This document shows, in pieces, positions 1 to 64,000 of a DNA stretch of 64,000 bases; position 1 is the first letter of the stretch, and every line of letters starts with the position of its first letter. The notes below the pieces were generated by a model that searched no databases, was not told the DNA's origin, and worked only from the letters and a program-made list of their open reading frames with translations. Origin of the DNA: Diphasiastrum complanatum (lineage: Eukaryota; Streptophyta; Lycopodiopsida; Lycopodiales; Lycopodiaceae); contig CM055093.1 in NCBI GenBank assembly GCA_029204225.1, positions 3,460,974-3,524,973 on the forward strand, read 5' to 3'. A program made the position numbers and the translations under genes.

Positions 1-148
1 GTTGTTCTTGCTAGATTTTTTATGGGAAATTGATCTAATTCTAGATCTAATCATCGGTTGATTAGTAGATCAAGTAATCTAGCTTCCAATACCTCTTTAG
101 GATCTGATCTAGATCCATTCTTGGTCTTTATTTCTCTGAAATTTCACA
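1..148 (+). repeat. 3' end of a Ty1/copia LTR, cut by the window edge
   Basis: The segment ends in ATTTCACA, a usual copia LTR terminus. Its last 45 bp match, in reverse complement, the LTR tip at 10362-10409, which abuts a tRNA-iMet primer site. Its first 100 bp resemble the end of the LTR at 33840-34600 (shared phrases around 'gattagtagatcaagtaatcta'-type sequence). No primer site follows at 149, so this is a 3' LTR or a solo LTR. The 5' part lies outside the window. Confidence 0.7.
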
Positions 149-596
149 AGCTTGAGTTGCCAAATCTAGGTCACAAGATTTCATTATAATCAATATATGA
201 AATTCCAAAGAGTGAGCAATAACATGTTACTCTACAAGGATGTGTGTCTTTTATGGTCGAACATACATAAATGATTCCTATAATTTTTAGTATGTGTTTC
301 TATACACTAGATATAAGGTGTGAGCTATGAAGTCAAATATGAACAAATAACTACTTTAAATTCTAAATCTCCATATGAAAGACATTATTATCATGAGAAT
401 TTCATCTTTGAGTAATCGTAGACATAACCTTAAGTACCCTAAGATGTTTAAGCTAAGCTAACCATAAACCCTAAATGGAACTTAACAAAAAACCCTAAGT
501 TAAACTCATCGTAAACCTAAATCTAACCTTACATCCTAAGCGCACAAACGTAGCTTTAAGCCATAAACCTAGCCCTAACCTAACCTAGGATTCTAA

Positions 597-629
<33 letters not shown>

Positions 630-1298
630 TACACGCATAAATTTATGCATTTATCCTCTATGATAAATATCTTAAGGGTGGATTACTATCTCCTAGAACT
701 TGGCTTAGTTCTCTAAATAGATGGGAAATGCATCACCATACAAAAAGATGACAATTTAAGAGATGACACTTGAGACCATGTGTTAATTCTCTCACCTCTA
801 TCCTCTCCCTAAATCTGCAATTATGTGTAAACTTCTTCAACTAATCTTAAATTGTATCTCTACATTTGTTTTCCCTCAATGATCTTAATCCAAAATCTTT
901 CAAAATGAACCAAGTTCAAAGGCTATCCTTGAAGACTAACACACTAGCATTACTAAGTGTAATATGTACTATACCCACTAATGTAATGCCTAAATCCTAA
1001 AGTCTGCTACCCAAAATGTAATGTGTGAAGCTTAATTTGTAAAGCCATTATTAATGGTAATGCATAATGCCTAAAGACTATGTGTATGAAAGAGCCTAAA
1101 ATCGCACCCCATAATTCCTAAACCCTAATCTGCTTATATGTAACCTTCACCCCCGAACCATTAATCTGTCCAAAATTTATAGTCTAATTAGATTAGTTTT
1201 CATGTATTTGATTGTTTCCTAATGTTTGATATAAAAACCAGATGATTTTTGTTCCAATTTTTGCAGGTGTTTTGCATGTGAGGGAGTGATTCCATGAC
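149..1298. other. AT-rich DNA without a recognisable gene
   Basis: No ORF of interest is seen on either strand. From about 430 to 600 the sequence is full of CCCTAA-like words (aaaccctaa, ccctaacctaacc), resembling degenerate telomere-type DNA, and it leads into a (CA)15 tract. A similar 'cctaaaccctaatc' occurs near 1117. Nothing else can be supported. Confidence 0.5.
598..627. repeat. (CA)15 microsatellite
   Basis: Fifteen uninterrupted CA dinucleotides directly follow the degenerate CCCTAA-rich stretch. Confidence 0.95.
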
Positions 1299-2081
1299 AT
1301 GGACACTCCCGAGTGTGTGTGGAGCAACCCTTCATACATCACTCCGGAGGGTGAGAGCCAATCTGCAAGGAGGAGGAAGTTGAATAGGAAGCAACAAGCA
1401 GTGAGTAGGGCGTTGTTGCTTGCACCTGTAGGTCGTGTTGTTGAGGAGCCGACAATGTTCGACCGCAAGTTTGGTTCAAACTTGCAAAGTGTCGAGCACA
1501 TGTTGACTGTTAGTGTAGGTGGTGTGGGTAGTTCAGGGGGGGTTGTCATGCCAGAGCATGTGTGTGGCAATGCCATGTATAGAACACCAGAGTTGGAGTC
1601 CAGGTCAGAGAGCAAGAGTAGATTAGATTGGAGGAGAAGAGCAAAGAAGAGGCTTTTCTCTCGCGAGTTGGAGCAGGTTCAGCAGGGTGTTCATAGGGAT
1701 ATAGTTAGTTCAACCACCGTTTTGAGTGTTGACGATGACACTTCTCTTAGGGTGGATGTTGGTTTGTATGTAAGAGGGTTAGAGTTTGGGGAGGACGTTA
1801 CACCGATCAATTTGGAAGTAGGGTCGATCACACAGGTCTGCTCATCTATGAGAGGAGTAGAGACAAGAGAGGCGGTTTGGTTGATGTCTTTAGGTGCAAA
1901 TTCAACTTATTTAGGGTTGGTTATGCCCGAGGAACTGCATAATCACCCGTCGTATCGGACAACTGAGGCTAAGTCTAGATCAGCTAGGACTAGAAGGTTG
2001 AGGTGTAGATATTATGCAAAGAGGAGATTTATAGGTAGGGGTGGTCAGACATGTCAGTGTTACGCCCAAGGAGGTGCGTAA
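1299..2081 (+). CDS. Helitron-associated N-terminal ORF with internal repeats (probable fragment)
   Basis: An open frame of 260 codons lies directly upstream of a Helitron Rep remnant. It carries three diverged copies of a 36-40 residue unit (residues 2-37, 83-122 and 208-247). Each copy has a 'PE...N..SY.TPE.ESRS' core followed by a very basic stretch such as RRRAKKR. A fourth, broken copy follows at about 2065-2165. Plant Helitron proteins often start with basic, repeat-like regions, so I infer this is the original N-terminal part of the Rep/helicase protein, split from it by mutation. The spacers between units are acidic or hydrophobic and unlike each other. The first ATG was chosen because the repeat begins at once after it. 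A nucleic-acid-binding role for the basic tails is only a guess. No independent function is recognised. Confidence 0.5.
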   Translation: MDTPECVWSNPSYITPEGESQSARRRKLNRKQQAVSRALLLAPVGRVVEEPTMFDRKFGSNLQSVEHMLTVSVGGVGSSGGVVMPEHVCGNAMYRTPELESRSESKSRLDWRRRAKKRLFSRELEQVQQGVHRDIVSSTTVLSVDDDTSLRVDVGLYVRGLEFGEDVTPINLEVGSITQVCSSMRGVETREAVWLMSLGANSTYLGLVMPEELHNHPSYRTTEAKSRSARTRRLRCRYYAKRRFIGRGGQTCQCYAQGGA

Positions 2082-2225
2082 TCACCCGTCATATAACACT
2101 CCAGAGGTAGAGTCTAGATCAACTAGCGACTAGGGCATAGATTTAAGGCAAAGAGGAGAGTTGTAGATAGGGTTGGTAGGTTATTTGAGATAGGTAGATC
2201 GCTCCTGACTCCATCCCTTCCTGAT

Positions 2226-5013
2226 TTGGAACAGATGGAATTTTCATGTGGTTGTTGTTCGGTCTTGCGATGGAAAGCAAAAAGGAATAGTCGTTTCTAT
2301 TGCATGAAAGACAAGGTGCGTTTGTCTTTGATGCCATCGCCGCCTTCTGAGCTACTTTGTTTGTACACGTCCTCCGATGACTTAGGAGCTCATTTTAGGA
2401 AGCAAATTTGGAGTTACAATAATTCATTTGCGTTCACATCTCTTGGGGTGAATCTGGATAGATCCATCTCCAACTCTGTAGACGGCGCGGCGCGTACATG
2501 TTTTGAGTGTCTAGGTGGTTGTACCATCACATTGGTGGTTTGTTGCAATCAGACAAGCCTTCCTTTTCACAGATTTAATTCATGGATGGTGATGATTTGC
2601 AGGTGGATCAAAGACTATCTCTGAACCCCAAGCTTAGGCGTGATGGTCTCTCTATCTTACAGATTATGATGAAGTATGTGAATCCATTTGAGCAACATTT
2701 TAAGAACGTTGCATGGATCATGCGGAAGAATGTCACAAAGGATATTTGTCTCTACATAGTATTAGGTTGTTCGCAGAGTAGAGTGAGCAGGCAATTCAAT
2801 GCTCCCACGAACAATGAGATTGCGGTGCTTATGCCTTTAGACGAGACTCCGAGTGACGGAATGCGTGACATCATACTGCATTCCATTCATGATGGTTTGC
2901 AGTTCATCACACAACATCATTCGTCATATAATGCATTGCATTTTATACTATTATTTCCATTTGGTACGGATGGGTGGTATTTTGGAATCCCGCATGTGCA
3001 CGTCAGAGATGACGCACATGCCGATGATGATGTCCATAACGGTGCACTTTTTGATGCCTTTGAAGATCATTTAGAGGGTAGTCACAAAGTTGTCACCGTT
3101 CGAGAGTTTTACTGCTATCATTTATAGTTTCGTGCAGAGCATGTTTCACCGATCCATTTGGGTGGAAGGCTGCTACAAGAGTACGCATGTGATATGATGG
3201 CAAAGCTGGTGCAAAATAACATGAACTACTACTACAATAATCAGCACAGTTTTTGTAGAAAAATTTGTAGTGGTATTGTTGATGTCGTGGGAGCTCATTC
3301 CTCTAGCAACATAGGAACGCGAGTAGTGCTTCCATCTTCCTACATCGGTTCACCACGTCGTATGCATCAACAATACCAGAATGTTATGGCCGTCGTTAGG
3401 GATTGGGTTCTCACGATGACGGTGAACCCAAATTGGTTGAAGGTGAGGAGAGAGTTGCAATTCCAGTAGAGAGCTGCAGATAGGCCTGATCTGGTATCAA
3501 GGATCGACCTACTGAAAAAACGATGGTATTTTTGGGCGCATTATAGGGAGGCTGCATGTCGTGGAATTCCAGAAGAGAGGATTGCCTCACGCCCATACCT
3601 TTTGATTATATTGGAGGAGCAGAGCAAACCCATCACGGTTGGAGATTACGATTGTATTGTGTGTGCAGAGATTTATGTGAAGGAGGAAGATCCGGAGTTG
3701 TATGAGAGTGTGACGAGATATCTGATGGACGGTCCATGCGGAACATCTTTTTCAAATTCCCAGTGCATTAAGGATGGAAAATGCTCAAAGAACTACCCAA
3801 GGACTTTCATTGATGAAACATCGGTGGTGAAGGGGTATGTTTTCATATAGGTGGAGAGAGAATGGTGTGACGGTGCGTTCACTTGGAGTAGATTTAGATA
3901 ACAAGTGGGTTGTACCGTACAATAGGTGGCTCTAACACTACATTTTTAGTGCCACTTGAACATGGAGATATGTGTACATATACGTAGTGTGAAGTATTTG
4001 TACAAGTACATGTACAAGGGACCTGACATGATTACGGCGGGGGATGTAGAGGGCGGTGGTCAGACATCAGGATGGGTGGATGAGATAGGGCAGTTTCGTA
4101 ATGCTCGATACTTCTCAGCCAATGAGTCATGTTGGCGGTTGTTGGGGCTTTCTATGGTGCTCATAAGCCCATGGTGACCCAACTGGCAGTTCATCTCCCT
4201 AGATAGGAATTGGTGTACTTCAGTGAGGGAGTGGATTTAGAGGAGGTCATAGATGGGCGTTCAGGTACCACTTTGACAACATTCTTTGAGCTAAACAAAA
4301 GTGGTGATTCGGAGGCTCGAGAGTTGTTGTACCAGGACTTGTCGAGGCAGTATTGGTACAACAAGAGAACACATAGGTGGATCCGTCGAATCAACATGCA
4401 GACGACCCCTGCCATTGGTCTCATGTATTTTGTACACCCCTCCGAAGGGGAGAGGTTCTATATGCGAGTTCTTTTGGCTCATGTCAGAGGTGCAACCAGC
4501 TTTGAGGACTTGCACACGATTGACGGTGATTGTTTCAGTCGTTCAGAGATGCTTGCAAACATAGACTTCTAATAAATGACGTGAATGAGTGGAGTGGTTG
4601 CTTGCGCGAGGCGGTGTCATGGGGCACTCCATCGCAGCTTTGTCTCATATTCGTCGTGCTTCTTTTGACATGTGCCCCTTCCGACCCGTTGGAGCTCTGT
4701 GGAAGAGCATAGAGCCGTATTTAGTTGAGGATTATGCGCATGAGTTGAGACAACCAATAACGCGAGAGACCATTTCTGTGAGTCAAGTTTTAGTAGACAG
4801 AGTTGTTCTTGATGTGGAGTCGCACATGCAGCAGCTGGAAAGTCATTGGTGAATTTTGGGTTTAGGGTCTCCGATGTCAATTTTGGTTCATCTCCATTGT
4901 TTTGTGAGGAGATATTTCTCGATGAGACCCTTTTAGAGGTAGAGGCTGACATCGAGAGATTGAACGTGGATCAACGTGTGATTTTCGACCGCGTAGTACA
5001 TGAGCATATTTAG
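2226..5013 (+). pseudogene. Helitron Rep/helicase pseudogene (copy 1)
   Basis: Successive fragments in changing frames give a nearly complete Helitron_like_N/Rep region. They include 'FNAPTNNEIAVLMP' (about 2793), 'LHFILLFPFGTDGW' (about 2937), 'TMTVNPNW' (about 3417), 'VEFQKRGLPHAH' with the HUH-type His-Ala-His at 3588-3596, 'PITVGDYDCIVCAEI', 'CIKDGKCSKNYP', 'YLYKYMYKGPD' holding the paired-tyrosine region (about 3995), and 'LLAHVRGATSFEDL' (about 4470). 'LNVDQRVIFDRVV' near 4966 is the start of the PIF1-type helicase, which stops in TAG at about 5013; Walker motifs are absent. The intact protein would nick and rejoin single strands for rolling-circle transposition. Several frameshifts and stops show that it is dead. 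Terminal TC and hairpin-CTRR ends were not found, so true element boundaries are unknown. Confidence 0.85.
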
Positions 5014-5117
5014 AGTTACATTAGGGTTAGGGTTAGAGTGACATTATGTAATAGATAGAGCAGGGTTAGCATTACATTAGGATTTAGGATTAGAGTTAGG
5101 ATACACAAATTGTTGCT

Positions 5118-5246
5118 AGTGTATGTGTATTTGTATGTATGTGTATATCTATATATGTATGTGTACATGTATGTGTATGTATGGGTGTGTATATGTATGT
5201 GTATGTGTATATGTATGTGTATGTATGGGTGTTTATATATATACCT
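5118..5246. repeat. Impure (TG)n/(TATG)n microsatellite
   Basis: Repeated gtatgtgtatatgtatg units fill about 130 bp. This is low-complexity sequence with no coding meaning; frames through it on either strand are artefacts. Confidence 0.85.
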
Positions 5247-6361
5247 ATGTACATTCAAATAAATGTAAATGTTTTTTTTGCAGTTGGTGAATATTATTGT
5301 TTGTCTGACATAGGCTTTGTCCCACCTTCCACCTGGGAGAATGTAATTTTCAAATTTGAAGAGGCTCTTATTGTTGCAGGCATTTAGATGTAGGCATCTG
5401 CAACCGTACACAATCACTTTGGTGAGTGCCAAAGTTTAAAATTTGTATACAACTGTAGAGGCTACAGTGAAAATCGTAAACCAATTAGAGCCTATCCCAA
5501 TTTAAAGGTTTTGCATCCTCCTAGGTGGAAGTTGTAGCATAGCCCGTGTCACACAACAAACAGACGCATTTTGGGAGCGGTCTGCAAGCAAGGTTTGTCG
5601 AGATCTATAGGTGCACCTTATTTGATGACAAACTCTGAACATTGAATCCAGTCAACAAGCATGTCAGTTTCTTCTGTCAGTAATGTTGGTGAGTCGTCTG
5701 TTATCTTGATCAAATACATTGCATATTTAGAGTTTATGAATGTAGAGTGATACAATGTTTCGGCCCTGCATGAATCATTTTTGACAATGTTCAATGTTGC
5801 ATCTAATAGCAGTCGGCCTCTTGTGTGTTTGTGCAGATGGTGAACTTGATGGTGAATCATCATCGATTTTTTGTGAAGTTTAGGGAGCTGCTTGGTGATG
5901 GAGAACATATATTTTGTAGCACAGCCATTTGGTTGTTAGAGCTGTATATTCGTTATTTGATCAGTAAAGAGAGCATCATTGGCGCATATCCACAAAAATT
6001 TCGTTTGCTCTTAAACGTAGATTTGCTACTTAGTAATTTAAGATATGTTTATATGAATGGCAGCACTATTAGTGCGTTTGCCTTTGAGGCAATGTTAGAT
6101 TGCCTGGTGTATAGCCAGGTAATGGTATTAGATTTAAGTAATGACATTTCTACGATGTTTTGAAATTGGTTGAAAATATATGTTCGGACTATTTAAAATG
6201 TCTCTTAACCAAAAATGTTCTAGGATTCTTTCGATGGTTATGGTTGTCCGATAAGAGTTCAATTTGAATTTCATAGTGTACACAAGTGAATTTGGATATT
6301 TTTTCTGTACGATGTATTTCAAAATTTTGTAAAACCTATTCTTTGTCCAAGATTTTGACAA

Positions 6362-6676
6362 ACAAAATGCACAAATGTACACACACATACACAAGCACAC
6401 TTGCATGCACACAAACATGAACATACAATTGTAAACACACTGAATATGCACACGCATACATATGCACGCATATATACACAAATCAATTATGCACACACAC
6501 ACTTACACACATCAAATATGAACCCTCCCACACACATATGTCACATACAAACCTAAACGAAAACATCCTCACACATGCACACAAACATACATACATACCA
6601 CATGCATGAACAACATATTCACTTTGAACTGTGGGCCGCCTGTTAACAGACATTTGCAAACACATGCATACAAAAT

Positions 6677-6728
<52 letters not shown>

Positions 6729-6790
6729 ATACACACCTAAAAGCAATTATTTGCACACATGCATGTATGCACACACACATACACACATGC
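6362..6790. repeat. CA-rich microsatellite region with a pure (CA)n core
   Basis: Interrupted cacaca/catgca repeats surround a pure CA run at about 6684-6726. A 30-bp phrase, 'catgcatgaacaacatatt', occurs at 6602 and again at 6787, so part of the block was duplicated. Confidence 0.8.
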
Positions 6791-7766
6791 ATGAACAACA
6801 TATTACTTTGAATAGTAGGCCGCCCATCGACGACGGGCTTAACATATTACTTTGAATAGTGGGCCACCCGTAAACGACCATCGGCTTTCCTCTTAAACCA
6901 TCAGCCGCCATCCAAATCATCGGCCATCATCCAGATCGTCGGCCGCCCATCAATGACAAGCATACCCACTTTCGACCCAGACCATTGACCTTCGACCCAA
7001 TCCATCGGTCGTAACCCAAATTGTCGGCTGCTCGTCATCGATGGGCTTAGCACCATTTTAGACCGCATTAGGACCTCCCCCGTCACCCAGATCGTCACGG
7101 CCGCCCATCAATGAGGGGCATACCCACTAGATCGTTGGCCTAGACCGTTGGCCGACGACGGGCACTCTTTACAAGTATCTATATATAAAACATTTGTGTG
7201 CATGTGGTGCGCCTATGTATGGGGCCCCATGCATCTTCCTCCCCTCACCCATGCATACACATTTTCTTAACCAACAATGATGGGGAGGGGGATGCATGTA
7301 TGGGGAGGAGCATGCATGGCCCTCCTCCCCATGCATCCATGCATATTGGCCACCTAAGTCAGTGTTGCAAATTGAAGGGCAAAATGCCCGTCCTATGGTC
7401 GTTTGTCTTTCAAATGAAGGGCATTTAAATAATGCACCCTTCTAATGTGAAAATAAAAAAAATGGGCATTCCTTCAATTATTAAAAAAAAAACCTTTAAA
7501 AAGATACGTGTGGATAAGTGTATAAATCATGGTTTAACTAAAAAATACTATTTTTTATATGGTACTTATTTAATGAATGTATGATTTGAAGGGTGAGACT
7601 TGGTTATACCCTTCAAAAATGCATATTTTTTTAAAGGGTAGAGTTGCCCTTTATTAAAGGTGGCCCACCTTTTCCATTATTGGCCGCTGAATTTATTGGC
7701 CACCTTTTCCATTAATGGGCCAATTCATATTTTTAGGGTGGTTTGATAATAAAGCTCTCACAACGG

Positions 7767-7893
<127 letters not shown>

Positions 7894-8460
7894 GGACTCT
7901 ACTATATTCATACTACATATCAGTTGTTTTTCGAAACTTCACAAAAAAGACTTTTTCCTTATGATACTTTACCAACAAAAATGCCTTATTATGCTTACTT
8001 AGAAACATGGCCTCAAATAAGAAAGTTTTTTAAAAAAAAACTTCTAAGTTTTTTGGTGGAAAACTCGGTTCTCAACGAACGGTTGTGACCAGTGCACATG
8101 ATAGGGATTCAATTTAATGATGAGCATCTTCTAATACCTGGTGCACCAAAGGGTACTAGGTTTTCTATAAAAGGAAAGATCACTACAACCCTAAGTTTCA
8201 CTCTTATTGCTCTCTCCTTCTCTCTCTTGCTGCTACTCTCTTGGCTAGCTTCTCTACTGTTGCCATCTTTGCTTGGAGAAGATGAGACATGTAAAAGCTT
8301 TGTGGAAGAGTACTCGAATGAAAGTTACTACATACTAAGGTAAGAGAGCTGTGATTTGCTTACTTGAATGATCGTATGCATCAAAGGAATAGCATTTGTC
8401 TGCTATGCTAGAAAGGGAATAAGCTTACTTGTTATCTTGATCAGCATAGATTGATACTAT

Positions 8461-9990
8461 GGTCTTGTTCTGGTTGTTCGCAGAGTAGAGCCGATGGGCA
8501 ATTCAATGCTCCTACAAACAATGAGATTGTCATGCTTATGCCTATAGATGAGACCCCAAGTGACAGAATGTGGGATATCATATTGCACTCCATTCAGGAT
8601 GGTTTGCAAATATCACGGAGCATCATTCGTCGTATGACCCATTGCATTTTGTTCTTCTCTTTCCTTATGATACCAACACGTGGTATCAAGGGATCTCCCA
8701 TGTGCATGTGAGAGAGGATTCACATGGTGATGATGATGATATTCATTGTGTACATTTTGATCCTCATGAAGAGCATTTAGAGGGTGGACACAAAGTTGTC
8801 ACTATTCGAGAGTTTTACAACTACCATTTCCAGGTTCGAGCAGAGCATGTTTCACCTATACATTTGGGTGGAAGGCTACTATAAGAGTATATGTGCGACA
8901 TGGTAGCAAAAATGGTGCAGAACAACATGAAATATTATCATAAAAATCGAGATAGATTTCGTAGAGAGATTCGTAGTGATATCATTGATGCTCTTGGAGC
9001 TCATTCGGCTAGCGACATAGGGCAACGAATAGTCCTTCCATCATCTTATATTGGTTCATGCATTAGCAGTACCAAGATGCTACGGCTGTCGTTAGGGAGT
9101 TGCGTTCTTCCGATCTGTTTATCACAATGACATCAAACCCAAATTGGGTAGAAGTGATACATGAGTTGAGATTTCAGCAGACACCCTCACATAGGCTAGA
9201 TTTTGTGTCAAGAGTTTTTAACATGAAGCTTCAACATTTGATTCATTTGTTGAAGAAGGAAAGGATATTTGGGTGCATTATAGGGAGGCTTCATGTCGTA
9301 GAGTTCCAAAAGAGAGGATTTTCATGCCACATGCTGATTATATTAGAGGAGCGAGGCAAACCCATCACTATTGGAGATTATGATCATATGGTGTGCGCAG
9401 AGATACCTTTGAGGGAGGATGATCCGAAGTTGTATGGATGCATATGCCATGTGGAACATCTTTTCCAAATGCATCGTGCATGAAAGATGGAAAATGCTCA
9501 AAAAACTATTCAAGGAGTTTCATTGATGAAACATTGATAGTGAACGAGTATCTTTCAGATAGACATAGGGACAAAGGAGTGAAGGTCCAATCAAATAGAG
9601 TAGATTTAGACAACAAGTGGGTAGTACCATATAACAGATGGTTGACACTACATTTTCAGTGTCACATCAACATGGAAATATGTGTACATATACGCAATGT
9701 GAAGTATTTGTACAAGTACGTGTACAAGGGACTAGATATGATTATGGTGGAGGCTATGGAGACTGGTGGCCAAATAGCAGGGTCAGTGGATGAGATAGAG
9801 CAATTTTTGAATGCTCGATATTTTTCTGTGAGTGAGGCTTGCTGGCAACTATTGGGTTTTCTATGGGTGTTCATAAGGCAGTTGTGACCCGACTAGCAGC
9901 TCATCTTCATGGATAGGAGTTGGTGTACTTTAGTGAGGGAGCCGACTTAGAAGAGGTGGGGTGGTCGCTTGAGTACCACTTAAATAGGTT
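8461..9990 (+). pseudogene. Helitron Rep pseudogene (copy 2, truncated)
   Basis: This copy aligns colinearly with about 2766-4290 of copy 1. It has 'FNAPTNNEIVMLMP' (about 8500), 'VLLFPYDTNTWY' (about 8648), 'TMTSNPNWVEV' (about 9125), 'VEFQKRG' (about 9298), 'PITIGDYDHMVCAEI' (about 9361), 'SCMKDGKCSKNY' (about 9475) and 'NMEICVHIRNVKYLYKYVYKG' split over 9670-9730. The His-X-His motif is destroyed by a frameshift near 9325. No helicase domain follows, and similarity ends near 9990, where a minus-strand copia leader begins. It is a dead fragment from the same Helitron family as copy 1, not a tandem duplicate of the whole locus, because the flanks differ. Confidence 0.85.
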
Positions 9991-10409
9991 ATGTATGGCC
10001 TCACACATGTGGTAAGTACACCTGAAGCCCACAACAATATTTGGTACAAATATAATGATCTATCTATCTATTCAAACTCGCTACCTCAAGACTAGCTAGT
10101 TTTCAAAAACTTGCTAGTTTGGGTGTATGAGTAAGATATAGCATCAAACTGAAAAATATAGCTCCAAAAATGGTACTGTACATCCTCACACATGTGAACA
10201 GTATCCCTTCAGCCCGCAACCAAGTTTGATGCACAAATATCAAGGCTAACTAACTCTTCAAACTCGCCCACTCAAGATTAGTGAGTTTTCTCAAAAAAAC
10301 TTGCCAATTTGGGTGTTGTTTAGATCAATGCTTTAATCTCTTGTACTTGGCTCTGATACCATGTGAAATTTTAGAGAAATAAAGACCAAGAATGGATCTA
10401 GACCAGAAG
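9991..10409 (-). mobile_element. Truncated copia element, minus strand: leader, primer site and LTR tip
   Basis: Read on the minus strand, an LTR end (…AATTTCACA, plus-strand start at 10362) is followed at once by TGGTATCAGAGCCA (10361 down to 10348), the initiator-Met tRNA primer site. Below it is about 370 bp of leader holding two diverged copies of a 130-bp unit (about 10001-10130 and 10186-10317), each opening with a TCACACATGTG word. Only 48 bp of the LTR remain, matching the LTR at 1-148, before another element takes over at about 10410. No coding part survives. Confidence 0.65.
10348..10361 (-). other. tRNA-iMet primer binding site (minus strand)
   Basis: The reverse complement reads TGGTATCAGAGCCA and directly abuts the LTR terminus. 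This is the standard plant copia primer site. Confidence 0.85.
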
Positions 10410-10805
10410 CTTAGACTGCACGGCTTCGATCTGCAAACTTGTTGTACTCATTCACATATGTTTCAGTTTTCATAATGAATCAATACTACTATCTAATTGC
10501 GTTCAAGTTCAAATCAGAATGTATGCATTTCTGTAATTCTTCGCGATTGATTATTTGTATGATAATTCAATGCTCAATGTTTGGCTACGTAATCACTATA
10601 ATACTAATGATTTCAAAGCTAGTTACTATAAGATCGAACATGATTTACATCACTATTGTTTTGTTTGAAATTGATAGGCATAGTCATGCATAAAGAAAGA
10701 GGAAGATAGTTTGTTCGGCTGCGCACGATAAGTTCTTATTCTTGTCGTTCGAATTCTTTTTATTCGAATCTTATTCAACCTATCTTTTCACACTTCTTTT
10801 TAGCA

Positions 10806-10817
10806 TGGTATCAGAGC
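10806..10817 (+). other. tRNA-iMet primer binding site
   Basis: Exact TGGTATCAGAGC directly after an LTR end (…TTAGCA). Confidence 0.85.
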
Positions 10818-11021
10818 ATTGCTTCTTCAAGGCCTAATACTATATCAGAACGCAAGCTCTAATACTTGATATCTTTTGCGATATCAAATTATTCTTCAGT
10901 TCGAATCAATTTGTTTTGGTATCAGAGAATTTATTTCCAATTGTAGCGAAGCACAATATCTATCTCTTAAATTTGTCAGACTAAAGTTCCAGATAGATTC
11001 TCAAAGTAAAGCCAGTCTGAA

Positions 11022-11819
11022 TGGATCCAATTATCATTTGTGAAAATTTAAGATTCAGACCTTGCTAATCGCCAACGAGTTGTGGGATGTTGTTACAAAC
11101 TTGAAGATGACACAAAAGACTCAGAATGGAAATCGAAGGATGGTAAAACTTTCGCGCTTATTATCCTCAATATATCAGATACTCAAATTGGCCACATAGC
11201 TGAAGCTAAAACTTCAAAAGAAGTTTGGGACATCTTGAGCTCACTATATGATGTGAGAGACATAACTACCAAGTTACATCTTCGAAGGAAATTTTTCACA
11301 CTCAAAATGTCGAATAATGATTCTCTTCATAATCATATTAACCAGTTTAAGAATCTCTTGCATAGATGGCCGTTGTCGGATCAGTCATAGACGATGAAAA
11401 TGCAATTATGACATTGCTTTCAAGTCTACCATCTACATATGAGATCTGGGTGATGATCATATTGACACACTCAGATTTAACTCTTACCAGAGTTATCACT
11501 GTGTTGATGCAAGAAGATAATCGAAGAAGTGAAGACACTTTGTACCTCTTCGTCTCATGCTCTATATGTCAACAAGGGCTCAAAAAGACAGAAGCAAAAA
11601 AGCTCCAAGCAGTTTGCATCAAATCAGAAGCAGACTCAAAGTCAAGAACAATCATCGAATCCACATTCGTTGAAGAAAAAATGTTTTGCAGGTATTGGAA
11701 ATGCAATAACCATGAGATCCAGGATTGTCGAATTCTCAAAGTGAAAAATGCAGACAAGCAACCTCATCAACAAGCAAATACAGTTACAACATCTCCTGAA
11801 GTCGAAATGGACGAAGGCG
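11022..11819 (+). pseudogene. Copia gag pseudogene (UBN2/retrotran_gag type)
   Basis: Frames beginning with an ATG at 11022 and continuing to 11819 carry the copia Gag signature: 'EVWDILSSLYDV', 'KLHLRRKFFTLKM', 'HINQFKNLLHRWPL', then a spread Cys/His region 'FCRYWKCNNHEIQDCR' (about 11683). That region is a zinc knuckle with altered spacing. Gag would coat the element's RNA in cytoplasmic particles. A stop near 11065, a shift near 11390 and loss of everything after 11819 show that it is dead. Confidence 0.7.
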
Positions 11820-12629
11820 TGTTGGAAGTATTCCCAACAAAGTGTAAATAAATAAAATCGTCCAATAAAATGTGTTGCGAGGGCATGGCATCCTGCGCGT
11901 ATAAGCCCATGGCCCTATGAGCACGCAAGCCAAAGTGTAATAAAATAAAATAGACACGGGCCTTTGTAATTAAAATAAAACTTGAGGCACAAAGTCAATT
12001 TTAAACTTAGAGTTTACTTTTTAGAGTTGGGTCCAATTTTGGACTCACATGAATCTTGTGATTTCCAATGTACTTTTTGTAGACCCTTGGATCAAGTTGG
12101 GTCCAAGTTGAATGAATAGGATCAATGTGAATATTAGCCAATAGGATTGAGGGGCAAGGGCCTTCCCCATTTTATAAAAAGGCACCATTTGTACACTATT
12201 TGGGTGCTTAATAGAGAGGAGGAGACTCTATCATTTTGAGAGCTCAAGCATCCTCATTTGCTAATCACTCTTTCTTATGTTATTGTTGTGATTGCTAGTT
12301 ATTTCCATTTCTTCCATGCTTTTTGTTTGTGGCTACTTAAGGTTTCTCCATAGGCAATGACATTGAGCATTTGAGCTAACCTCCATCTCATCTTTCTCTC
12401 TTTCTCTCTTCTCTTCTCTCTTCCTCTTATTTTCTATCATTTTCCTTCACCCAAAAGCATGATGAATGTTAGTGTAGAGGAGTAGAGTTAAGGGAGACTA
12501 GTGTTAGTGGTGAATAGAGTTAGGGAGGAAGTAGGAAACTAACTAAAATTAGCATCTATGCATAGTTAGGTACCTATCCAGTGATCTAACCCTTGTTGAC
12601 AGGCGGGAGGGCTATACTTCGACTCTACA
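11820..12629 (+). repeat. Ty3/gypsy LTR (family A, 5' LTR)
   Basis: An 810-bp LTR starting TGTTGG and ending CTCTACA, followed by a tRNA-Asp type primer site. It is closely similar to the LTRs at 15791-16602 and 46606-47413. It shares more private features with the copy at 46606 (for instance 'gaggaggagactctatcattttgag' and the 'aggcgggagggctatac' end) than with the one at 15791. A CCAAT word at about 12137 and TTTATAAAAA at 12171-12180 form a likely promoter. Confidence 0.9.
12171..12180 (+). promoter_or_regulatory. TATA box of the gypsy LTR
   Basis: TTTATAAAAA lies in the middle of the LTR and is preserved at the same place in the two other copies (16141-16150, and TTTTATAAATA near 46957), with an upstream 'agccaat'. 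The position fits the U3/R border; this is inferred from sequence only. Confidence 0.5.
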
Positions 12630-12630
12630 G

Positions 12631-12648
12631 TGGCACCGTTGTCGGGGA
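12631..12648 (+). other. tRNA-Asp type primer binding site (two mismatches)
   Basis: TGGCACCGTTGTCGGGGA differs at two positions from TGGCGCCGTTGCCGGGGA, the complement of the plant tRNA-Asp 3' end used by Tat/Athila-like gypsy elements. The intact form is at 16604. Confidence 0.85.
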
Positions 12649-13929
12649 TAGGTTTCCACTAACTAGTTTAGCTGCATTTTAGCTATTTTCTTGCTTTTTA
12701 GAGTAGTTTTAGGTATATTTTTGGGTGTTTAGAGTTAGTTTTCTGTATTTTTTTGTGTTTGGACTGTTCACATCTAGCGGAGGAGGTGTGAGAGGGTAGA
12801 GGAGGCCCTGAACAGCCTCTAAGGTCTTGAAACCCAAAGCAACCAGCCAAAAAATCCAAAAAACACACCAATTTGCATTTTTGGAGGGAAAAAGAGCCTA
12901 AAATCTCATCAGATTTTAATATCTCTAGAACCAGTGTGAATTAACCCTTGCATGACTGGCAACAGCTCCAGGGTACTTTCCCAAACCTGCATAGAAGCCT
13001 GCGAGTGTTAGTTCCAAGCAGATTGTAAAAATCAGAGAGAAATCATAAAAAAATTCAAAAAACCCTTGAAAAAATCCAAAAAAATTCAAATCTTCATAAA
13101 AACTCTTGCAGAGCCCTCTGAAGTTCCATCTCAGTGAGACTAGGACACAGAGAAGCTTGCGAGAGTTAGTTTGATGTCTAAGTGCATGTGCGAAAGTTCC
13201 CAATGAAAAAAAGCCGAGAAAGTACTAGTGAACCCTCGCAAACAGCAAAATTTTCAGTTCCAGTGGTCAAGAACTCTTGCAGAGGATTTTGAAGTTCCAT
13301 CTCAGTAAGACCAGGACACAGAAGAGCTTGCGAGAGTTAATTTGATTCCAGTGAGCAAAAAATTGGATTTAAATGCAAAAAAATCACTAAAAAGTGAAGA
13401 TCCAGCAAATCTTTCCAGTAAGAACTCTCACAAACCCTCTCAATCAATTTAAAATGATAATTTCCATCAGTGATAAAGCCTACAAGAGTCAGTTTTGAGA
13501 TTTGTGAAGATCAAGCCAAAAAAGTGGATTTGAACTCTCATAGATAGTGAAATTTTTACTTCTTGCGAGAGTTAACTCTCGCAGAGAATTCTATAGTGAG
13601 ATCTGACCCAGATCCAGCTACTGTGAGTCTTGCAAGAGTTACTTCCCAAGGATCTGAGAGATATCATGTTTTTTTTTATCTGCAAAAATAGCTATAGAAC
13701 CCTCGCACAATAGATCCCTCGCAGACCAGATTAGTGAAAAGATCTGCATCAGATCTAGCTATTGTCAAAATCTTAGGTCAATCAGTGCAAGGATAAAAAG
13801 TTATCAAGGAAAAACCATCGCAAAAGGCCTAAAATTCACTTCCAACCGATCAGATCGATCAGATCCTTGAGATCCAGACTGCATCCTACTATATAAGCAA
13901 GATCCAATCACTTTGGAATCCACCATCGG
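12649..13929 (+). repeat. Non-coding leader of gypsy A with repeated TGCGAGAGTT/AACYCTCGCA motifs
   Basis: About 1.3 kb between primer site and gag without a coding frame. It contains diverged units of about 160 bp (starting near 13100 and 13269) opening with an 'aactctTgCaga' phrase. Many copies of a decamer TGCGAGAGTT (for example 13158 and 13329) or its complement occur, and a perfect 20-bp palindrome spans 13564-13583. The same architecture is in leader B (16622-17831). Confidence 0.8.
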
Positions 13930-15790
13930 ATGAATCTGAGATCAGGACAATCAATAGCACGAAAGATAGCAAATCAAGCACCACACCTTCCCAGATTAGC
14001 AATTGTGCAACAAGAGGCAAAACCGAAACCAGCACCAATGGATCCAATGGGCCAATCCATACATGTCGCTCCCTTGAAAGCAGTCTGGAGAGCACCACGG
14101 ATGAAAATACCAAAGTACAACGGATCATCCAATCTCATCCAATTCCTCCATATCTACGAGCAAACTTGTGAAATCTATGGCGAACGGACACCTGTGGAGA
14201 AGGTGATGTTGTTCCCCATGTCCTTATTGGCAGTGGCTCATGATTGGTTTTTCAACCTGTCAAAGGAAGAAAAATCTACCTGGGAAGCGGTTAAAGCGGC
14301 TCTCATTACGCGCTTTAAACCAAGAAATTTCCTGGAAGACCCATTCCTCCTGCTGAGCAAAGTCAAGATGGGAAAATGAAAAAGGGTCAGGGACTATATT
14401 GAGGGGGTCAAACACTTAAGATCCGAGTGCAGTGCAGCCCTAACTCCTGATCATGCGGTGATCATGTGGTTTCTAGCCGGACTACCACAAAGCATCAAAA
14501 GAGAACTGAAACGATGGGAGCAGTACGCTACTCTGCAAAAAGCTATGGAAGCTGCCATCAGGGAAGAGGATGAGAGATCTGACGACGAATATCCATCCAC
14601 CCCACCCCTATCCCTCGTTAGCATCATCATCCTCAAATGTGCTATATCCACAAAACTGTTGTTGGAGCAAATGATGAAATTACACAAACAGCAGATGGAG
14701 CAACTTACGATGTAGTTTGACCAAAAACTGAAAGCCTTACAGGGAGCTGTAGCAATAACGCCACATCAATCGGAACCAAACCAACTGCAGTATCCAAGGC
14801 GGGAGAATGTACGGAGTTCAGTGTGCACGCAAAACCATACAGCAAACGAGTTTCCAGTCCTAAAGCAAAATCTGAGATTGACACATAGATTCTACCATCT
14901 GTGCAATGCAACATCGCATGATACGGCATTTTTCCCGTTTAACCCCAGATTGTTCAACAGAAGAGAAGTCATTATCATACTTCTTATCCTTATCATCAAG
15001 GGGCACCCAACGCGGCACAAAGGTACGGTGCATCGAATCAACAACAGCGTATGGCCTTTCCTACACCACTAGGGCCAGCCAATCAACAAGTGGCCCATGT
15101 AAACCTGACAGCAGCGGAACCAGAGATGCAAATGCCACCTCAACCTAAGCAGCAGCAATGGTACAAACCAGATGAATCATTTATGGATCTTGCCATAAAT
15201 GAATATGTTGCGGCCTATGCAGCTCAAACTCAACGTCAAGGCGGAAGAAATTATGGCTCCTACGAACGCGACGAATGACACAGAATTGCGGAATGTCCCT
15301 ACAAGGGACATTATACATCCTTCTATCGAGAATGTGATTATGGGCATTGTTACAAGAATTGTCCATTTAAACCTGGAACCAGTGCACCTCTTAACTTCAT
15401 TGCAATACAAGCAACCAGTAGTTCCAGTAGGGATGTCATTGAAAGGATGACAATTCCACGCTCCCGTGTTAGCTGTTCTGCGAGCACAGAAGAGGAAGGA
15501 AGTGGCTCCCTCACCACCACCATTGATCACTGATGACCAACCCTCAACTTCCGTGCCATATCCGAATGTGAGGGAAGAAAGAAGGCAGTACCAGAAAATA
15601 AGACATTGGGTACAGAAAGCACAAGCGGAGGAACAAGAAAGAGACAATCTCACGAAACCTCCAGTTGTCATCGAACGGATACTGCAAGCGGGCTCACCAC
15701 TGCGCACTGATCAGAATGCTCGGTTGCACCAACATGAACCACCTTTTCACATGGTGGAGTCCGAGGAACCACGCACTGAACGGCTCACAC
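13930..15790 (+). pseudogene. Ty3/gypsy gag pseudogene (copy A)
   Basis: The frame opens with 'MNLRSGQSIARK' at 13930 and runs through a retrotransposon Gag domain ('LLAVAHDWFFNLSKEEKSTW', 'WFLAGLPQSIKREL'). A stop at 14377 and later frameshifts break it. The zinc-knuckle part (about 14815-15380) is recognisable, but several Cys residues are lost (Cys to Phe and Tyr), in contrast with copy B, where they are kept. The protein would package the element's RNA. The frame ends abruptly inside the Gag C-terminus at 15790, where an LTR starts; the equivalent point in copy B is about 26140. No protease, RT or integrase follows in this copy. Confidence 0.85.
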
Positions 15791-16602
15791 TGTTGGGGGT
15801 ATTTCCAACAAAGTGTAAATAAATAAAATCCTCCAATAAAATGTGTTGCAAGGGCATGGCATCCTGCGTGTATAAGCCCATGGCCCAATGAGCACGCAAT
15901 TGAAGTTGTAAATAAAATAAACTTGACTTGGGCCTTGTAATCAAAATAAAACTAGAGGCCCAATGTCATTTTTAAACTTAGAGATCACTTTTTAGAGTTG
16001 GGTCCAAATTGGGACTCACATGAATCTTGTGATTTCTAATGTACTTTTTGTGGACCCTTGGATCAAGCTGGGTCCAAGATGAATGGTTAGGATCATTATG
16101 AATATTAGCCAATAAGATTGAGGGGCAAGGGCCTTCCCCATTTTATAAAAAGGCACCATTTGTACACTATTTGCATGCTTAATGAGGAGGAGGAAACTCT
16201 ACCATTTTTGGGAAAAGAAGCATCCTCATTTGCTATTCACTACTTGTTATTGCTCCTGGTTGTGTTTTCTATTGCTTTCTATTTCCATGTTTTATTGTTT
16301 GCCATAGTGAATGTTTTTCCATTAGCAAGCATAAGGGGTATTTCAGCTAACCTCCACCCTCACTCTCTTTCTCTCTCTTTCTCTTCTCTTCTTCTCCATC
16401 TCTTCCCTTCAACCAAAACTATGATGAATGTTAGTGTAGAGGAGTAGAGTTAAAGAGGAGTAGTATAGTGGTGAGTAGAGTTAAGGGAGAAAGTAGGAAA
16501 TTAACTCAAAGTAGCATCTATGCATAGTTAGGCACCTATCTAGTGATCTAACCTATGTTGACAGGCGCAGGGGCTATACTACAAAAGATCCACGACAGTA
16601 CA
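15791..16602 (+). repeat. Ty3/gypsy LTR (B, 5' LTR; also the right border of A)
   Basis: An 812-bp LTR, TGTTGG…GTACA, followed by a perfect tRNA-Asp primer site. It belongs to the same family as 11820 and 46606 but is the most diverged of the three ('ggaggaggaaactctaccattttt', 'gcgcaggggctatac'). Because a primer site and gag follow, it acts as the 5' LTR of B while also ending A. Confidence 0.9.
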
Positions 16603-16603
16603 G

Positions 16604-16621
16604 TGGCGCCGTTGCCGGGGA
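16604..16621 (+). other. tRNA-Asp primer binding site (perfect)
   Basis: TGGCGCCGTTGCCGGGGA, exactly complementary to the conserved 3' end of plant tRNA-Asp, one base after the LTR. Confidence 0.9.
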
Positions 16622-17831
16622 TAGGTTTTCACTAACTACTTTAGTTCCATTTTAGCTATTTTCTTGCTTTTTAGAGTAGTTTAGGTACATTTTTGGAGTT
16701 TAGAGTTAGTTTTCTCTATTTTTTTGTGTTTGGACTTCACATCTAGCGGAGGAAAACACACCAATCTGCATTTTGGAGAGAAAAAGAGCCAAAAAAACTC
16801 ATCAGATTTTTATATCTCCAGAATCAGTGGGAAATAACCCTTGGACTGGCAGCAGCTCCAAGGTACTGTCCCAGACTTGCATAGAAGCCTGCGAGAGTTA
16901 GTTCCATGCAGATTCTAAAAATCAGAGAAAAATCATAAAAAATTCAAAAATCCCTTGAAAAAATCCAAAAAAATTCAAATCTTCATAAGAACTCTTGCAG
17001 AGCTTTCTGAAGTTCCATATCAATGGGACCAGGACACAGAAGAGCTTGCGAGAGTTAGTTTGATGATTAAGTGACTGTGCGAGAGTTCCCAGTGAAAAAA
17101 AGACGGAAAAATACCAATGAACCCTCGCAAGCAGTGAAATTTTCAGTTCCAGTGGTCAAGAACTCTCGTAGAGGATTCTGAAGTTCCATATCAGTGAGAC
17201 CAGGACACAAAAGAGCTTGCGAGAGTTAGTTTGATTCTAGTGAGCAAAAAATTGGATTTAAGTGCAAAAAAAACACTAAAAAGTGAAGATCTAGCAAATT
17301 CTTCCAATAAGAATTCTCGCAGACCCCCTCAATCGATTCAGAATTTCAATTTACATCAATGATGAAACCTGTGAGAGTTAGTATGAAGATCTGGTGAAGA
17401 TCAAGCACAAAAAATTATTTTGAGCCCTCGCTGACAATGAAATTTTCACTTCTTGCGAGAGTTAACTCTCGCAGAGAATTCTATAGTGAGATCTGACCTA
17501 GATCCAGCTACTGTGAAGCTTGCGAGAGTTACTTCCCAGAGATCTGAAAGATATCAAATTATTTTTCTGCAAAACAACTAAAGAACCCTCACACAGCCAA
17601 CCCTCGCACAAGATAATCCTCGCAGACTAGATCAGTGGAAAGATCTACATCAGATCCAGCTACTGTCAAAATCTCATGTCAATCAGTGCAAGAAGTAAAA
17701 AGTTATCAAGAAAAAACCATCGCAAAAGGCCTAAAATTCATTCCGGCCGATCAGATCGATCAGATCCTTGAAGATCCAGAGAGCATCCTATTGTATAAGC
17801 AAGATCCAATCACTTTGGAACCCACCATTGG
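16622..17831 (+). repeat. Non-coding leader of gypsy B with repeated TGCGAGAGTT motifs
   Basis: Exact TGCGAGAGTT occurs at 16890, 17047, 17078, 17218, 17454 and 17521. Complementary forms (AACTCTCGCA, accctcgca, ttctcgca) occur at about 17121, 17313, 17464, 17600 and 17616. Three diverged units begin near 16989, 17159 and 17309, each with a 'gaactctcgcaga'-like start; the first two share 'gaagttccatatcaGtG.gacc'. Bases 17454-17473 form a perfect 20-bp palindrome. There is no coding frame. Confidence 0.85.
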
Positions 17832-19490
17832 ATGAATCTGAGATTGGGATGATCAATAGCACGAAGGATAGCAAATCAGGCACCACACCTTCCCAAATTA
17901 GTAGCTGTGCAACAAGAGGCAGAACCAAAACCAGTACCAATGGATCCAATGGGCCAACCCGTACCTGTTACACCCTTGCATGCAGTTCAGAGAGCACCAT
18001 GGATGGAGATACTAAAATACGATGGATCCTCAGATCCCATCTGATTCCTCCAGATCTACGAGCAAGCTTGTAAAATCTACGGCGAACGGACACCTGCAGA
18101 GAAGCTGATGCTATTCCCTATGTCTTTACTTGTAGTGGCTCAGGATTGGTTTTTCAACCTGTCAGAGGAAGAGAAATCCATCTGGGAAGCGGTTAAAGCG
18201 GCTCTCATTACGCGTTTTAAACCAAGAAAGTTCCTAGAAGACTCATTTTTCCTGCTAAGCAAAGTTAAGATGGGAAAACGAGAAAGGGTCCGGGACTATA
18301 TTGAACGGGTCAAACATCTACGATTTGAGTGCAGTGCAGCCATGACTCCCGATCATGCGGTGATCATGTGGTTCCTAGCCGGATTACCACGAAGCATCAA
18401 AAGAGAACCGAAAAGACGGGAGCAGTACGCTACTCTGCAAAAAGCTATGGAAGATGCCATTAGGAAAGAGGATGAGGGATCTGAAGACGAATATCCTTCC
18501 ACCCACACTCCTACTCCCTCGATCATATCATCATCATCAAACGCATCCGCTCTATGCACAGAACTGTTGTTGGAGCAAATGACAAAATTACACAACCATT
18601 AGATGGAGCAACTAACGGCACAGTTTGACCAAAAACTGAAGGCCTTACAAGGAACTGTAGCAGTAACTCCACATCAATCGGAACCAACCCAGCTACAGTA
18701 TCCTCAACGAGAAAATGTATGGTGTTCAATATGCACGCAAAACCATACAGCGAACGAGTGTCCAGTCCTAAAGCAAAATTTGAGACTGACACATAGATTC
18801 TGCCATCTGTGCAATGCAACATCGCACGATATGGCATTTTGCCCATTCAACATCAGGGTTGTTCAACAGAAGAGAAGTCCTTATCAGACTTCTTATTCTT
18901 ATCATCAAGGGGCATCTAACGCGGCACCAAGGTACAACGAACCCAATCAACCACAACGCATGGCCTTACCTGCTCCACCAGGGCCAGCCAATCAACAAGC
19001 GGCCCATATAAACCTGCAACAGCAGAACAAGAATTGCAAATGTCACCTCAACCTGAGTAGCAGCAGTAGTACGAACCAGAAGAACCATTTATGGATCGTG
19101 CCATAAATGAATATGTTCTGGCCTATGCAGCTCAAACTCAACGTCAAGGTGGAAGAAATTACGGCTGCTACGGGTGCGGCGAGGGACACAGAATTGCAGA
19201 ATGTCCCTACAAAGGACAATATACAATCTCTTGCCAGGATTGCGATTATGGACATTGTTTCAAGATTTGTCCATTTAAACCTAGAACCAGTGCACCTCTT
19301 AACCTCATTGTCATAGAGCAATCAGCAGTTCTAGCAGGGATGCCAACGAAAGGTCAACACGACTACGCTCCTGTGTTAGCTGTTACGCGAGCACATAAGA
19401 GGAAGGAAGTGGATCCCTCACCACCACCATCGGTCACTGACGACCAACCCTCAACATCAGCACCATATCCAAATGTGAGAGAAGAGAGAA
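17832..19490 (+). pseudogene. Ty3/gypsy gag (copy B), split by the copia insertion
   Basis: Starts with 'MNLRLG' at 17832, then a TGA. The Gag core is well kept from 18108 ('FPMSLLVVAQDWFFNLSEEE', 'VIMWFLAGLPRSIKRE'). Unusually, four CCHC zinc knuckles follow in order: CSICTQNHTANEC (about 18723), CHLCNATSHDMAFC (about 18800), CYGCGEGHRIAEC (about 19165) and CQDCDYGHCFKIC (about 19232). Most gypsy Gags have one or two. The reading continues after the 6.4-kb copia insertion, from 25932 ('QERNNPTEPPVDVEPDP') to about 26330. Stops at 17850 and 18040 and a TAG at 18601 disable it. The retained zinc residues suggest it decayed later than copy A. Confidence 0.85.
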
Positions 19491-19572
19491 GACAGTGTGA
19501 AAATTGTCAACATTTCCTAGCTAGTTTGAGGCCTAAATTGGCTAAAATTGTAAATAGTTTTGGTTCTGGAGT

Positions 19573-19586
19573 TTCACACGTGTGAA
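19573..19586. promoter_or_regulatory. G-box palindrome in the copia LTR
   Basis: TTCACACGTGTGAA is a perfect 14-bp palindrome centred on CACGTG, the core bound by plant bHLH and bZIP factors. The same word is in the 3' LTR at 25349-25362, and variants recur in the LTR at 33840. A regulatory role is inferred. Confidence 0.45.
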
Positions 19587-19709
19587 CCAGGCCACAATGT
19601 TTTTATTTATTGTATTTTTTCAGTATGATGAAGTGTCAAACTTCATACCCTTCAAAATGAGACCATTTTGATGTATTTTGGTCATATAAGCCATTTTTAG
19701 CTATTTTTC

Positions 19710-19718
19710 CTATATAGG
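19710..19718 (+). promoter_or_regulatory. TATA-like box of the copia LTR
   Basis: CTATATAGG lies about 215 bp into the LTR, with the same sequence in the 3' LTR near 25486. It is the only good TATA candidate in the LTR and would place the RNA start about 30 bp downstream. Confidence 0.45.
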
Positions 19719-20150
19719 GAATATCTAGGGTCAAGTACCTTCTAGAGAGAGGAGAGAGAGTCATCTTCCTCATCCATAAATAGTAGGGAAGTCGTGGAGA
19801 ACAGGTTGGAGAAACCTTTTGTATGCTTCATTGAGATCAATAGATCATTGTCATTGTTTCTTCCTCCATTGAGAGCATTGTTGTGTGTATTGTCTTCAAG
19901 CTATTGTGTATGATCTTAGGTGCTTTCCAAAAGTGATAGGCTGATGTATTATGGACTGTATAATGCTATTTTGGGCCGCACTTGATGTTTATGGAAGTTT
20001 CCATTTGTGATAAATGCTTTTTGATCAAGTTCTTTGCATTCTAGGTAGCATAGAATGTGTTGCCAATTCCTAGCTTATGTAGTTTGGAGTGCAAGCATTC
20101 AAGCCAATGATCTTGGAGTTTAGATCCACTTAGGATCTGTATTTTTCACA

Positions 20151-20162
20151 TGGTATCAGAGC
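20151..20162 (+). other. tRNA-iMet primer binding site of the young copia element
   Basis: TGGTATCAGAGC follows the 5' LTR without a gap. Confidence 0.93.
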
Positions 20163-21322
20163 TGGTTGGCTTCTATTTACAGTAAGTATTCCATTTTTGG
20201 TGATATTTGGATGTTTGATCAAGTTCTAGCATGATTTTGCATTGCTTTGTTGATCAAATCTTACTAACCTTTGTTTTGTGAGTTGAACTTGTGGATCAAA
20301 AGCATATTTCAGGTCTATTGAAGATCAGAGGCTGAAAAGAAACTATTTTGGATCAGATCATAACACCTAATCATTTGTGATTGTGAGGCTTGTGCATATT
20401 CAATACTAACAATGTTCTTTTCAATCCTATTGTTGACAATCTCCATTCTTGGATGAACACTCTCCTTAAGTGGATGAAACTTCTCCTTAAGTGGATGACA
20501 AATGCTCTTTTGAGTGAGTTGTAATTCTCCTAAAGGCTGAGAAAAGCTCCCATTTGGATGAAAGATCCCCTTTTTTGGGTGAACATATTGTAAGCTCCAT
20601 TGCGAAGAGCATATTGTAAAGATTGTCATCAATTTTGGCATAAATTTTGGTGTACTTTGTTGAGCATGTAAGTAACTCTCCTTATGTAATTTGATTGGAG
20701 CTTTTGCTGGAAGGTGTTAACCATTATGCAAGTGTGTTTTCAGGTTCTTAACAGGTTGAGAAACATTCTCATGTGAAGTGATCTTAGATCTACATCTAAA
20801 CACCAAGATTTGACAAGATAGTGAAGCTAGTCTTGTGATTCACTAAGTGTGCTCATTCATTCACCTCTAAATCTTGTATTTATCACTTGCTGGAGTTTAT
20901 AAACTTTTAGAAGTGTGGTTTACATGTGGTTTTACAGGTTGAATCAATATCTTAGTGTGTTGATCATATGTTGATCAAGTTTGTTCATTACTAGGTAATC
21001 TTGGCATCCTAGTTTTGGGTATTTTCTAAGAATGCAAGTAACTCTTCACACCATAACTTGATTTGGTCACTTGCTGGAAAGTTTGAGAGCTTAAGCAAGA
21101 GTGTGTTCAGGTTGGTTTGATTTTGTAATCCATTCTTAGTGTGTGCAAAGTGTTGCATGTGTTTCAATCTTCCTTTCTATGCTTGGAAACCATCTAGGTT
21201 CAAGATAGAAGTGTTTTAGGGTCCTAAATCTTCATAGATCTCTTTATCTATCATTTGTTGAGAGAAAAGTGAGTGCTAAGTGCTTTAGGACAGAACCTAA
21301 AAGTTGAAGAAACATTAGAATC
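20163..21322 (+). repeat. Untranslated leader of the young copia element with diverged repeats
   Basis: There is no coding frame. A recurring phrase 'ttgctgga…gtgtg…caggtt' occurs near 20706, 20886 and 21071, spaced about 185 bp, pointing to three diverged tandem units. Around 20460-20560 a shorter phrase, 'tccttaagtggatgaaa', is repeated with variation. The polyprotein ATG at 21323 is the first ATG with a long frame. Confidence 0.7.
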
Positions 21323-24300
21323 ATGGCTTCCAATGGTGGGATCATGCTAGAGTCTAGTGAAAGGTTGAGTTCATCAAACTACTCTACTTGGAAAGTGAGG
21401 ATGGAGTCCTTACTTGAGTTGAATGAACTCATGGACATAGTTGCAGAAATTGAAGAGAGACCTCTCACACTTCAAGAGCAACAAAGGTTTGATAAGAAGG
21501 CCAAAAGGGCTCTTCATATCATTAAAATGAATGTTACAAATGAACTTCTCAAGGAAGTTGGAAAGTGTCAAAGTGCAAGTGAGGCATGGAATGCCTTAAA
21601 GAAGCTCTTTGAATCAAAGTCCACATCTAGGGTATTGACCCTAAGGAGACAAATATTTTCTAGTAGGCAAAGAGAGGGTGAAAGTGCTCATGCATTTATC
21701 TTGAGAGTTAAGTCCCTAAGTGATGATTTAGTATGCATTGATGAGAACATAAAAGATGGTGAAATAGTCCAAGTTATGTTGAATGGTTTGCTAAATGAAC
21801 ATGCTAACCTTGTGCAAAGTTTTGCCATTCAAAGAGTCTTGCCAAGTGTGGTTGACTTGCAAGAAATCTTATTGGCTGAAGAACATAGGTTGCAATCAAA
21901 GCTTGATGGTGCATCCTTGCAAGGTGGAGGTGAAGAGGCTTTCTTCACAAAAGGCAAATTCAAGGGCAAAGGTAAAGGCAAAGGGAAATGGTCCAAAGGT
22001 GGTAACTTTGATCATGATGATCACTCTTCCTCTTCCTCTTCTACTAAGAACAATAAGTCAAAGTTCAAGTGCTTTTATTGTGGGATAAAAGGTCATTTTG
22101 CAAATGAATGTTATAAGAAGAAAAGAGAGCAAGGAGAGAGGCAAGGAAATCTTACAATAGATGAGGAAGAACATAACACATGTGAATCACTTGTTATGAC
22201 TTCAAGTTTGTTAGCCAACATAGATGATAATGATCCTTGGTGGATTGATAGTGGAGCCTCATCTCACATGACAAGACATAAGGAATACTTTACATCCTTA
22301 TTGTCTTATGAGGGAGAAGGTAACATCATCTACACTGCAAATGATGGTCAATGTGACATCAAAGGCATAGGCACTATTCCTATTTCCCTTTCAACAAATA
22401 GGAAAGCAAATCTTGAAAATGTTTTGTACATTCCTTCAATCACTAAGAATTTGCTTAGTGTAAGTCAAATGATTGACAAAGGACTTGATGTGGAGTTCAT
22501 TGGAGATGCATGTTTGATAAGTAAATGTGGATCCTTGATTGCTCAAGGTAGGAGGCATGGTAAACTTTTCAAGCTTGATGCATGTGTGATCTCTAATCAT
22601 GAAGGATGTATGGCTAGGGAGCAATTGACAAACCAAGAAGTTTGGCACAAGAGGTTGGGCCATCCCAACTTCAAATCTTTGGAGGTAATGGCAAAGAAAG
22701 AGCTTGTTCTTGGTCTCCCTAAAAGTCTTGTTGCAAACAATAGTGTTTGTGAACATTGTGCCTTGTCCAAATCTCATAGACTTGCTTATTCTAGATCTAC
22801 TTCTAGATCTAAAGAAGCTTTTCAACTTGTGCATTCTGATATTCATTCTTCTAGTACAACTAGCAATGGTGGGGCAAAGATGTATGCAACTTTCATTGAT
22901 GACTTTAGTAGGTATACTTGGATCTATCTTCTTAAAAGTAAGGATGAAGTGTTTGCTGCATTTGTCAAGTTCAAGAATGAAATGGAAAACCAATTCAATA
23001 CAAAGATCAAATGCTTAAGATCTGATAATGGAGGGGAATACACCTCAAATAGGTTCAAAGACTTTTGTATAGCACATGGGATTAAGAGGGAGATGTCTAG
23101 TCCTAGGACTCCACAACAGAATGGAGTGGCCGAGAGGAAGAATAGAACCCTTTGTGAATGTGCCAAGGCAATGAGACTACATGCTAATCTTGCTAGGTCT
23201 TTTTGGGGGGAAGCTTTAGCATGTGCTAACTATCTATGTAATAGATGGACAAGTGCTTCCTTGGATGGTAAAACTCCTCATGAGGTTCTTTATGGTAGAA
23301 GGCCGAGTGTCAAGCATTGTAGGATCTTTGGATGTACATGTTTTGTCAATATCACACTTGATGATAGAACTAAAGAAGATCCTTCATCAAAGAAGGGTGT
23401 GTTTGTTGGCTATAGTGAAGTAAGCAAGGCTTACAAAGTGTACATTCCTTCTACAAAGAAAGTTGTCATAAGTAGGGATGTCATCTTTCATGAAGAGAAT
23501 GTTTCCAATGTTGTTGATGTTGATGTTGATGTGCCTACTAATCATCATGATGTGCAAGATGTCTTGGATGAAGATGGAGATGCCACTCCAAAGCAAACTT
23601 CAAGGAAGACTCAAAGGCAAAGGGCTAAGCCATCAAGGCTAACCTATGATGAAAAAGGAAAGCAAGTGGTGGACAACTCTAACTTTGCTTTTCTTACCTC
23701 TTTTGATGAACCAACTTGTGTAGGTGAAGCAATTCAAAAGAAGGAATGGATCCAAGCCATGGATCATGAGCATCAAGCACTCATCAAAAGCAACACATGG
23801 AGGTTGGTAAAGCTTCCAAAGGACAAGAAGGCAATTGGTTGTAAGTGGATCTTCAAGATCAAGACAAATCAAGATGGATCAATCAACAAGTACAAGGCAA
23901 GGTTGGTGGCAAAGGGGTATGCTCAAGAATATGGTATTGACTATGATGAGACCTTTGCACCCGTGGCAAAGATGGTAACTATTCGAATCCTAATCTCTCT
24001 TGCAACTCTTTATGATTGGGATATGTGGCAAATGGATGTTACTAATGCCTTCTTGAATGGTGATCTTGAAGAAGATATTTACATGGAGCAACCCGAGGGC
24101 TATGTTTCACATGATGAGCCTAATCATGTGTGCTATCTCCAAAAGAGTTTGTATGGGCTAAAGCAAGCACCAAGGAGTTGGTATGCTAAGCTCAATTCCT
24201 TCTTACTTTCTCAAAACTTTGTTATGAGTGAGTATGATCATTCTCTCTACTTTAGATTGAATGAAAATGATATCACTTTACTTTTGATCTATGTTGATGA

Positions 24301-25276
24301 CATTATCTTAAGTGGTGGTAACAATCTAGATATAGATGAAATCAAGATGGCACTCAAAAGAGAGTTTGAAATTCAAGATCTTGGTAAACTTCATTATATC
24401 TTAGGAATAGAGATTATTAGAACTTCTAAATCTACATTCATATGTCAAGAAAAGTATGTTAACTCTATTCTAAAAAGGTTTCATATGGAAGATTGTAAAG
24501 TTGTTTCTACTCCTATGGAATCAAATGTAAAGCTAACTACAAGAAGTAATGAAAGATCCTTCAAGGACATTACTCTCTATAGAAAGCTAATAGGATCTCT
24601 TATATGGTTAACCATCACAAGACCTGATCTAAGCTTTGTGGTTGGTAAACTAAGTCAATTTATGCAAGATCCTAGTGAGGCTCATTGGAAGCTAGGAAAG
24701 AGAGTACTTAGATACATCTCGGGATCTAGAGATTTTGGCATCTTGTATGGAGGTACTACACCTAACCTTTGTGGATTTTCAGATTCAGATTTTGCAGGTG
24801 ATCAAATGGATAGGAAGTCAACAAGTGCCTTTGCAATCTATCTTGGAGATGGAGTGGTCTCATGGCTATCAAAGAAGCAACCAACTATCTCTCTATCTTC
24901 CACCGAAGCCGAGTACAAGGCATTAACAACATGCACCAAGGAGATTCTTTGGATCAAGAGGATGTTATTGGATCTTCACTTGCTGGAACCAGAGAAGACT
25001 CCAATCATACTTTGTGATAACCTTTCAGCCCAAAGCTTGGCAAGCAATCCTGTTTTTCATGCAAGGAGCAAGCACATTGAGATTGCTCACCATTTTGTGA
25101 GAGATCAAGTCATTGCCAAAGAGGTGGAGCTTCAACATGTCTCTTCAAAGGAGTGTGTGGCTGATATCTTCACCAAACCATTGGGAAAGGACCTATATTT
25201 AATGCATAGATCTAATCTTGGAATGTGCTCAAAGACTATGTTGAAACTAGCATCCAATGTTGAAGAGGGAGTGTGA
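21323..25276 (+). CDS. Ty1/copia Gag-Pol polyprotein, intact
   Basis: 1317 codons without a stop. Domain order is the copia one. Gag lies at about residues 1-240, then a Lys/Gly-rich stretch and the zinc knuckle CFYCGIKGHFANEC (about 250). The aspartic protease has WWIDSGASSH (about 307). Integrase follows, with the GAG-pre region 'VWHKRLGHPNFKSL', a His/Cys finger, and catalytic Asp in 'VHSDIHSS', Asp in 'RSDNGGEY' and Glu in 'NGVAERKNR'. Reverse transcriptase has 'KWIFKIKTNQDGS' and the YVDD box at residue 990. RNase H has 'GFSDSDFAGDQMDRKST', 'SSTEAEYKAL' and 'LCDNLSAQSL'. The polyprotein makes particles, copies the RNA and inserts the cDNA. The ATG is supported by a typical copia Gag start ('ERLSSSNYSTWKVRMESLL'). 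The stop codon TGA at 25274 lies inside the first five bases of the 3' LTR. Confidence 0.97.
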   Translation: MASNGGIMLESSERLSSSNYSTWKVRMESLLELNELMDIVAEIEERPLTLQEQQRFDKKAKRALHIIKMNVTNELLKEVGKCQSASEAWNALKKLFESKSTSRVLTLRRQIFSSRQREGESAHAFILRVKSLSDDLVCIDENIKDGEIVQVMLNGLLNEHANLVQSFAIQRVLPSVVDLQEILLAEEHRLQSKLDGASLQGGGEEAFFTKGKFKGKGKGKGKWSKGGNFDHDDHSSSSSSTKNNKSKFKCFYCGIKGHFANECYKKKREQGERQGNLTIDEEEHNTCESLVMTSSLLANIDDNDPWWIDSGASSHMTRHKEYFTSLLSYEGEGNIIYTANDGQCDIKGIGTIPISLSTNRKANLENVLYIPSITKNLLSVSQMIDKGLDVEFIGDACLISKCGSLIAQGRRHGKLFKLDACVISNHEGCMAREQLTNQEVWHKRLGHPNFKSLEVMAKKELVLGLPKSLVANNSVCEHCALSKSHRLAYSRSTSRSKEAFQLVHSDIHSSSTTSNGGAKMYATFIDDFSRYTWIYLLKSKDEVFAAFVKFKNEMENQFNTKIKCLRSDNGGEYTSNRFKDFCIAHGIKREMSSPRTPQQNGVAERKNRTLCECAKAMRLHANLARSFWGEALACANYLCNRWTSASLDGKTPHEVLYGRRPSVKHCRIFGCTCFVNITLDDRTKEDPSSKKGVFVGYSEVSKAYKVYIPSTKKVVISRDVIFHEENVSNVVDVDVDVPTNHHDVQDVLDEDGDATPKQTSRKTQRQRAKPSRLTYDEKGKQVVDNSNFAFLTSFDEPTCVGEAIQKKEWIQAMDHEHQALIKSNTWRLVKLPKDKKAIGCKWIFKIKTNQDGSINKYKARLVAKGYAQEYGIDYDETFAPVAKMVTIRILISLATLYDWDMWQMDVTNAFLNGDLEEDIYMEQPEGYVSHDEPNHVCYLQKSLYGLKQAPRSWYAKLNSFLLSQNFVMSEYDHSLYFRLNENDITLLLIYVDDIILSGGNNLDIDEIKMALKREFEIQDLGKLHYILGIEIIRTSKSTFICQEKYVNSILKRFHMEDCKVVSTPMESNVKLTTRSNERSFKDITLYRKLIGSLIWLTITRPDLSFVVGKLSQFMQDPSEAHWKLGKRVLRYISGSRDFGILYGGTTPNLCGFSDSDFAGDQMDRKSTSAFAIYLGDGVVSWLSKKQPTISLSSTEAEYKALTTCTKEILWIKRMLLDLHLLEPEKTPIILCDNLSAQSLASNPVFHARSKHIEIAHHFVRDQVIAKEVELQHVSSKECVADIFTKPLGKDLYLMHRSNLGMCSKTMLKLASNVEEGV
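25262..25271 (+). other. Polypurine tract of the young copia element
   Basis: GAAGAGGGAG directly precedes the 3' LTR and is also coding (…EEGV-stop). It primes plus-strand DNA in this family. Confidence 0.8.
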
Positions 25277-25926
25277 AAATTGTCAACATTTCCTAGCTAG
25301 TTTGAGGCCTAAATTGGCTAAAATCGTAAATAGTTTTGGTTCTGGAGTTTCACACGTGTGAACCAGGCCACAATGTTTTTATTTACTGTATTTTTTCAGT
25401 ATGATGAAGTGTCAAACTTCATACCCTTCAAAATGAGACCATTTTGATGTATTTTGGTCATATAAGCCATTTTTAGCTATTTTTCCTATATAGGGAATAT
25501 CTAGGGTCAAGTACCTTCTAGAGAGAGGAGAGAGAGTCATCTTCCTCATCCATAAATAGTAGGGAAGTCGTGGAGAACAGGTTGGAGAAACCTTTTGTAT
25601 GCTTCATTGAGATCAATAGATCATTGTCATTGTTTCTTCCTCCATTGAGAGCATTGTTGTGTGTATTGTCTTCAAGCTATTGTGTATGATCTTAGGTGCT
25701 TTCCAAAAGTGATAGGCTGATGTATTATGGACTGTATAATGCTATTTTGGGCCGCACTTGATGTTTATGGAAGTTTCCATTTGTGATAAATGCTTTTTGA
25801 TCAAGTTCTTTGCATTCTAGGTAGCATAGAATGTGTTGCCAATTCCTAGCTTATGTAGTTTGGAGTGCAAGCATTCAAGCCAATGATCTTGGAGTTTAGA
25901 TCCACTTAGGATCTGTATTTTTCACA
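25272..25926 (+). repeat. 3' LTR of the young copia element
   Basis: 655 bp, identical to the 5' LTR except for two C/T differences that I could find by eye. It is followed by the GACAG duplication and then by the interrupted gypsy gag. Confidence 0.97.
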
Positions 25927-25931
25927 GACAG

Positions 25932-26756
25932 TACTAGAAAATAAGACACTGGGTGCATAAAACACAAGAGGAGGAAAGAGAGCAAGAACGAAACAATCCC
26001 ACAGAACCTCCAGTCGACGTCGAACCAGATCCGCAAACAGACTCACCACTGCGCATTGATCAGAATGATCGATTGCACCAACATGAACCACTTTTTCACA
26101 TGGTGGAGCATGAGGAACCACGCACTGAAAGGCTCATACTCCTGTTGTCAAGCCACGTTAGTTTACCCCTCGGAAAACTACTACGGATTGCACCACAAGC
26201 GAAAAGCCTTCTAGCTGAATGGGCCAAGGCGGATGAGAAGCCAGTAGCGCCTGAGCCCATATATTGTGCGGGCGATGATGAAACAAGTAACGTCCTCCAC
26301 ATCGGAGCAGCATGCGAAAGTGAGGAACACAACATCACTTTGCCAATCAAACACAAGAGATTTGAGGACGAGGCAACAGTGGTAGATGGAGGATCGGGTG
26401 TCAATCTGATCTCCACTACTTTGTACAAAAAATGGGGATTACAAGGATTGAAGCCAGCCAGATTCGCCATCAAGTTAGCAGATCAATCCTGTGTGAAACC
26501 AAAAGGTGTAGTTGTTGGTATCCCGTAAAGATAGTAGGCATGAAGTATATGATTACTTTTGTGGTCATGGATATACCTGAATCTCCATCTGCAAACGGTA
26601 TTTTACTGGGAAGACCATGGTTGAGGGCTGCGCAAGTAATACACAACTGGGGTATAGGGAAACTCACCTTCAAGAACAGAGAACAGGCTGTAAAGGTGGA
26701 TCTAACCACATGGGCAGTAAAACCTATTGCACAAGTTTTGACACTATTTGATGGCC
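25932..26756 (+). pseudogene. Gypsy B: end of gag and aspartic protease, resumed after the copia element
   Basis: The gag C-terminus continues from 25932. The protease follows: 'VVDGGSGVNLIS' (about 26380) in place of the usual D-T/S-G motif, and 'GILLGRPWLRAA' (about 26601), the flap/ILG region. A frameshift near 26525 separates the two halves. Just after 'VKVDLTTW' and 'LFDGHTF' the reading changes directly to the end of RNase H, so reverse transcriptase and most of RNase H are missing. The Asp-Gly-Gly-Ser-Gly active site is an odd variant and may be inactive. Confidence 0.8.
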
Positions 26757-28232
26757 ACACATTTTGCTTTTACGGACCATCAACCCTTGCTATATCCCGT
26801 TAATAAAACTTGCAACACCGGAAGAATCACCAGATGGCTCCTGTTGTTGTTGGAATTTGATTTTCGGATAGTAGTTCGTAAGGGAAAACGACACTACATG
26901 GTAGATCATGTGTCACGAATCAAGGGAAAGGAAATTGCAACCCAACCCGATGATGAGCTGGCAGATGCTGCCTTATTTTACGTGGATACAGTACCAGAAT
27001 GGGCTGCCGACATTGTTGAATATCTAATGCGGGGCCAACCAGAAACATCACTACCAAAGGCGGAACAACGGAAATTGATCTTAAAAGCTAGACCTTATCA
27101 GCTGATTGCCAGCCAGTTGTACCAAAGAGGTCTAGACAGAATTCTTCGGCGGTGTATTCTTTCTCATGAGACCACCCAGATCATTTCGCTTTCACATGAA
27201 GGCATGGGTGGAGGTCATTTTGCATCTGACATTACAGTTCGCAAGGTCCTGCAATCAGGATGTTGGTGGCCAACGATTCATAAAGACACAGAGGAATACT
27301 TGAAAAAGTGCGATGTGTGCAAAAGGGCAAGAAGACCAATGAGATTGAACTATGACCTACTGCAACCAATCTTAGTCCAAGCACCGTTCGAGAAATGGAG
27401 ATTGGATTATATTGGTCCAATTCACCCTGTAGCAAGGAGTTCCCAGGCTCGATACATAGTCGTAGCCACAGACTACCTTATCAAATGGGTCGAAGCCAAG
27501 GCAGTACGAGTAGCTGACGCTAGGACCACTGCCAAGTTTCTTTATGAAAATAGCATTTTGCGCTTCGAGTGCCCGATGGAACTAGTTAGTGATCACGGAA
27601 GCCATTTCATCAACGAGACCATCAAGGTCCTATTGGAAGAATTCTTCGTGATCCACAGAACCAGTACACCTTATTATCCTCGTGGTAATGGGCAAGCAGA
27701 ATCATCCAATAAGATCATGTGTAGCGTGCTCACGAAAACAGATGAAGCTAGCAGATCATATTGGGAACACAAGTTACATGCTGCACTGTGGGCAGTCAGA
27801 ATAGCATATAAAGATAGCACTAATCAAACACCATTTCAATTGGTATACGGTCAGGATGCTGTGATGTCAATAGAGTTTCTAGTTCCTTCATTAATAATTG
27901 CCACCGCACAACGTCTTAATGAGTCCAAATCTCTATAGGTATGGCACGAAGCTCTGCATAAACTCTGTGAAACACGCTTACTAGTTGTGCATGCACTGGC
28001 AGCTGAAAAGGAAAGACGCAAGGCTTGGCATGATTGCAAATTACAAAAAAAGGATCTTTGATTAGGAGATCTGGTCCTGATGTATAAAACCAAGGCGATC
28101 AAGGGGAAGTTAAAATTCACAGGCGAAGGTTCTTAGAGGATCAAGAAAATTCTTAATCATGGGGTCGTGAACTTAGAATAGCTTGATGGGACGCCCTGTG
28201 ACACACCCGTCAATGGTAGCCAGTTGCACAAG
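26757..28232 (+). pseudogene. Gypsy B: RNase H remnant and integrase
   Basis: A frame open from 26748 to 27938 starts with the tail of RNase H ('FTDHQPLLYPVNK', 'RWLLLLLEFDF'). It then gives a full integrase: an HHCC finger ('SHEGMGGGHFASD … CDVCKRA', about 27190-27330), catalytic Asp in 'RLDYIGPIHP' (about 27405), Asp in 'VSDHGSHFI' (about 27592) and Glu in 'NGQAESSNK' (about 27697). All three catalytic acids are present. A stop at 27938 precedes the C-terminal module ('GDLVLMYKTKAIKGKLKF', about 28065-28230) of GPY/F type. Integrase would insert the cDNA, but without RT the copy is not autonomous. Confidence 0.88.
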
Positions 28233-29338
28233 TAATGGCCACCAAAGTAGGACAGATCCAGATTAGGGATGACACGTTACAAAAAGCTAATCTGCTCAGC
28301 CATTACCGCTAGATCTAAGGAGATTAGGCCAAATCAAGCTAAATCCATGAAGATTCAGCCAGATCTGACAGGATCGGGAAAATCCATCAGAATCCAAGGA
28401 GGATCCAGATCCTGATAGGGTCAAAAAAGAAGCAGACCATCAGATTGACTGAGGGATCTACTACCAAGAATCCATCAAAACTTCCAAAGCACTACCAACA
28501 GTCAGATCAAGCTTGGATGAAGCTGATTGCCAGTTTACAAAAGTTAAAAATCAGAAAATCTCGAGATCTCGTCAAAAAAAAAAAAACACTCTGAAGGAGC
28601 ACTTTTTTCATGATTTTTTGAGATCCCCTGGGAGATAGCTCTTGAAAATTGGACAGTCACCAGATCTGACCTAGATGCATCCATGAAAATCTCTGTGAGA
28701 GTTCTTGATGGAGGAGTCATCATTTTTTAGTGTACGCGGGAGTTCCCAGAAGCAGAATTTCTGAACCCTTGCAGAGCATCAAGATCAACTTACCAACTCT
28801 TGCAACGTGCCTAAATGGAATCAGAGCAGTGAAATTAGCCTGCCTATATGGTCTGATCTTGAAAATCCAATCACAGGAACAAGTTGTGCGAGAGATTACT
28901 TCTTGCAAGAGTTCAACCCTCGCAGAACCTTCGCATACCAGTCAAATCACCTTCTGAACTCTCGTAGACTTCCCTGAGGTCTTAGAATTTGTGAAGAAGG
29001 TGCCTCCCAAAATTTGGATGGAATTGAACAAGGGAAAGTGAATTTCACCTAATACGCACTCTAAATTCCGCTATATAAGGGATGAATTTGAGTCATTTGT
29101 CATCTTTGCTAGCGAAGCTCTGTCGAGATTTCCACTGATAATACCAAGTTTTTTGTTTTCAACCAAACTTCCTACCAGCTGTCATCTGTCATCTGCTCAT
29201 ATCAAACAACGATCTACACTCTGAACTACAATCATTGTCATCCAACACTCATTATTCTCAATTTTCTACTATTTCCTTCCATTTTCCACCGTTTTTCTAC
29301 TTTTTTGACTTTTTCGACCACTAATTATCATTGCTAAC
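28233..29338 (+). repeat. Non-coding spacer between pol and ORF3 of gypsy B
   Basis: No frame. The same TGCGAGAG / CTCGCAGA motif as in the leader recurs (28695-28970: 'tgtgcgagagattac', 'caaccctcgcagaac', 'gaactctcgtagac'). A matching spacer is at 43199-44277. Confidence 0.75.
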
Positions 29339-30376
29339 ATGGCCTCCTCATCCTCTGAAGACTCTGGCGCCAAACAGGTGATCCAGCGTGACATCCCCGA
29401 GGCCACGCAAATTTGGCCTCTACCCTCTGACACTTTGATCCAACCATGGCTGCAGACAACCGCGCCCCTCCAAGAAGCAATGGATTTTTATTCGGCGCTC
29501 TTCCATTCTGAGATTAACATGGGCCTCGGCCTTCACGCTTACACCACCTGGGACGAGGACAAGGCCCGTTTCCACTTCGTGTACCAAGGTACCACGTACA
29601 AGGTCAGGATTAATGTCGACTCAATGATCACTGTTGGCATTATGTTCGTTGATCATCAACCCATTGCCACGCCAAGCTCTGATCAAACCATTCGTCACCC
29701 AAACCACACCAAAAATTCCCATCCAGACTAACAATGGTGACCTGACTGAAGCTATCACGGAACTCGTCATTCAAGTAGCTGCGCATCTGTTGAATAACTT
29801 TCTGGTTATTTCAACATTTCGCAAGGACAGAATCCAGTCTACGCTGCTGAGTCAGATAGTGAAATCCTTTCTGGAATTCCCTAACCCCTCCGTTGTGCCA
29901 TACGATTGGCATAGCTTCCTTATTCGAGAACTAACAAACTCCATCAAACCCAACAAGCAGGCCCCCTGTTGTGTAACTTTGCATGCACACTTCTTGAGGT
30001 GAAAGTGCATGGTTTCCAACGCTCATCTCTCCTGTCTACCCTTGTGCCATATACTAACCTTTACCCACCATCTCAAGCATCTACCTCCTCCCAACCTGCA
30101 GTCATTAACACAACGGCCAGCAAACGAATGCGTGGTGCTGCCTCTACATCCACATCTCCACCTGTTACCTGACGACGTGTCTCCACTGCCGCACTAACTA
30201 CTCCATCAACCACCGCCACTTCTTCTTCCATGCAACCCCCCACTCCAATTATTGTTGTCATTACCTCTCTTCCTATTCCATCCACATTTGTTTCTGTCTC
30301 CATCTCTGTTTCTTCTGTTGATACCACTCCTACTTCTCTTTCAATGTCCGCTGCTCCATCCATCACCATCGCATCC
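29339..30376 (+). pseudogene. Gypsy B: additional ORF (ORF3) after pol, truncated
   Basis: Starts 'MASSSSEDSGAKQVIQRD' and reads through 'QIWPLPSDTLIQPWLQ' and 'INMGLGLHAYTTWDEDKARF'. Frame changes near 29660 and 30000 follow, then a Ser/Thr-rich part. It is a clear homologue of 44278-46560. Similarity to that copy stops at about 30376 ('ccatcaccatcgcatc'), where minus-strand gypsy sequence starts. The position after integrase matches the extra ORFs of Tat- and Athila-type elements. I recognise no domain, transmembrane segment or enzyme motif in this copy, so its function is unknown. Confidence 0.7.
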
Positions 30377-30444
30377 CGATCAGGATCAGCTCTATAAACT
30401 CGCCACCACGTGGTGGTGCATCCATCTAAATGTAAAACAACCAA

Positions 30445-30947
30445 CTAGATCTTCTGAGGATCAGTCTTAGGGTAGATTTGAGAATATGTGTCAAGCCTAG
30501 CAAACCAATTCTCTAATAAGTTCTCGTCAGAGGAACCAAAATAGGTAGCAAGCTGTACCCTATCACAAAAGTCTCGAGCAAAGTGTGGCTCAGGAAGTGA
30601 GGGACGTGAAAAGAAACCAAGAGATGGATTAGGTGGAATGAACGGTCCACCACGAGGCTGACTAGCAGAGGAAGATGGAAATCCCAATGGAGGGGGAGTC
30701 CCAAATAAAGAAAAATAGGAGCTTTACCAGAACCATGAGGCTGTAAAGAATCGATCTGTGACTGCATAGTAGCAAATCCGATCATAACGGTATTGAAGCG
30801 AAGAACGAGACCAGAAAGGGTCTCATCCATGCGACGAAACTGATCGGATAAGGTTTCTTGATTAGTCTCACTCGGGGTAGGTGAATGTGTCGTAATGATA
30901 GTGAAAAGAATAGACGACAACTTGAGAGAGCAAACTCTTGTCGTCAC
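30445..30947 (-). pseudogene. Gypsy gag N-terminal remnant, minus strand
   Basis: Two overlapping minus-strand frames belong to one protein. The first has 'NQETLSDQFRRMDETLSG' followed by 'MQSQIDSLQPHGSG', a coiled-coil-like start typical of chromovirus-type Gag. The second has 'FARDFCDRVQLATYFGSSDE' and 'ENWFARLDTYSQIYPKTDPQ', the beginning of the retrotransposon Gag core. A frameshift near 30690 separates them. The rest is missing beyond 30377. Confidence 0.7.
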
Positions 30948-31579
30948 CCCAAATTAGTCTATTAAAACCACTATTATCACAACTACGAAAGGACAACAAT
31001 CAACAAATGAAAAAAAAGTGAAAATGAAGGCTGTAAAAATGTGCTGGACAACAAGGAGGCAAGTGACAAATTGGAGTATCAAACGGAGTCGGAATTTTGT
31101 GAAATTTAGTTGAGGATGGGCGATGGACAGCTTGCAAACAAGGTGTGAAAAATGGCTGCAAACGGAGACAAAAACGGACGAAAGTGACAAGTATGAAACG
31201 GCTGGACAGCCTGCAAACAAAAGTGAAAAGAGGGCTGAAAATGGAAGGAGGAACGAATAAAAGAGATGAGAGAATTGGATGCTAGAGAGCCTGCAAACAA
31301 GCTGGAAATGGGTGATAGAGGGTTGGAACTTGGGGCCAGAAATAATCTGCCCAAAAAAAAAAAAAATTCTGGCTGCCAAATTTAGCGAAAGTACTTCCGC
31401 TAACTATCTGCTAAAGCTCCGCCAAGGAAAATGCTATGATAGGAGCTGGTCCTCCTCCAAACTGTGCTGAATGTTGCTGAAGCAAAGAGACGAAAGCCCT
31501 CAGCAAAGAGAGAAAAATCAGCAAGGAAAATGGGCACCCAATCAAAAAATCAGATCTGAAATTTAGCACTCAGGAAAGT

Positions 31580-31592
31580 GCTCTGATACCAA
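31580..31592 (-). other. tRNA-iMet primer binding site of the minus-strand gypsy element
   Basis: The plus strand reads gctctgataccaa, so the minus strand is TTGGTATCAGAGC, next to the LTR-like 31594-32027. Confidence 0.7.
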
Positions 31593-32027
31593 GTTAAGAA
31601 TAGAGCCACAACTGATCTAGAGCTAAGCTATGAAAGCTTCACATAAGCAAGACTTAAGCTATGAAAGCAGCACACAAGCAAGACTTAACCCTAGAAAGCA
31701 GGAAAGAGTGAGATTAAGGAGACTAAAGAGACAAAACAATACCATCAGCTGAATAACAAATGACACAGTTTCCCTACTTATAGCCAAGAGGAAGCCCTAA
31801 AAGGAAGCTTCCGGTGGCTAGGGCCCAACTGGGAGAGAAAATAGTGCACCCTCCAAGAAGGCCCCCACACTCCAGTAATTTGTCCAAATGGCCTAATAAT
31901 GAGTAATAAGGCCAAAGGCCAACCATATAGTCTAAGTGTCACTAATGAATAAAAAAGGGCCCAATGCTTGCTTATGCATAAAGTAAAGTAAATGTAAATG
32001 GATGCGGCGAATGTAATGAGCTGAGTC

Positions 32028-33825
32028 CAGAACTAGTAGAGATGTACTTTTTGATGAATCTCTCCAAGCCAAAGGAAAGGTGACTTCAAACAACACTCAA
32101 CTTGACAAGGATCATGTTATGGCCGAGGAGGAGCTTCATGAAGATGAAGACCAAGTGAAACTTACTCAAAGTCCAAGGGTGCCAAGAAGATCAACAAGGA
32201 CAAGGACTTAGCCATCAAGGCTCACTTATAGGGACAAAGGGGAGCAAAGGGAAGACTCTCAACTACTCAACTCTTATACTTTCTTGACTACTATGCTTGA
32301 AGGACCAACTAGTTTTGAGGAAGCAAATAAGTCTCAATATTGGAGGAAAGCTATGCAAGTAGAGTTTGATGCATTGATGGAAAATCAAACTTGGAAGCTT
32401 GTTGATTTACCTTATGGAAAGAAGCTTATTACTTGTAAATGGATATATAGATTGAAAAATAATCAAGATGGTTCCATTCATAAGTATAAAGCTAGACTTG
32501 TAGCAAAAGGTTTTTTGCAAGTCAAAGGCATATATTATGATGAAAACTTTGCACCTGTTGCAAAGCTTGTAACTATTAGATTAATCATATGTCTTGCAGC
32601 TTCTTTCAAATGGGAGCTCTTCCAACTTGATTTGACAAACGCTTTCTTGAATGGATTCTTCGAAGAGGAAATCTACATGTGCCAACCCGAGGGCTTCATC
32701 AAAGAAGGAGAAGAAGACAAGGTGTGTTTCTTGAAGAAGAGTCTTTATGAACTCAAGCAAGCACCAAGAGCATGGTACTCTAGGTTGCATTCCTATCTTA
32801 TTTCCATTAGATTTGTTGTAAGTTTTAAAGAACCATCATTGTACTGCAAATGTAATGATGGGAAGATCATTATCTTAGTTTTATATGTTGATGACATTAT
32901 ACTCAGAGGAAATGATCTAGATGGCATCAAAAATGTAAAAATTGGCTTGTCTAGTGAATTTAGAATGGTAGATCTAGGACTTCTTCAAGTTATACTTGGA
33001 ATAGAAGTTACTAGAAGTAATGATTTTACTTTCATATGTCAATCTAAGTATGCTAGATCAATCTTAGCAAAATTTGGCATGATTGATTGTAAAGGAGTTG
33101 AAACTCCCATGGAATTAAGTGTAAAAGTTTCTAAGGAAAGTGATGAAGCATCATTTGAGGACATCTCTACCTATAGGATGCTTATTGGTTCCTAGATGTT
33201 AGTTTTTGTGTTGTCAAATTAAGTCAATACATGCAAAGTCCATTAATATGTCATTGGAAAGGAGCAAAAAAGGTGTTAAGGTACTTCTTGGCTACAAAAG
33301 ATTTTGGCATAGTTTATGAAAGGACTAATATTTGTATAAGAGCATATTTGGACTCAAGTTTTGTAGGTGACAAGATGGATCGAAGATCCATAAGTGCATT
33401 TTCTACATTCTTATGTGGAGGAGCTATATCTTAGCTTTCCAAAAAGCAAGATACCATCTCTCTTTCATCAACAGAATCTGAGTATAAAGCTATGACAACA
33501 ACAACAAAGGAGGTTTTGCGGCTTAAAAGACTTTTGGAGGAGCTACATGTGATCAAGGATGAAGATAGTCCATGCATATATTGTGACAATCAAGCAGCTC
33601 AACAACTTGCAAACAATCTAGTCTTCCATGCCTGAACAAAGCACATTGAGATTTCACATCATTTCGTGAGGGAGAAATTGCAAGCGAAGGAGAACAAGCT
33701 TATTCATGTTTCATCATTAGATTGCATTGCTGATATACTCACCAAGGCATTGCCTAAATATCTATTTTTAAAATTAAGATTGGCTCTTGGAGTTATAGAT
33801 AGATCTACGCTAGATTTACCAAGCT
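32028..33825 (+). pseudogene. Copia pol pseudogene (RT-RNase H), 5' truncated
   Basis: Starts in the integrase C-terminus ('SRDVLFDESLQAKGK', about 32033). It holds a long open RT stretch from 32284 to 33195: 'CKWIYRLKNNQDGSIHKYKA', 'VTIRLIICLAAS', 'YVDDIILRG' (YVDD at about 32886) and 'LLQVILGIEVTRS'. A stop and deletion at about 33195 remove the start of RNase H. 'LDSSFVGDKMDRRSISAF' (about 33350), 'STESEYKAM' and 'CDNQAAQQLANN' complete it, with further stops at 33433 and 33634. It is related to but clearly different from the young copia element, and is non-functional. Confidence 0.9.
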
Positions 33826-33839
33826 AGATTTTTGAGGAG

Positions 33840-34600
33840 TGTGAAAAATGCAAAAATAAGCTTGGTAGAGGCCAAAAAACTTGTATATAGGACAAACACA
33901 CATGTGCGGAGCCTGTTTCCACGTGTGAAACTAGTGTACTTGTCATGTACCATAATCATTTATGTTGTACATATGATGTAATTCAAGTTTCAGTGGCTAA
34001 AATGGCCAAAAACTAGTTTTCTAGATATATGACACATAGCATCAATCTATTGATTGCATGAGCCAAATACTTTTGATAGGTGTCATATCCCATGTGTAGA
34101 GGACAGTCACACGTGTGGAAATAGCTGAAGTAGGCAAGTTTTTGCTTCTAGAAGATTTCTATGAAGACCTCCATATAGTAGGAAATTGGACAAAAAATGC
34201 CCAAAATAGAAAGTCTGATCCAAGTGTCAAAATTGCATGATGATGACAAGGCATCCTCACACGTGTGAGATCTGATGCATGATCAGTACCTCGAGCTCCA
34301 AGAAGTGTATATATAGAGGCATATTTGGCCACAATCAATATGAAACATCAATCTTGGTTTTGAAAGCGATTTTGTGTAATTCTCTCTATTTGTCTGAATT
34401 TGTTTTGATTGTTTTGAGGTTCTATCATAGTGTACTTTATTCTCAGGTTGGAGTCTGTACTCTGATAGGGTTTCACACGTGTGAAACCAGCAAGTACATT
34501 TACCTTCATTAAACGATTCTTCTTGTTAAGATTTTATGTCTAGAATTGATCTAGATTGATCTTAATCTTTTGTAGATTGATAGATCAAGTAAATCTAATA
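33840..34600 (+). repeat. 3' LTR of the truncated copia element, G-box rich and itself truncated
   Basis: Begins TGTGAAAAATGC right after a purine tract (TTTTTGAGGAG). It contains five CACGTG-type words, including the perfect 16-bp palindrome TTTCACACGTGTGAAA at 34471-34486 and TCACACGTGTGA at 34257-34268. The last 90 bp resemble the LTR end at 1-148, but the final part is missing after about 34600, so no target duplication can be seen. Confidence 0.75.
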
Positions 34601-35410
34601 CATGGGCATGAGTTAAAAAAAAAATTGTTGTAATCTGCATCCAGTGTTCGGTTAATATAAGTAAAGTCAAATAATTATATAGAGCTCGACCATGGTACAC
34701 TTGAATGGCATGGATTTGCCCAAGTTGTTCGGCGCTTGGACTCCCGGTAAACTAATACGGGAGGCTTGTGGGGGCTAGTATAGCACGGTGGTGCTCTAGC
34801 ACCTAGCGCTGTGACCATCGCCCAGTCTCTGTCCATAAGTGTAATGAAAGATAATTGCTTACATGTAGAATGTATATGTGAAACTAATACGTTCTTTTTG
34901 CTCCTTTACTGATCAGTATGGCTTCTGCCCTGATACGGCTACGTTAAAAGTGTAGAACATATTGCTAAGTTATGAAATGAATGATTGGGAAGATTGGACG
35001 TACTTGTTTTTAATGCAACCTAGCTGATAAAGTAGTGAATCTTGTTTCAGACATGGATAACAACTGATGCTCAGCTATGACACATGCCTTTCTCACGCGA
35101 CTAGCTTGTGTAGTTTTGTTGTGTGGGATGGTGGTAGGTAACAGCCGAGTGTCTTAAAACTTGCTTTGCTTTATAGTACTCTACACTATTAAACTTTATA
35201 CAGCTGTATTTTTACATGTTATGCTATAAATTGAAGGGTTCAAAGGGTTTGGTCTTGAATTGTCAAGAGGGGCTATGTGAAATCTTATTACTCTCTCTCT
35301 AGCATCTCTGATGTCACCCCGACTACCCTTTGGTCGGGGTAGCACCTAACCTTTACCTTTACTTGTATTATATGGCTAACAAGGTCTATTGTATGATGTA
35401 GTCCACATGA
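34601..35410. other. DNA without a recognisable gene
   Basis: Mixed-composition sequence with a GC-richer patch at about 34690-34830 and an 8-bp stem hairpin at 35316-35340 (ACCCCGAC … GTCGGGGT). Nothing codes for a known protein. Confidence 0.4.
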
Positions 35411-36273
35411 TGGTTTCATGATGCGGTCACTCTTGGCTATGGGGAGCCCCTTCCTCCTCCTAGTCCTTTTGTTCAAACTATTATATGTTACATGAAGAAG
35501 GCTGTTGAAGTTCACAATTTGATTACTGCTTATGATATGACTACTTGTAATGTTGTTGGCCCGGATAATAAAATTATTTGCCTTGTTGATTTGATGTGCA
35601 TCATGAATTGGATCAAAATTTATACGGATTTTATTAAAAAGAAGGAACCCTTAGCATGCTTGAAAAAATCTATATGGAACTTTCAAACTATGCTAAACAA
35701 ATTGCTGCTAAGGAAAAATTTTGTAATACGCATATTCGAAAAGTATTTGCTTGCTTGGAAAAAGAAAATGGTGAATCCTCTATTGATACCCCTGTCCCTA
35801 CTACCGCTCCTACTTCACCTCACCCTTTGATTTTTACCAAAGACCTTGATGAAGACAATGCTTCTCAATTAGAGTCTTTCTCACAAGAAATATGTGATGT
35901 GGAAAATTAATCTGCCTTTGAATTTTGTCAAGCCAATAGTTGCCAAGTACCATTGATACCTAGTCGTGTCATTGAGTTTAAATATGCAAAAACTACTTAT
36001 AAACTTTGGAGCCTTCCTTCTGTCAACTTCCTTGCACCTATCTCTATTGAGCTCTGGATCGCTCTTGCTCATCTCACTGATGTAGAAGTCCAAGCATGCA
36101 AGCTTGCTGCTTTGCATAAGAATCCTTCTTTTGATACTCCTATTGTCTTTGATATTGTTATCAAGATGAGCAGGTTTGAACCTTCAAGATGTCCTTTTGA
36201 GCATACTTGGGCTAGAATTAGAGGCCATTTTGACACTGGCTTTAACAGAATGAACCTTATGTTTTGGTTTTGA
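35411..36273 (+). pseudogene. Unidentified broken ORF
   Basis: With one frameshift near 35650 and one stop (TAA at about 35908), a single reading of roughly 285 codons runs from about 35411 to the TGA at 36273. Recognisable stretches are 'LGYGEPLPPPSPFVQ' (about 35432), 'CNVVGPDNKIICLVDL' (about 35546), 'YMELSNYAKQIAAKEKFCN' (about 35671) and 'FEHTWARIRGHFDTGFN' (about 36197). It is predicted soluble, with no signal or membrane segment and no motif I know. It lies between two copia elements and may be a retroelement-borne or captured gene remnant. I cannot name it. Confidence 0.4.
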
Positions 36274-36744
36274 GTTATGCAATTTGATATTAATTATAAT
36301 TATGTTGTATTGGACAACATCATTCATGATGGACTATAGGTGAGATTATTGAGTTTGTGATTGACTTTGTGACATGAGAAGGTTATTATGTTAGCTGGTT
36401 GCTCAAAGCAACAAATCGTTTTTATATTAGATGAAAGGATGTTAGATGCTAGAAAATGTGAAACATAGTTGAAGTTTTAACATATACTTGAAATTTAGTG
36501 TTATTAGTATTATTTCATATTTGATTGTATATAATTTGTCAAACATAGTTGGAGTTACAACATAGACTTCAAATATACGTTCTTCATTCATGAGCAACGA
36601 ATGTTGCTTGGTGGCTTTTCATTTTGTAGTAGAAGTATATTGGAGAGTGATCAAACCAATATGCATAAGTCGAACCAAATTGGCATTCATGGTTGTTACA
36701 ATGTGTCCATATGTGGTCAAGTTAAGAGTTGTATAGGATTGTTG

Positions 36745-37477
36745 TGTCAGAAATGGTGAACTCCTACAACTTTGTCGCAGCACGAACAAGAGGCGAAAGT
36801 CGAACGAGAACAATTCGCGACAGTCAACGTGTCTTTGACTCGAAGCACGAATGATTCGCGAATCGTAAACACACCTCTAGGGATGCAAAACGAAAACTAC
36901 GAAAAGAACGAAAGCACACGAAGAGAAGTCTTTCGCGCTGCCATCTGGCAGCTCAACGGGCTTCACGCCCAGCTGAAACAAATAGCAACAACGAAGACTA
37001 ACTAACTAGTTGATTGGCATTAACTAGTCTTGGGATTCTACGTTTGGCTATCTTAAAAACTCCACATAGTGGAGGTATAAACGATCCTCTCTGGATTATA
37101 ACGAAAAGAGTGAAAAGAGAGAGAATACAAAGATCTGTAAGAAACAGAGAGAGACGTAGCGAATAGAGTAAAAAAGTAAAATACCATAGTTGTGCATGAA
37201 AGTATGCCAACGAGCAGAACACAGCGAAGAGAGTCAATCCGCCAATGAGCGAGACACTGACGATCTCGCTCTAAAACCAAACTGATAATATAGTCGTTCC
37301 ATTTCGTGTATCTCTTGGTATTGTGTTGTGTCTCTTGATTGCTAGAATAAAAAATGTTCTGTGATGCATAGTCGAGTGTCTGGGATCCTGTAAGGGCTTC
37401 CGCATGAAAAGATAATTGTTCGCGAATCAGAAGAGAAAAGACGAACACGAAACAGTCTCTCCCTCGCTTCTGCGACA
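36745..37477 (+). repeat. 5' LTR of the inverted-gag copia element
   Basis: 733 bp, TGTCAGAAATGG … TTCTGCGACA, followed directly by TGGTATCAGAGC. It aligns with 41484-42128. Confidence 0.9.
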
Positions 37478-37489
37478 TGGTATCAGAGC
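37478..37489 (+). other. tRNA-iMet primer binding site
   Basis: TGGTATCAGAGC, without a gap after the LTR. Confidence 0.9.
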
Positions 37490-38310
37490 TTACAAGTCAT
37501 CACTACTGATATCCCATAGTTGTATGTAGAATGCCCTTTCTTCTTGCAGTGCATGCAAGCTATTGCTGGATTGAACCAGTATTTGTTGGCCGTACGGCCT
37601 GGTTTGTGGCTGTGATTGTAGGAAGAAGATTGTTGATTCGAGGACTTCATCTTCTCGAATCTTGGCTTGTTTTTGTTCTTCTTCTTTCCTTTCGTGAAGA
37701 GAGCCTTCTCTTGATCACTACTTCCCTCTCCTTCGTCTCTCATCAGTCTCTCATCAGCGACAAGACTGACTGCTTTGTCGAATGTCATATCTGGTAGACT
37801 CAATATGAGCATTCTCAGTGGCTGATAGGACGTTGATAGAGATTTCATGAAGTACATCAGTTGTTGTGGTGTTGGGACCTAATGCTCCTGTCCTGATGCA
37901 GCGAGTTGAGCGAAGATCGTTCGGATCTTTTCAACGTGTTGATCCAACTGGTTGTCATCCCACCGTATTGATTGCAGCTGATTGTGAAGGTTCATGACTG
38001 AAGCTGCAATCCTCACTTCATACTTATGCTTCAATCTTTCCCATGCTGCATGGCTGCTTTCGTAGTCTTCAATCTGCATGAGTAGATCCTCATTTATGGA
38101 CGAAACGATGATCGCCAATGTGCGCTCATCCTTTCCGATCCATTCAGCTCTCCTCGGGTCTCCCTCTGGAGGCTGCACCTCTGAGAGCTCGGTCACCGAC
38201 CAGATGCCTTCGCCCTTCAAGAGTGTTTTGATTTTGAGTTTCCAAATTCTATAATTTGTACCATCAAGACTGATTGCTACTCTGAGATTCGAACCAAAAA
38301 GAAAAAACAA
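37490..38310 (-). pseudogene. Copia gag, inverted within its own element
   Basis: On the minus strand, the N-terminus 'SNLRVAISLDGTNYRIWKLK' lies at 38288 and the frame runs leftward. It passes through 'HAAWERLKHKYEVRI' and 'LHNQLQSIRWDDNQLDQHVE', one stop (TAG at about 37877), 'YFMKSLSTSYQPLRMLILSL', a Lys-rich region, and the zinc knuckle CMHCKKKGHSTYNY near 37530-37560 (last Cys replaced by Tyr). This is a complete copia Gag order, but opposite to the LTRs, primer site and pol of the same element. Breakpoints lie close to 37495 and 38325. The segment cannot be expressed from the LTR promoter. Confidence 0.88.
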
Positions 38311-38369
38311 AGCTGAAAGACAAACATTGCAAAGTCATCAAAAGATGTTGAAAGAGGTGACGAAGCTTT

Positions 38370-41330
38370 CACGATACTCGACGAAGCTTCGACAAGCTAC
38401 TCTGAACACGACTACGATGTAGTCATTGATTCAGGAGCAACATCTCACATAACCTACAACAAGAAGATCTTGATCAACTTTCGCGAACTCGAAAATGATA
38501 GAGCAGTGATTCTAGGCGATGGAAACAGACACGATGTCAAAGGCATCGGCTCTCTATAGCTACGAACACTGTCAGGCCAAGAAGAGCTGACAGGAGCACT
38601 CTATGTGCCCTCACTCAGAAAGGATCTGCTATCTGTCTCCAAGATGGCAGATCTAGGCATTTGAGTTTTGTTCGACGGCAACACTTGACGTATGATCAAG
38701 AAGACGACAAACAAGTTGCTGACGGTCGGATGCAGAGAAGGAAATCTCTACCAGGCCAAAATAATCGGCAACTCTAAAAGCATGCTAAATGCTTCAAAAA
38801 ACGAAAATCAGCTCTGGCATAGAAGAATGTATCATCTAAACATGCGGAGCCTGTATGACATGAGCAGAAAGGGCATTGTCACAGGTCTCAAGATTTCAAG
38901 ATCTGAGACTGAGTTTTGCGAAGCTTGTCATAAAGGCAAGCAACATCGGAATCCATTCACACACGAGGAAGGAAGAGCCAAGAAAGTTCTTGAGCTTGTC
39001 CACTCTGATGTGTGTGGACCGATGAAAATAGATTCGCTCTCAGGTTCGAGATATTTTCTAATGTTCATAGATAATTACAACCGAATGACCACGATCTACT
39101 ACTTGAAGAAGAAATCTGAAGTATTTCATTCTTTCAAGAAGTTCGTGGCGTTCGTAGAGCGACACACCTCGAAAAAGATATAGATCCTTAGATCTAACAA
39201 TGGAGGTGAATACAAAAGCACAGAATTCTCAAGATTCTGTGAAGAACAGGGGATCCAACACCAGTTCACTCCTGCATACACACCAGAATACAATGGTCTA
39301 GCAAAAAGAAAAATAGAACGCTAGTCCAAGGAGCCAGATGCATGATAGCACGGGCTCAATTGCCAAGCCAATTCTGGGCCGAGGCAATAGCTGCAACTGT
39401 ACACCTACAAAACAGATCTACAATGACAACGTTGGAGAACAAAATACCATACGAAATGTGGACAGACAGAAAGCCCGATCTATCATACGTACACGTGTTT
39501 GGATGTGCAGCATACAAGCACATTCCAAAGGAAAAGATAAACAAGCTCGATGACAAATTCGAGCAAACAATCATGGTCGGATACTCGAACGGAACACGTG
39601 TGTACAAACTCTACGATCCAACCACAAAGAAGGTTGTTTCGAACAAAGATGTGAAGTTCGACGAGTCCACATTCCCTGGACTGAAAGACCAAAGAGGACA
39701 TGAGATCTTCACACTGCTGCTTATTCAAGAGGGAGATTGAGGACATACATCAAATCATAATGCAGAGTCCCAGACTCCAGAGCAGCAAGAAGCAGAGGAT
39801 CGACCCCACGAACAAGAAATGTTCGAGCAGTGACGAAATAAACCTCGAAGATCAACGAGACAAAGAAGACCTCTAGACCGCTACTTTGACAATCTTCAAT
39901 GGAGCGAAGACACACATTACGAATACTACAGCTTCGTTGAAGAGCCAACAACGTACCAAAAAGTTATCCATAGTCCAGAGGGAGAATTTTGGAAGCAGGC
40001 AATGTCAGAGGAGATCGAGTCGATGAGGCAAAACGAGGCATGGACATTAGAGCCACTGCTAAAATCAGATGGCATTATTGGCCGCTACAAAGCAAGGCTT
40101 GTCACGAAGGGCTACACGTAGAGATATGGTGTCGGCTATTTCGACACATATTCGTCCATGGTGAAGATGACAAGCATAAGGCTACTCCTTGCATACACCA
40201 CACAGTACAATCTAGAGATTCACCAGATTGACGTGAAAACAGCCTTTCTCCACGGAGATCTAGAGGAGAAAATCTTCATGAAGCAACCTGAAGGCTATGA
40301 AGACCCCGACAACAGACAATATGTCTGTCGATTGCAGAGATGCATCTATGGTCTAAAACAGGCATCACGGGCCTGGTACAAAAAGCTTGATGGTATTCTG
40401 AAGTCTCTAGACTTCAACCCTACTCAACCAAACTACAATGTCTACATCAAAAGAGGAGAAAATGATTTTGTGAGACTGACCATTTTCGTGGATGATTCGT
40501 TGATGATAGGAAACTCCTTGATGTTGATCAAAGACACGAAGAGTCAGATTTTTGAAAGCTACGAAATCACAAATCTTGGAGAAGCAACAAAATGCATAGG
40601 ACTGGAGATCAGAAGAGATCAAACAAATGGCGAAATGCACTTGAGTCAGTCAGAATATGTCAGAAAAGTGTTGAAGCAGTACCACATGATGGACTGCAAA
40701 GAGAAAGCCACACCAATGATAGCTGGAGCCAAGCTCACGAAACAGGATTGCCCAAAAACAGAACTAGAAGAACAGAAGATGACAGGTATAACCTATCAAA
40801 ACTTAATCGGGAGTATGATGTACTTGACCATTTGTACCAGACCGGATCTGGCCTTCTCTGTTTACGCATTGAGCTAATTCTGTTCCAATCCTGGTCTAGC
40901 ACGTTGGCAAATGGCCAAACGAATCCTACAGTATCTGAAGAGTACCCAGAATATTAGATTAACCTACAGAGCTAGAAACGAAGAGAAAAGATTCGAGCTG
41001 CATCACTACAGTGATGCGAGCTGGGCGAGCTGCAAAGATGACAACAAGTCCATTACTGGGGGATGTAGAATAGTGTGCGGAGATGCAATTAGCTGGATAT
41101 GCAAAAAGCAAACCCTGGTAGCTCAATCCTCTTGCAAAGTTGAGTATGTCACAGCCTCGAAAGTGGTGAATGAGGTAGTGTGGCTGCAGATGATGTTGGA
41201 GGCAATCGGGATACCACAAGAGGGACCAAGCATGATGATGATGAACTCTCAGAGTGCCATCTATCTATCTCAGAATCCTGTCTTCCATTCAAAGACGAAG
41301 CACATTCCTCTGAAATACCATCACATTTGA
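38370..41330 (+). pseudogene. Copia pol pseudogene (protease, integrase, RT, RNase H)
   Basis: Protease 'VVIDSGATSHITYN' (about 38420). Integrase: 'LWHRRMYHLNMRSL' and 'CEACHKGKQHRNPF', catalytic Asp in 'LVHSDVCGP', Asp lost as 'RSNNGGEY' (Asp to Asn, about 39195), Glu region altered 'NGLAKRKIER' (about 39290). RT: 'EDPDNRQYVCRLQRCIYGLK' and 'FVDDSLMIGNS' (FVDD at about 40486). RNase H: 'HHYSDASWASCKDDNKS' and 'MNSQSAIYLSQNP'. Stops at 38558, 38664, 39181 and 40875 and several frameshifts inactivate it. Two of the three integrase catalytic residues look changed. Confidence 0.9.
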
Positions 41331-41483
41331 GATTTGATCTCGAAAGGAGAGCTCCAGGTCCAATTCATAAAATTAGAAAGTATGATTGCAGATCTCCTCA
41401 CAAAACCGCTCGGCAAGCCACTCTTTACCAAGCAAAGAGAGGCAATTGGATAAACGATCAAAGCTGCAAGGTTCAAGAGGGAG

Positions 41484-42128
41484 TGTTAGAAATGGTGAAC
41501 TCATGCAACTTTGTCGCAACACGAACAAGACACGAAGGTCGAACGAGAACAATTCGCGACAGTCAACGTGTCGTTGACTCGAAGCACAAACGATTCGCAA
41601 ATCAATCGCGAATTGTAAACACACCTCCAGGGACGCAAAATGAAAACTACAAAAAGAAACAAAAAGAATGAAAACACACGAAGAGAAGTCTTTCGCCTGC
41701 CAGCTGGCAACTCAACGGGCTTCACGCCCAGCTGAAACGAATAGCAACAATGGAGACTAACTAACTAGTTGATTGGCATTAACTGGTCTTGTGATTCTAC
41801 GTTTGGCTATCTTAAAAACTCCACATAGTGGAGGTATAAACGATCATCTCTGGATCATAACAAAAAGAGTGAAAAGAGAGAGAATACAGAGATCTGTAAA
41901 AAACAGAGAGAGACGTAGCAAATAGAGTAAAAAGATAAAATACCATAGTTGTGCATGAAAGTCTGCCAATGAACAGAGCACAGCGAAAGAGCAGAGAGTC
42001 AATCCACCAACAAGTGAGACACTGACGATAATACAGTCGCTCCATTTCGTGTATCTCTTGGTCTTGTTTTGTGTCTCTTGATTGCTAGAATAAAATATGT
42101 TCTATGATGCGTAGTCGAGTGTCTGGGA
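41484..42128 (+). repeat. 3' LTR of the inverted-gag copia element, truncated
   Basis: TGTTAGAAATGG … 'gtcgagtgtctggga'. It follows the purine-rich 'caagagggag' and ends about 95 bp short of the 5' LTR's end, at the junction with gypsy C. Confidence 0.88.
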
Positions 42129-42239
42129 GGGTTATTTGGTGCACTTAACCTAGTCGGTGAACATGAACATATGATCAATGATGAAATGGCTTATCCGATC
42201 ACTAACTATCTCCACTGGGCATCCAAAGCAATCAGGATC
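42129..42239 (+). other. Short unassigned junction segment between copia LTR and gypsy C
   Basis: 110 bp with a short open reading ('GEHEHMINDEMAYPITNYL'). It may be gypsy internal sequence upstream of integrase or a filler at the rearrangement point. Its origin is not clear. Confidence 0.3.
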
Positions 42240-43198
42240 TTAGTGGCCAACGATTCATAAGGATACGGAGGAATACTTAAAAAAGTGCGATGTGTGCCAA
42301 AGGGCAAGAAGGCCAACCTACTGCACCCGGTCTTAGCCCAAGCACCATTTGAGAAGTGGGGATTGGATTACATCGGTCCAATTCACCCTGCGACAAGGAG
42401 TTCCTAGGCTTGATACATAATCGTAGCCATAGACTACCTCACCAAATGGGTCGAAGCCAAGGCAGTAAGACTAGTTGATGCTAGGATCAATGCCAAGTTC
42501 CTTTATGAAAATATCATTATACGCTTCGGATGCCCAGTAGAGCTAGTCTGCAATCACGGGAGCCATTTCATCAATGAGACCATCAAGGTCCTGTTGGAGG
42601 AATTCTTCGTGATCCACAGAACCAGTATGCCTTATTATCCTCGTGGTAATGGGCAAGCAGAGTCATCCAATAAGATCACGTGTAGCGTGCTCATGGAAAC
42701 AGTTGAAGCTAGCAGATCAGATTGGGAACATAAGCTGCATGCTGCACTGTGGGCATTCAGGACATCATATAAAGGAAGAACTGATCAAACACCTTTTCAA
42801 CTAGTATATGGTCAGGATGTTGTGATGCCAGTAGAGTTTTTAGTTCCTTCATTAAGGATTGCCACCATGCAACATCTTAGTGAGTCCAAATCTCTACAGC
42901 TACGTAACGAAGCTCTACATAAACTCTGTGAAACACGCTTACTAGCTGTGCATGCACTGGCAGCTGAAAAGGAAAGACACAAAGCATGGCATGATTGCAG
43001 GTTACAAAAGAAGAATCTTTGTCCGGAGATCTGGTCCTGATGTATAAAACCAAGGCGATCAAAGGGAAATTAAAATTTATAGGCGAAGGTCCCTATCGGA
43101 TCAAGGAAATTCTTAATCATGGAGCCGTAAATTTAGAAAAGTTAGATGGGACACCATTCGATACACCCATCAACGGTAGCCGGTTGCACAAGTACTAG
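42240..43198 (+). pseudogene. Gypsy C: integrase pseudogene
   Basis: A second copy of the integrase seen at 27260-28230, starting inside the zinc finger ('KCDVCQRARR', about 42285). The first catalytic Asp is kept in 'GLDYIGPIHP' (about 42364). The second motif reads 'VCNHGSHFI', with Asp changed to Asn (about 42547), and Glu is kept in 'NGQAESSNK' (about 42655). The C-terminal module (43020-43198, 'GKLKFIGEGPYRIKEILNHG') is better kept than in B and ends with a stop after 'GSRLHKY'. A frameshift near 43015 separates it from the core. Confidence 0.88.
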
Positions 43199-44277
43199 CC
43201 ACTATAGTGAGATAGATCCAGATTGGTGGGGGCACGTTACAAAAAGCTAATCTGCTAAGCCATCACCGCTAGATATAAGAAGATCAAGCCAAGATCAAGC
43301 TAAATCCATCAAGATTCAGCCAGATTTGGCAAGATCGGGAAAATCCATCAGAAACCAGATCTAGATAGGATCATCAGATTGACTGAGGGATCTGTTACCA
43401 AGTATCATCAGAACTTCCAGAGAACTACCGACAGTCAGATCAAGCCTGGATGAAGCTGATTAGCAGTTTACATAAATTAAAAATCAGAAAATCTCAAGAT
43501 CTCATCAAAAAAACACTCTAAAAGAGCACTTTTTCATGATTTTTTTAGATCCCTTGGGAGATAGCTCTTGAGACTTGGATAGTCACTAGATCTGACTCAG
43601 ATGCATCCATGAAAATCTCTACGAGAGTTTCTGATGGAGGAATCACCATTTTTTAGTGTGTGCGAGGGTTTCCAAAAGCTGAATTTTTAGAACCCCCGCA
43701 GAGCATCAAGATCAACTTACCAACCCTCGCAAGGTGGCGAAATGGAATCATAGCAATGAAATTAGCCTGCCTACATGGTCTAATCTTGAAAATCCAATCA
43801 CATGAACAAATTGTGCGAGAGATCACTTCCTGCGAGAGTTGAAACCTCGCAGACAACTTGAACCCTCGCAGAACCTTCGCATAGCAGTCAAATCACCTTT
43901 TGAACTCTCGCAGACTTCCTTGAGGTCTTAGAATTTTGTAAAGAAGGTGCTTGCAAAAATTTGGGTGGAACTAAACAAGGGAAAGTGGATTTCACCTAAT
44001 ACGCACTCTAAATTCTACTATATAAGGGCTGAATTTGAGTCATTTGTCACATTTGCTAGCGAAGCTCTGCCAAAATCTACACTAGAATTACCAAGTTTTC
44101 CGTTTGTGACCAAACTTTCTACCAGCTATCATCCGATCATACTGAACACTAATCTGCGCTCTAAACTACACTTCTTGTCATCCAACACTCGTTGTTCACA
44201 GTTTTCTGCCGTTTCCACACCTTTTTTCATTTTTCATCGTTTTCCTACTTTTTTGATCTCTAATCATCACTGCTAAC
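43199..44277 (+). repeat. Non-coding spacer between pol and ORF3 of gypsy C
   Basis: Equivalent of 28233-29338. It holds TGCGAGAGTT at 43831-43840 and complementary forms (ccaaccctcgcaag about 43720, gaaacctcgcagac about 43841, gaaccctcgcagaac about 43860, gaactctcgcagac about 43901). No coding frame. Confidence 0.78.
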
Positions 44278-46560
44278 ATGGCCTCCTCATCTTCTGAAGA
44301 CTCTGGCACCAAACAGGTGATCCAGCGTGACATCCCTGAGGCCACACAGATTTGGCATCTACTCTCTGTCGCTTTGATCCAACCATGGCTGCAGACAGCC
44401 GGCGTACTTCTAGGGGCAATGGGTTTTTACCCAGCGCTTTTCCATTCTAAGATTAACATGGGCCTCGCCCTTCATGCTTACGCCACCTGGGACGAGGAAA
44501 AGACTCGTTTCCACTTCCTATACCAAGGTACCATGTACAAGGTCAGGATTAACGCAGACTCGATGGTCAGCATTGGCATTATGTCCGGTGATCGTCACCC
44601 AAACTGCACCAGAAATCCCAATTCAGATTAACAATGGTTACCTTTTAGATGCTATCACGGAACCTGCTATTAAGACGGCTATGCATCTGTTGAATAACTT
44701 TATGGTTATTTCAACATTTCAAGAATCCACTCTAAGCTACTGAGTCAGATAGTGGAATCCTATCTGGAATTCCCTGGCCCCTCCATTGTGCCATACGACT
44801 GGCATAGCTTCCTTATTCATGAACTAACCAACTCTATCAAACCCAACAACCGTGAGTGTATCGCAGCAGGCCCCCTGTTGTGTAACTTTGTCTGCGCACT
44901 TCTCGAGATGAAAGTGCGAGGTTTCCAATGCTCATCTCTTTTGTCTACTCTCGTGCCACATACTAACCTTTATCCGCCATCTCAAACATCCACCTCCTCC
45001 CAACCTGCAGTTATTAACACAACGGCCAGCAAACGAATGCGTCGTGGGGCTGCCTCTACATCCACATCTCCACCTGCTACCCAAAAATGCACCTCCACTA
45101 CCGCACTAACCACCCCATCAACTACCGCCACTTCTTCTTTCGTGCAACCCGTCACTCCGATCTTTGTTGTCGCTACCTCTCTTCTTGTTCCATCCACATC
45201 TGTTTATGTGTCTACCCCCATTTCTTCTGTTGATACGATTCCTATTTTTGTTCTGTTATCCACTACTCCGTCCATCACCATCGCATCTTCCATCACTCCT
45301 GCCGCCACCATTGCTTCCATTCTGTTCAATCCTTTTGATTATCAATTATCTCTAGACACTCTGGCGTGGATGCAAGTCATCAATTTTTCACCTCCACGCC
45401 AGACCCTTTCTTTCGGCATCAGGTGCAAGTTTATAGCCAAACCTTAAATAGCTACCAGACAGAGTTCAACAAATATCGGACAAGCGCAACTCACGAGCTC
45501 GCCCAGGCCAAACAAGCCCTCAAGGCGTACCAAAAATTCATGGACACGAAGGCCGAGCCCACCCTCGTGGTAATTCCACCACCATCGATTTTTGACGCTG
45601 CACAGGCCAGTACCAGCCAAGAACAAAGCCAACAGGCAGCAGGGGGATTTAACCAAGATCAAGGGTCTGAAGGCCAAGATCAAGGGCAAACAGATACGGC
45701 TATTGAGACGCGAGACCAGGGCCAAGGCGCAGATACCAGCCAAAGCCAAGCCACATCATCCAGAGGTTTGCGCATGATATATGTCAGCCGGGCCTTCCGA
45801 AAACCCAAGTTTGTGGAAGAGAAAATCAACGAATTCCTATCAAAGTCTCCCCATGAGTCATCAAGAGGCGGCTGACAGATATCATTTTCAGCTCAGACCA
45901 TAAAGGGCAAAGAACTGCAAGCATTACCCGCCCTCCAACCACAACTAGAGTGGCGTCATCAGTTGTTCGAAAGATACCCTGCGGCCATCAGGGCCTACGT
46001 GATGAGTCCCCAACAATTACGGGTGAACGTGCACTTCCTGCCATGTACACGAAGATCCAAATGGGTGGAATGCGGCACCCCTTTGGACAAGATCAAACTT
46101 CATAATTTCAATTGGCTGATCATACAGTCAGAATATGGGTGGACTACGGATGTAGATGCCAGAAGGGCTCTCACCGCGTTCGCAAACCATTATATCAATT
46201 GTCCCGATCCAACAGTCCGCGCGATAGTCACTTACATCTGAGACCTAGAACATCTAATGGAAATCGAGACTAAATGGGACAATTTTCTCCCATCCATATT
46301 CTTTGACGTTAATAAGGCATTACCTTCAGACAAAGTCGAAGATCAGCTGCCAATCGCTCGTGCGTATTACCGAGCTGCACTTCTGGGCAATCCATGGACA
46401 CGCAGATTCCAAACATGGGTCGACCAAGATTGACTGCGAGGAGTCCACAAGTCCCTTCACACGCCCAAGGACTTGAAGAAACTGGACCGTCTCAACTTCA
46501 TGGAGGACGTCACCACCTACCTGATCCAGCAAAGACGGGCGAAGAAAGCACTATACTAAA
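44278..46560 (+). pseudogene. Gypsy C: additional ORF (ORF3), nearly full length but broken
   Basis: Starts 'MASSSSEDSGTKQVIQRD' and reads, over several frames, about 760 codons. The parts in order are an N-terminal globular part ('NMGLALHAYATWDEE'), a helical part ('IVPYDWHSFLIHELTNSI', about 44781), a long Ser/Thr/Pro-rich linker (about 44980-45350), and an amphipathic segment likely to form a coiled coil ('YQTEFNKYRTSATHELAQAK', about 45452). A Gln/Gly-rich stretch (about 45610-45760) and a last globular part ('SEYGWTTDVDARRALTAF', about 46128) complete it. The place between integrase and 3' LTR is that of the aORF/env-like genes of Tat and Athila elements. I see no signal peptide or clear transmembrane helix. 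Frameshifts near 44630, 44745, 45400, 45870 and 46240 inactivate it. Function unknown. Confidence 0.65.
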
Positions 46561-46605
46561 CCGGCAGAGTGCCGAGGGACCGACACTACTTCAGGCCGTG
46601 GGTCC

Positions 46606-47413
46606 TGTTGGGGGTATTCCCAACAAAGTGTAAATAAATAAAATTATTCAATAAAATGTGTTGCGAGGGCATGACATCCTGCGTGTATAAGCCCATGGCC
46701 CAATGAGCATGCAAGTGAAGTTGTAAATAAAATAATAGACTTGGGCCCTTTGTAATCAAAATAAAACTTGAGGCCCAAAGTCAATTCTAAACTTGGAGTT
46801 TACTTTTTAGAGTTGGGTCCAATTTTGGACTCACATGAATCTTGTGATTTTCAATGTACTTTTTGTGGACCCTTGGATCAAGTTGGGTCCAAGATGAATG
46901 GATAGGATCAATGTGAATATTAGCCAATAGGATTGAGGGGCAAGGGCCTTTCCCATTTTATAAATAGGCACCATTTGTACACTATTTTCATGCTTAATAG
47001 AGAGGAGGAGACTCTATCATTTTGAGAGCTCAAGCATCCTCATTTGCTAATCAATCTTGCTTATGTTATTGTTGTGATTGCTTGTTATTTTCATTTCCCA
47101 TGCTTTTTGGTTATGCTAGTTAAGGTTCTTCCATAAGCAATGACATTGAGCATTTGAGCTAACCTCCATCTCATCTCTCTCTCTCTCTTCTCTCTTCCTC
47201 TCCTTTTCTATCCCTTTCCTTCACCCAAATAATGATGAATGTTAGTATAGAGGAGTAGAGTTAAGGGAGAGTAGTGTTAGTGGTGAATAGAGTTAGGGAG
47301 GAAATAGGAAACTAACTAAAATTAGCATCTATGCATAGTTAGGTACCTATCCAGTGATCTAACCCTTGTTGACAGGCGGGAGGGCTATACTATGCGAGAT
47401 CTTTGACCCTACA
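46606..47413 (+). repeat. Ty3/gypsy LTR (3' LTR of C)
   Basis: 808 bp, TGTTGG … CCCTACA. No primer site follows, so it is a 3' LTR. It starts with an inverted repeat, TGTTGGG (6 nt) CCCAACA. It is closest to the LTR at 11820. The bases after it (ATCTG) do not match those before 11820 (AGGCG). Confidence 0.9.
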
Positions 47414-48128
<715 letters not shown>

Positions 48129-50294
48129 TTAGCAATTTTTGGTAAAGTAAAAATTGTGTAAGAATAGGTTGTTTATAATCTCATATAATCTTCCTCTCAT
48201 AAAGCCATTACTTTGAAAAGCAAGAACAATGTTTCCGACCTCATCCATAAAAGTATCATGTTCGCTACAACAGAACGTGGTAGCAATAATTTGAGCGATA
48301 GTAACTTTATATGAGTTCATAATCGGCCTATTGGCAGTTAAGTGTATATATTGGAAAAACAAAAACGGAAGTTCCCTTTGCTTGTCAAATTTTTTTACCT
48401 GAAAGAGAATCAAAGATAAAGGTAATATTCAAAAAATTGACCGTATTATCCGAAGCATCTTCATTTTCTATGATGAGGTATTTCAAGGGATAGATCCATA
48501 AGGCATTATCATCGACACGAGCGTGCTCCCTGTCTAGAAATACAAGAGCATCTGTGTTGTTCATGGAACAAATATTATCAATATAACGGAAAGTATGCTT
48601 GAAGGCACGTAGGTATTCCACCTTTCCAAGTCGGGCAAGTCTTTTTATAAAATGTAATTCAAAGAATGACAGATACCAATTACACCATGTAGGGGAACAC
48701 ATAGGAATACCACAGACCTGTTTCCAAGTCCTGTTTCCTAATCTTACTATGCGATTGTTAATCAGTATAAAGATTCCATGTCAATCACAGTCCAATTATC
48801 AGTTTGATTAGTAACCCATTTTCAATTAAATTGCTTAAGGCTCGATTTCCATTGATAGGCAACTTTTTTGTTTTTACAAGACTTGAATGCATACCCTATC
48901 ATTCTCCGTATTATTATTTTTAGCCCATCAGGACCATTAAGAGGAATATTTTTATAGCATTTCGCGATGTCAGTAGACCACATCGAAGTGATTTTGTTAG
49001 GCACATTAAGATAAAATTCAGTGGATGAATCGCACTGCCAGAATAGGTTGGTATCCACATTTAGGATACTTCGGTATGAAGTTGCCAGCATACCAGGAGC
49101 TCCGGAAATAAACGTGGCCACTTTAGAAAAATAGCAGTCACGTGCGTAATCCATCTGAACACATTTTTATGTGCTTTGAAAGTACAAAGTAAGAAATGTA
49201 ATTATTCTTTTCCTATTAGAAAATAAGGTATTTTAGTAGCAAAAGTATTTCGGATCTTAATCATAGCCATGTCTAGTGTATTATCATTTTCTTTTGAAAC
49301 GGGGCAAAATCTAGACTCGACAATCTAACCAAAGCCAAATTTCTTACAAAATAGATGCACATAAAACATGGGTTATGTTGAGCCTTATCCACACCATTCA
49401 CATTTAGATTGGTAGTAATCCAATTACGCTCATCAATGGCATTTGTAAGTTTTTTGTTCATAATACTTTTTCCATGTAGCCACTTGGTATTTTTCAAAAA
49501 GTTTGTTACAGCATCTTTGCAAATCAAGGCATGTTCCATAACAGTCTCATGATCAATATTTTGATAAGCAGGTAAAAAACTTGCCAATTCAAACCATCCA
49601 TGATAAAGTTCTAAAGCTACCTCATTTATATTAGACTACCGCAATGGGATGTGATTAAGTCCTTTGTTCAAGTCATTCTTTAAAACTTTGCTTCTGATAA
49701 TTCTAGTATCCATCAAGACAACATGCCCAAAAATTTCCGAAATGAACTCTTTAAAATGTTTAGTGTAAGCAAGTACAAGGTGGAATGTTGTCAACATCAA
49801 AATCACAAAAAACTTGAAAGGGTTTATACCACTCATGCTTCAAATGTGGAAAATAAGACCAACCAAACACGACAAGCTCAAAAGTTTCATCAATATGACC
49901 AAAAATCTGAAGTAAGGTTTCAGCATATAGTTGTTTAACATCAATCATCTCAAAGCATCTGCTATAATAACGTAAATGCAAAAAAAAACTTCATTCTGTC
50001 TCTTTTAACCACTAGTCGTCGTCTACCAGTATTGCTGACCTCCAATATGCTTGTTTCTTCTAAGTCCTCCTGCACATGGATCAATCATGATAAAAGTTCG
50101 GTTTTTGATAGGAAGATCCTTCTTCCATCATTGCTTTGCCCTTCTTTGCCTTTGTTTGGAAAGTACTTTCTCTTCCTATTATTGCCACTTCCTGATATGA
50201 CTCGGCTTGGATTGTTCAGATTGAAGGAACCCATTTTTTTGCTAGTATTCTGGAAGTATTTGTCTTGCAAGGTAGAGAAGCTAGGTTTTTTCAA
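48129..50294 (-). pseudogene. Penelope-like reverse transcriptase pseudogene
   Basis: Read on the minus strand from about 50294 to 48129. A basic N-terminal piece (about 50294-50085) is followed by 'LNKGLNHIPLR' (about 49670), 'ERNWITTNLNVNG' (about 49410), 'WSTDIAKCYKNIPL' (RT motif A, about 48970) and 'VCGIPMCSPTWCNWYLSFFE' (motif B, about 48700). 'FRYIDNICSMNN' follows (motif C, normally YxDD, here YIDN, about 48570), then 'NTVNFLNITF' and 'FDKQRELPFLFFQYIHLTAN' (after the RT core). The KGLNHIP and VNFLDI-like blocks are typical of Penelope-like and related RTs, not LTR, LINE or group II enzymes. No GIY-YIG nuclease was found downstream; a (CT)n tract lies there instead. Frameshifts and stops (for instance near 49630, 49190 and 48790) and the changed catalytic Asp show that it is inactive. 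Confidence 0.65.
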
Positions 50295-51074
50295 AAGGCA
50301 TTCAATTTCTCGAACGTTTTCAGCATCGCCAAGGTGTGCAAGGAGCTTGGCAGTAGGGTTTATGAAAATTCAATGGCAGCATCAATCATGTATTGTCGGA
50401 TATACAAAAATACAATGTGGGACTTGACAACCTCTCTAGTAGGTTTATGCAACCAAAGGAAGAAGGCATTAAGCTGATTTTGCATAGACGCACCAGGAAA
50501 GAAAATGGAAATATTATTTATTATATACCAGATAGAGTGATTAAACCATATGATAGAAGAATTATTTTTGCACTTATCACCGCATCTGCACTTAAAGAAG
50601 GGTCTTTTCCAGTTCCAGATTCTAGCTTGATGAATACCACATCGTTCTTGTTTATAATCTAGTTCGAGTACTCCAATGGCCTATTATGTTTCTTAACAGG
50701 AAGAGCGTCCAAGTAAAAAATTGACAGTGCCTCTACGGGCATAACATGTTGGGTAAATTGTAACAATAGAATAAAGCAATGTCATGCAAAAAAGTAGCAA
50801 TCGAAAGATACACTTGTTGTAATAGCCTGGGATTGAGGGTGTTAATCTTGGACAAGGACTTTCGAGAGTACTTAGAATACTTATGGTTTTTTTCCAATCC
50901 ATTCTAGTAGGTTTTATCAAGTGTAGTTGACTTACTTTGAACTTCAACTTATGTTTTGTGGTAAAAGGCAATACATGGAAATGGCTATGGGTTTTTTGGA
51001 ATGAAATGCTCTGTGCCCATAAAGCCCATGATCATTTATCCACGAAGGGCTCAATGGGCATATAGCCCATGGAC

Positions 51075-51287
51075 ATTGTTCTATAAAGCAAAATGTGTCA
51101 TTTCACATCTATCGTTGCAACTCAATTGATAGGTGTCGCAGCTCGCTGAACAACAAGAGGAGGAGAACGATAATTTAGCCAATGCATTGTTCCATAAAGC
51201 AAAATGTGTCATTTCAAATCTATCGTTGCAACTCAATTGATAGATGTCGCTGAACAACAAGAGGAGGAGAACGATAATTTAGCCAAT
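51075..51287. repeat. Two-copy tandem duplication of about 105 bp
   Basis: Copy 1 at 51075-51185 and copy 2 at 51186-51287 share 'tataaagcaaaatgtgtca' and 'gaggaggagaacgataattt'. Copy 2 lacks seven bases (agctcgc). Confidence 0.9.
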
Positions 51288-51350
51288 ATTCATGCAACAT
51301 AAACATGTGAGGATTAGGTTTTATGCTTTTTGAACCCATGGTTTTTTTTT

Positions 51351-51365
51351 GGGGGGGGGGGGGGG
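51351..51365. repeat. G15 homopolymer after T9
   Basis: Nine T then fifteen G. The length may be affected by sequencing error. Confidence 0.8.
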
Positions 51366-51809
51366 ACTCAAAAGCATAAAGTCCTGTTTTTTTTCCTTAA
51401 GAGACGGGCCCGTCAAAAGCATACGAAGGCCTCTTCCATATGCCTTTATATCTCACAAAAAGCATGAATAAAGTGAGACATGACGTGGATTCCTATGGAG
51501 CCAACCATATCTAGAACAAGCACTTTAAAATTTAAGGCCTTTCCATGTGGCCTACACCTCTCCACGTTCAATAATCCGAGCGAGAGAGAGACATGGGGGC
51601 TACGGGATTCAAATATCACGTTGGCCCAATGAATGCTAGCCGCGATTTGCCACCTGTACCATTTTTAATGGTGACAATTATGCAACGTGGCAGAATCTCC
51701 TTTCTTGAGAGAAAATCCAACGGTTTTGAGCTCAAAGCCCTAGCGTGCCTTAAGATACAGCCAAGTGAGCCAAGTGAGACGGGGGGGGTGGAGCGAGCTT
51801 TCTTAAATC

Positions 51810-51820
51810 TATATATATTT
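51810..51820 (+). promoter_or_regulatory. Possible TATA box upstream of the DET1 region
   Basis: TATATATATTT is followed about 40 bp later by two ATGs and a short open stretch ending in a good donor (AACAG|GTAAAT at about 51910). This could be a promoter and first exon, but the encoded residues ('MAGISAFSCCSCGDREQ') do not resemble the DET1 N-terminus. The link is speculative. Confidence 0.2.
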
Positions 51821-52001
51821 AAACAAGGCTAGGTGTGATGAGAGAGTGTGGATGGCGGGGATTTCAGCATTTTCTTGCTGTTCTTGTGGCGATCGAGAGC
51901 AGAGCAACAGGTAAATGCGAGAGCGCCGCTTCCCAGGTTTCACAATTTCACAAGTTCTTTCTTCTCCCGCTGCTTTACAGCTCAAAAAGCTTCATTCCAC
52001 T

Positions 52002-52122
52002 ATACCCCCCCCCCCCCCCCCCCCCCCCCCTTACCCCGCCCAAAGGGGTTGGCCTAGTTGGTTAACTTGGCATCCAAAGTTTCTTTGGTCCCAAGTTCGA
52101 GCCTCCCTTGGAAACCAAGAAG
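52002..52122 (+). repeat. tRNA-derived SINE-like unit 1 (with C26 tract)
   Basis: It carries an A box ('ttggcctagttgg', about 52046) and B-box-like 'agttcgagcct' (about 52093), the split promoter of RNA polymerase III. The unit is flanked by CATTCCACT on both sides (51993-52001, 52123-52131). A run of 26 C (52005-52030) is inserted near its start. Confidence 0.55.
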
Positions 52123-52131
52123 CATTCCACT

Positions 52132-52219
52132 ATACCCAACGGGGTTGGCTCAGTTGGTTGGCTTGGCATCCAAAGTTTCTTTGGTCCCAGGTTCGAGCCT
52201 CCCCTTGGAAACCAAGAAG
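52132..52219 (+). repeat. tRNA-derived SINE-like unit 2
   Basis: 88 bp with A box 'ttggctcagttgg' (about 52145-52157) and B box GGTTCGAGCCT (52190-52200), spaced as in tRNA genes, but the acceptor stem does not pair. Flanked by CATTCCACT (52123-52131, 52220-52228). It is nearly identical to unit 1 outside the C tract. Confidence 0.6.
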
Positions 52220-52228
52220 CATTCCACT

Positions 52229-55200
52229 GCTTTAGAATTTCAAATTTGAGCATACATATGTTAGGGATTGATGTATTAAAGCAGGGGATGCTTGAAGAAG
52301 CAGGCCTCAGGCCACTACTGCTTTGGGAACAGCAGCAGCAAGGCAATTCATTTTTGTTCAAGTTTTCTTGTGTGTTGTGTAATGGCAAGATATTAGAATT
52401 TTGCTAGAAGATAATAGTATGTTTCTTGATACTGTATATCATTGCTAACGCTTCCTTTTCTGTGGTGGTATAGTTCATCTCAGCATCCGTCAGTACCTGC
52501 TTGCAAGCTAGATTGGATAATCTTTCTTACACTCTTGGTAGCCCATTATTAACGGGAATGTAAAGGAGTATGAGGATTCTCACAGAATTAGGGTTCAGTG
52601 AAGGCATTTACGTTTGTTCTGGTCGGCAACGTGATGTGGCGACGCTGGCATGGCAGCACGAGATCACTCATTCATACGAGATTTTCATCATCTTCAGCCC
52701 TTTTTGCGTGCTGAAGAATCAGCTGGGAAGAAGCAATTGGAAGAAGTAGGAATTTGGCAAGAGCTGGCGATATCATATTTGCACTGATGTTGAAACACAG
52801 TGAAAACATTCTGCATCGGTTATTTGCTCGTGAAACTTGTCGGGCTGCTCCCAATACGCATGTAAACAACCCTTCCTTTTGCTCGTACTTCAAAACGTTC
52901 CTCGTATTCTGCTGTCTTGTAAGCGTTACATGAAGAGACTTACGCTCAACCTCAAAATTGGACTTGCAGTTGGCCAAATTAAAAGCTGCATGTGCTGAAA
53001 TGCTGAACAAACTAGCGCTTTCGGAATAGCCTTCTTACAGTAATCATATTCAATGTTTGTTGTGGCATGCAATTTGTCACCTATTCTCTTTGTGAAGATC
53101 TTTTGTTGTTCATGGCTTGTTAAATTGTGGAAATATATTTCATAGCAGAATGTGATTGCTCTACTACTAAGTTTAGGGTGTAGTTCATGGCTTATCAAAA
53201 TGTGGACACTTTTTTGTAGCAGAATGTCATTGGCTTAGGAACTAAGTTTAGATGAATTTCTGGCGTATTGACTGTGTCATTGATTGTGAGCTTATAGCTA
53301 TTTTTTTTCAACAAGTAATATCCTTCCAATTTGAGTTTGTCTCTTTCCAAGCCTTTCACCTTGACAGCAAGCAATTGCAATTGCTTTCAGCAATATAGCA
53401 GGATGCTTCCATAGTGAAACCTATTAGTTAGCCGCAGAAAAGTTTTTCAATGAAGTGGAGCTTGCTACCTCTTTCAGAATACGTTTTTATTTCTATTTAT
53501 TTTTTGTGAATATTGTTGGAAATTGCTTGCACCATAGGTTTCTGGATTGCATACAATCCAAGATCTTGACGTAACTTGAGATTTAGACCAATGACATAAT
53601 GCGGAAAGAAAGAGCAAATCAAGAAACCCTAACTTGAGTCTTGCTCACATAAGTACATCAATACTTCATCAATTAGCAAGGAAGAAAGCACAAAGACTGT
53701 TCAACACCATTGACAACTTACATCCAACTCTTAGAATCCAATCTAAATACTTCGTTGAGATGTGCATTGGCTTACAACATCCTAGGTGGTACAAGTTTTC
53801 ATGACTGCTTATGGGCCAAAATTTTCAATACTTAAAGTGTCCCTCAAGCTTCTTGAAACTTCATCACCACCTATATCTATGGGCCAAACCTACGACTTAT
53901 AAATACATGAATCACTTGGAACTCGAGCCATTATCAAATGATCGTTAAAGACCACAGGGGCCTTGAGTACATCTGATTGGTACTAGACCTAAATGGAACA
54001 TGCTCCTATTGATGTTCCAAATGTGTTGTGTTTCGTAACGTGACCTTATGCCTTTTTTTCATTTATTTGTATTTTCTTTTGAATTAGTGAGAAACAGGGA
54101 ATGACATTGGGCTGCTTTAAAAATACTTTGACATAAAAAAACCATTAATGCATTAATAAAGACTTCTATGATTTATACATATGCTACTTTTGGCTACCTT
54201 AAAATAGCTTCAATTCTATTTGGATAGTGGCTGAACTAAGAAAGTATGGTTATTCCTACAAAAGAGATGTGATTCAGTAATATGGTATATTTAGTAATAT
54301 GATTTCATGGTACTGGATGGCTTGGGCCCCTTCTCGTATTTTGCAGATTTTTGTTAAGGTTGGGAGATCTTAGCCCTAATCTCAACAATAGTTTCCTAGA
54401 AGCTTCTCTCAAGCGCATACAAATTCATTGTGCAACTATGGTTTACATGAATTTCTTTGGAGGAGATGTTTAGTTGTGTTCCTTTGTAGGCCTTGCACAC
54501 CATTGCCATGTGGTTGTATGGTGTTCTTTGTAGGGTATTACTATTTGATCAAAATTACATGATATTGTGTATTCTTCTTCTTGTGATGTGAGTTCATAGC
54601 ATGATATTTGAGCACTTTCCTTGCGCCGTTTATCATCCATAGCTCCGCACTTTCTCGAGTTACACTCCTAATTTACGATGCTATTTAGTTTTCTTTCTTC
54701 TTTGTTGTCCATAGTTCATAGATCAGATAATTTGAAATCTTTTTCTCTTTCTCATAGTACTTTCATAGGTTAACATAGTAATTTTGATCACGTGCTCCAT
54801 TAGCATTCTAGATGGCTACCTTAGGAAGGTACATTACATCAACAACGGGCTTTGTTACAAAAGTTAATGGAATCACCTTTGATATAAGCAATAACCCTTC
54901 CAACAATCTATCCAACAGTCTATCTAACAGTTTGTTCACCATCTATGCAATAGATCTTGCAACAACTCTCTTCACACACATTACCTACACTTGCTTCAGG
55001 TCGTAGTGCTACCTTTTGTCATTAATGTTCAATTTGATCTTATTTCTTCTTGTGTATCCTGGAGGCTACACGACATCATTTGTCTACAATTTCAAGGATA
55101 AAGTATGACTCACTATGTATTCTCGCTCATCTGATAGCAATGATGTTACATGGTTTTAGTAAATTATAATGGCCTTTGATGGTCCTTAGTTTAGTGTTTC

Positions 55201-56423
55201 ATTATCGACCATGTTAATTGAGTTCTAGGGTTTGAGTATATTTTATTGGAACTTGCTGAACTGGGAAACCTGGAGTTCTTGGACATGTTGGGGGATTTTA
55301 GCCCTACTCTTAACCATAAGTTATTGGAAGCTTCTCTTAAGGGACTCCAAACTAGCGCAAATAGGATTTTGACAAATGATTCTACAACTTACGATACTGA
55401 TGGTTATGTTTCTTTGTAGGAGACGCTTAGTATTGTTCCTTTGTAGGAGGACCTGCACACTAGTTTCATGTTATATTTATGGTGATTTTTGTAGATGATT
55501 ATTATTTGATTAACATTACAATATCTACTGTTCTTTATGTGATGCCTTGTATGTGATTTGAGTTTGTAAAGGTTTTTTTTTTGGACTTTTCAAAGCCTTC
55601 TACATGTCATTGACGACCAGCACATCCATACAGTATGTATCCAGGGACTTTGCCACCACATATCTGTTCTTACTTTACATTAGCAGCCAATTCACCACCC
55701 AAAGCATCTAACTGCCATTTTGCCATTTTCAAATTCACTCGTTGACACCTTCCAAGACACTTCTCGTTCTTTCACCATGAAATCCACAATCAGACTTTTA
55801 TCATAAATTTCAGTCTTACTATATTTTTCAGTACTACCATTCAAACAGACATATTAGTGTCAGTTTCACTTCCACAAACAGTCCATTCCATATCACCAGT
55901 CAGTATTTATGTGCAGTGTCAGAGGACAAGTTTTATTTTAGGACCTTAACTCTGTTTAAATGCCCTTGTACAACTTGTTTGAACATGTGCTAAAAGACTA
56001 CCACTAAATATTCAACTTCAAGTTTTTGGTGTTTTTTGGTTGGTTTTTGGCATTTCTCAAAAAGGTGACTCAAGGCCTTCCAAGTTCATTGATGATTGCT
56101 TTCTAGTAAAATCATAGTTGTATCTTGTGGCCCAATTTGTTTGTGCATTTGAACTTATTTGGTTTCTGTAGGGAGGTCAAAATATTTCTTATGTTATCCC
56201 TGACTGGCTTTGGCTTCCCTTCCCTTTTCCTTTCTCAATCTTTTTCCATTTGCATGAAGAAAGCAAAGTTTCATCTGTTTACAGGTTGGTATATTTAAGG
56301 ACTTGCGTCAAGATTGACCTCTGTGACACTGTTGATCCACCAAAGTTTGCTCTATTTGCTATATTCACTGTGGTTGGATTTTTTCTGATGCATGCCTCCA
56401 ATTTGGCCATATCTGATTGGCAG
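52229..56423 (+). other. Region upstream of the first recognisable DET1 exon (probable intron or 5' region)
   Basis: AT-rich, no supported coding sequence. It ends in a good acceptor (…CTGATTGGCAG at 56423). It holds a 75-bp tandem duplication (53108-53182, 53183-53257) and two related stretches of about 260 bp (54359-54610, 55287-55560) that both contain 'tagccct' and 'gttcctttgtagg'. The DET1 first exon, expected to encode about 25 residues, was searched for by eye and not found. Confidence 0.45.
53108..53257. repeat. 75-bp tandem duplication
   Basis: Two copies of 'gttcatggctt…aactaagttta' with about 80% agreement by eye. Confidence 0.75.
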
Positions 56424-59400
56424 GTCCATCGAGTGAGGCAATTTTATGAGAATATTGTTCCAAGTCACACTGTGTACGATGTTGAATGTCCTGACCATTC
56501 CTTTCGGAAATTCACAAATGATGGACAGTATCTCATTTGTTTTAGCCGAAACCATCAGGAATTGATTGTCTATCGGTTCAATTGGCTAAACTACTTCACA
56601 AAGGGAGCAGACTCAGACATCAGGGATGAGCTTCCACTCAAAGCTAGAAAGTTCGAAAGCTATTTTCTGCAGCTCTATACCATCTCTCTGGGGTCAGCAA
56701 CAGAACTCATTTGCAAAGACTTTTTTCTTTCAACTGAAAATAGCTGTTTTGGAATTTTTGCAACAACAACAGGGCCGGATAATGATGCTCCAGCTACTCC
56801 AGAAGCAGTACAAGGGGTGCCATCCATAGAGAGAACTACCATACACATTGTGAGGTTCGTAGTAAGTCATAGTCCGAAAAGCTTATTCGCCCATGCTTAA
56901 GCAGTTTATCCAGTTGATTGGTGTAAAATGTTAATATAGTTCTTCGAACGTATAACATCATTCCACACATGTGTCTGCCCTTCTTAAAAGCATTATGCAG
57001 CACATGTGATCTAGTAAATGTGGTAGGTGCAAAAGTATGCAAACTTCTGTTTATGTTTGAAGATCCTCTTAGTGAATCATTGACAGAAGTAAGATTGTGA
57101 CCACAGATTGGCTGATGGAGCTGTCATTGATGAGCGTGTCTATCGCGATGATTTCATTCATCTTGCCCATAATGCAGGGGTTTTTATGTATGACGATCTT
57201 CTGGCAATCTTATCCATTAGATATCAGTCCATTCGCATTCTGCAAGTACGGGAGACTGGGATGTTTGTGGACGTGCATACAATTGGTACTTTTTGTAGGG
57301 AAGACGATGAGCTCATCATCAACTCCCAAGCCCAGGTATGTTGTTTGGCAAGCTCAAACTCTACCAGAACTGTCTTGAACATGGGATTAAGATGGGAAAT
57401 GTCAACTTGAAACTTTATCATGGCCTTGCTTATCACCTTATGAAAATGGAGATTTTAAATTTGAAGAGCAGTATGGTGTAACTGGGTATGGTTGAAACTT
57501 GAGTTGTGCACAAGTAATTGGTTGCTTTTGAATATTCATGAGTGTTCTCAATAACATGACCAGGAGGAGATTGTATATCAGAGACGGGCAGCTGCTCGAA
57601 AGGGTAAATCTTTACAATTGGAAGGACTTGCTTTGCCCTTGAAGCTGCATGAAATAAGAGGTAAGGCATTACTTTCACATTGTGGCATGGAGAGTGTCCA
57701 AGAACAGGGCATTAGAGGGCATCAAAGGGGTGTCAGTAGAAACCTTAACTCTATAGCTAATGCAGCCTATCATGATCAAAATAATGTAATCCAAGGAGGG
57801 CCTCAAAGTGGAAGTTTTGGTGCAGATATTGATGTGCAGTATGATAATTACTTTGGGGGCCTATTTGGGAGTCTAGAAATGAATGGTGGATCTCGAAATG
57901 AAGGTTTAGAGGAAAAGTGCAGTGCAAAAATCTCAGGGGAATTTAAATCGAGTATTGGCCAGATAAGGCTAGAAAGACCTGGCATTTTTCATGCTAACTC
58001 AGGGCTGGAGGCCCTACCTTCTTTCAATCAAGCAAGTTCAATGCATACTGCAATTGATAGACCCAATCTGGGGTTACAAGTGGGGACCTCATGGGGCTCA
58101 AGTTCTCCTGACCCCAATTTTGCTACCAATGGTCATGAAAGGAACCCCAGCCTTGGTGGGGAGAGTGGAAACCTCGGAATCACTTCACGCACTGGTGTTT
58201 CTGTTAGTTTCGGTAGCCCAAACATAGCAAGCAGTAGCAGTCATGGAAGTGAGAGTGAGAGCAGTTGCAGGGATTTATCTGTATCTGGAGGAAGTACCAG
58301 CTATGGTGAATTTTCAGCAAGCGCCCGCACAGAAGGAAATGCTGTCCAGTATATTGTCAGCAGCAGATCTTTAGGTTCTCAGCAGCACCTTGGAACAGTC
58401 GAAGAGTTGATGTCAGGTGGAAGCCTTCCTGTTCCATCTTCCAGTTTGACTGGGCATGATTCATATGTGAACATCTCAGCTGTACAGAGACAAGTAGGGG
58501 AAGGCTCAGTCACTGAGAGACTGTCTCATTTGGAGGCAGTGGAAGACACTCCAAGTGCAGTTGCTCTGGAGGCAACAGATAGAAGCATAACATTGTCAGA
58601 TTTGGGTAGTGTAGCGAACCAATTGCTTGGAGGCATCAAACAACGTCTCCTGTCTTTTCTATTTCGAAGCATCTGGAATCAGGATGTGAACCCTGTTATT
58701 GTAAGTGCATCATAGTAGGAGTTTGTGTTTGTCCCAACTTCTTGTCTCCTGAAAGTGCTGTGAACCTAGAAAGGTCGTTTTTGCCTTGTTGCTGTATTTT
58801 TGCAGAGCATGTTGGACATGATAGGGTGAATTCATGAAGAATGAATATGTTGTTTACTTTTTGCTTTCAGCTTCCAGACAAGTTTATTTTCCAGACACTA
58901 ATATCTAATTTCACAAATAAATATAACTAATATCTGTAATTCTCTGCTCAAAATAGGATCTCTGTACTTGAAACTTGCTCAATTTATGTAGTTGGATGTC
59001 GGACGTGATGGAAAAGTTGAGGAAGAGGAAAGAAAGTTTTAAAAACTAATGACATTATGGTTTTCCTGACAGTTACCACGTGCACATCATTTTTACCCAA
59101 ACAGTTCTTGTGACTTGGTTTTATGCAGAAGGCACAGCAATTGAAGCGATTCTACTATCATTTTCAGGACTATGTTGATTTGGTTATGTGGAAGGTGAAG
59201 AAGAATAAGTTTCTTAAAGTCTCTAATGCTATGTATCATTGGTTACAAGAAGAAACGATTTCTCTCAGCTTAGTACAGGCAGTTCTTTCTTCGGTTTTGT
59301 TATTGTAGATGATCAGTGTATTTAGTGCGATGTCATTTTCAGTGGAGTTGACAAGGTTGGGGAGTCGGGATGAATGTCTGGCAGGTTCCTTGTAGGAGAG

Positions 59401-59816
59401 AAAGTGTAATTAGAACTTATATATTTCTAGAATACCATGATTGACGATTTAAGTCTTATGTCAGATGAATGACATTGGTGCCAGGTGCAATTTTTGGATC
59501 GGTACCACCTACTTATCAAGTTTGGCAGCGTAGATAATGTGGTATGCGTGCTTCTGCTTTTCAATATTTCTGGTGCAATCATCGATCTCATCTTTTGATG
59601 TATTTATCTCTTACCTTCATTTAGCTCCAAAAGTATGTTTTTGGGTACAAGAAATGTTAAATATTGGTTTTTAGTTGTTGTTAATCATTTCAGTAGCTGC
59701 TTTATGACCCATCAGTGATCGTCAAACAGGTTTCTCGGAATTTAGATACTTCGCATCAAACTGCCTTTCTAGCAATATACAACATGGAAACAACAGAGGT
59801 GCTTGAGTTTCAGCAG
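56424..59816 (+). CDS. DET1: DET1 homologue, six internal exons (first and last exons not in view)
   Basis: Exons at 56424-56854, 57107-57335, 57564-58700, 59129-59194, 59485-59541 and 59730-59816, all with GT..AG borders and continuous phase. Diagnostic stretches are 'FYENIVPSHTVYDVECPDHS', 'FSRNHQELIVYR', 'LPLKARKFESYF', 'DERVYRDDFIHLAHNAGVF', 'GTFCREDDELIINSQAQ', 'GIKQRLLSFLFRSIWN', 'FYYHFQDYVDLVMWK', 'VQFLDRYHLLIKFGS' and 'YNMETTEV'. DET1 is a nuclear protein that acts with COP10 and DDB1 on CUL4 ubiquitin ligases and represses light responses. Exon 3 is unusual: between '…NSQAQ' and 'GIKQRLL' it adds about 340 residues, Ser/Gly/Asn-rich and probably disordered. The gene is otherwise intact in this stretch. 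The last exon(s), about 160 residues, must lie beyond 64000. Exon 1 is unidentified. Confidence 0.93.
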
Positions 59817-60841
59817 GTTCGTACTGTGATTCCATTTTTGCAAATCGAAATATTTTTTGTTTGAAGGTTTCTTGAATATATTAGTATCATTCTTGATACA
59901 TGCTCTTAATAAGCCTTTTGGCATGAAAAAGACCTTAATAAATCTCTCTCTCTCTTTGTGTTAAATTTTGATACCATACTAGGTCATCCTACTAGAATTT
60001 CGATTGCTCACTTAAATTCAGTGGGCTAGAGCACTTGATAGTACTAATGTGGCCGATTACTGCATTCGTATGTGGTTCGCTCGTCCTCTTAGGGTCCTAC
60101 ATTAGTAGGGATGTTACTTATCATAGTATAGCCAAGGTACATGTAGCTTGACATGTCTATGAGCAATTTTATAGTGGGTGACAATCAATATAATTGCTAG
60201 TACCTATCTTTTGCCCATACTCAACAGGCTTGGGTTGGTGGTCTTTTAGGGGTTAAAGTAGAATTCTACTAGACACTTTATGTACATTAGTTACATAAAT
60301 GATTTGACACTCCCAAAATGCCTCAATGACAATTAGTCACATAGTGCTAGTACCTATCTTTTGCCTATACTCAACAAGCTTGGGTTGGTGGTCTTTTAGG
60401 GGTCAAAGTAGAATTCTACTAAACACTTTATGTACATTAGTTACATAAATGATTTGAGTGTGAGACAGGTAGATTCTGGGCTTGCTTGAGAGGAGCATAT
60501 ATGCCGATTATGCACATTAGGAGATGTTGAGATAGATGAGTATTTCATCTTTTGATCTCCATCTACTTTGAAATCAAAGGAAGTTGCCATTGCTTGTTCG
60601 GAGATCAATTTGTCAATCTCGTTGATATCTCCACCATACTCCATCGTAAAAAACATGCCTATGCCAGATTTCGGTTGTAAAGGATCTATTCTATCCAGTT
60701 CTTTTAGGAATTCAGGGTATTCCCTCTGTGAAGCTTGTTTGGGGTGAGAAAAGCCTATTTGTGCTTTGTTTCAAGTGCTTTAGTTGTTGGTTTTTTGCAT
60801 AATTTTGCAAGTTGCTCTGTGTATTCTGGCTAGTTTTTGCT
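59817..60841 (+). other. DET1 intron, left part, with a tandem duplication
   Basis: Starts GTTCGT after the exon ending at 59816. No exon with the next expected DET1 residues was seen. It contains two 112-bp copies (60196-60307 and 60346-60457). A minus-strand frame at 60441-60656 is unrecognised. No LTR or primer site for the gypsy element that follows was found. Confidence 0.5.
60196..60457. repeat. 112-bp direct duplication with a 38-bp spacer
   Basis: 60196-60307 and 60346-60457 share 'gctagtacctatctttTgc' and 'tacattagttacataaatga'. They differ at only a few bases. Confidence 0.9.
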
Positions 60842-61850
60842 ATGGCATCTTCTAGTGCTACTACACATGATTCTCAGAGGATCGATGCACTTTCTGCCAA
60901 AATTGATGGCATGGAGCAGATGTTAAAGCATATCTTACAACAATTGAAGCCCGGCCATGCACCTGAAAGAGTAAGTGCTGGTGATCTTGGTTCAACTGAA
61001 AGAGATACAGATCTTGGCAGGAAGCGCAAGTTGATGTCCACTAAGGACTTGAAACCTCCAAAGTTTACAGGTGCAGTAGCGGTAAGAACCATAGATGCGG
61101 TGGAAAATTGGCTACAGAAATGGGAAAAGGTCTTTGGAATGTGTGGAATTACCGATGAGTCAGAGATGATTGCTGAAGGTACCTATTGGTTACAGGAATC
61201 GGCACAACGATGGTGAAGAAAAGTTGAAAAAGATGGCCTTGTACCGGATTCCTAGGAGGCATTTCGACATATGTTTGTGCAAAATTGGATGCCTCTGGAT
61301 GAAAAGAATCGAGCATGCAACAATGGACAGGTCTCAAGCAAGGCAATTGGTCGGTTCAAGAATATGCTGATCGGTATAGAGAGGCGTTGCTGAGGATTCC
61401 TGAGGATGTGCATATGTATTTACAGGTGTTTTATTTCATCGAAGGACTTAGGGAGAGTTTGCGGCCTTTTGTGCGAAAGGAGCAAACACACACTGTTCAG
61501 AATGCTCAGATGGCTCTTTATTATGAAGATGGGAAGAAGTCCCATGAACCTGCTGCGGGAACCTCGAGTGGTCAAGGCCAAGGGGGCCAAATGCCTTGGG
61601 GTGAGCGCAAATTCAAAATGTTCAAAGGCCACTGGCAAGGGCAAGGACAAGGGCAAGCTCCAGGTGGCCAAAAGGGTAAAGGGGTTGGTGCTCCAAAAGA
61701 CAAAGGGTTTTATGGGCGGCCTAATGCCCAAGGGGGTCAACGCTCTATGTTGTCGCCACAAGACCAAGAGAGAGCAAAAAGAGAGAATTTATGCTTTGGA
61801 TGCTTGGGGGACAACATCGGTGGAAGGAATGTCCACAAAACGAGATGAGA
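60842..61850 (+). pseudogene. Ty3/gypsy gag pseudogene inside the DET1 intron
   Basis: Starts 'MASSSATTHDSQRIDALS' with a short coiled-coil-like helix ('KIDGMEQMLKHILQQL'), then the Gag core ('AVENWLQKWEKVFGMCG', 'EYADRYREALLRIPEDVHMY', 'VFYFIEGLRESLRPFVRKE'). A Gly/Gln/Lys-rich stretch and half of a zinc knuckle follow (CFGC in one frame at about 61791; HRWKECP in the next). Stops at 61214 and 61253, a shift near 61315 and the split knuckle make it inactive. It is unrelated in sequence to gypsy A, B and C. Confidence 0.85.
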
Positions 61851-61859
61851 ACCACCTAT

Positions 61860-62377
61860 AGTCTTCAAGTAGAGCAGCAGCAGCAACCAATGGAAGTGGA
61901 AGAGATCTTGCAAGAGGCTAATCCTGACGTTCCTCGTTTGATGGATGTTTCTGTGGTGCGGAAGGTGGACACGGCTCCTTCAGTGACGCTATCGAAAGCC
62001 GGGCAGCATGGGTATTAGTTTCCTGACACTTCTTTGTTATGCGTGGACAGCTTTGTGGTAGAAGTATTTTAGTTCTATTTGACATTGGGTCCTCACATAA
62101 TGTCATAAATTCGACTCTTGTTAAGAAGTTAAAAGTGAGCACACAATCGTCCAAGTACCAATACACAGTCAAGATGGCTAATGGAAAGGGTACAGAGATT
62201 TGGGATACGAGGGTTGTGAGTATACCTTTAACTATTCAGAGTTATTCTGAGGTAACTCGTTTGGCGCGCTCTGATGTCGTTCTGGGGATGTCTTGGCACA
62301 CGATGCGGAAGCCTTACATAGCCATCCCGATACTCATGTGTATGAGTTTCAGCATGGTGGTAAGCTTCATTCCATCT
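61860..62377 (+). pseudogene. Gypsy aspartic protease region inside the DET1 intron
   Basis: 'ILVLFDIGSSHNVINSTLV' (about 62065) is the protease active site with Asp-Ile-Gly in place of Asp-Ser/Thr-Gly. 'SDVVLGMSWHTMRKPYIAI' (about 62270) is the second conserved block. The reading ends at 62377, where the miniature element is inserted. The coding phase appears to resume at 63188 ('RGERDVPP'). Confidence 0.75.
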
Positions 62378-63187
62378 TGTAAAGAATTTGGGCCTCTGGG
62401 CCACGCACACACACGTACCCACGTGAGCCGCGTACTGGGATCCCAACCCCAGTTGCCTAGCCACTCACCATCCGTCTAACCCCAAAAAGGGCTGGTACCA
62501 GGGGATAGAGGATATAGAGAAGCCCCAACTTATATATGAGAGATTTCAAGACAAGCAGTTACTTATGGAATATTCAGAATTCTCAAGGCCTTCACTAGGC
62601 GCTCAAGCCCACGACACTTTTCTGTGCGTGGCTTGCAACTAAACATTCTGCAACACCCCCACTCAAGCAAGCACAGTCAAAGGAACCCCCACTGGCTCTG
62701 ATACCATGTAAAGAATTTGGGCCTCAGGGCCACGCACACACACGTACCCACACGAGCCGCGTACTGGGATCCCAACCTATATATGAGAGAGTTCAAGGCA
62801 AGCAGTTACTTATGGAATATTCAGAATTCTCAAGGCCTTCACTAGGCGCTCAAGCCCACGACACTTTTCTGTGCGTGGCTTGCAACTAAACATTCTGCAA
62901 CACCCCCACTCAAGCAAGCACAGTCAAAGGAACCCCAACTGGCTCTGATACCATGTAAAGAATTTGGGCCTCAGGGCCACGCACACACACGTACGCATGC
63001 GAGCCGCGTACTGGGATCCCAACTTCAGTCGCCTAGCCACCCGCCATCCGTCTAACCCCAACTTGTATATGAGAGAGTTAAGGCAAGCAGTTACTTATGG
63101 AATATTCAAAATTCTCAAGGCCTTCACTAGGCGCTCAAGCCCACGACACTTTTCTGTGCGTGGCTTGCAACTAAACATTCTGCAACA
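62378..63187 (-). mobile_element. Tandem miniature LTR element (TRIM/SMART-like): three LTRs, two 51-bp internal regions
   Basis: On the plus strand: LTR-a 62378-62655 (278 bp), internal 62656-62706, LTR-b 62707-62902 (196 bp), internal 62903-62953, LTR-c 62954-63187 (234 bp). On the minus strand each LTR runs TGTTGCAGAATG … TTCTTTACA. It is followed without a gap by TGGTATCAGAGCC (tRNA-iMet primer site), and each internal region ends in a purine tract (GAGTGGGGG) before the next LTR. There is no coding sequence at all. Flanking CATCT / CATCC look like a 5-bp target duplication with one change. LTR-b and LTR-c differ from LTR-a by deletions between short direct repeats (ccaac, ccccaa). Such elements move only with enzymes from other retrotransposons. 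Confidence 0.85.
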
Positions 63188-64000
63188 CATCCGTGGTGAG
63201 CGGGATGTGCCTCCAAGACCATTGGTCTTAGCTACGCGGTTGCGTAAGGTAAGCTGTGAAGAGTAGCATGTGGCAGTGCAAGACAATACTTCAGCTAACC
63301 CAGACTGTGAAATTAGGAGTGAGTTTGCAGATGTGTTTACTGATGATTTGCCATCTGCTTTACCGCCTAATAGGAATGTTGAACGTAAGATTGAGCTTAT
63401 TCCCGGATCCTGTCCTGTAAATAGACCACCTTATAGAATGAGTTTGAGAGAGGAAGAGGAGGTGAGAAAGATGCTAGAGGACTATCTTGCACATGGGCAG
63501 ATTAGGCCTAGCTTCTCACCTTTTGCTTCGCCGATCATTCTAGTAAAAAAGGACGGATCTTGGCGTATGTGTGTGGATTGTCGAGGCCTTAATAAGATTA
63601 CTAACAAGCATCGATATCCTATGCCACGTATTGATGATTTGCTTGATGCTCTTCATGGTGCCACTGTATTTAGTAAGATAGACTTGAAGAGTGGGTATCA
63701 TCAAGTTAGAGTTCGTGAAGAGGATGTTCATAAAACTGTCTTCCGAATTCGGTTTGGTCATTATGAGTATCTTGTGATGCCCTTTGGTTTGGCTAATGCC
63801 CCAACTACATTCATGATGTTGATGAATGATGTACTCAGATTGTATATGGGTAAGTTTGTTGTAAACTTTATTGATGACATTTTGACTTACAGTGCAGGTG
63901 AGGCCAAGCATGTGACCCACCCTAAGATTGTGTTGTCTACCTTGAGGGAAAACAAATTGTTTGCTAACGCCAAAAGAACGAACTTTTTAAAAAGGAAATT
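63188..64000 (+). pseudogene. Ty3/gypsy reverse transcriptase inside the DET1 intron, cut by the window end
   Basis: After one TAG at about 63267 the frame is open to the window end. It carries 'EFADVFTDDLPSALPPNR', 'VNRPPYRMSLREEEEV', 'FASPIILVKKDGSWRMCVD', 'RYPMPRIDDLLDALHGA', 'FSKIDLKSGYHQVRV' and 'MPFGLANAPTTFMMLMND', with the catalytic box FIDD in 'VVNFIDDILTYS' (about 63866). This is a well-kept gypsy RT that copies element RNA into DNA. Whether RNase H and integrase follow cannot be seen. The single stop and the upstream damage make the copy non-autonomous. Confidence 0.9.

Follow-up and report, generated by a model that had tools for sequence, protein, structure and literature searches.

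Short words that recur in transposable elements and are read by a specific protein are, judged by analogy, a known general kind, represented by the VANC targets and the gypsy insulator and likely also by the Sirevirus boxes. The Mutator-like VANDAL elements of Arabidopsis carry a short, family-specific word on tandem repeats in non-coding element DNA (PMC5735166), and these words coevolve with VANC, an element-encoded DNA-binding anti-silencing protein (PMC5735166, PMC10398659). The RM boxes of Sireviruses (Ty1/copia) are palindromic, multi-copy and non-coding and lie upstream of ENV, if present, and of a TATA box; boxes, mostly with a CGG-CCG core, also occur in the LTRs (PMC2829016). The leader of the Drosophila Ty3/gypsy element gypsy contains about a dozen protein sites that make up the Su(Hw) insulator (PMC8228293, PMC6385973), and the iterons of geminiviruses are short iterated words upstream of a gene that vary among close relatives and are read by the cognate Rep protein (PMC12548392). 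A 2026 sunflower paper that discusses methylation heterogeneity of LTR elements, Athila included, brings up a model of cis motifs and trans factors akin to the VANC system (PMC12844716). In the open-access literature, to the extent that its text was available, we came across no description of Athila-type elements with 57-bp inverted pairs whose word switches from family to family.

The arrays reported here are, by analogy, VANC-like in logic: a family-specific word is dense in non-coding DNA and absent from other families. The words do not share one orientation, unlike the dense, single-orientation motifs of VANDAL21; they run in both orientations, in part as inverted 57-bp pairs, and belong to an LTR retrotransposon. 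They differ from the Sirevirus boxes in that the two LTRs tested (copies B and C) have no site at ≤1 mismatch, the core is GCGA/TCGC, the unit is a split pair, and the arrays occupy the leader and a 3' spacer. The clustering of sites in the leader is shared with the gypsy insulator, for which the host factor has been identified, whereas the binding protein here is putative. Geminivirus iterons are a replication signal of DNA viruses, and we saw no sign of common descent with the present arrays.

The window, a 64-kb stretch of the 1.74-Gb genome of Diphasiastrum complanatum, holds parts of one Athila-like Ty3/gypsy family. Copy A has an LTR from 11820, a leader at 12640..13929 (+) and a gag ATG at 13930. 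Copy B begins with a 5' LTR (15791..16602, +; defined by self-BLAST, its ...TACA end judged by eye) that includes a TATA-like stretch near 16142; 1 base past the putative LTR end lies the primer-binding site (PBS) TGGCGCCGTTGCCGGGG (16604..16620, +), followed by a leader of about 1.2 kb (16622..17831, +), gag, a copia insert, the motif-free integrase part of pol (26748..27938, +), a spacer and ORF3 remains. Copy C runs from pol at 42228 through a spacer and the stop-broken remains of ORF3, the 3' additional or env-like ORF (44278..46241, +; frames 44278-44631, 44752-45447, 45366-45875 and 45963-46241), to an LTR at about 46606-47413. In Pfam searches, gag matched Retrotrans_gag and pol matched Integrase_H2C2 and rve. 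The copies were scrambled by nesting or recombination within 11820-30375 and 42228-47413; copy A ends where the LTR of copy B begins (15790/15791), and the family LTRs in the window number only three. The copia element inside copy B, at about 19494-25926, encodes gag, integrase and RT domains in a single frame of 1317 aa and has 657-bp LTRs that are 99.7% identical; its insertion is very recent. A tandem repeat with a 247-bp unit, about 97% identical, occupies 62524-63188.

We take TGGCGCCGTTGCCGGGG to be a PBS of the tRNA-Asp type; the word has 743+685 exact genomic places, against 0 for the reversed control. Its position near the 5' LTR, the leader of unusual length, and a gypsy gag-pol accompanied by a further sense ORF that separates integrase from the 3' LTR are traits of the Athila/Calypso group, and the Athila-like label, a sequence-based assignment, is drawn from the PBS type, the leader and the extra ORF. 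A tRNA-Asp primer is used by Diaspora and the Calypso group, and Diaspora has its PBS 5 bp past the LTR and a leader of 873 bp (PMC1142308). Athila 3' ORFs are reported to match the Pfam models PF20167 and PF03078, and that of sunflower Athila is predicted to be nuclear (PMC11728184). When ORF3 was compared with these models, a 555-aa open frame (L038) and a fragment from L085, a sister element introduced below, matched no Pfam family at E≤1, and a Pfam search with ORF3 of copy C returned no match. An AlphaFold model of the N-terminal part of ORF3 was uninformative (mean pLDDT 39.8).

The word, AACYCTCGCA in general form, occurs exactly as TGCGAGAGTT/AACTCTCGCA 13 times in 64 kb, against 0.08 expected. 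Leader B contains 7 exact sites and 13 at ≤1 mismatch, in both orientations, and leader A contains a like array of 4 exact sites and 12 at ≤1 mismatch. An earlier note on this DNA had listed six exact plus-strand copies at 16890, 17047, 17078, 17218, 17454 and 17521, and a perfect 20-bp palindrome at 17454-17473 conserved in copy A at 13564-13583; all of these are present, and the palindrome has 351 exact copies in the genome (reversed control, 0). Its statement that the word is missing from LTRs and coding parts also held: we tested seven stretches from LTR, gag, pol/INT and ORF3, and all had 0 sites at ≤1 mismatch; shuffled controls (100 per stretch) gave maxima of 1-2 and means of 0.02-0.18 at this threshold. 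The claim that the same word lies in the spacers after integrase was right for copy C, where two copies are exact (43831 + and 43903 -), and needs loosening for 28690-28970 of copy B, where the array (28694..28966, +) has no exact copy and 6 at ≤1 mismatch. The copy C array (43620..43912, +) has 7 sites at ≤1 mismatch; at ≤2 mismatches to either B-type form, its sites are 43620+, 43661+, 43691-, 43722-, 43814+, 43831+, 43842-, 43861-, 43872- and 43903-.

For the wider family, we used the best-scoring 30 of 40 scored loci each for leaders and spacers (4602 and 3429 first-look candidates, respectively), all close relatives, with window copies B and C counted among the 30s (L001 and L034). Every one of the 30 leaders had 10-16 sites at ≤1 mismatch and 4-10 exact sites (n=30, copy B among them). 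Outside the leader, 28 of the 30 4-kb loci had no site at ≤1 mismatch, the other two having 1 (L018) and 5 (L025). The majority sequence of the family has the exact word at 11 of 17 leader sites, and many single-copy deviations from the word are therefore later decay, largely at CpG.

The minus- and plus-strand words of leader B are combined into four inverted pairs with start-to-start offsets of 57, 57, 58 and 57 bp. Unit 1 (16990..17056, +) consists of AACTCTTGCA, 47 bp and TGCGAGAGTT; unit 2 spans 17161..17227 (+; 57-bp offset) and unit 3 spans 17312..17379 (+; 58-bp offset). Unit 4 (17464..17530, +; 57-bp offset) takes the right half of the palindrome as its minus arm. In majority coordinates of the B family, four pairs stand at exactly 57 and one at 58, and the distance from pair to pair varies from 86 to 119; the 57-bp offset is thus held tighter than its surroundings. 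Minus-57-plus pairs numbered 4, 5 and 3 in leaders B, L080 and L073 (the latter two from sister families described below), against random means of 0.08, 0.16 and 0.04, and none of 5000 random placements reached the observed number in any of the three; two further sister leaders, L075 and L076, have 2 such pairs each. A genome search for exact B-type pairs, with the gap left free between 33 and 62, found 2038 places (reversed pattern, 0); among the 50 listed, 31 had a gap of 47, 16 a gap of 48 and 3 other gaps, the 16 gap-48 pairs all being, by eye, one unit that resembles unit 3. The 57-bp pair was found in neither of the two spacer layouts examined for it. Helical phasing of the site spacings was not significant (random fraction 0.08-0.83), and the strands are split 7 plus to 10 minus in the B leader and 10 to 12 in L080.

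To place the word among relatives, we examined leaders behind the same PBS (the first 20 of 100 listed among 1428 places). Seven belonged to this family, one looked from its layout like a deletion derivative (L065), four carried a sister word, and eight had an excess of neither word; for these eight, the B word and a blind search were applied to all, and the sister word was counted in L067, L068, L072 and L082. The exact B word was absent from 12 of the 20. In L080, L073, L075 and L076, GGCGAAGGTT/AACCTTCGCC stands in place of the B word, with 9, 2, 1 and 4 exact copies and 16, 7, 4 and 6 at ≤1 mismatch, respectively. Blind word counts recovered it 16 times in L080 (eight per strand; maximum of 20 shuffles, 5) and 7 times in L073 (shuffle maximum 6), and a one-letter variant 8 times in L076 (maximum 6); in L075 another word topped the blind count, and the sister word is weak there. 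In exact form, the sister word was found in none of the B loci counted (30 leaders, 30 spacers), and the B word in none of the four sister leaders or the L085 spacer; when one mismatch to the sister word is allowed, B spacers average 0.93 site.

Sister leaders could be aligned with B over short stretches only (56-89 bp); in sensitive mode, alignments of L080 to other members of the family extended to as much as 636 bp, at 57-65%. The gags of L073, L075 and L076 were 50-53% identical to that of copy A over 46-75 residues; for integrase pieces the values were 67% (L085), 69% (L093), and 85% over 40 residues and then 67% over 18 (L084). The pair geometry is kept with the sister word: exact sister pairs, with the gap again free between 33 and 62, occur at 556 genomic places (reversed control, 0), and 44 of the 50 listed have a gap of 47. 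Grouped by sequence, the loops of these 44 make up at least 7 groups, with a between-group identity of 38% on average and 53% at most. Mixed pairs were also seen, at 18 genomic places (7+11), 11 of them with a gap of 47; the related loops of these places suggest a third family whose word would be intermediate between the B and sister words. Two other leaders from the PBS sample are of separate interest. L071 (G000:C1:6056725-6058152), one of the eight with an excess of neither word, carries TCCCAAATCT 11 times on one strand. L065 (G000:C1:855010-856437) has the PBS and about 149 bp of leader and then the site layout of the 3' spacer; seemingly without gag-pol, it is possibly a non-autonomous derivative or the product of recombination between two arrays.

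The spacer permits a site-by-site comparison. Two sister spacers were examined, L085 and L093, tied to leaders L073 and L076 by their position on one contig and strand. In L085, about 6 kb downstream of L073, integrase is followed by an array of the sister word at 1297+, 1338+, 1368-, 1399-, 1492+, 1503-, 1523- and 1554- (≤2 mismatches). Its first five offsets are 0, 41, 71, 102 and 195, against 0, 41, 71, 102 and 194 in copy C, with identical strands. Of eight homologous sites, all have changed at position 5, from C in copy C to T in L085, and 7 differ at position 10, where copy C has A and L085 has C. L093, 87-88% identical to L085, has eight sites, every one with T at position 5, and retains the strand order, the opening interval of 41 and the closing intervals of 11, 20 and 31; it has no fourth site, has its third and fifth offsets at 78 and 188, and has an extra minus site 57 bp before the first. 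Column identity between the C and L085 spacers (67% in motif columns and 66% elsewhere in a gapped alignment) was unusable as a conservation test, because the word itself has switched. As read from these layouts, a largely in-place, array-wide and concerted switch of the word in leader and spacer is our central result, and such a switch would be predicted if a single trans-acting factor had changed its specificity. Downstream of L080, in the one copy seen (L084), integrase leads to the LTR with no ORF3 and one 2-mismatch site, possibly through a deletion; L084 resembles in this respect the Sireviruses without ENV that lack linker boxes (PMC2829016).

Could the arrays have no function, being an old tandem repeat (unit of about 171 bp, four sites) that repeat turnover has made uniform within each family? 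Tandem duplication is part of their history, since the spacings 57, 31, 42 and 41 recur in L080 and appear once in leader B, and the L080 units align mutually at 58-62%; motif CpGs, moreover, decay at about the rate of other CpGs. Turnover would, however, redraw the layout, yet the C and L085 spacer layouts are nearly equal while every site has switched. Loops diverge while arms and offset persist, and leader and spacer switched together. The decay of a tandem repeat, which the earlier note had named as what would overturn its proposal, hence accounts for the recurring spacings and leaves the in-place spacer switch unexplained, and we consider a purely functionless origin quite improbable.

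Variation within the family bears on the same question. In an alignment of 29 leaders (L004 and L014 dropped as identical to L003 and L013, and copy A added), pairwise diversity was 0.047 in non-CpG motif columns and 0.071 elsewhere, with 5 of 1327 circular shifts as low; in 31 spacers it was 0.051 against 0.078, with 30 of 781 shifts as low. With CpG columns included, the motif was no less diverse than the rest in leaders (0.079 vs 0.073; 929 of 1327 shifts as low) or spacers (0.088 vs 0.087), because motif CpGs decay about like others (CpG diversity of motif vs other, 0.213 vs 0.181 in leaders and 0.251 vs 0.285 in spacers). Selection on the word within the family, as estimated from these sequences, is visible but modest, as expected if most change is post-insertion. 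The word in 30 of 30 leaders, the less variable non-CpG columns and the sister geometry kept with a switched word bear out the earlier proposal of a selected signal.

Between the spacer array and ORF3 lies a second conserved feature. TATATAA is found there in 29 of the 31 aligned spacers, and the least diverse full 20-nt bin (0.030; 31 spacers) is immediately downstream of this block. In copy C the block (44018..44068, +) reads CTATATAAGG, then GGCTGAATT...TAGCGAAGCTCT. It is the sole stretch aligned by blastn between the pol homology and ORF3 of L085 (121 bp, 65-66%), and it is kept in both sister spacers, as TATAAAT in L093 and only as CTATAAGC in L085. The block looks like a core promoter 260 bp ahead of the ORF3 ATG, and we treat it as a putative internal one. 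A candidate TATA box before gag in the leader was weak and was set aside: 24 of the 29 aligned leaders have TGTATAAG and only 3 have TATATAAG.

The earlier note had suggested an RNA or DNA signal, for example Gag binding, dimerisation or packaging, and that the RNA could form many interchangeable stems. Leaders are a usual location of packaging signals, and a stem-loop cluster in the genomic RNA, recognised by Gag, would be in keeping with several observations. Compared with 20 dinucleotide shuffles, leader RNA forms the better fold (B, z -5.8; L080, z -9.0), an outcome also expected of arrayed inverted words; four of the pair units tested have arms that pair at 10 of 10 positions in the majority state; three inner loop positions are complementary at 0.71 in the 7 loop groups, above chance; and minus-strand leader sites show more C-to-T than G-to-A changes at CpG (59 vs 25), a tilt also expected from a G-U-tolerant stem, although much of it comes from one T-majority site and plus sites and spacers show none (21:24; 20:19; 25:21). 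Arm complementarity of the genome-wide pairs is fixed by the query itself. Against such stems, folding did not extend to the C spacer, which barely beat its shuffles (z -1.4; 6 of 100 as good), and pair loops folded alone gave z below -2 in 2 of 36. Positions immediately inside the arms had a complementarity of 0 in the 7 loop groups and of 0.20 when 41 unique loops were counted, the fifth tested pair was complementary at 9 of 10 positions, and many sites are unpaired or lie in same-strand runs. Covariation across copies, the check that the earlier note had suggested, gave no excess: compensatory changes in five pairs over 29 leaders numbered 0, 1, 2, 1 and 0, against shuffled means of 0.9, 0.9, 1.4, 1.0 and 0.2. 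The whole leaders thus fold well, and the stems do not have the excess of compensatory changes that would back a retroviral-type RNA signal. The array upstream of the TATA block before ORF3 also counts against packaging, and we judge the Gag-recognised stem-loop cluster rather unlikely.

Since the loops rarely exceed shuffles in structure and compensatory changes are not in excess, we prefer arrays of sites on double-stranded DNA, bound by a protein specific to the family, to an RNA packaging signal. An interval fixed at 47 bases whose sequence is free and little structured is more readily understood as a DNA distance between two bound subunits. DNA as the target, protein binding and the regulatory outcome are what we infer from these comparisons, and we hold it somewhat probable that the leader and spacer arrays are double-stranded DNA sites of about 10 bp, read by one specific protein per family in a regulatory or anti-silencing role. 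Many of the sites would be recognised as inverted pairs at the 57-bp offset, and the putative protein would probably bind paired sites as a dimer or larger complex and probably keep the internal region of the element transcriptionally open. The leader array may then act on the LTR transcript as an enhancer or against silencing, and the spacer array may do the same for the internal ORF3 promoter. If the specificity of the protein changed between sister families, the sites would follow, from AACYCTCGCA to AACCTTCGCC.

Such a reader may be ORF3, Gag or a host protein. The lineage could run a sequence-specific activation or anti-silencing system of its own, in which an element-encoded nuclear protein, most simply the env-like ORF3 product, would bind the 57-bp inverted pairs both in the leader and ahead of the internal promoter from which it is itself expressed, each family having a private lock-and-key of protein and word; we regard this proposal as doubtful. 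L080 has a full leader array, yet the copy examined has no ORF3, which disfavours ORF3 as the reader of the word unless it is supplied in trans. A host zinc-finger-type protein that binds the leader sites and blocks enhancers or the spread of silencing would make the arrays a plant counterpart of the Drosophila gypsy insulator; the position matches that of the 12 Su(Hw) sites in the gypsy 5' untranslated region (PMC8228293) and the cluster logic is alike (PMC6385973). A shared host factor would not obviously switch specificity between sister families that inhabit one genome, unless there were two host paralogues, and the available portions of the gypsy literature (PMC8228293, PMC6385973) mention no second array before the third ORF, no fixed-offset inverted pairs and no change of word between families. 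We therefore rate an insulator of this type as very unlikely.

Whichever protein reads them, family-specific and spacing-constrained words could serve as bait, and they predict which protein binds which family. If the factor of the family-specific DNA sites proved to be encoded by the element, LTR retrotransposons would join Mutator-like DNA transposons as carriers of coevolving anti-silencing.

A scan of IMG/VR with a generic form of the paired unit returned six phage-like contigs (L087-L092) with 5-8 words per contig, against 0-0.22 by shuffling, which rules out chance as their source; the 57-bp pair itself is present in them by selection, being the search pattern. The L090 array had no match when searched against phages, nor did the L092 array against plasmids. 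In five of the six, all words are TGCGAGGGTT/AACCCTCGCA, and some of them form direct repeats that overlap. The arrays of L090 (2111-2387) and L092 (3445-3679) lie behind a D5-type primase-helicase gene, a place where replication iterons might stand, and the phage arrays are probably convergent with those of the plant.
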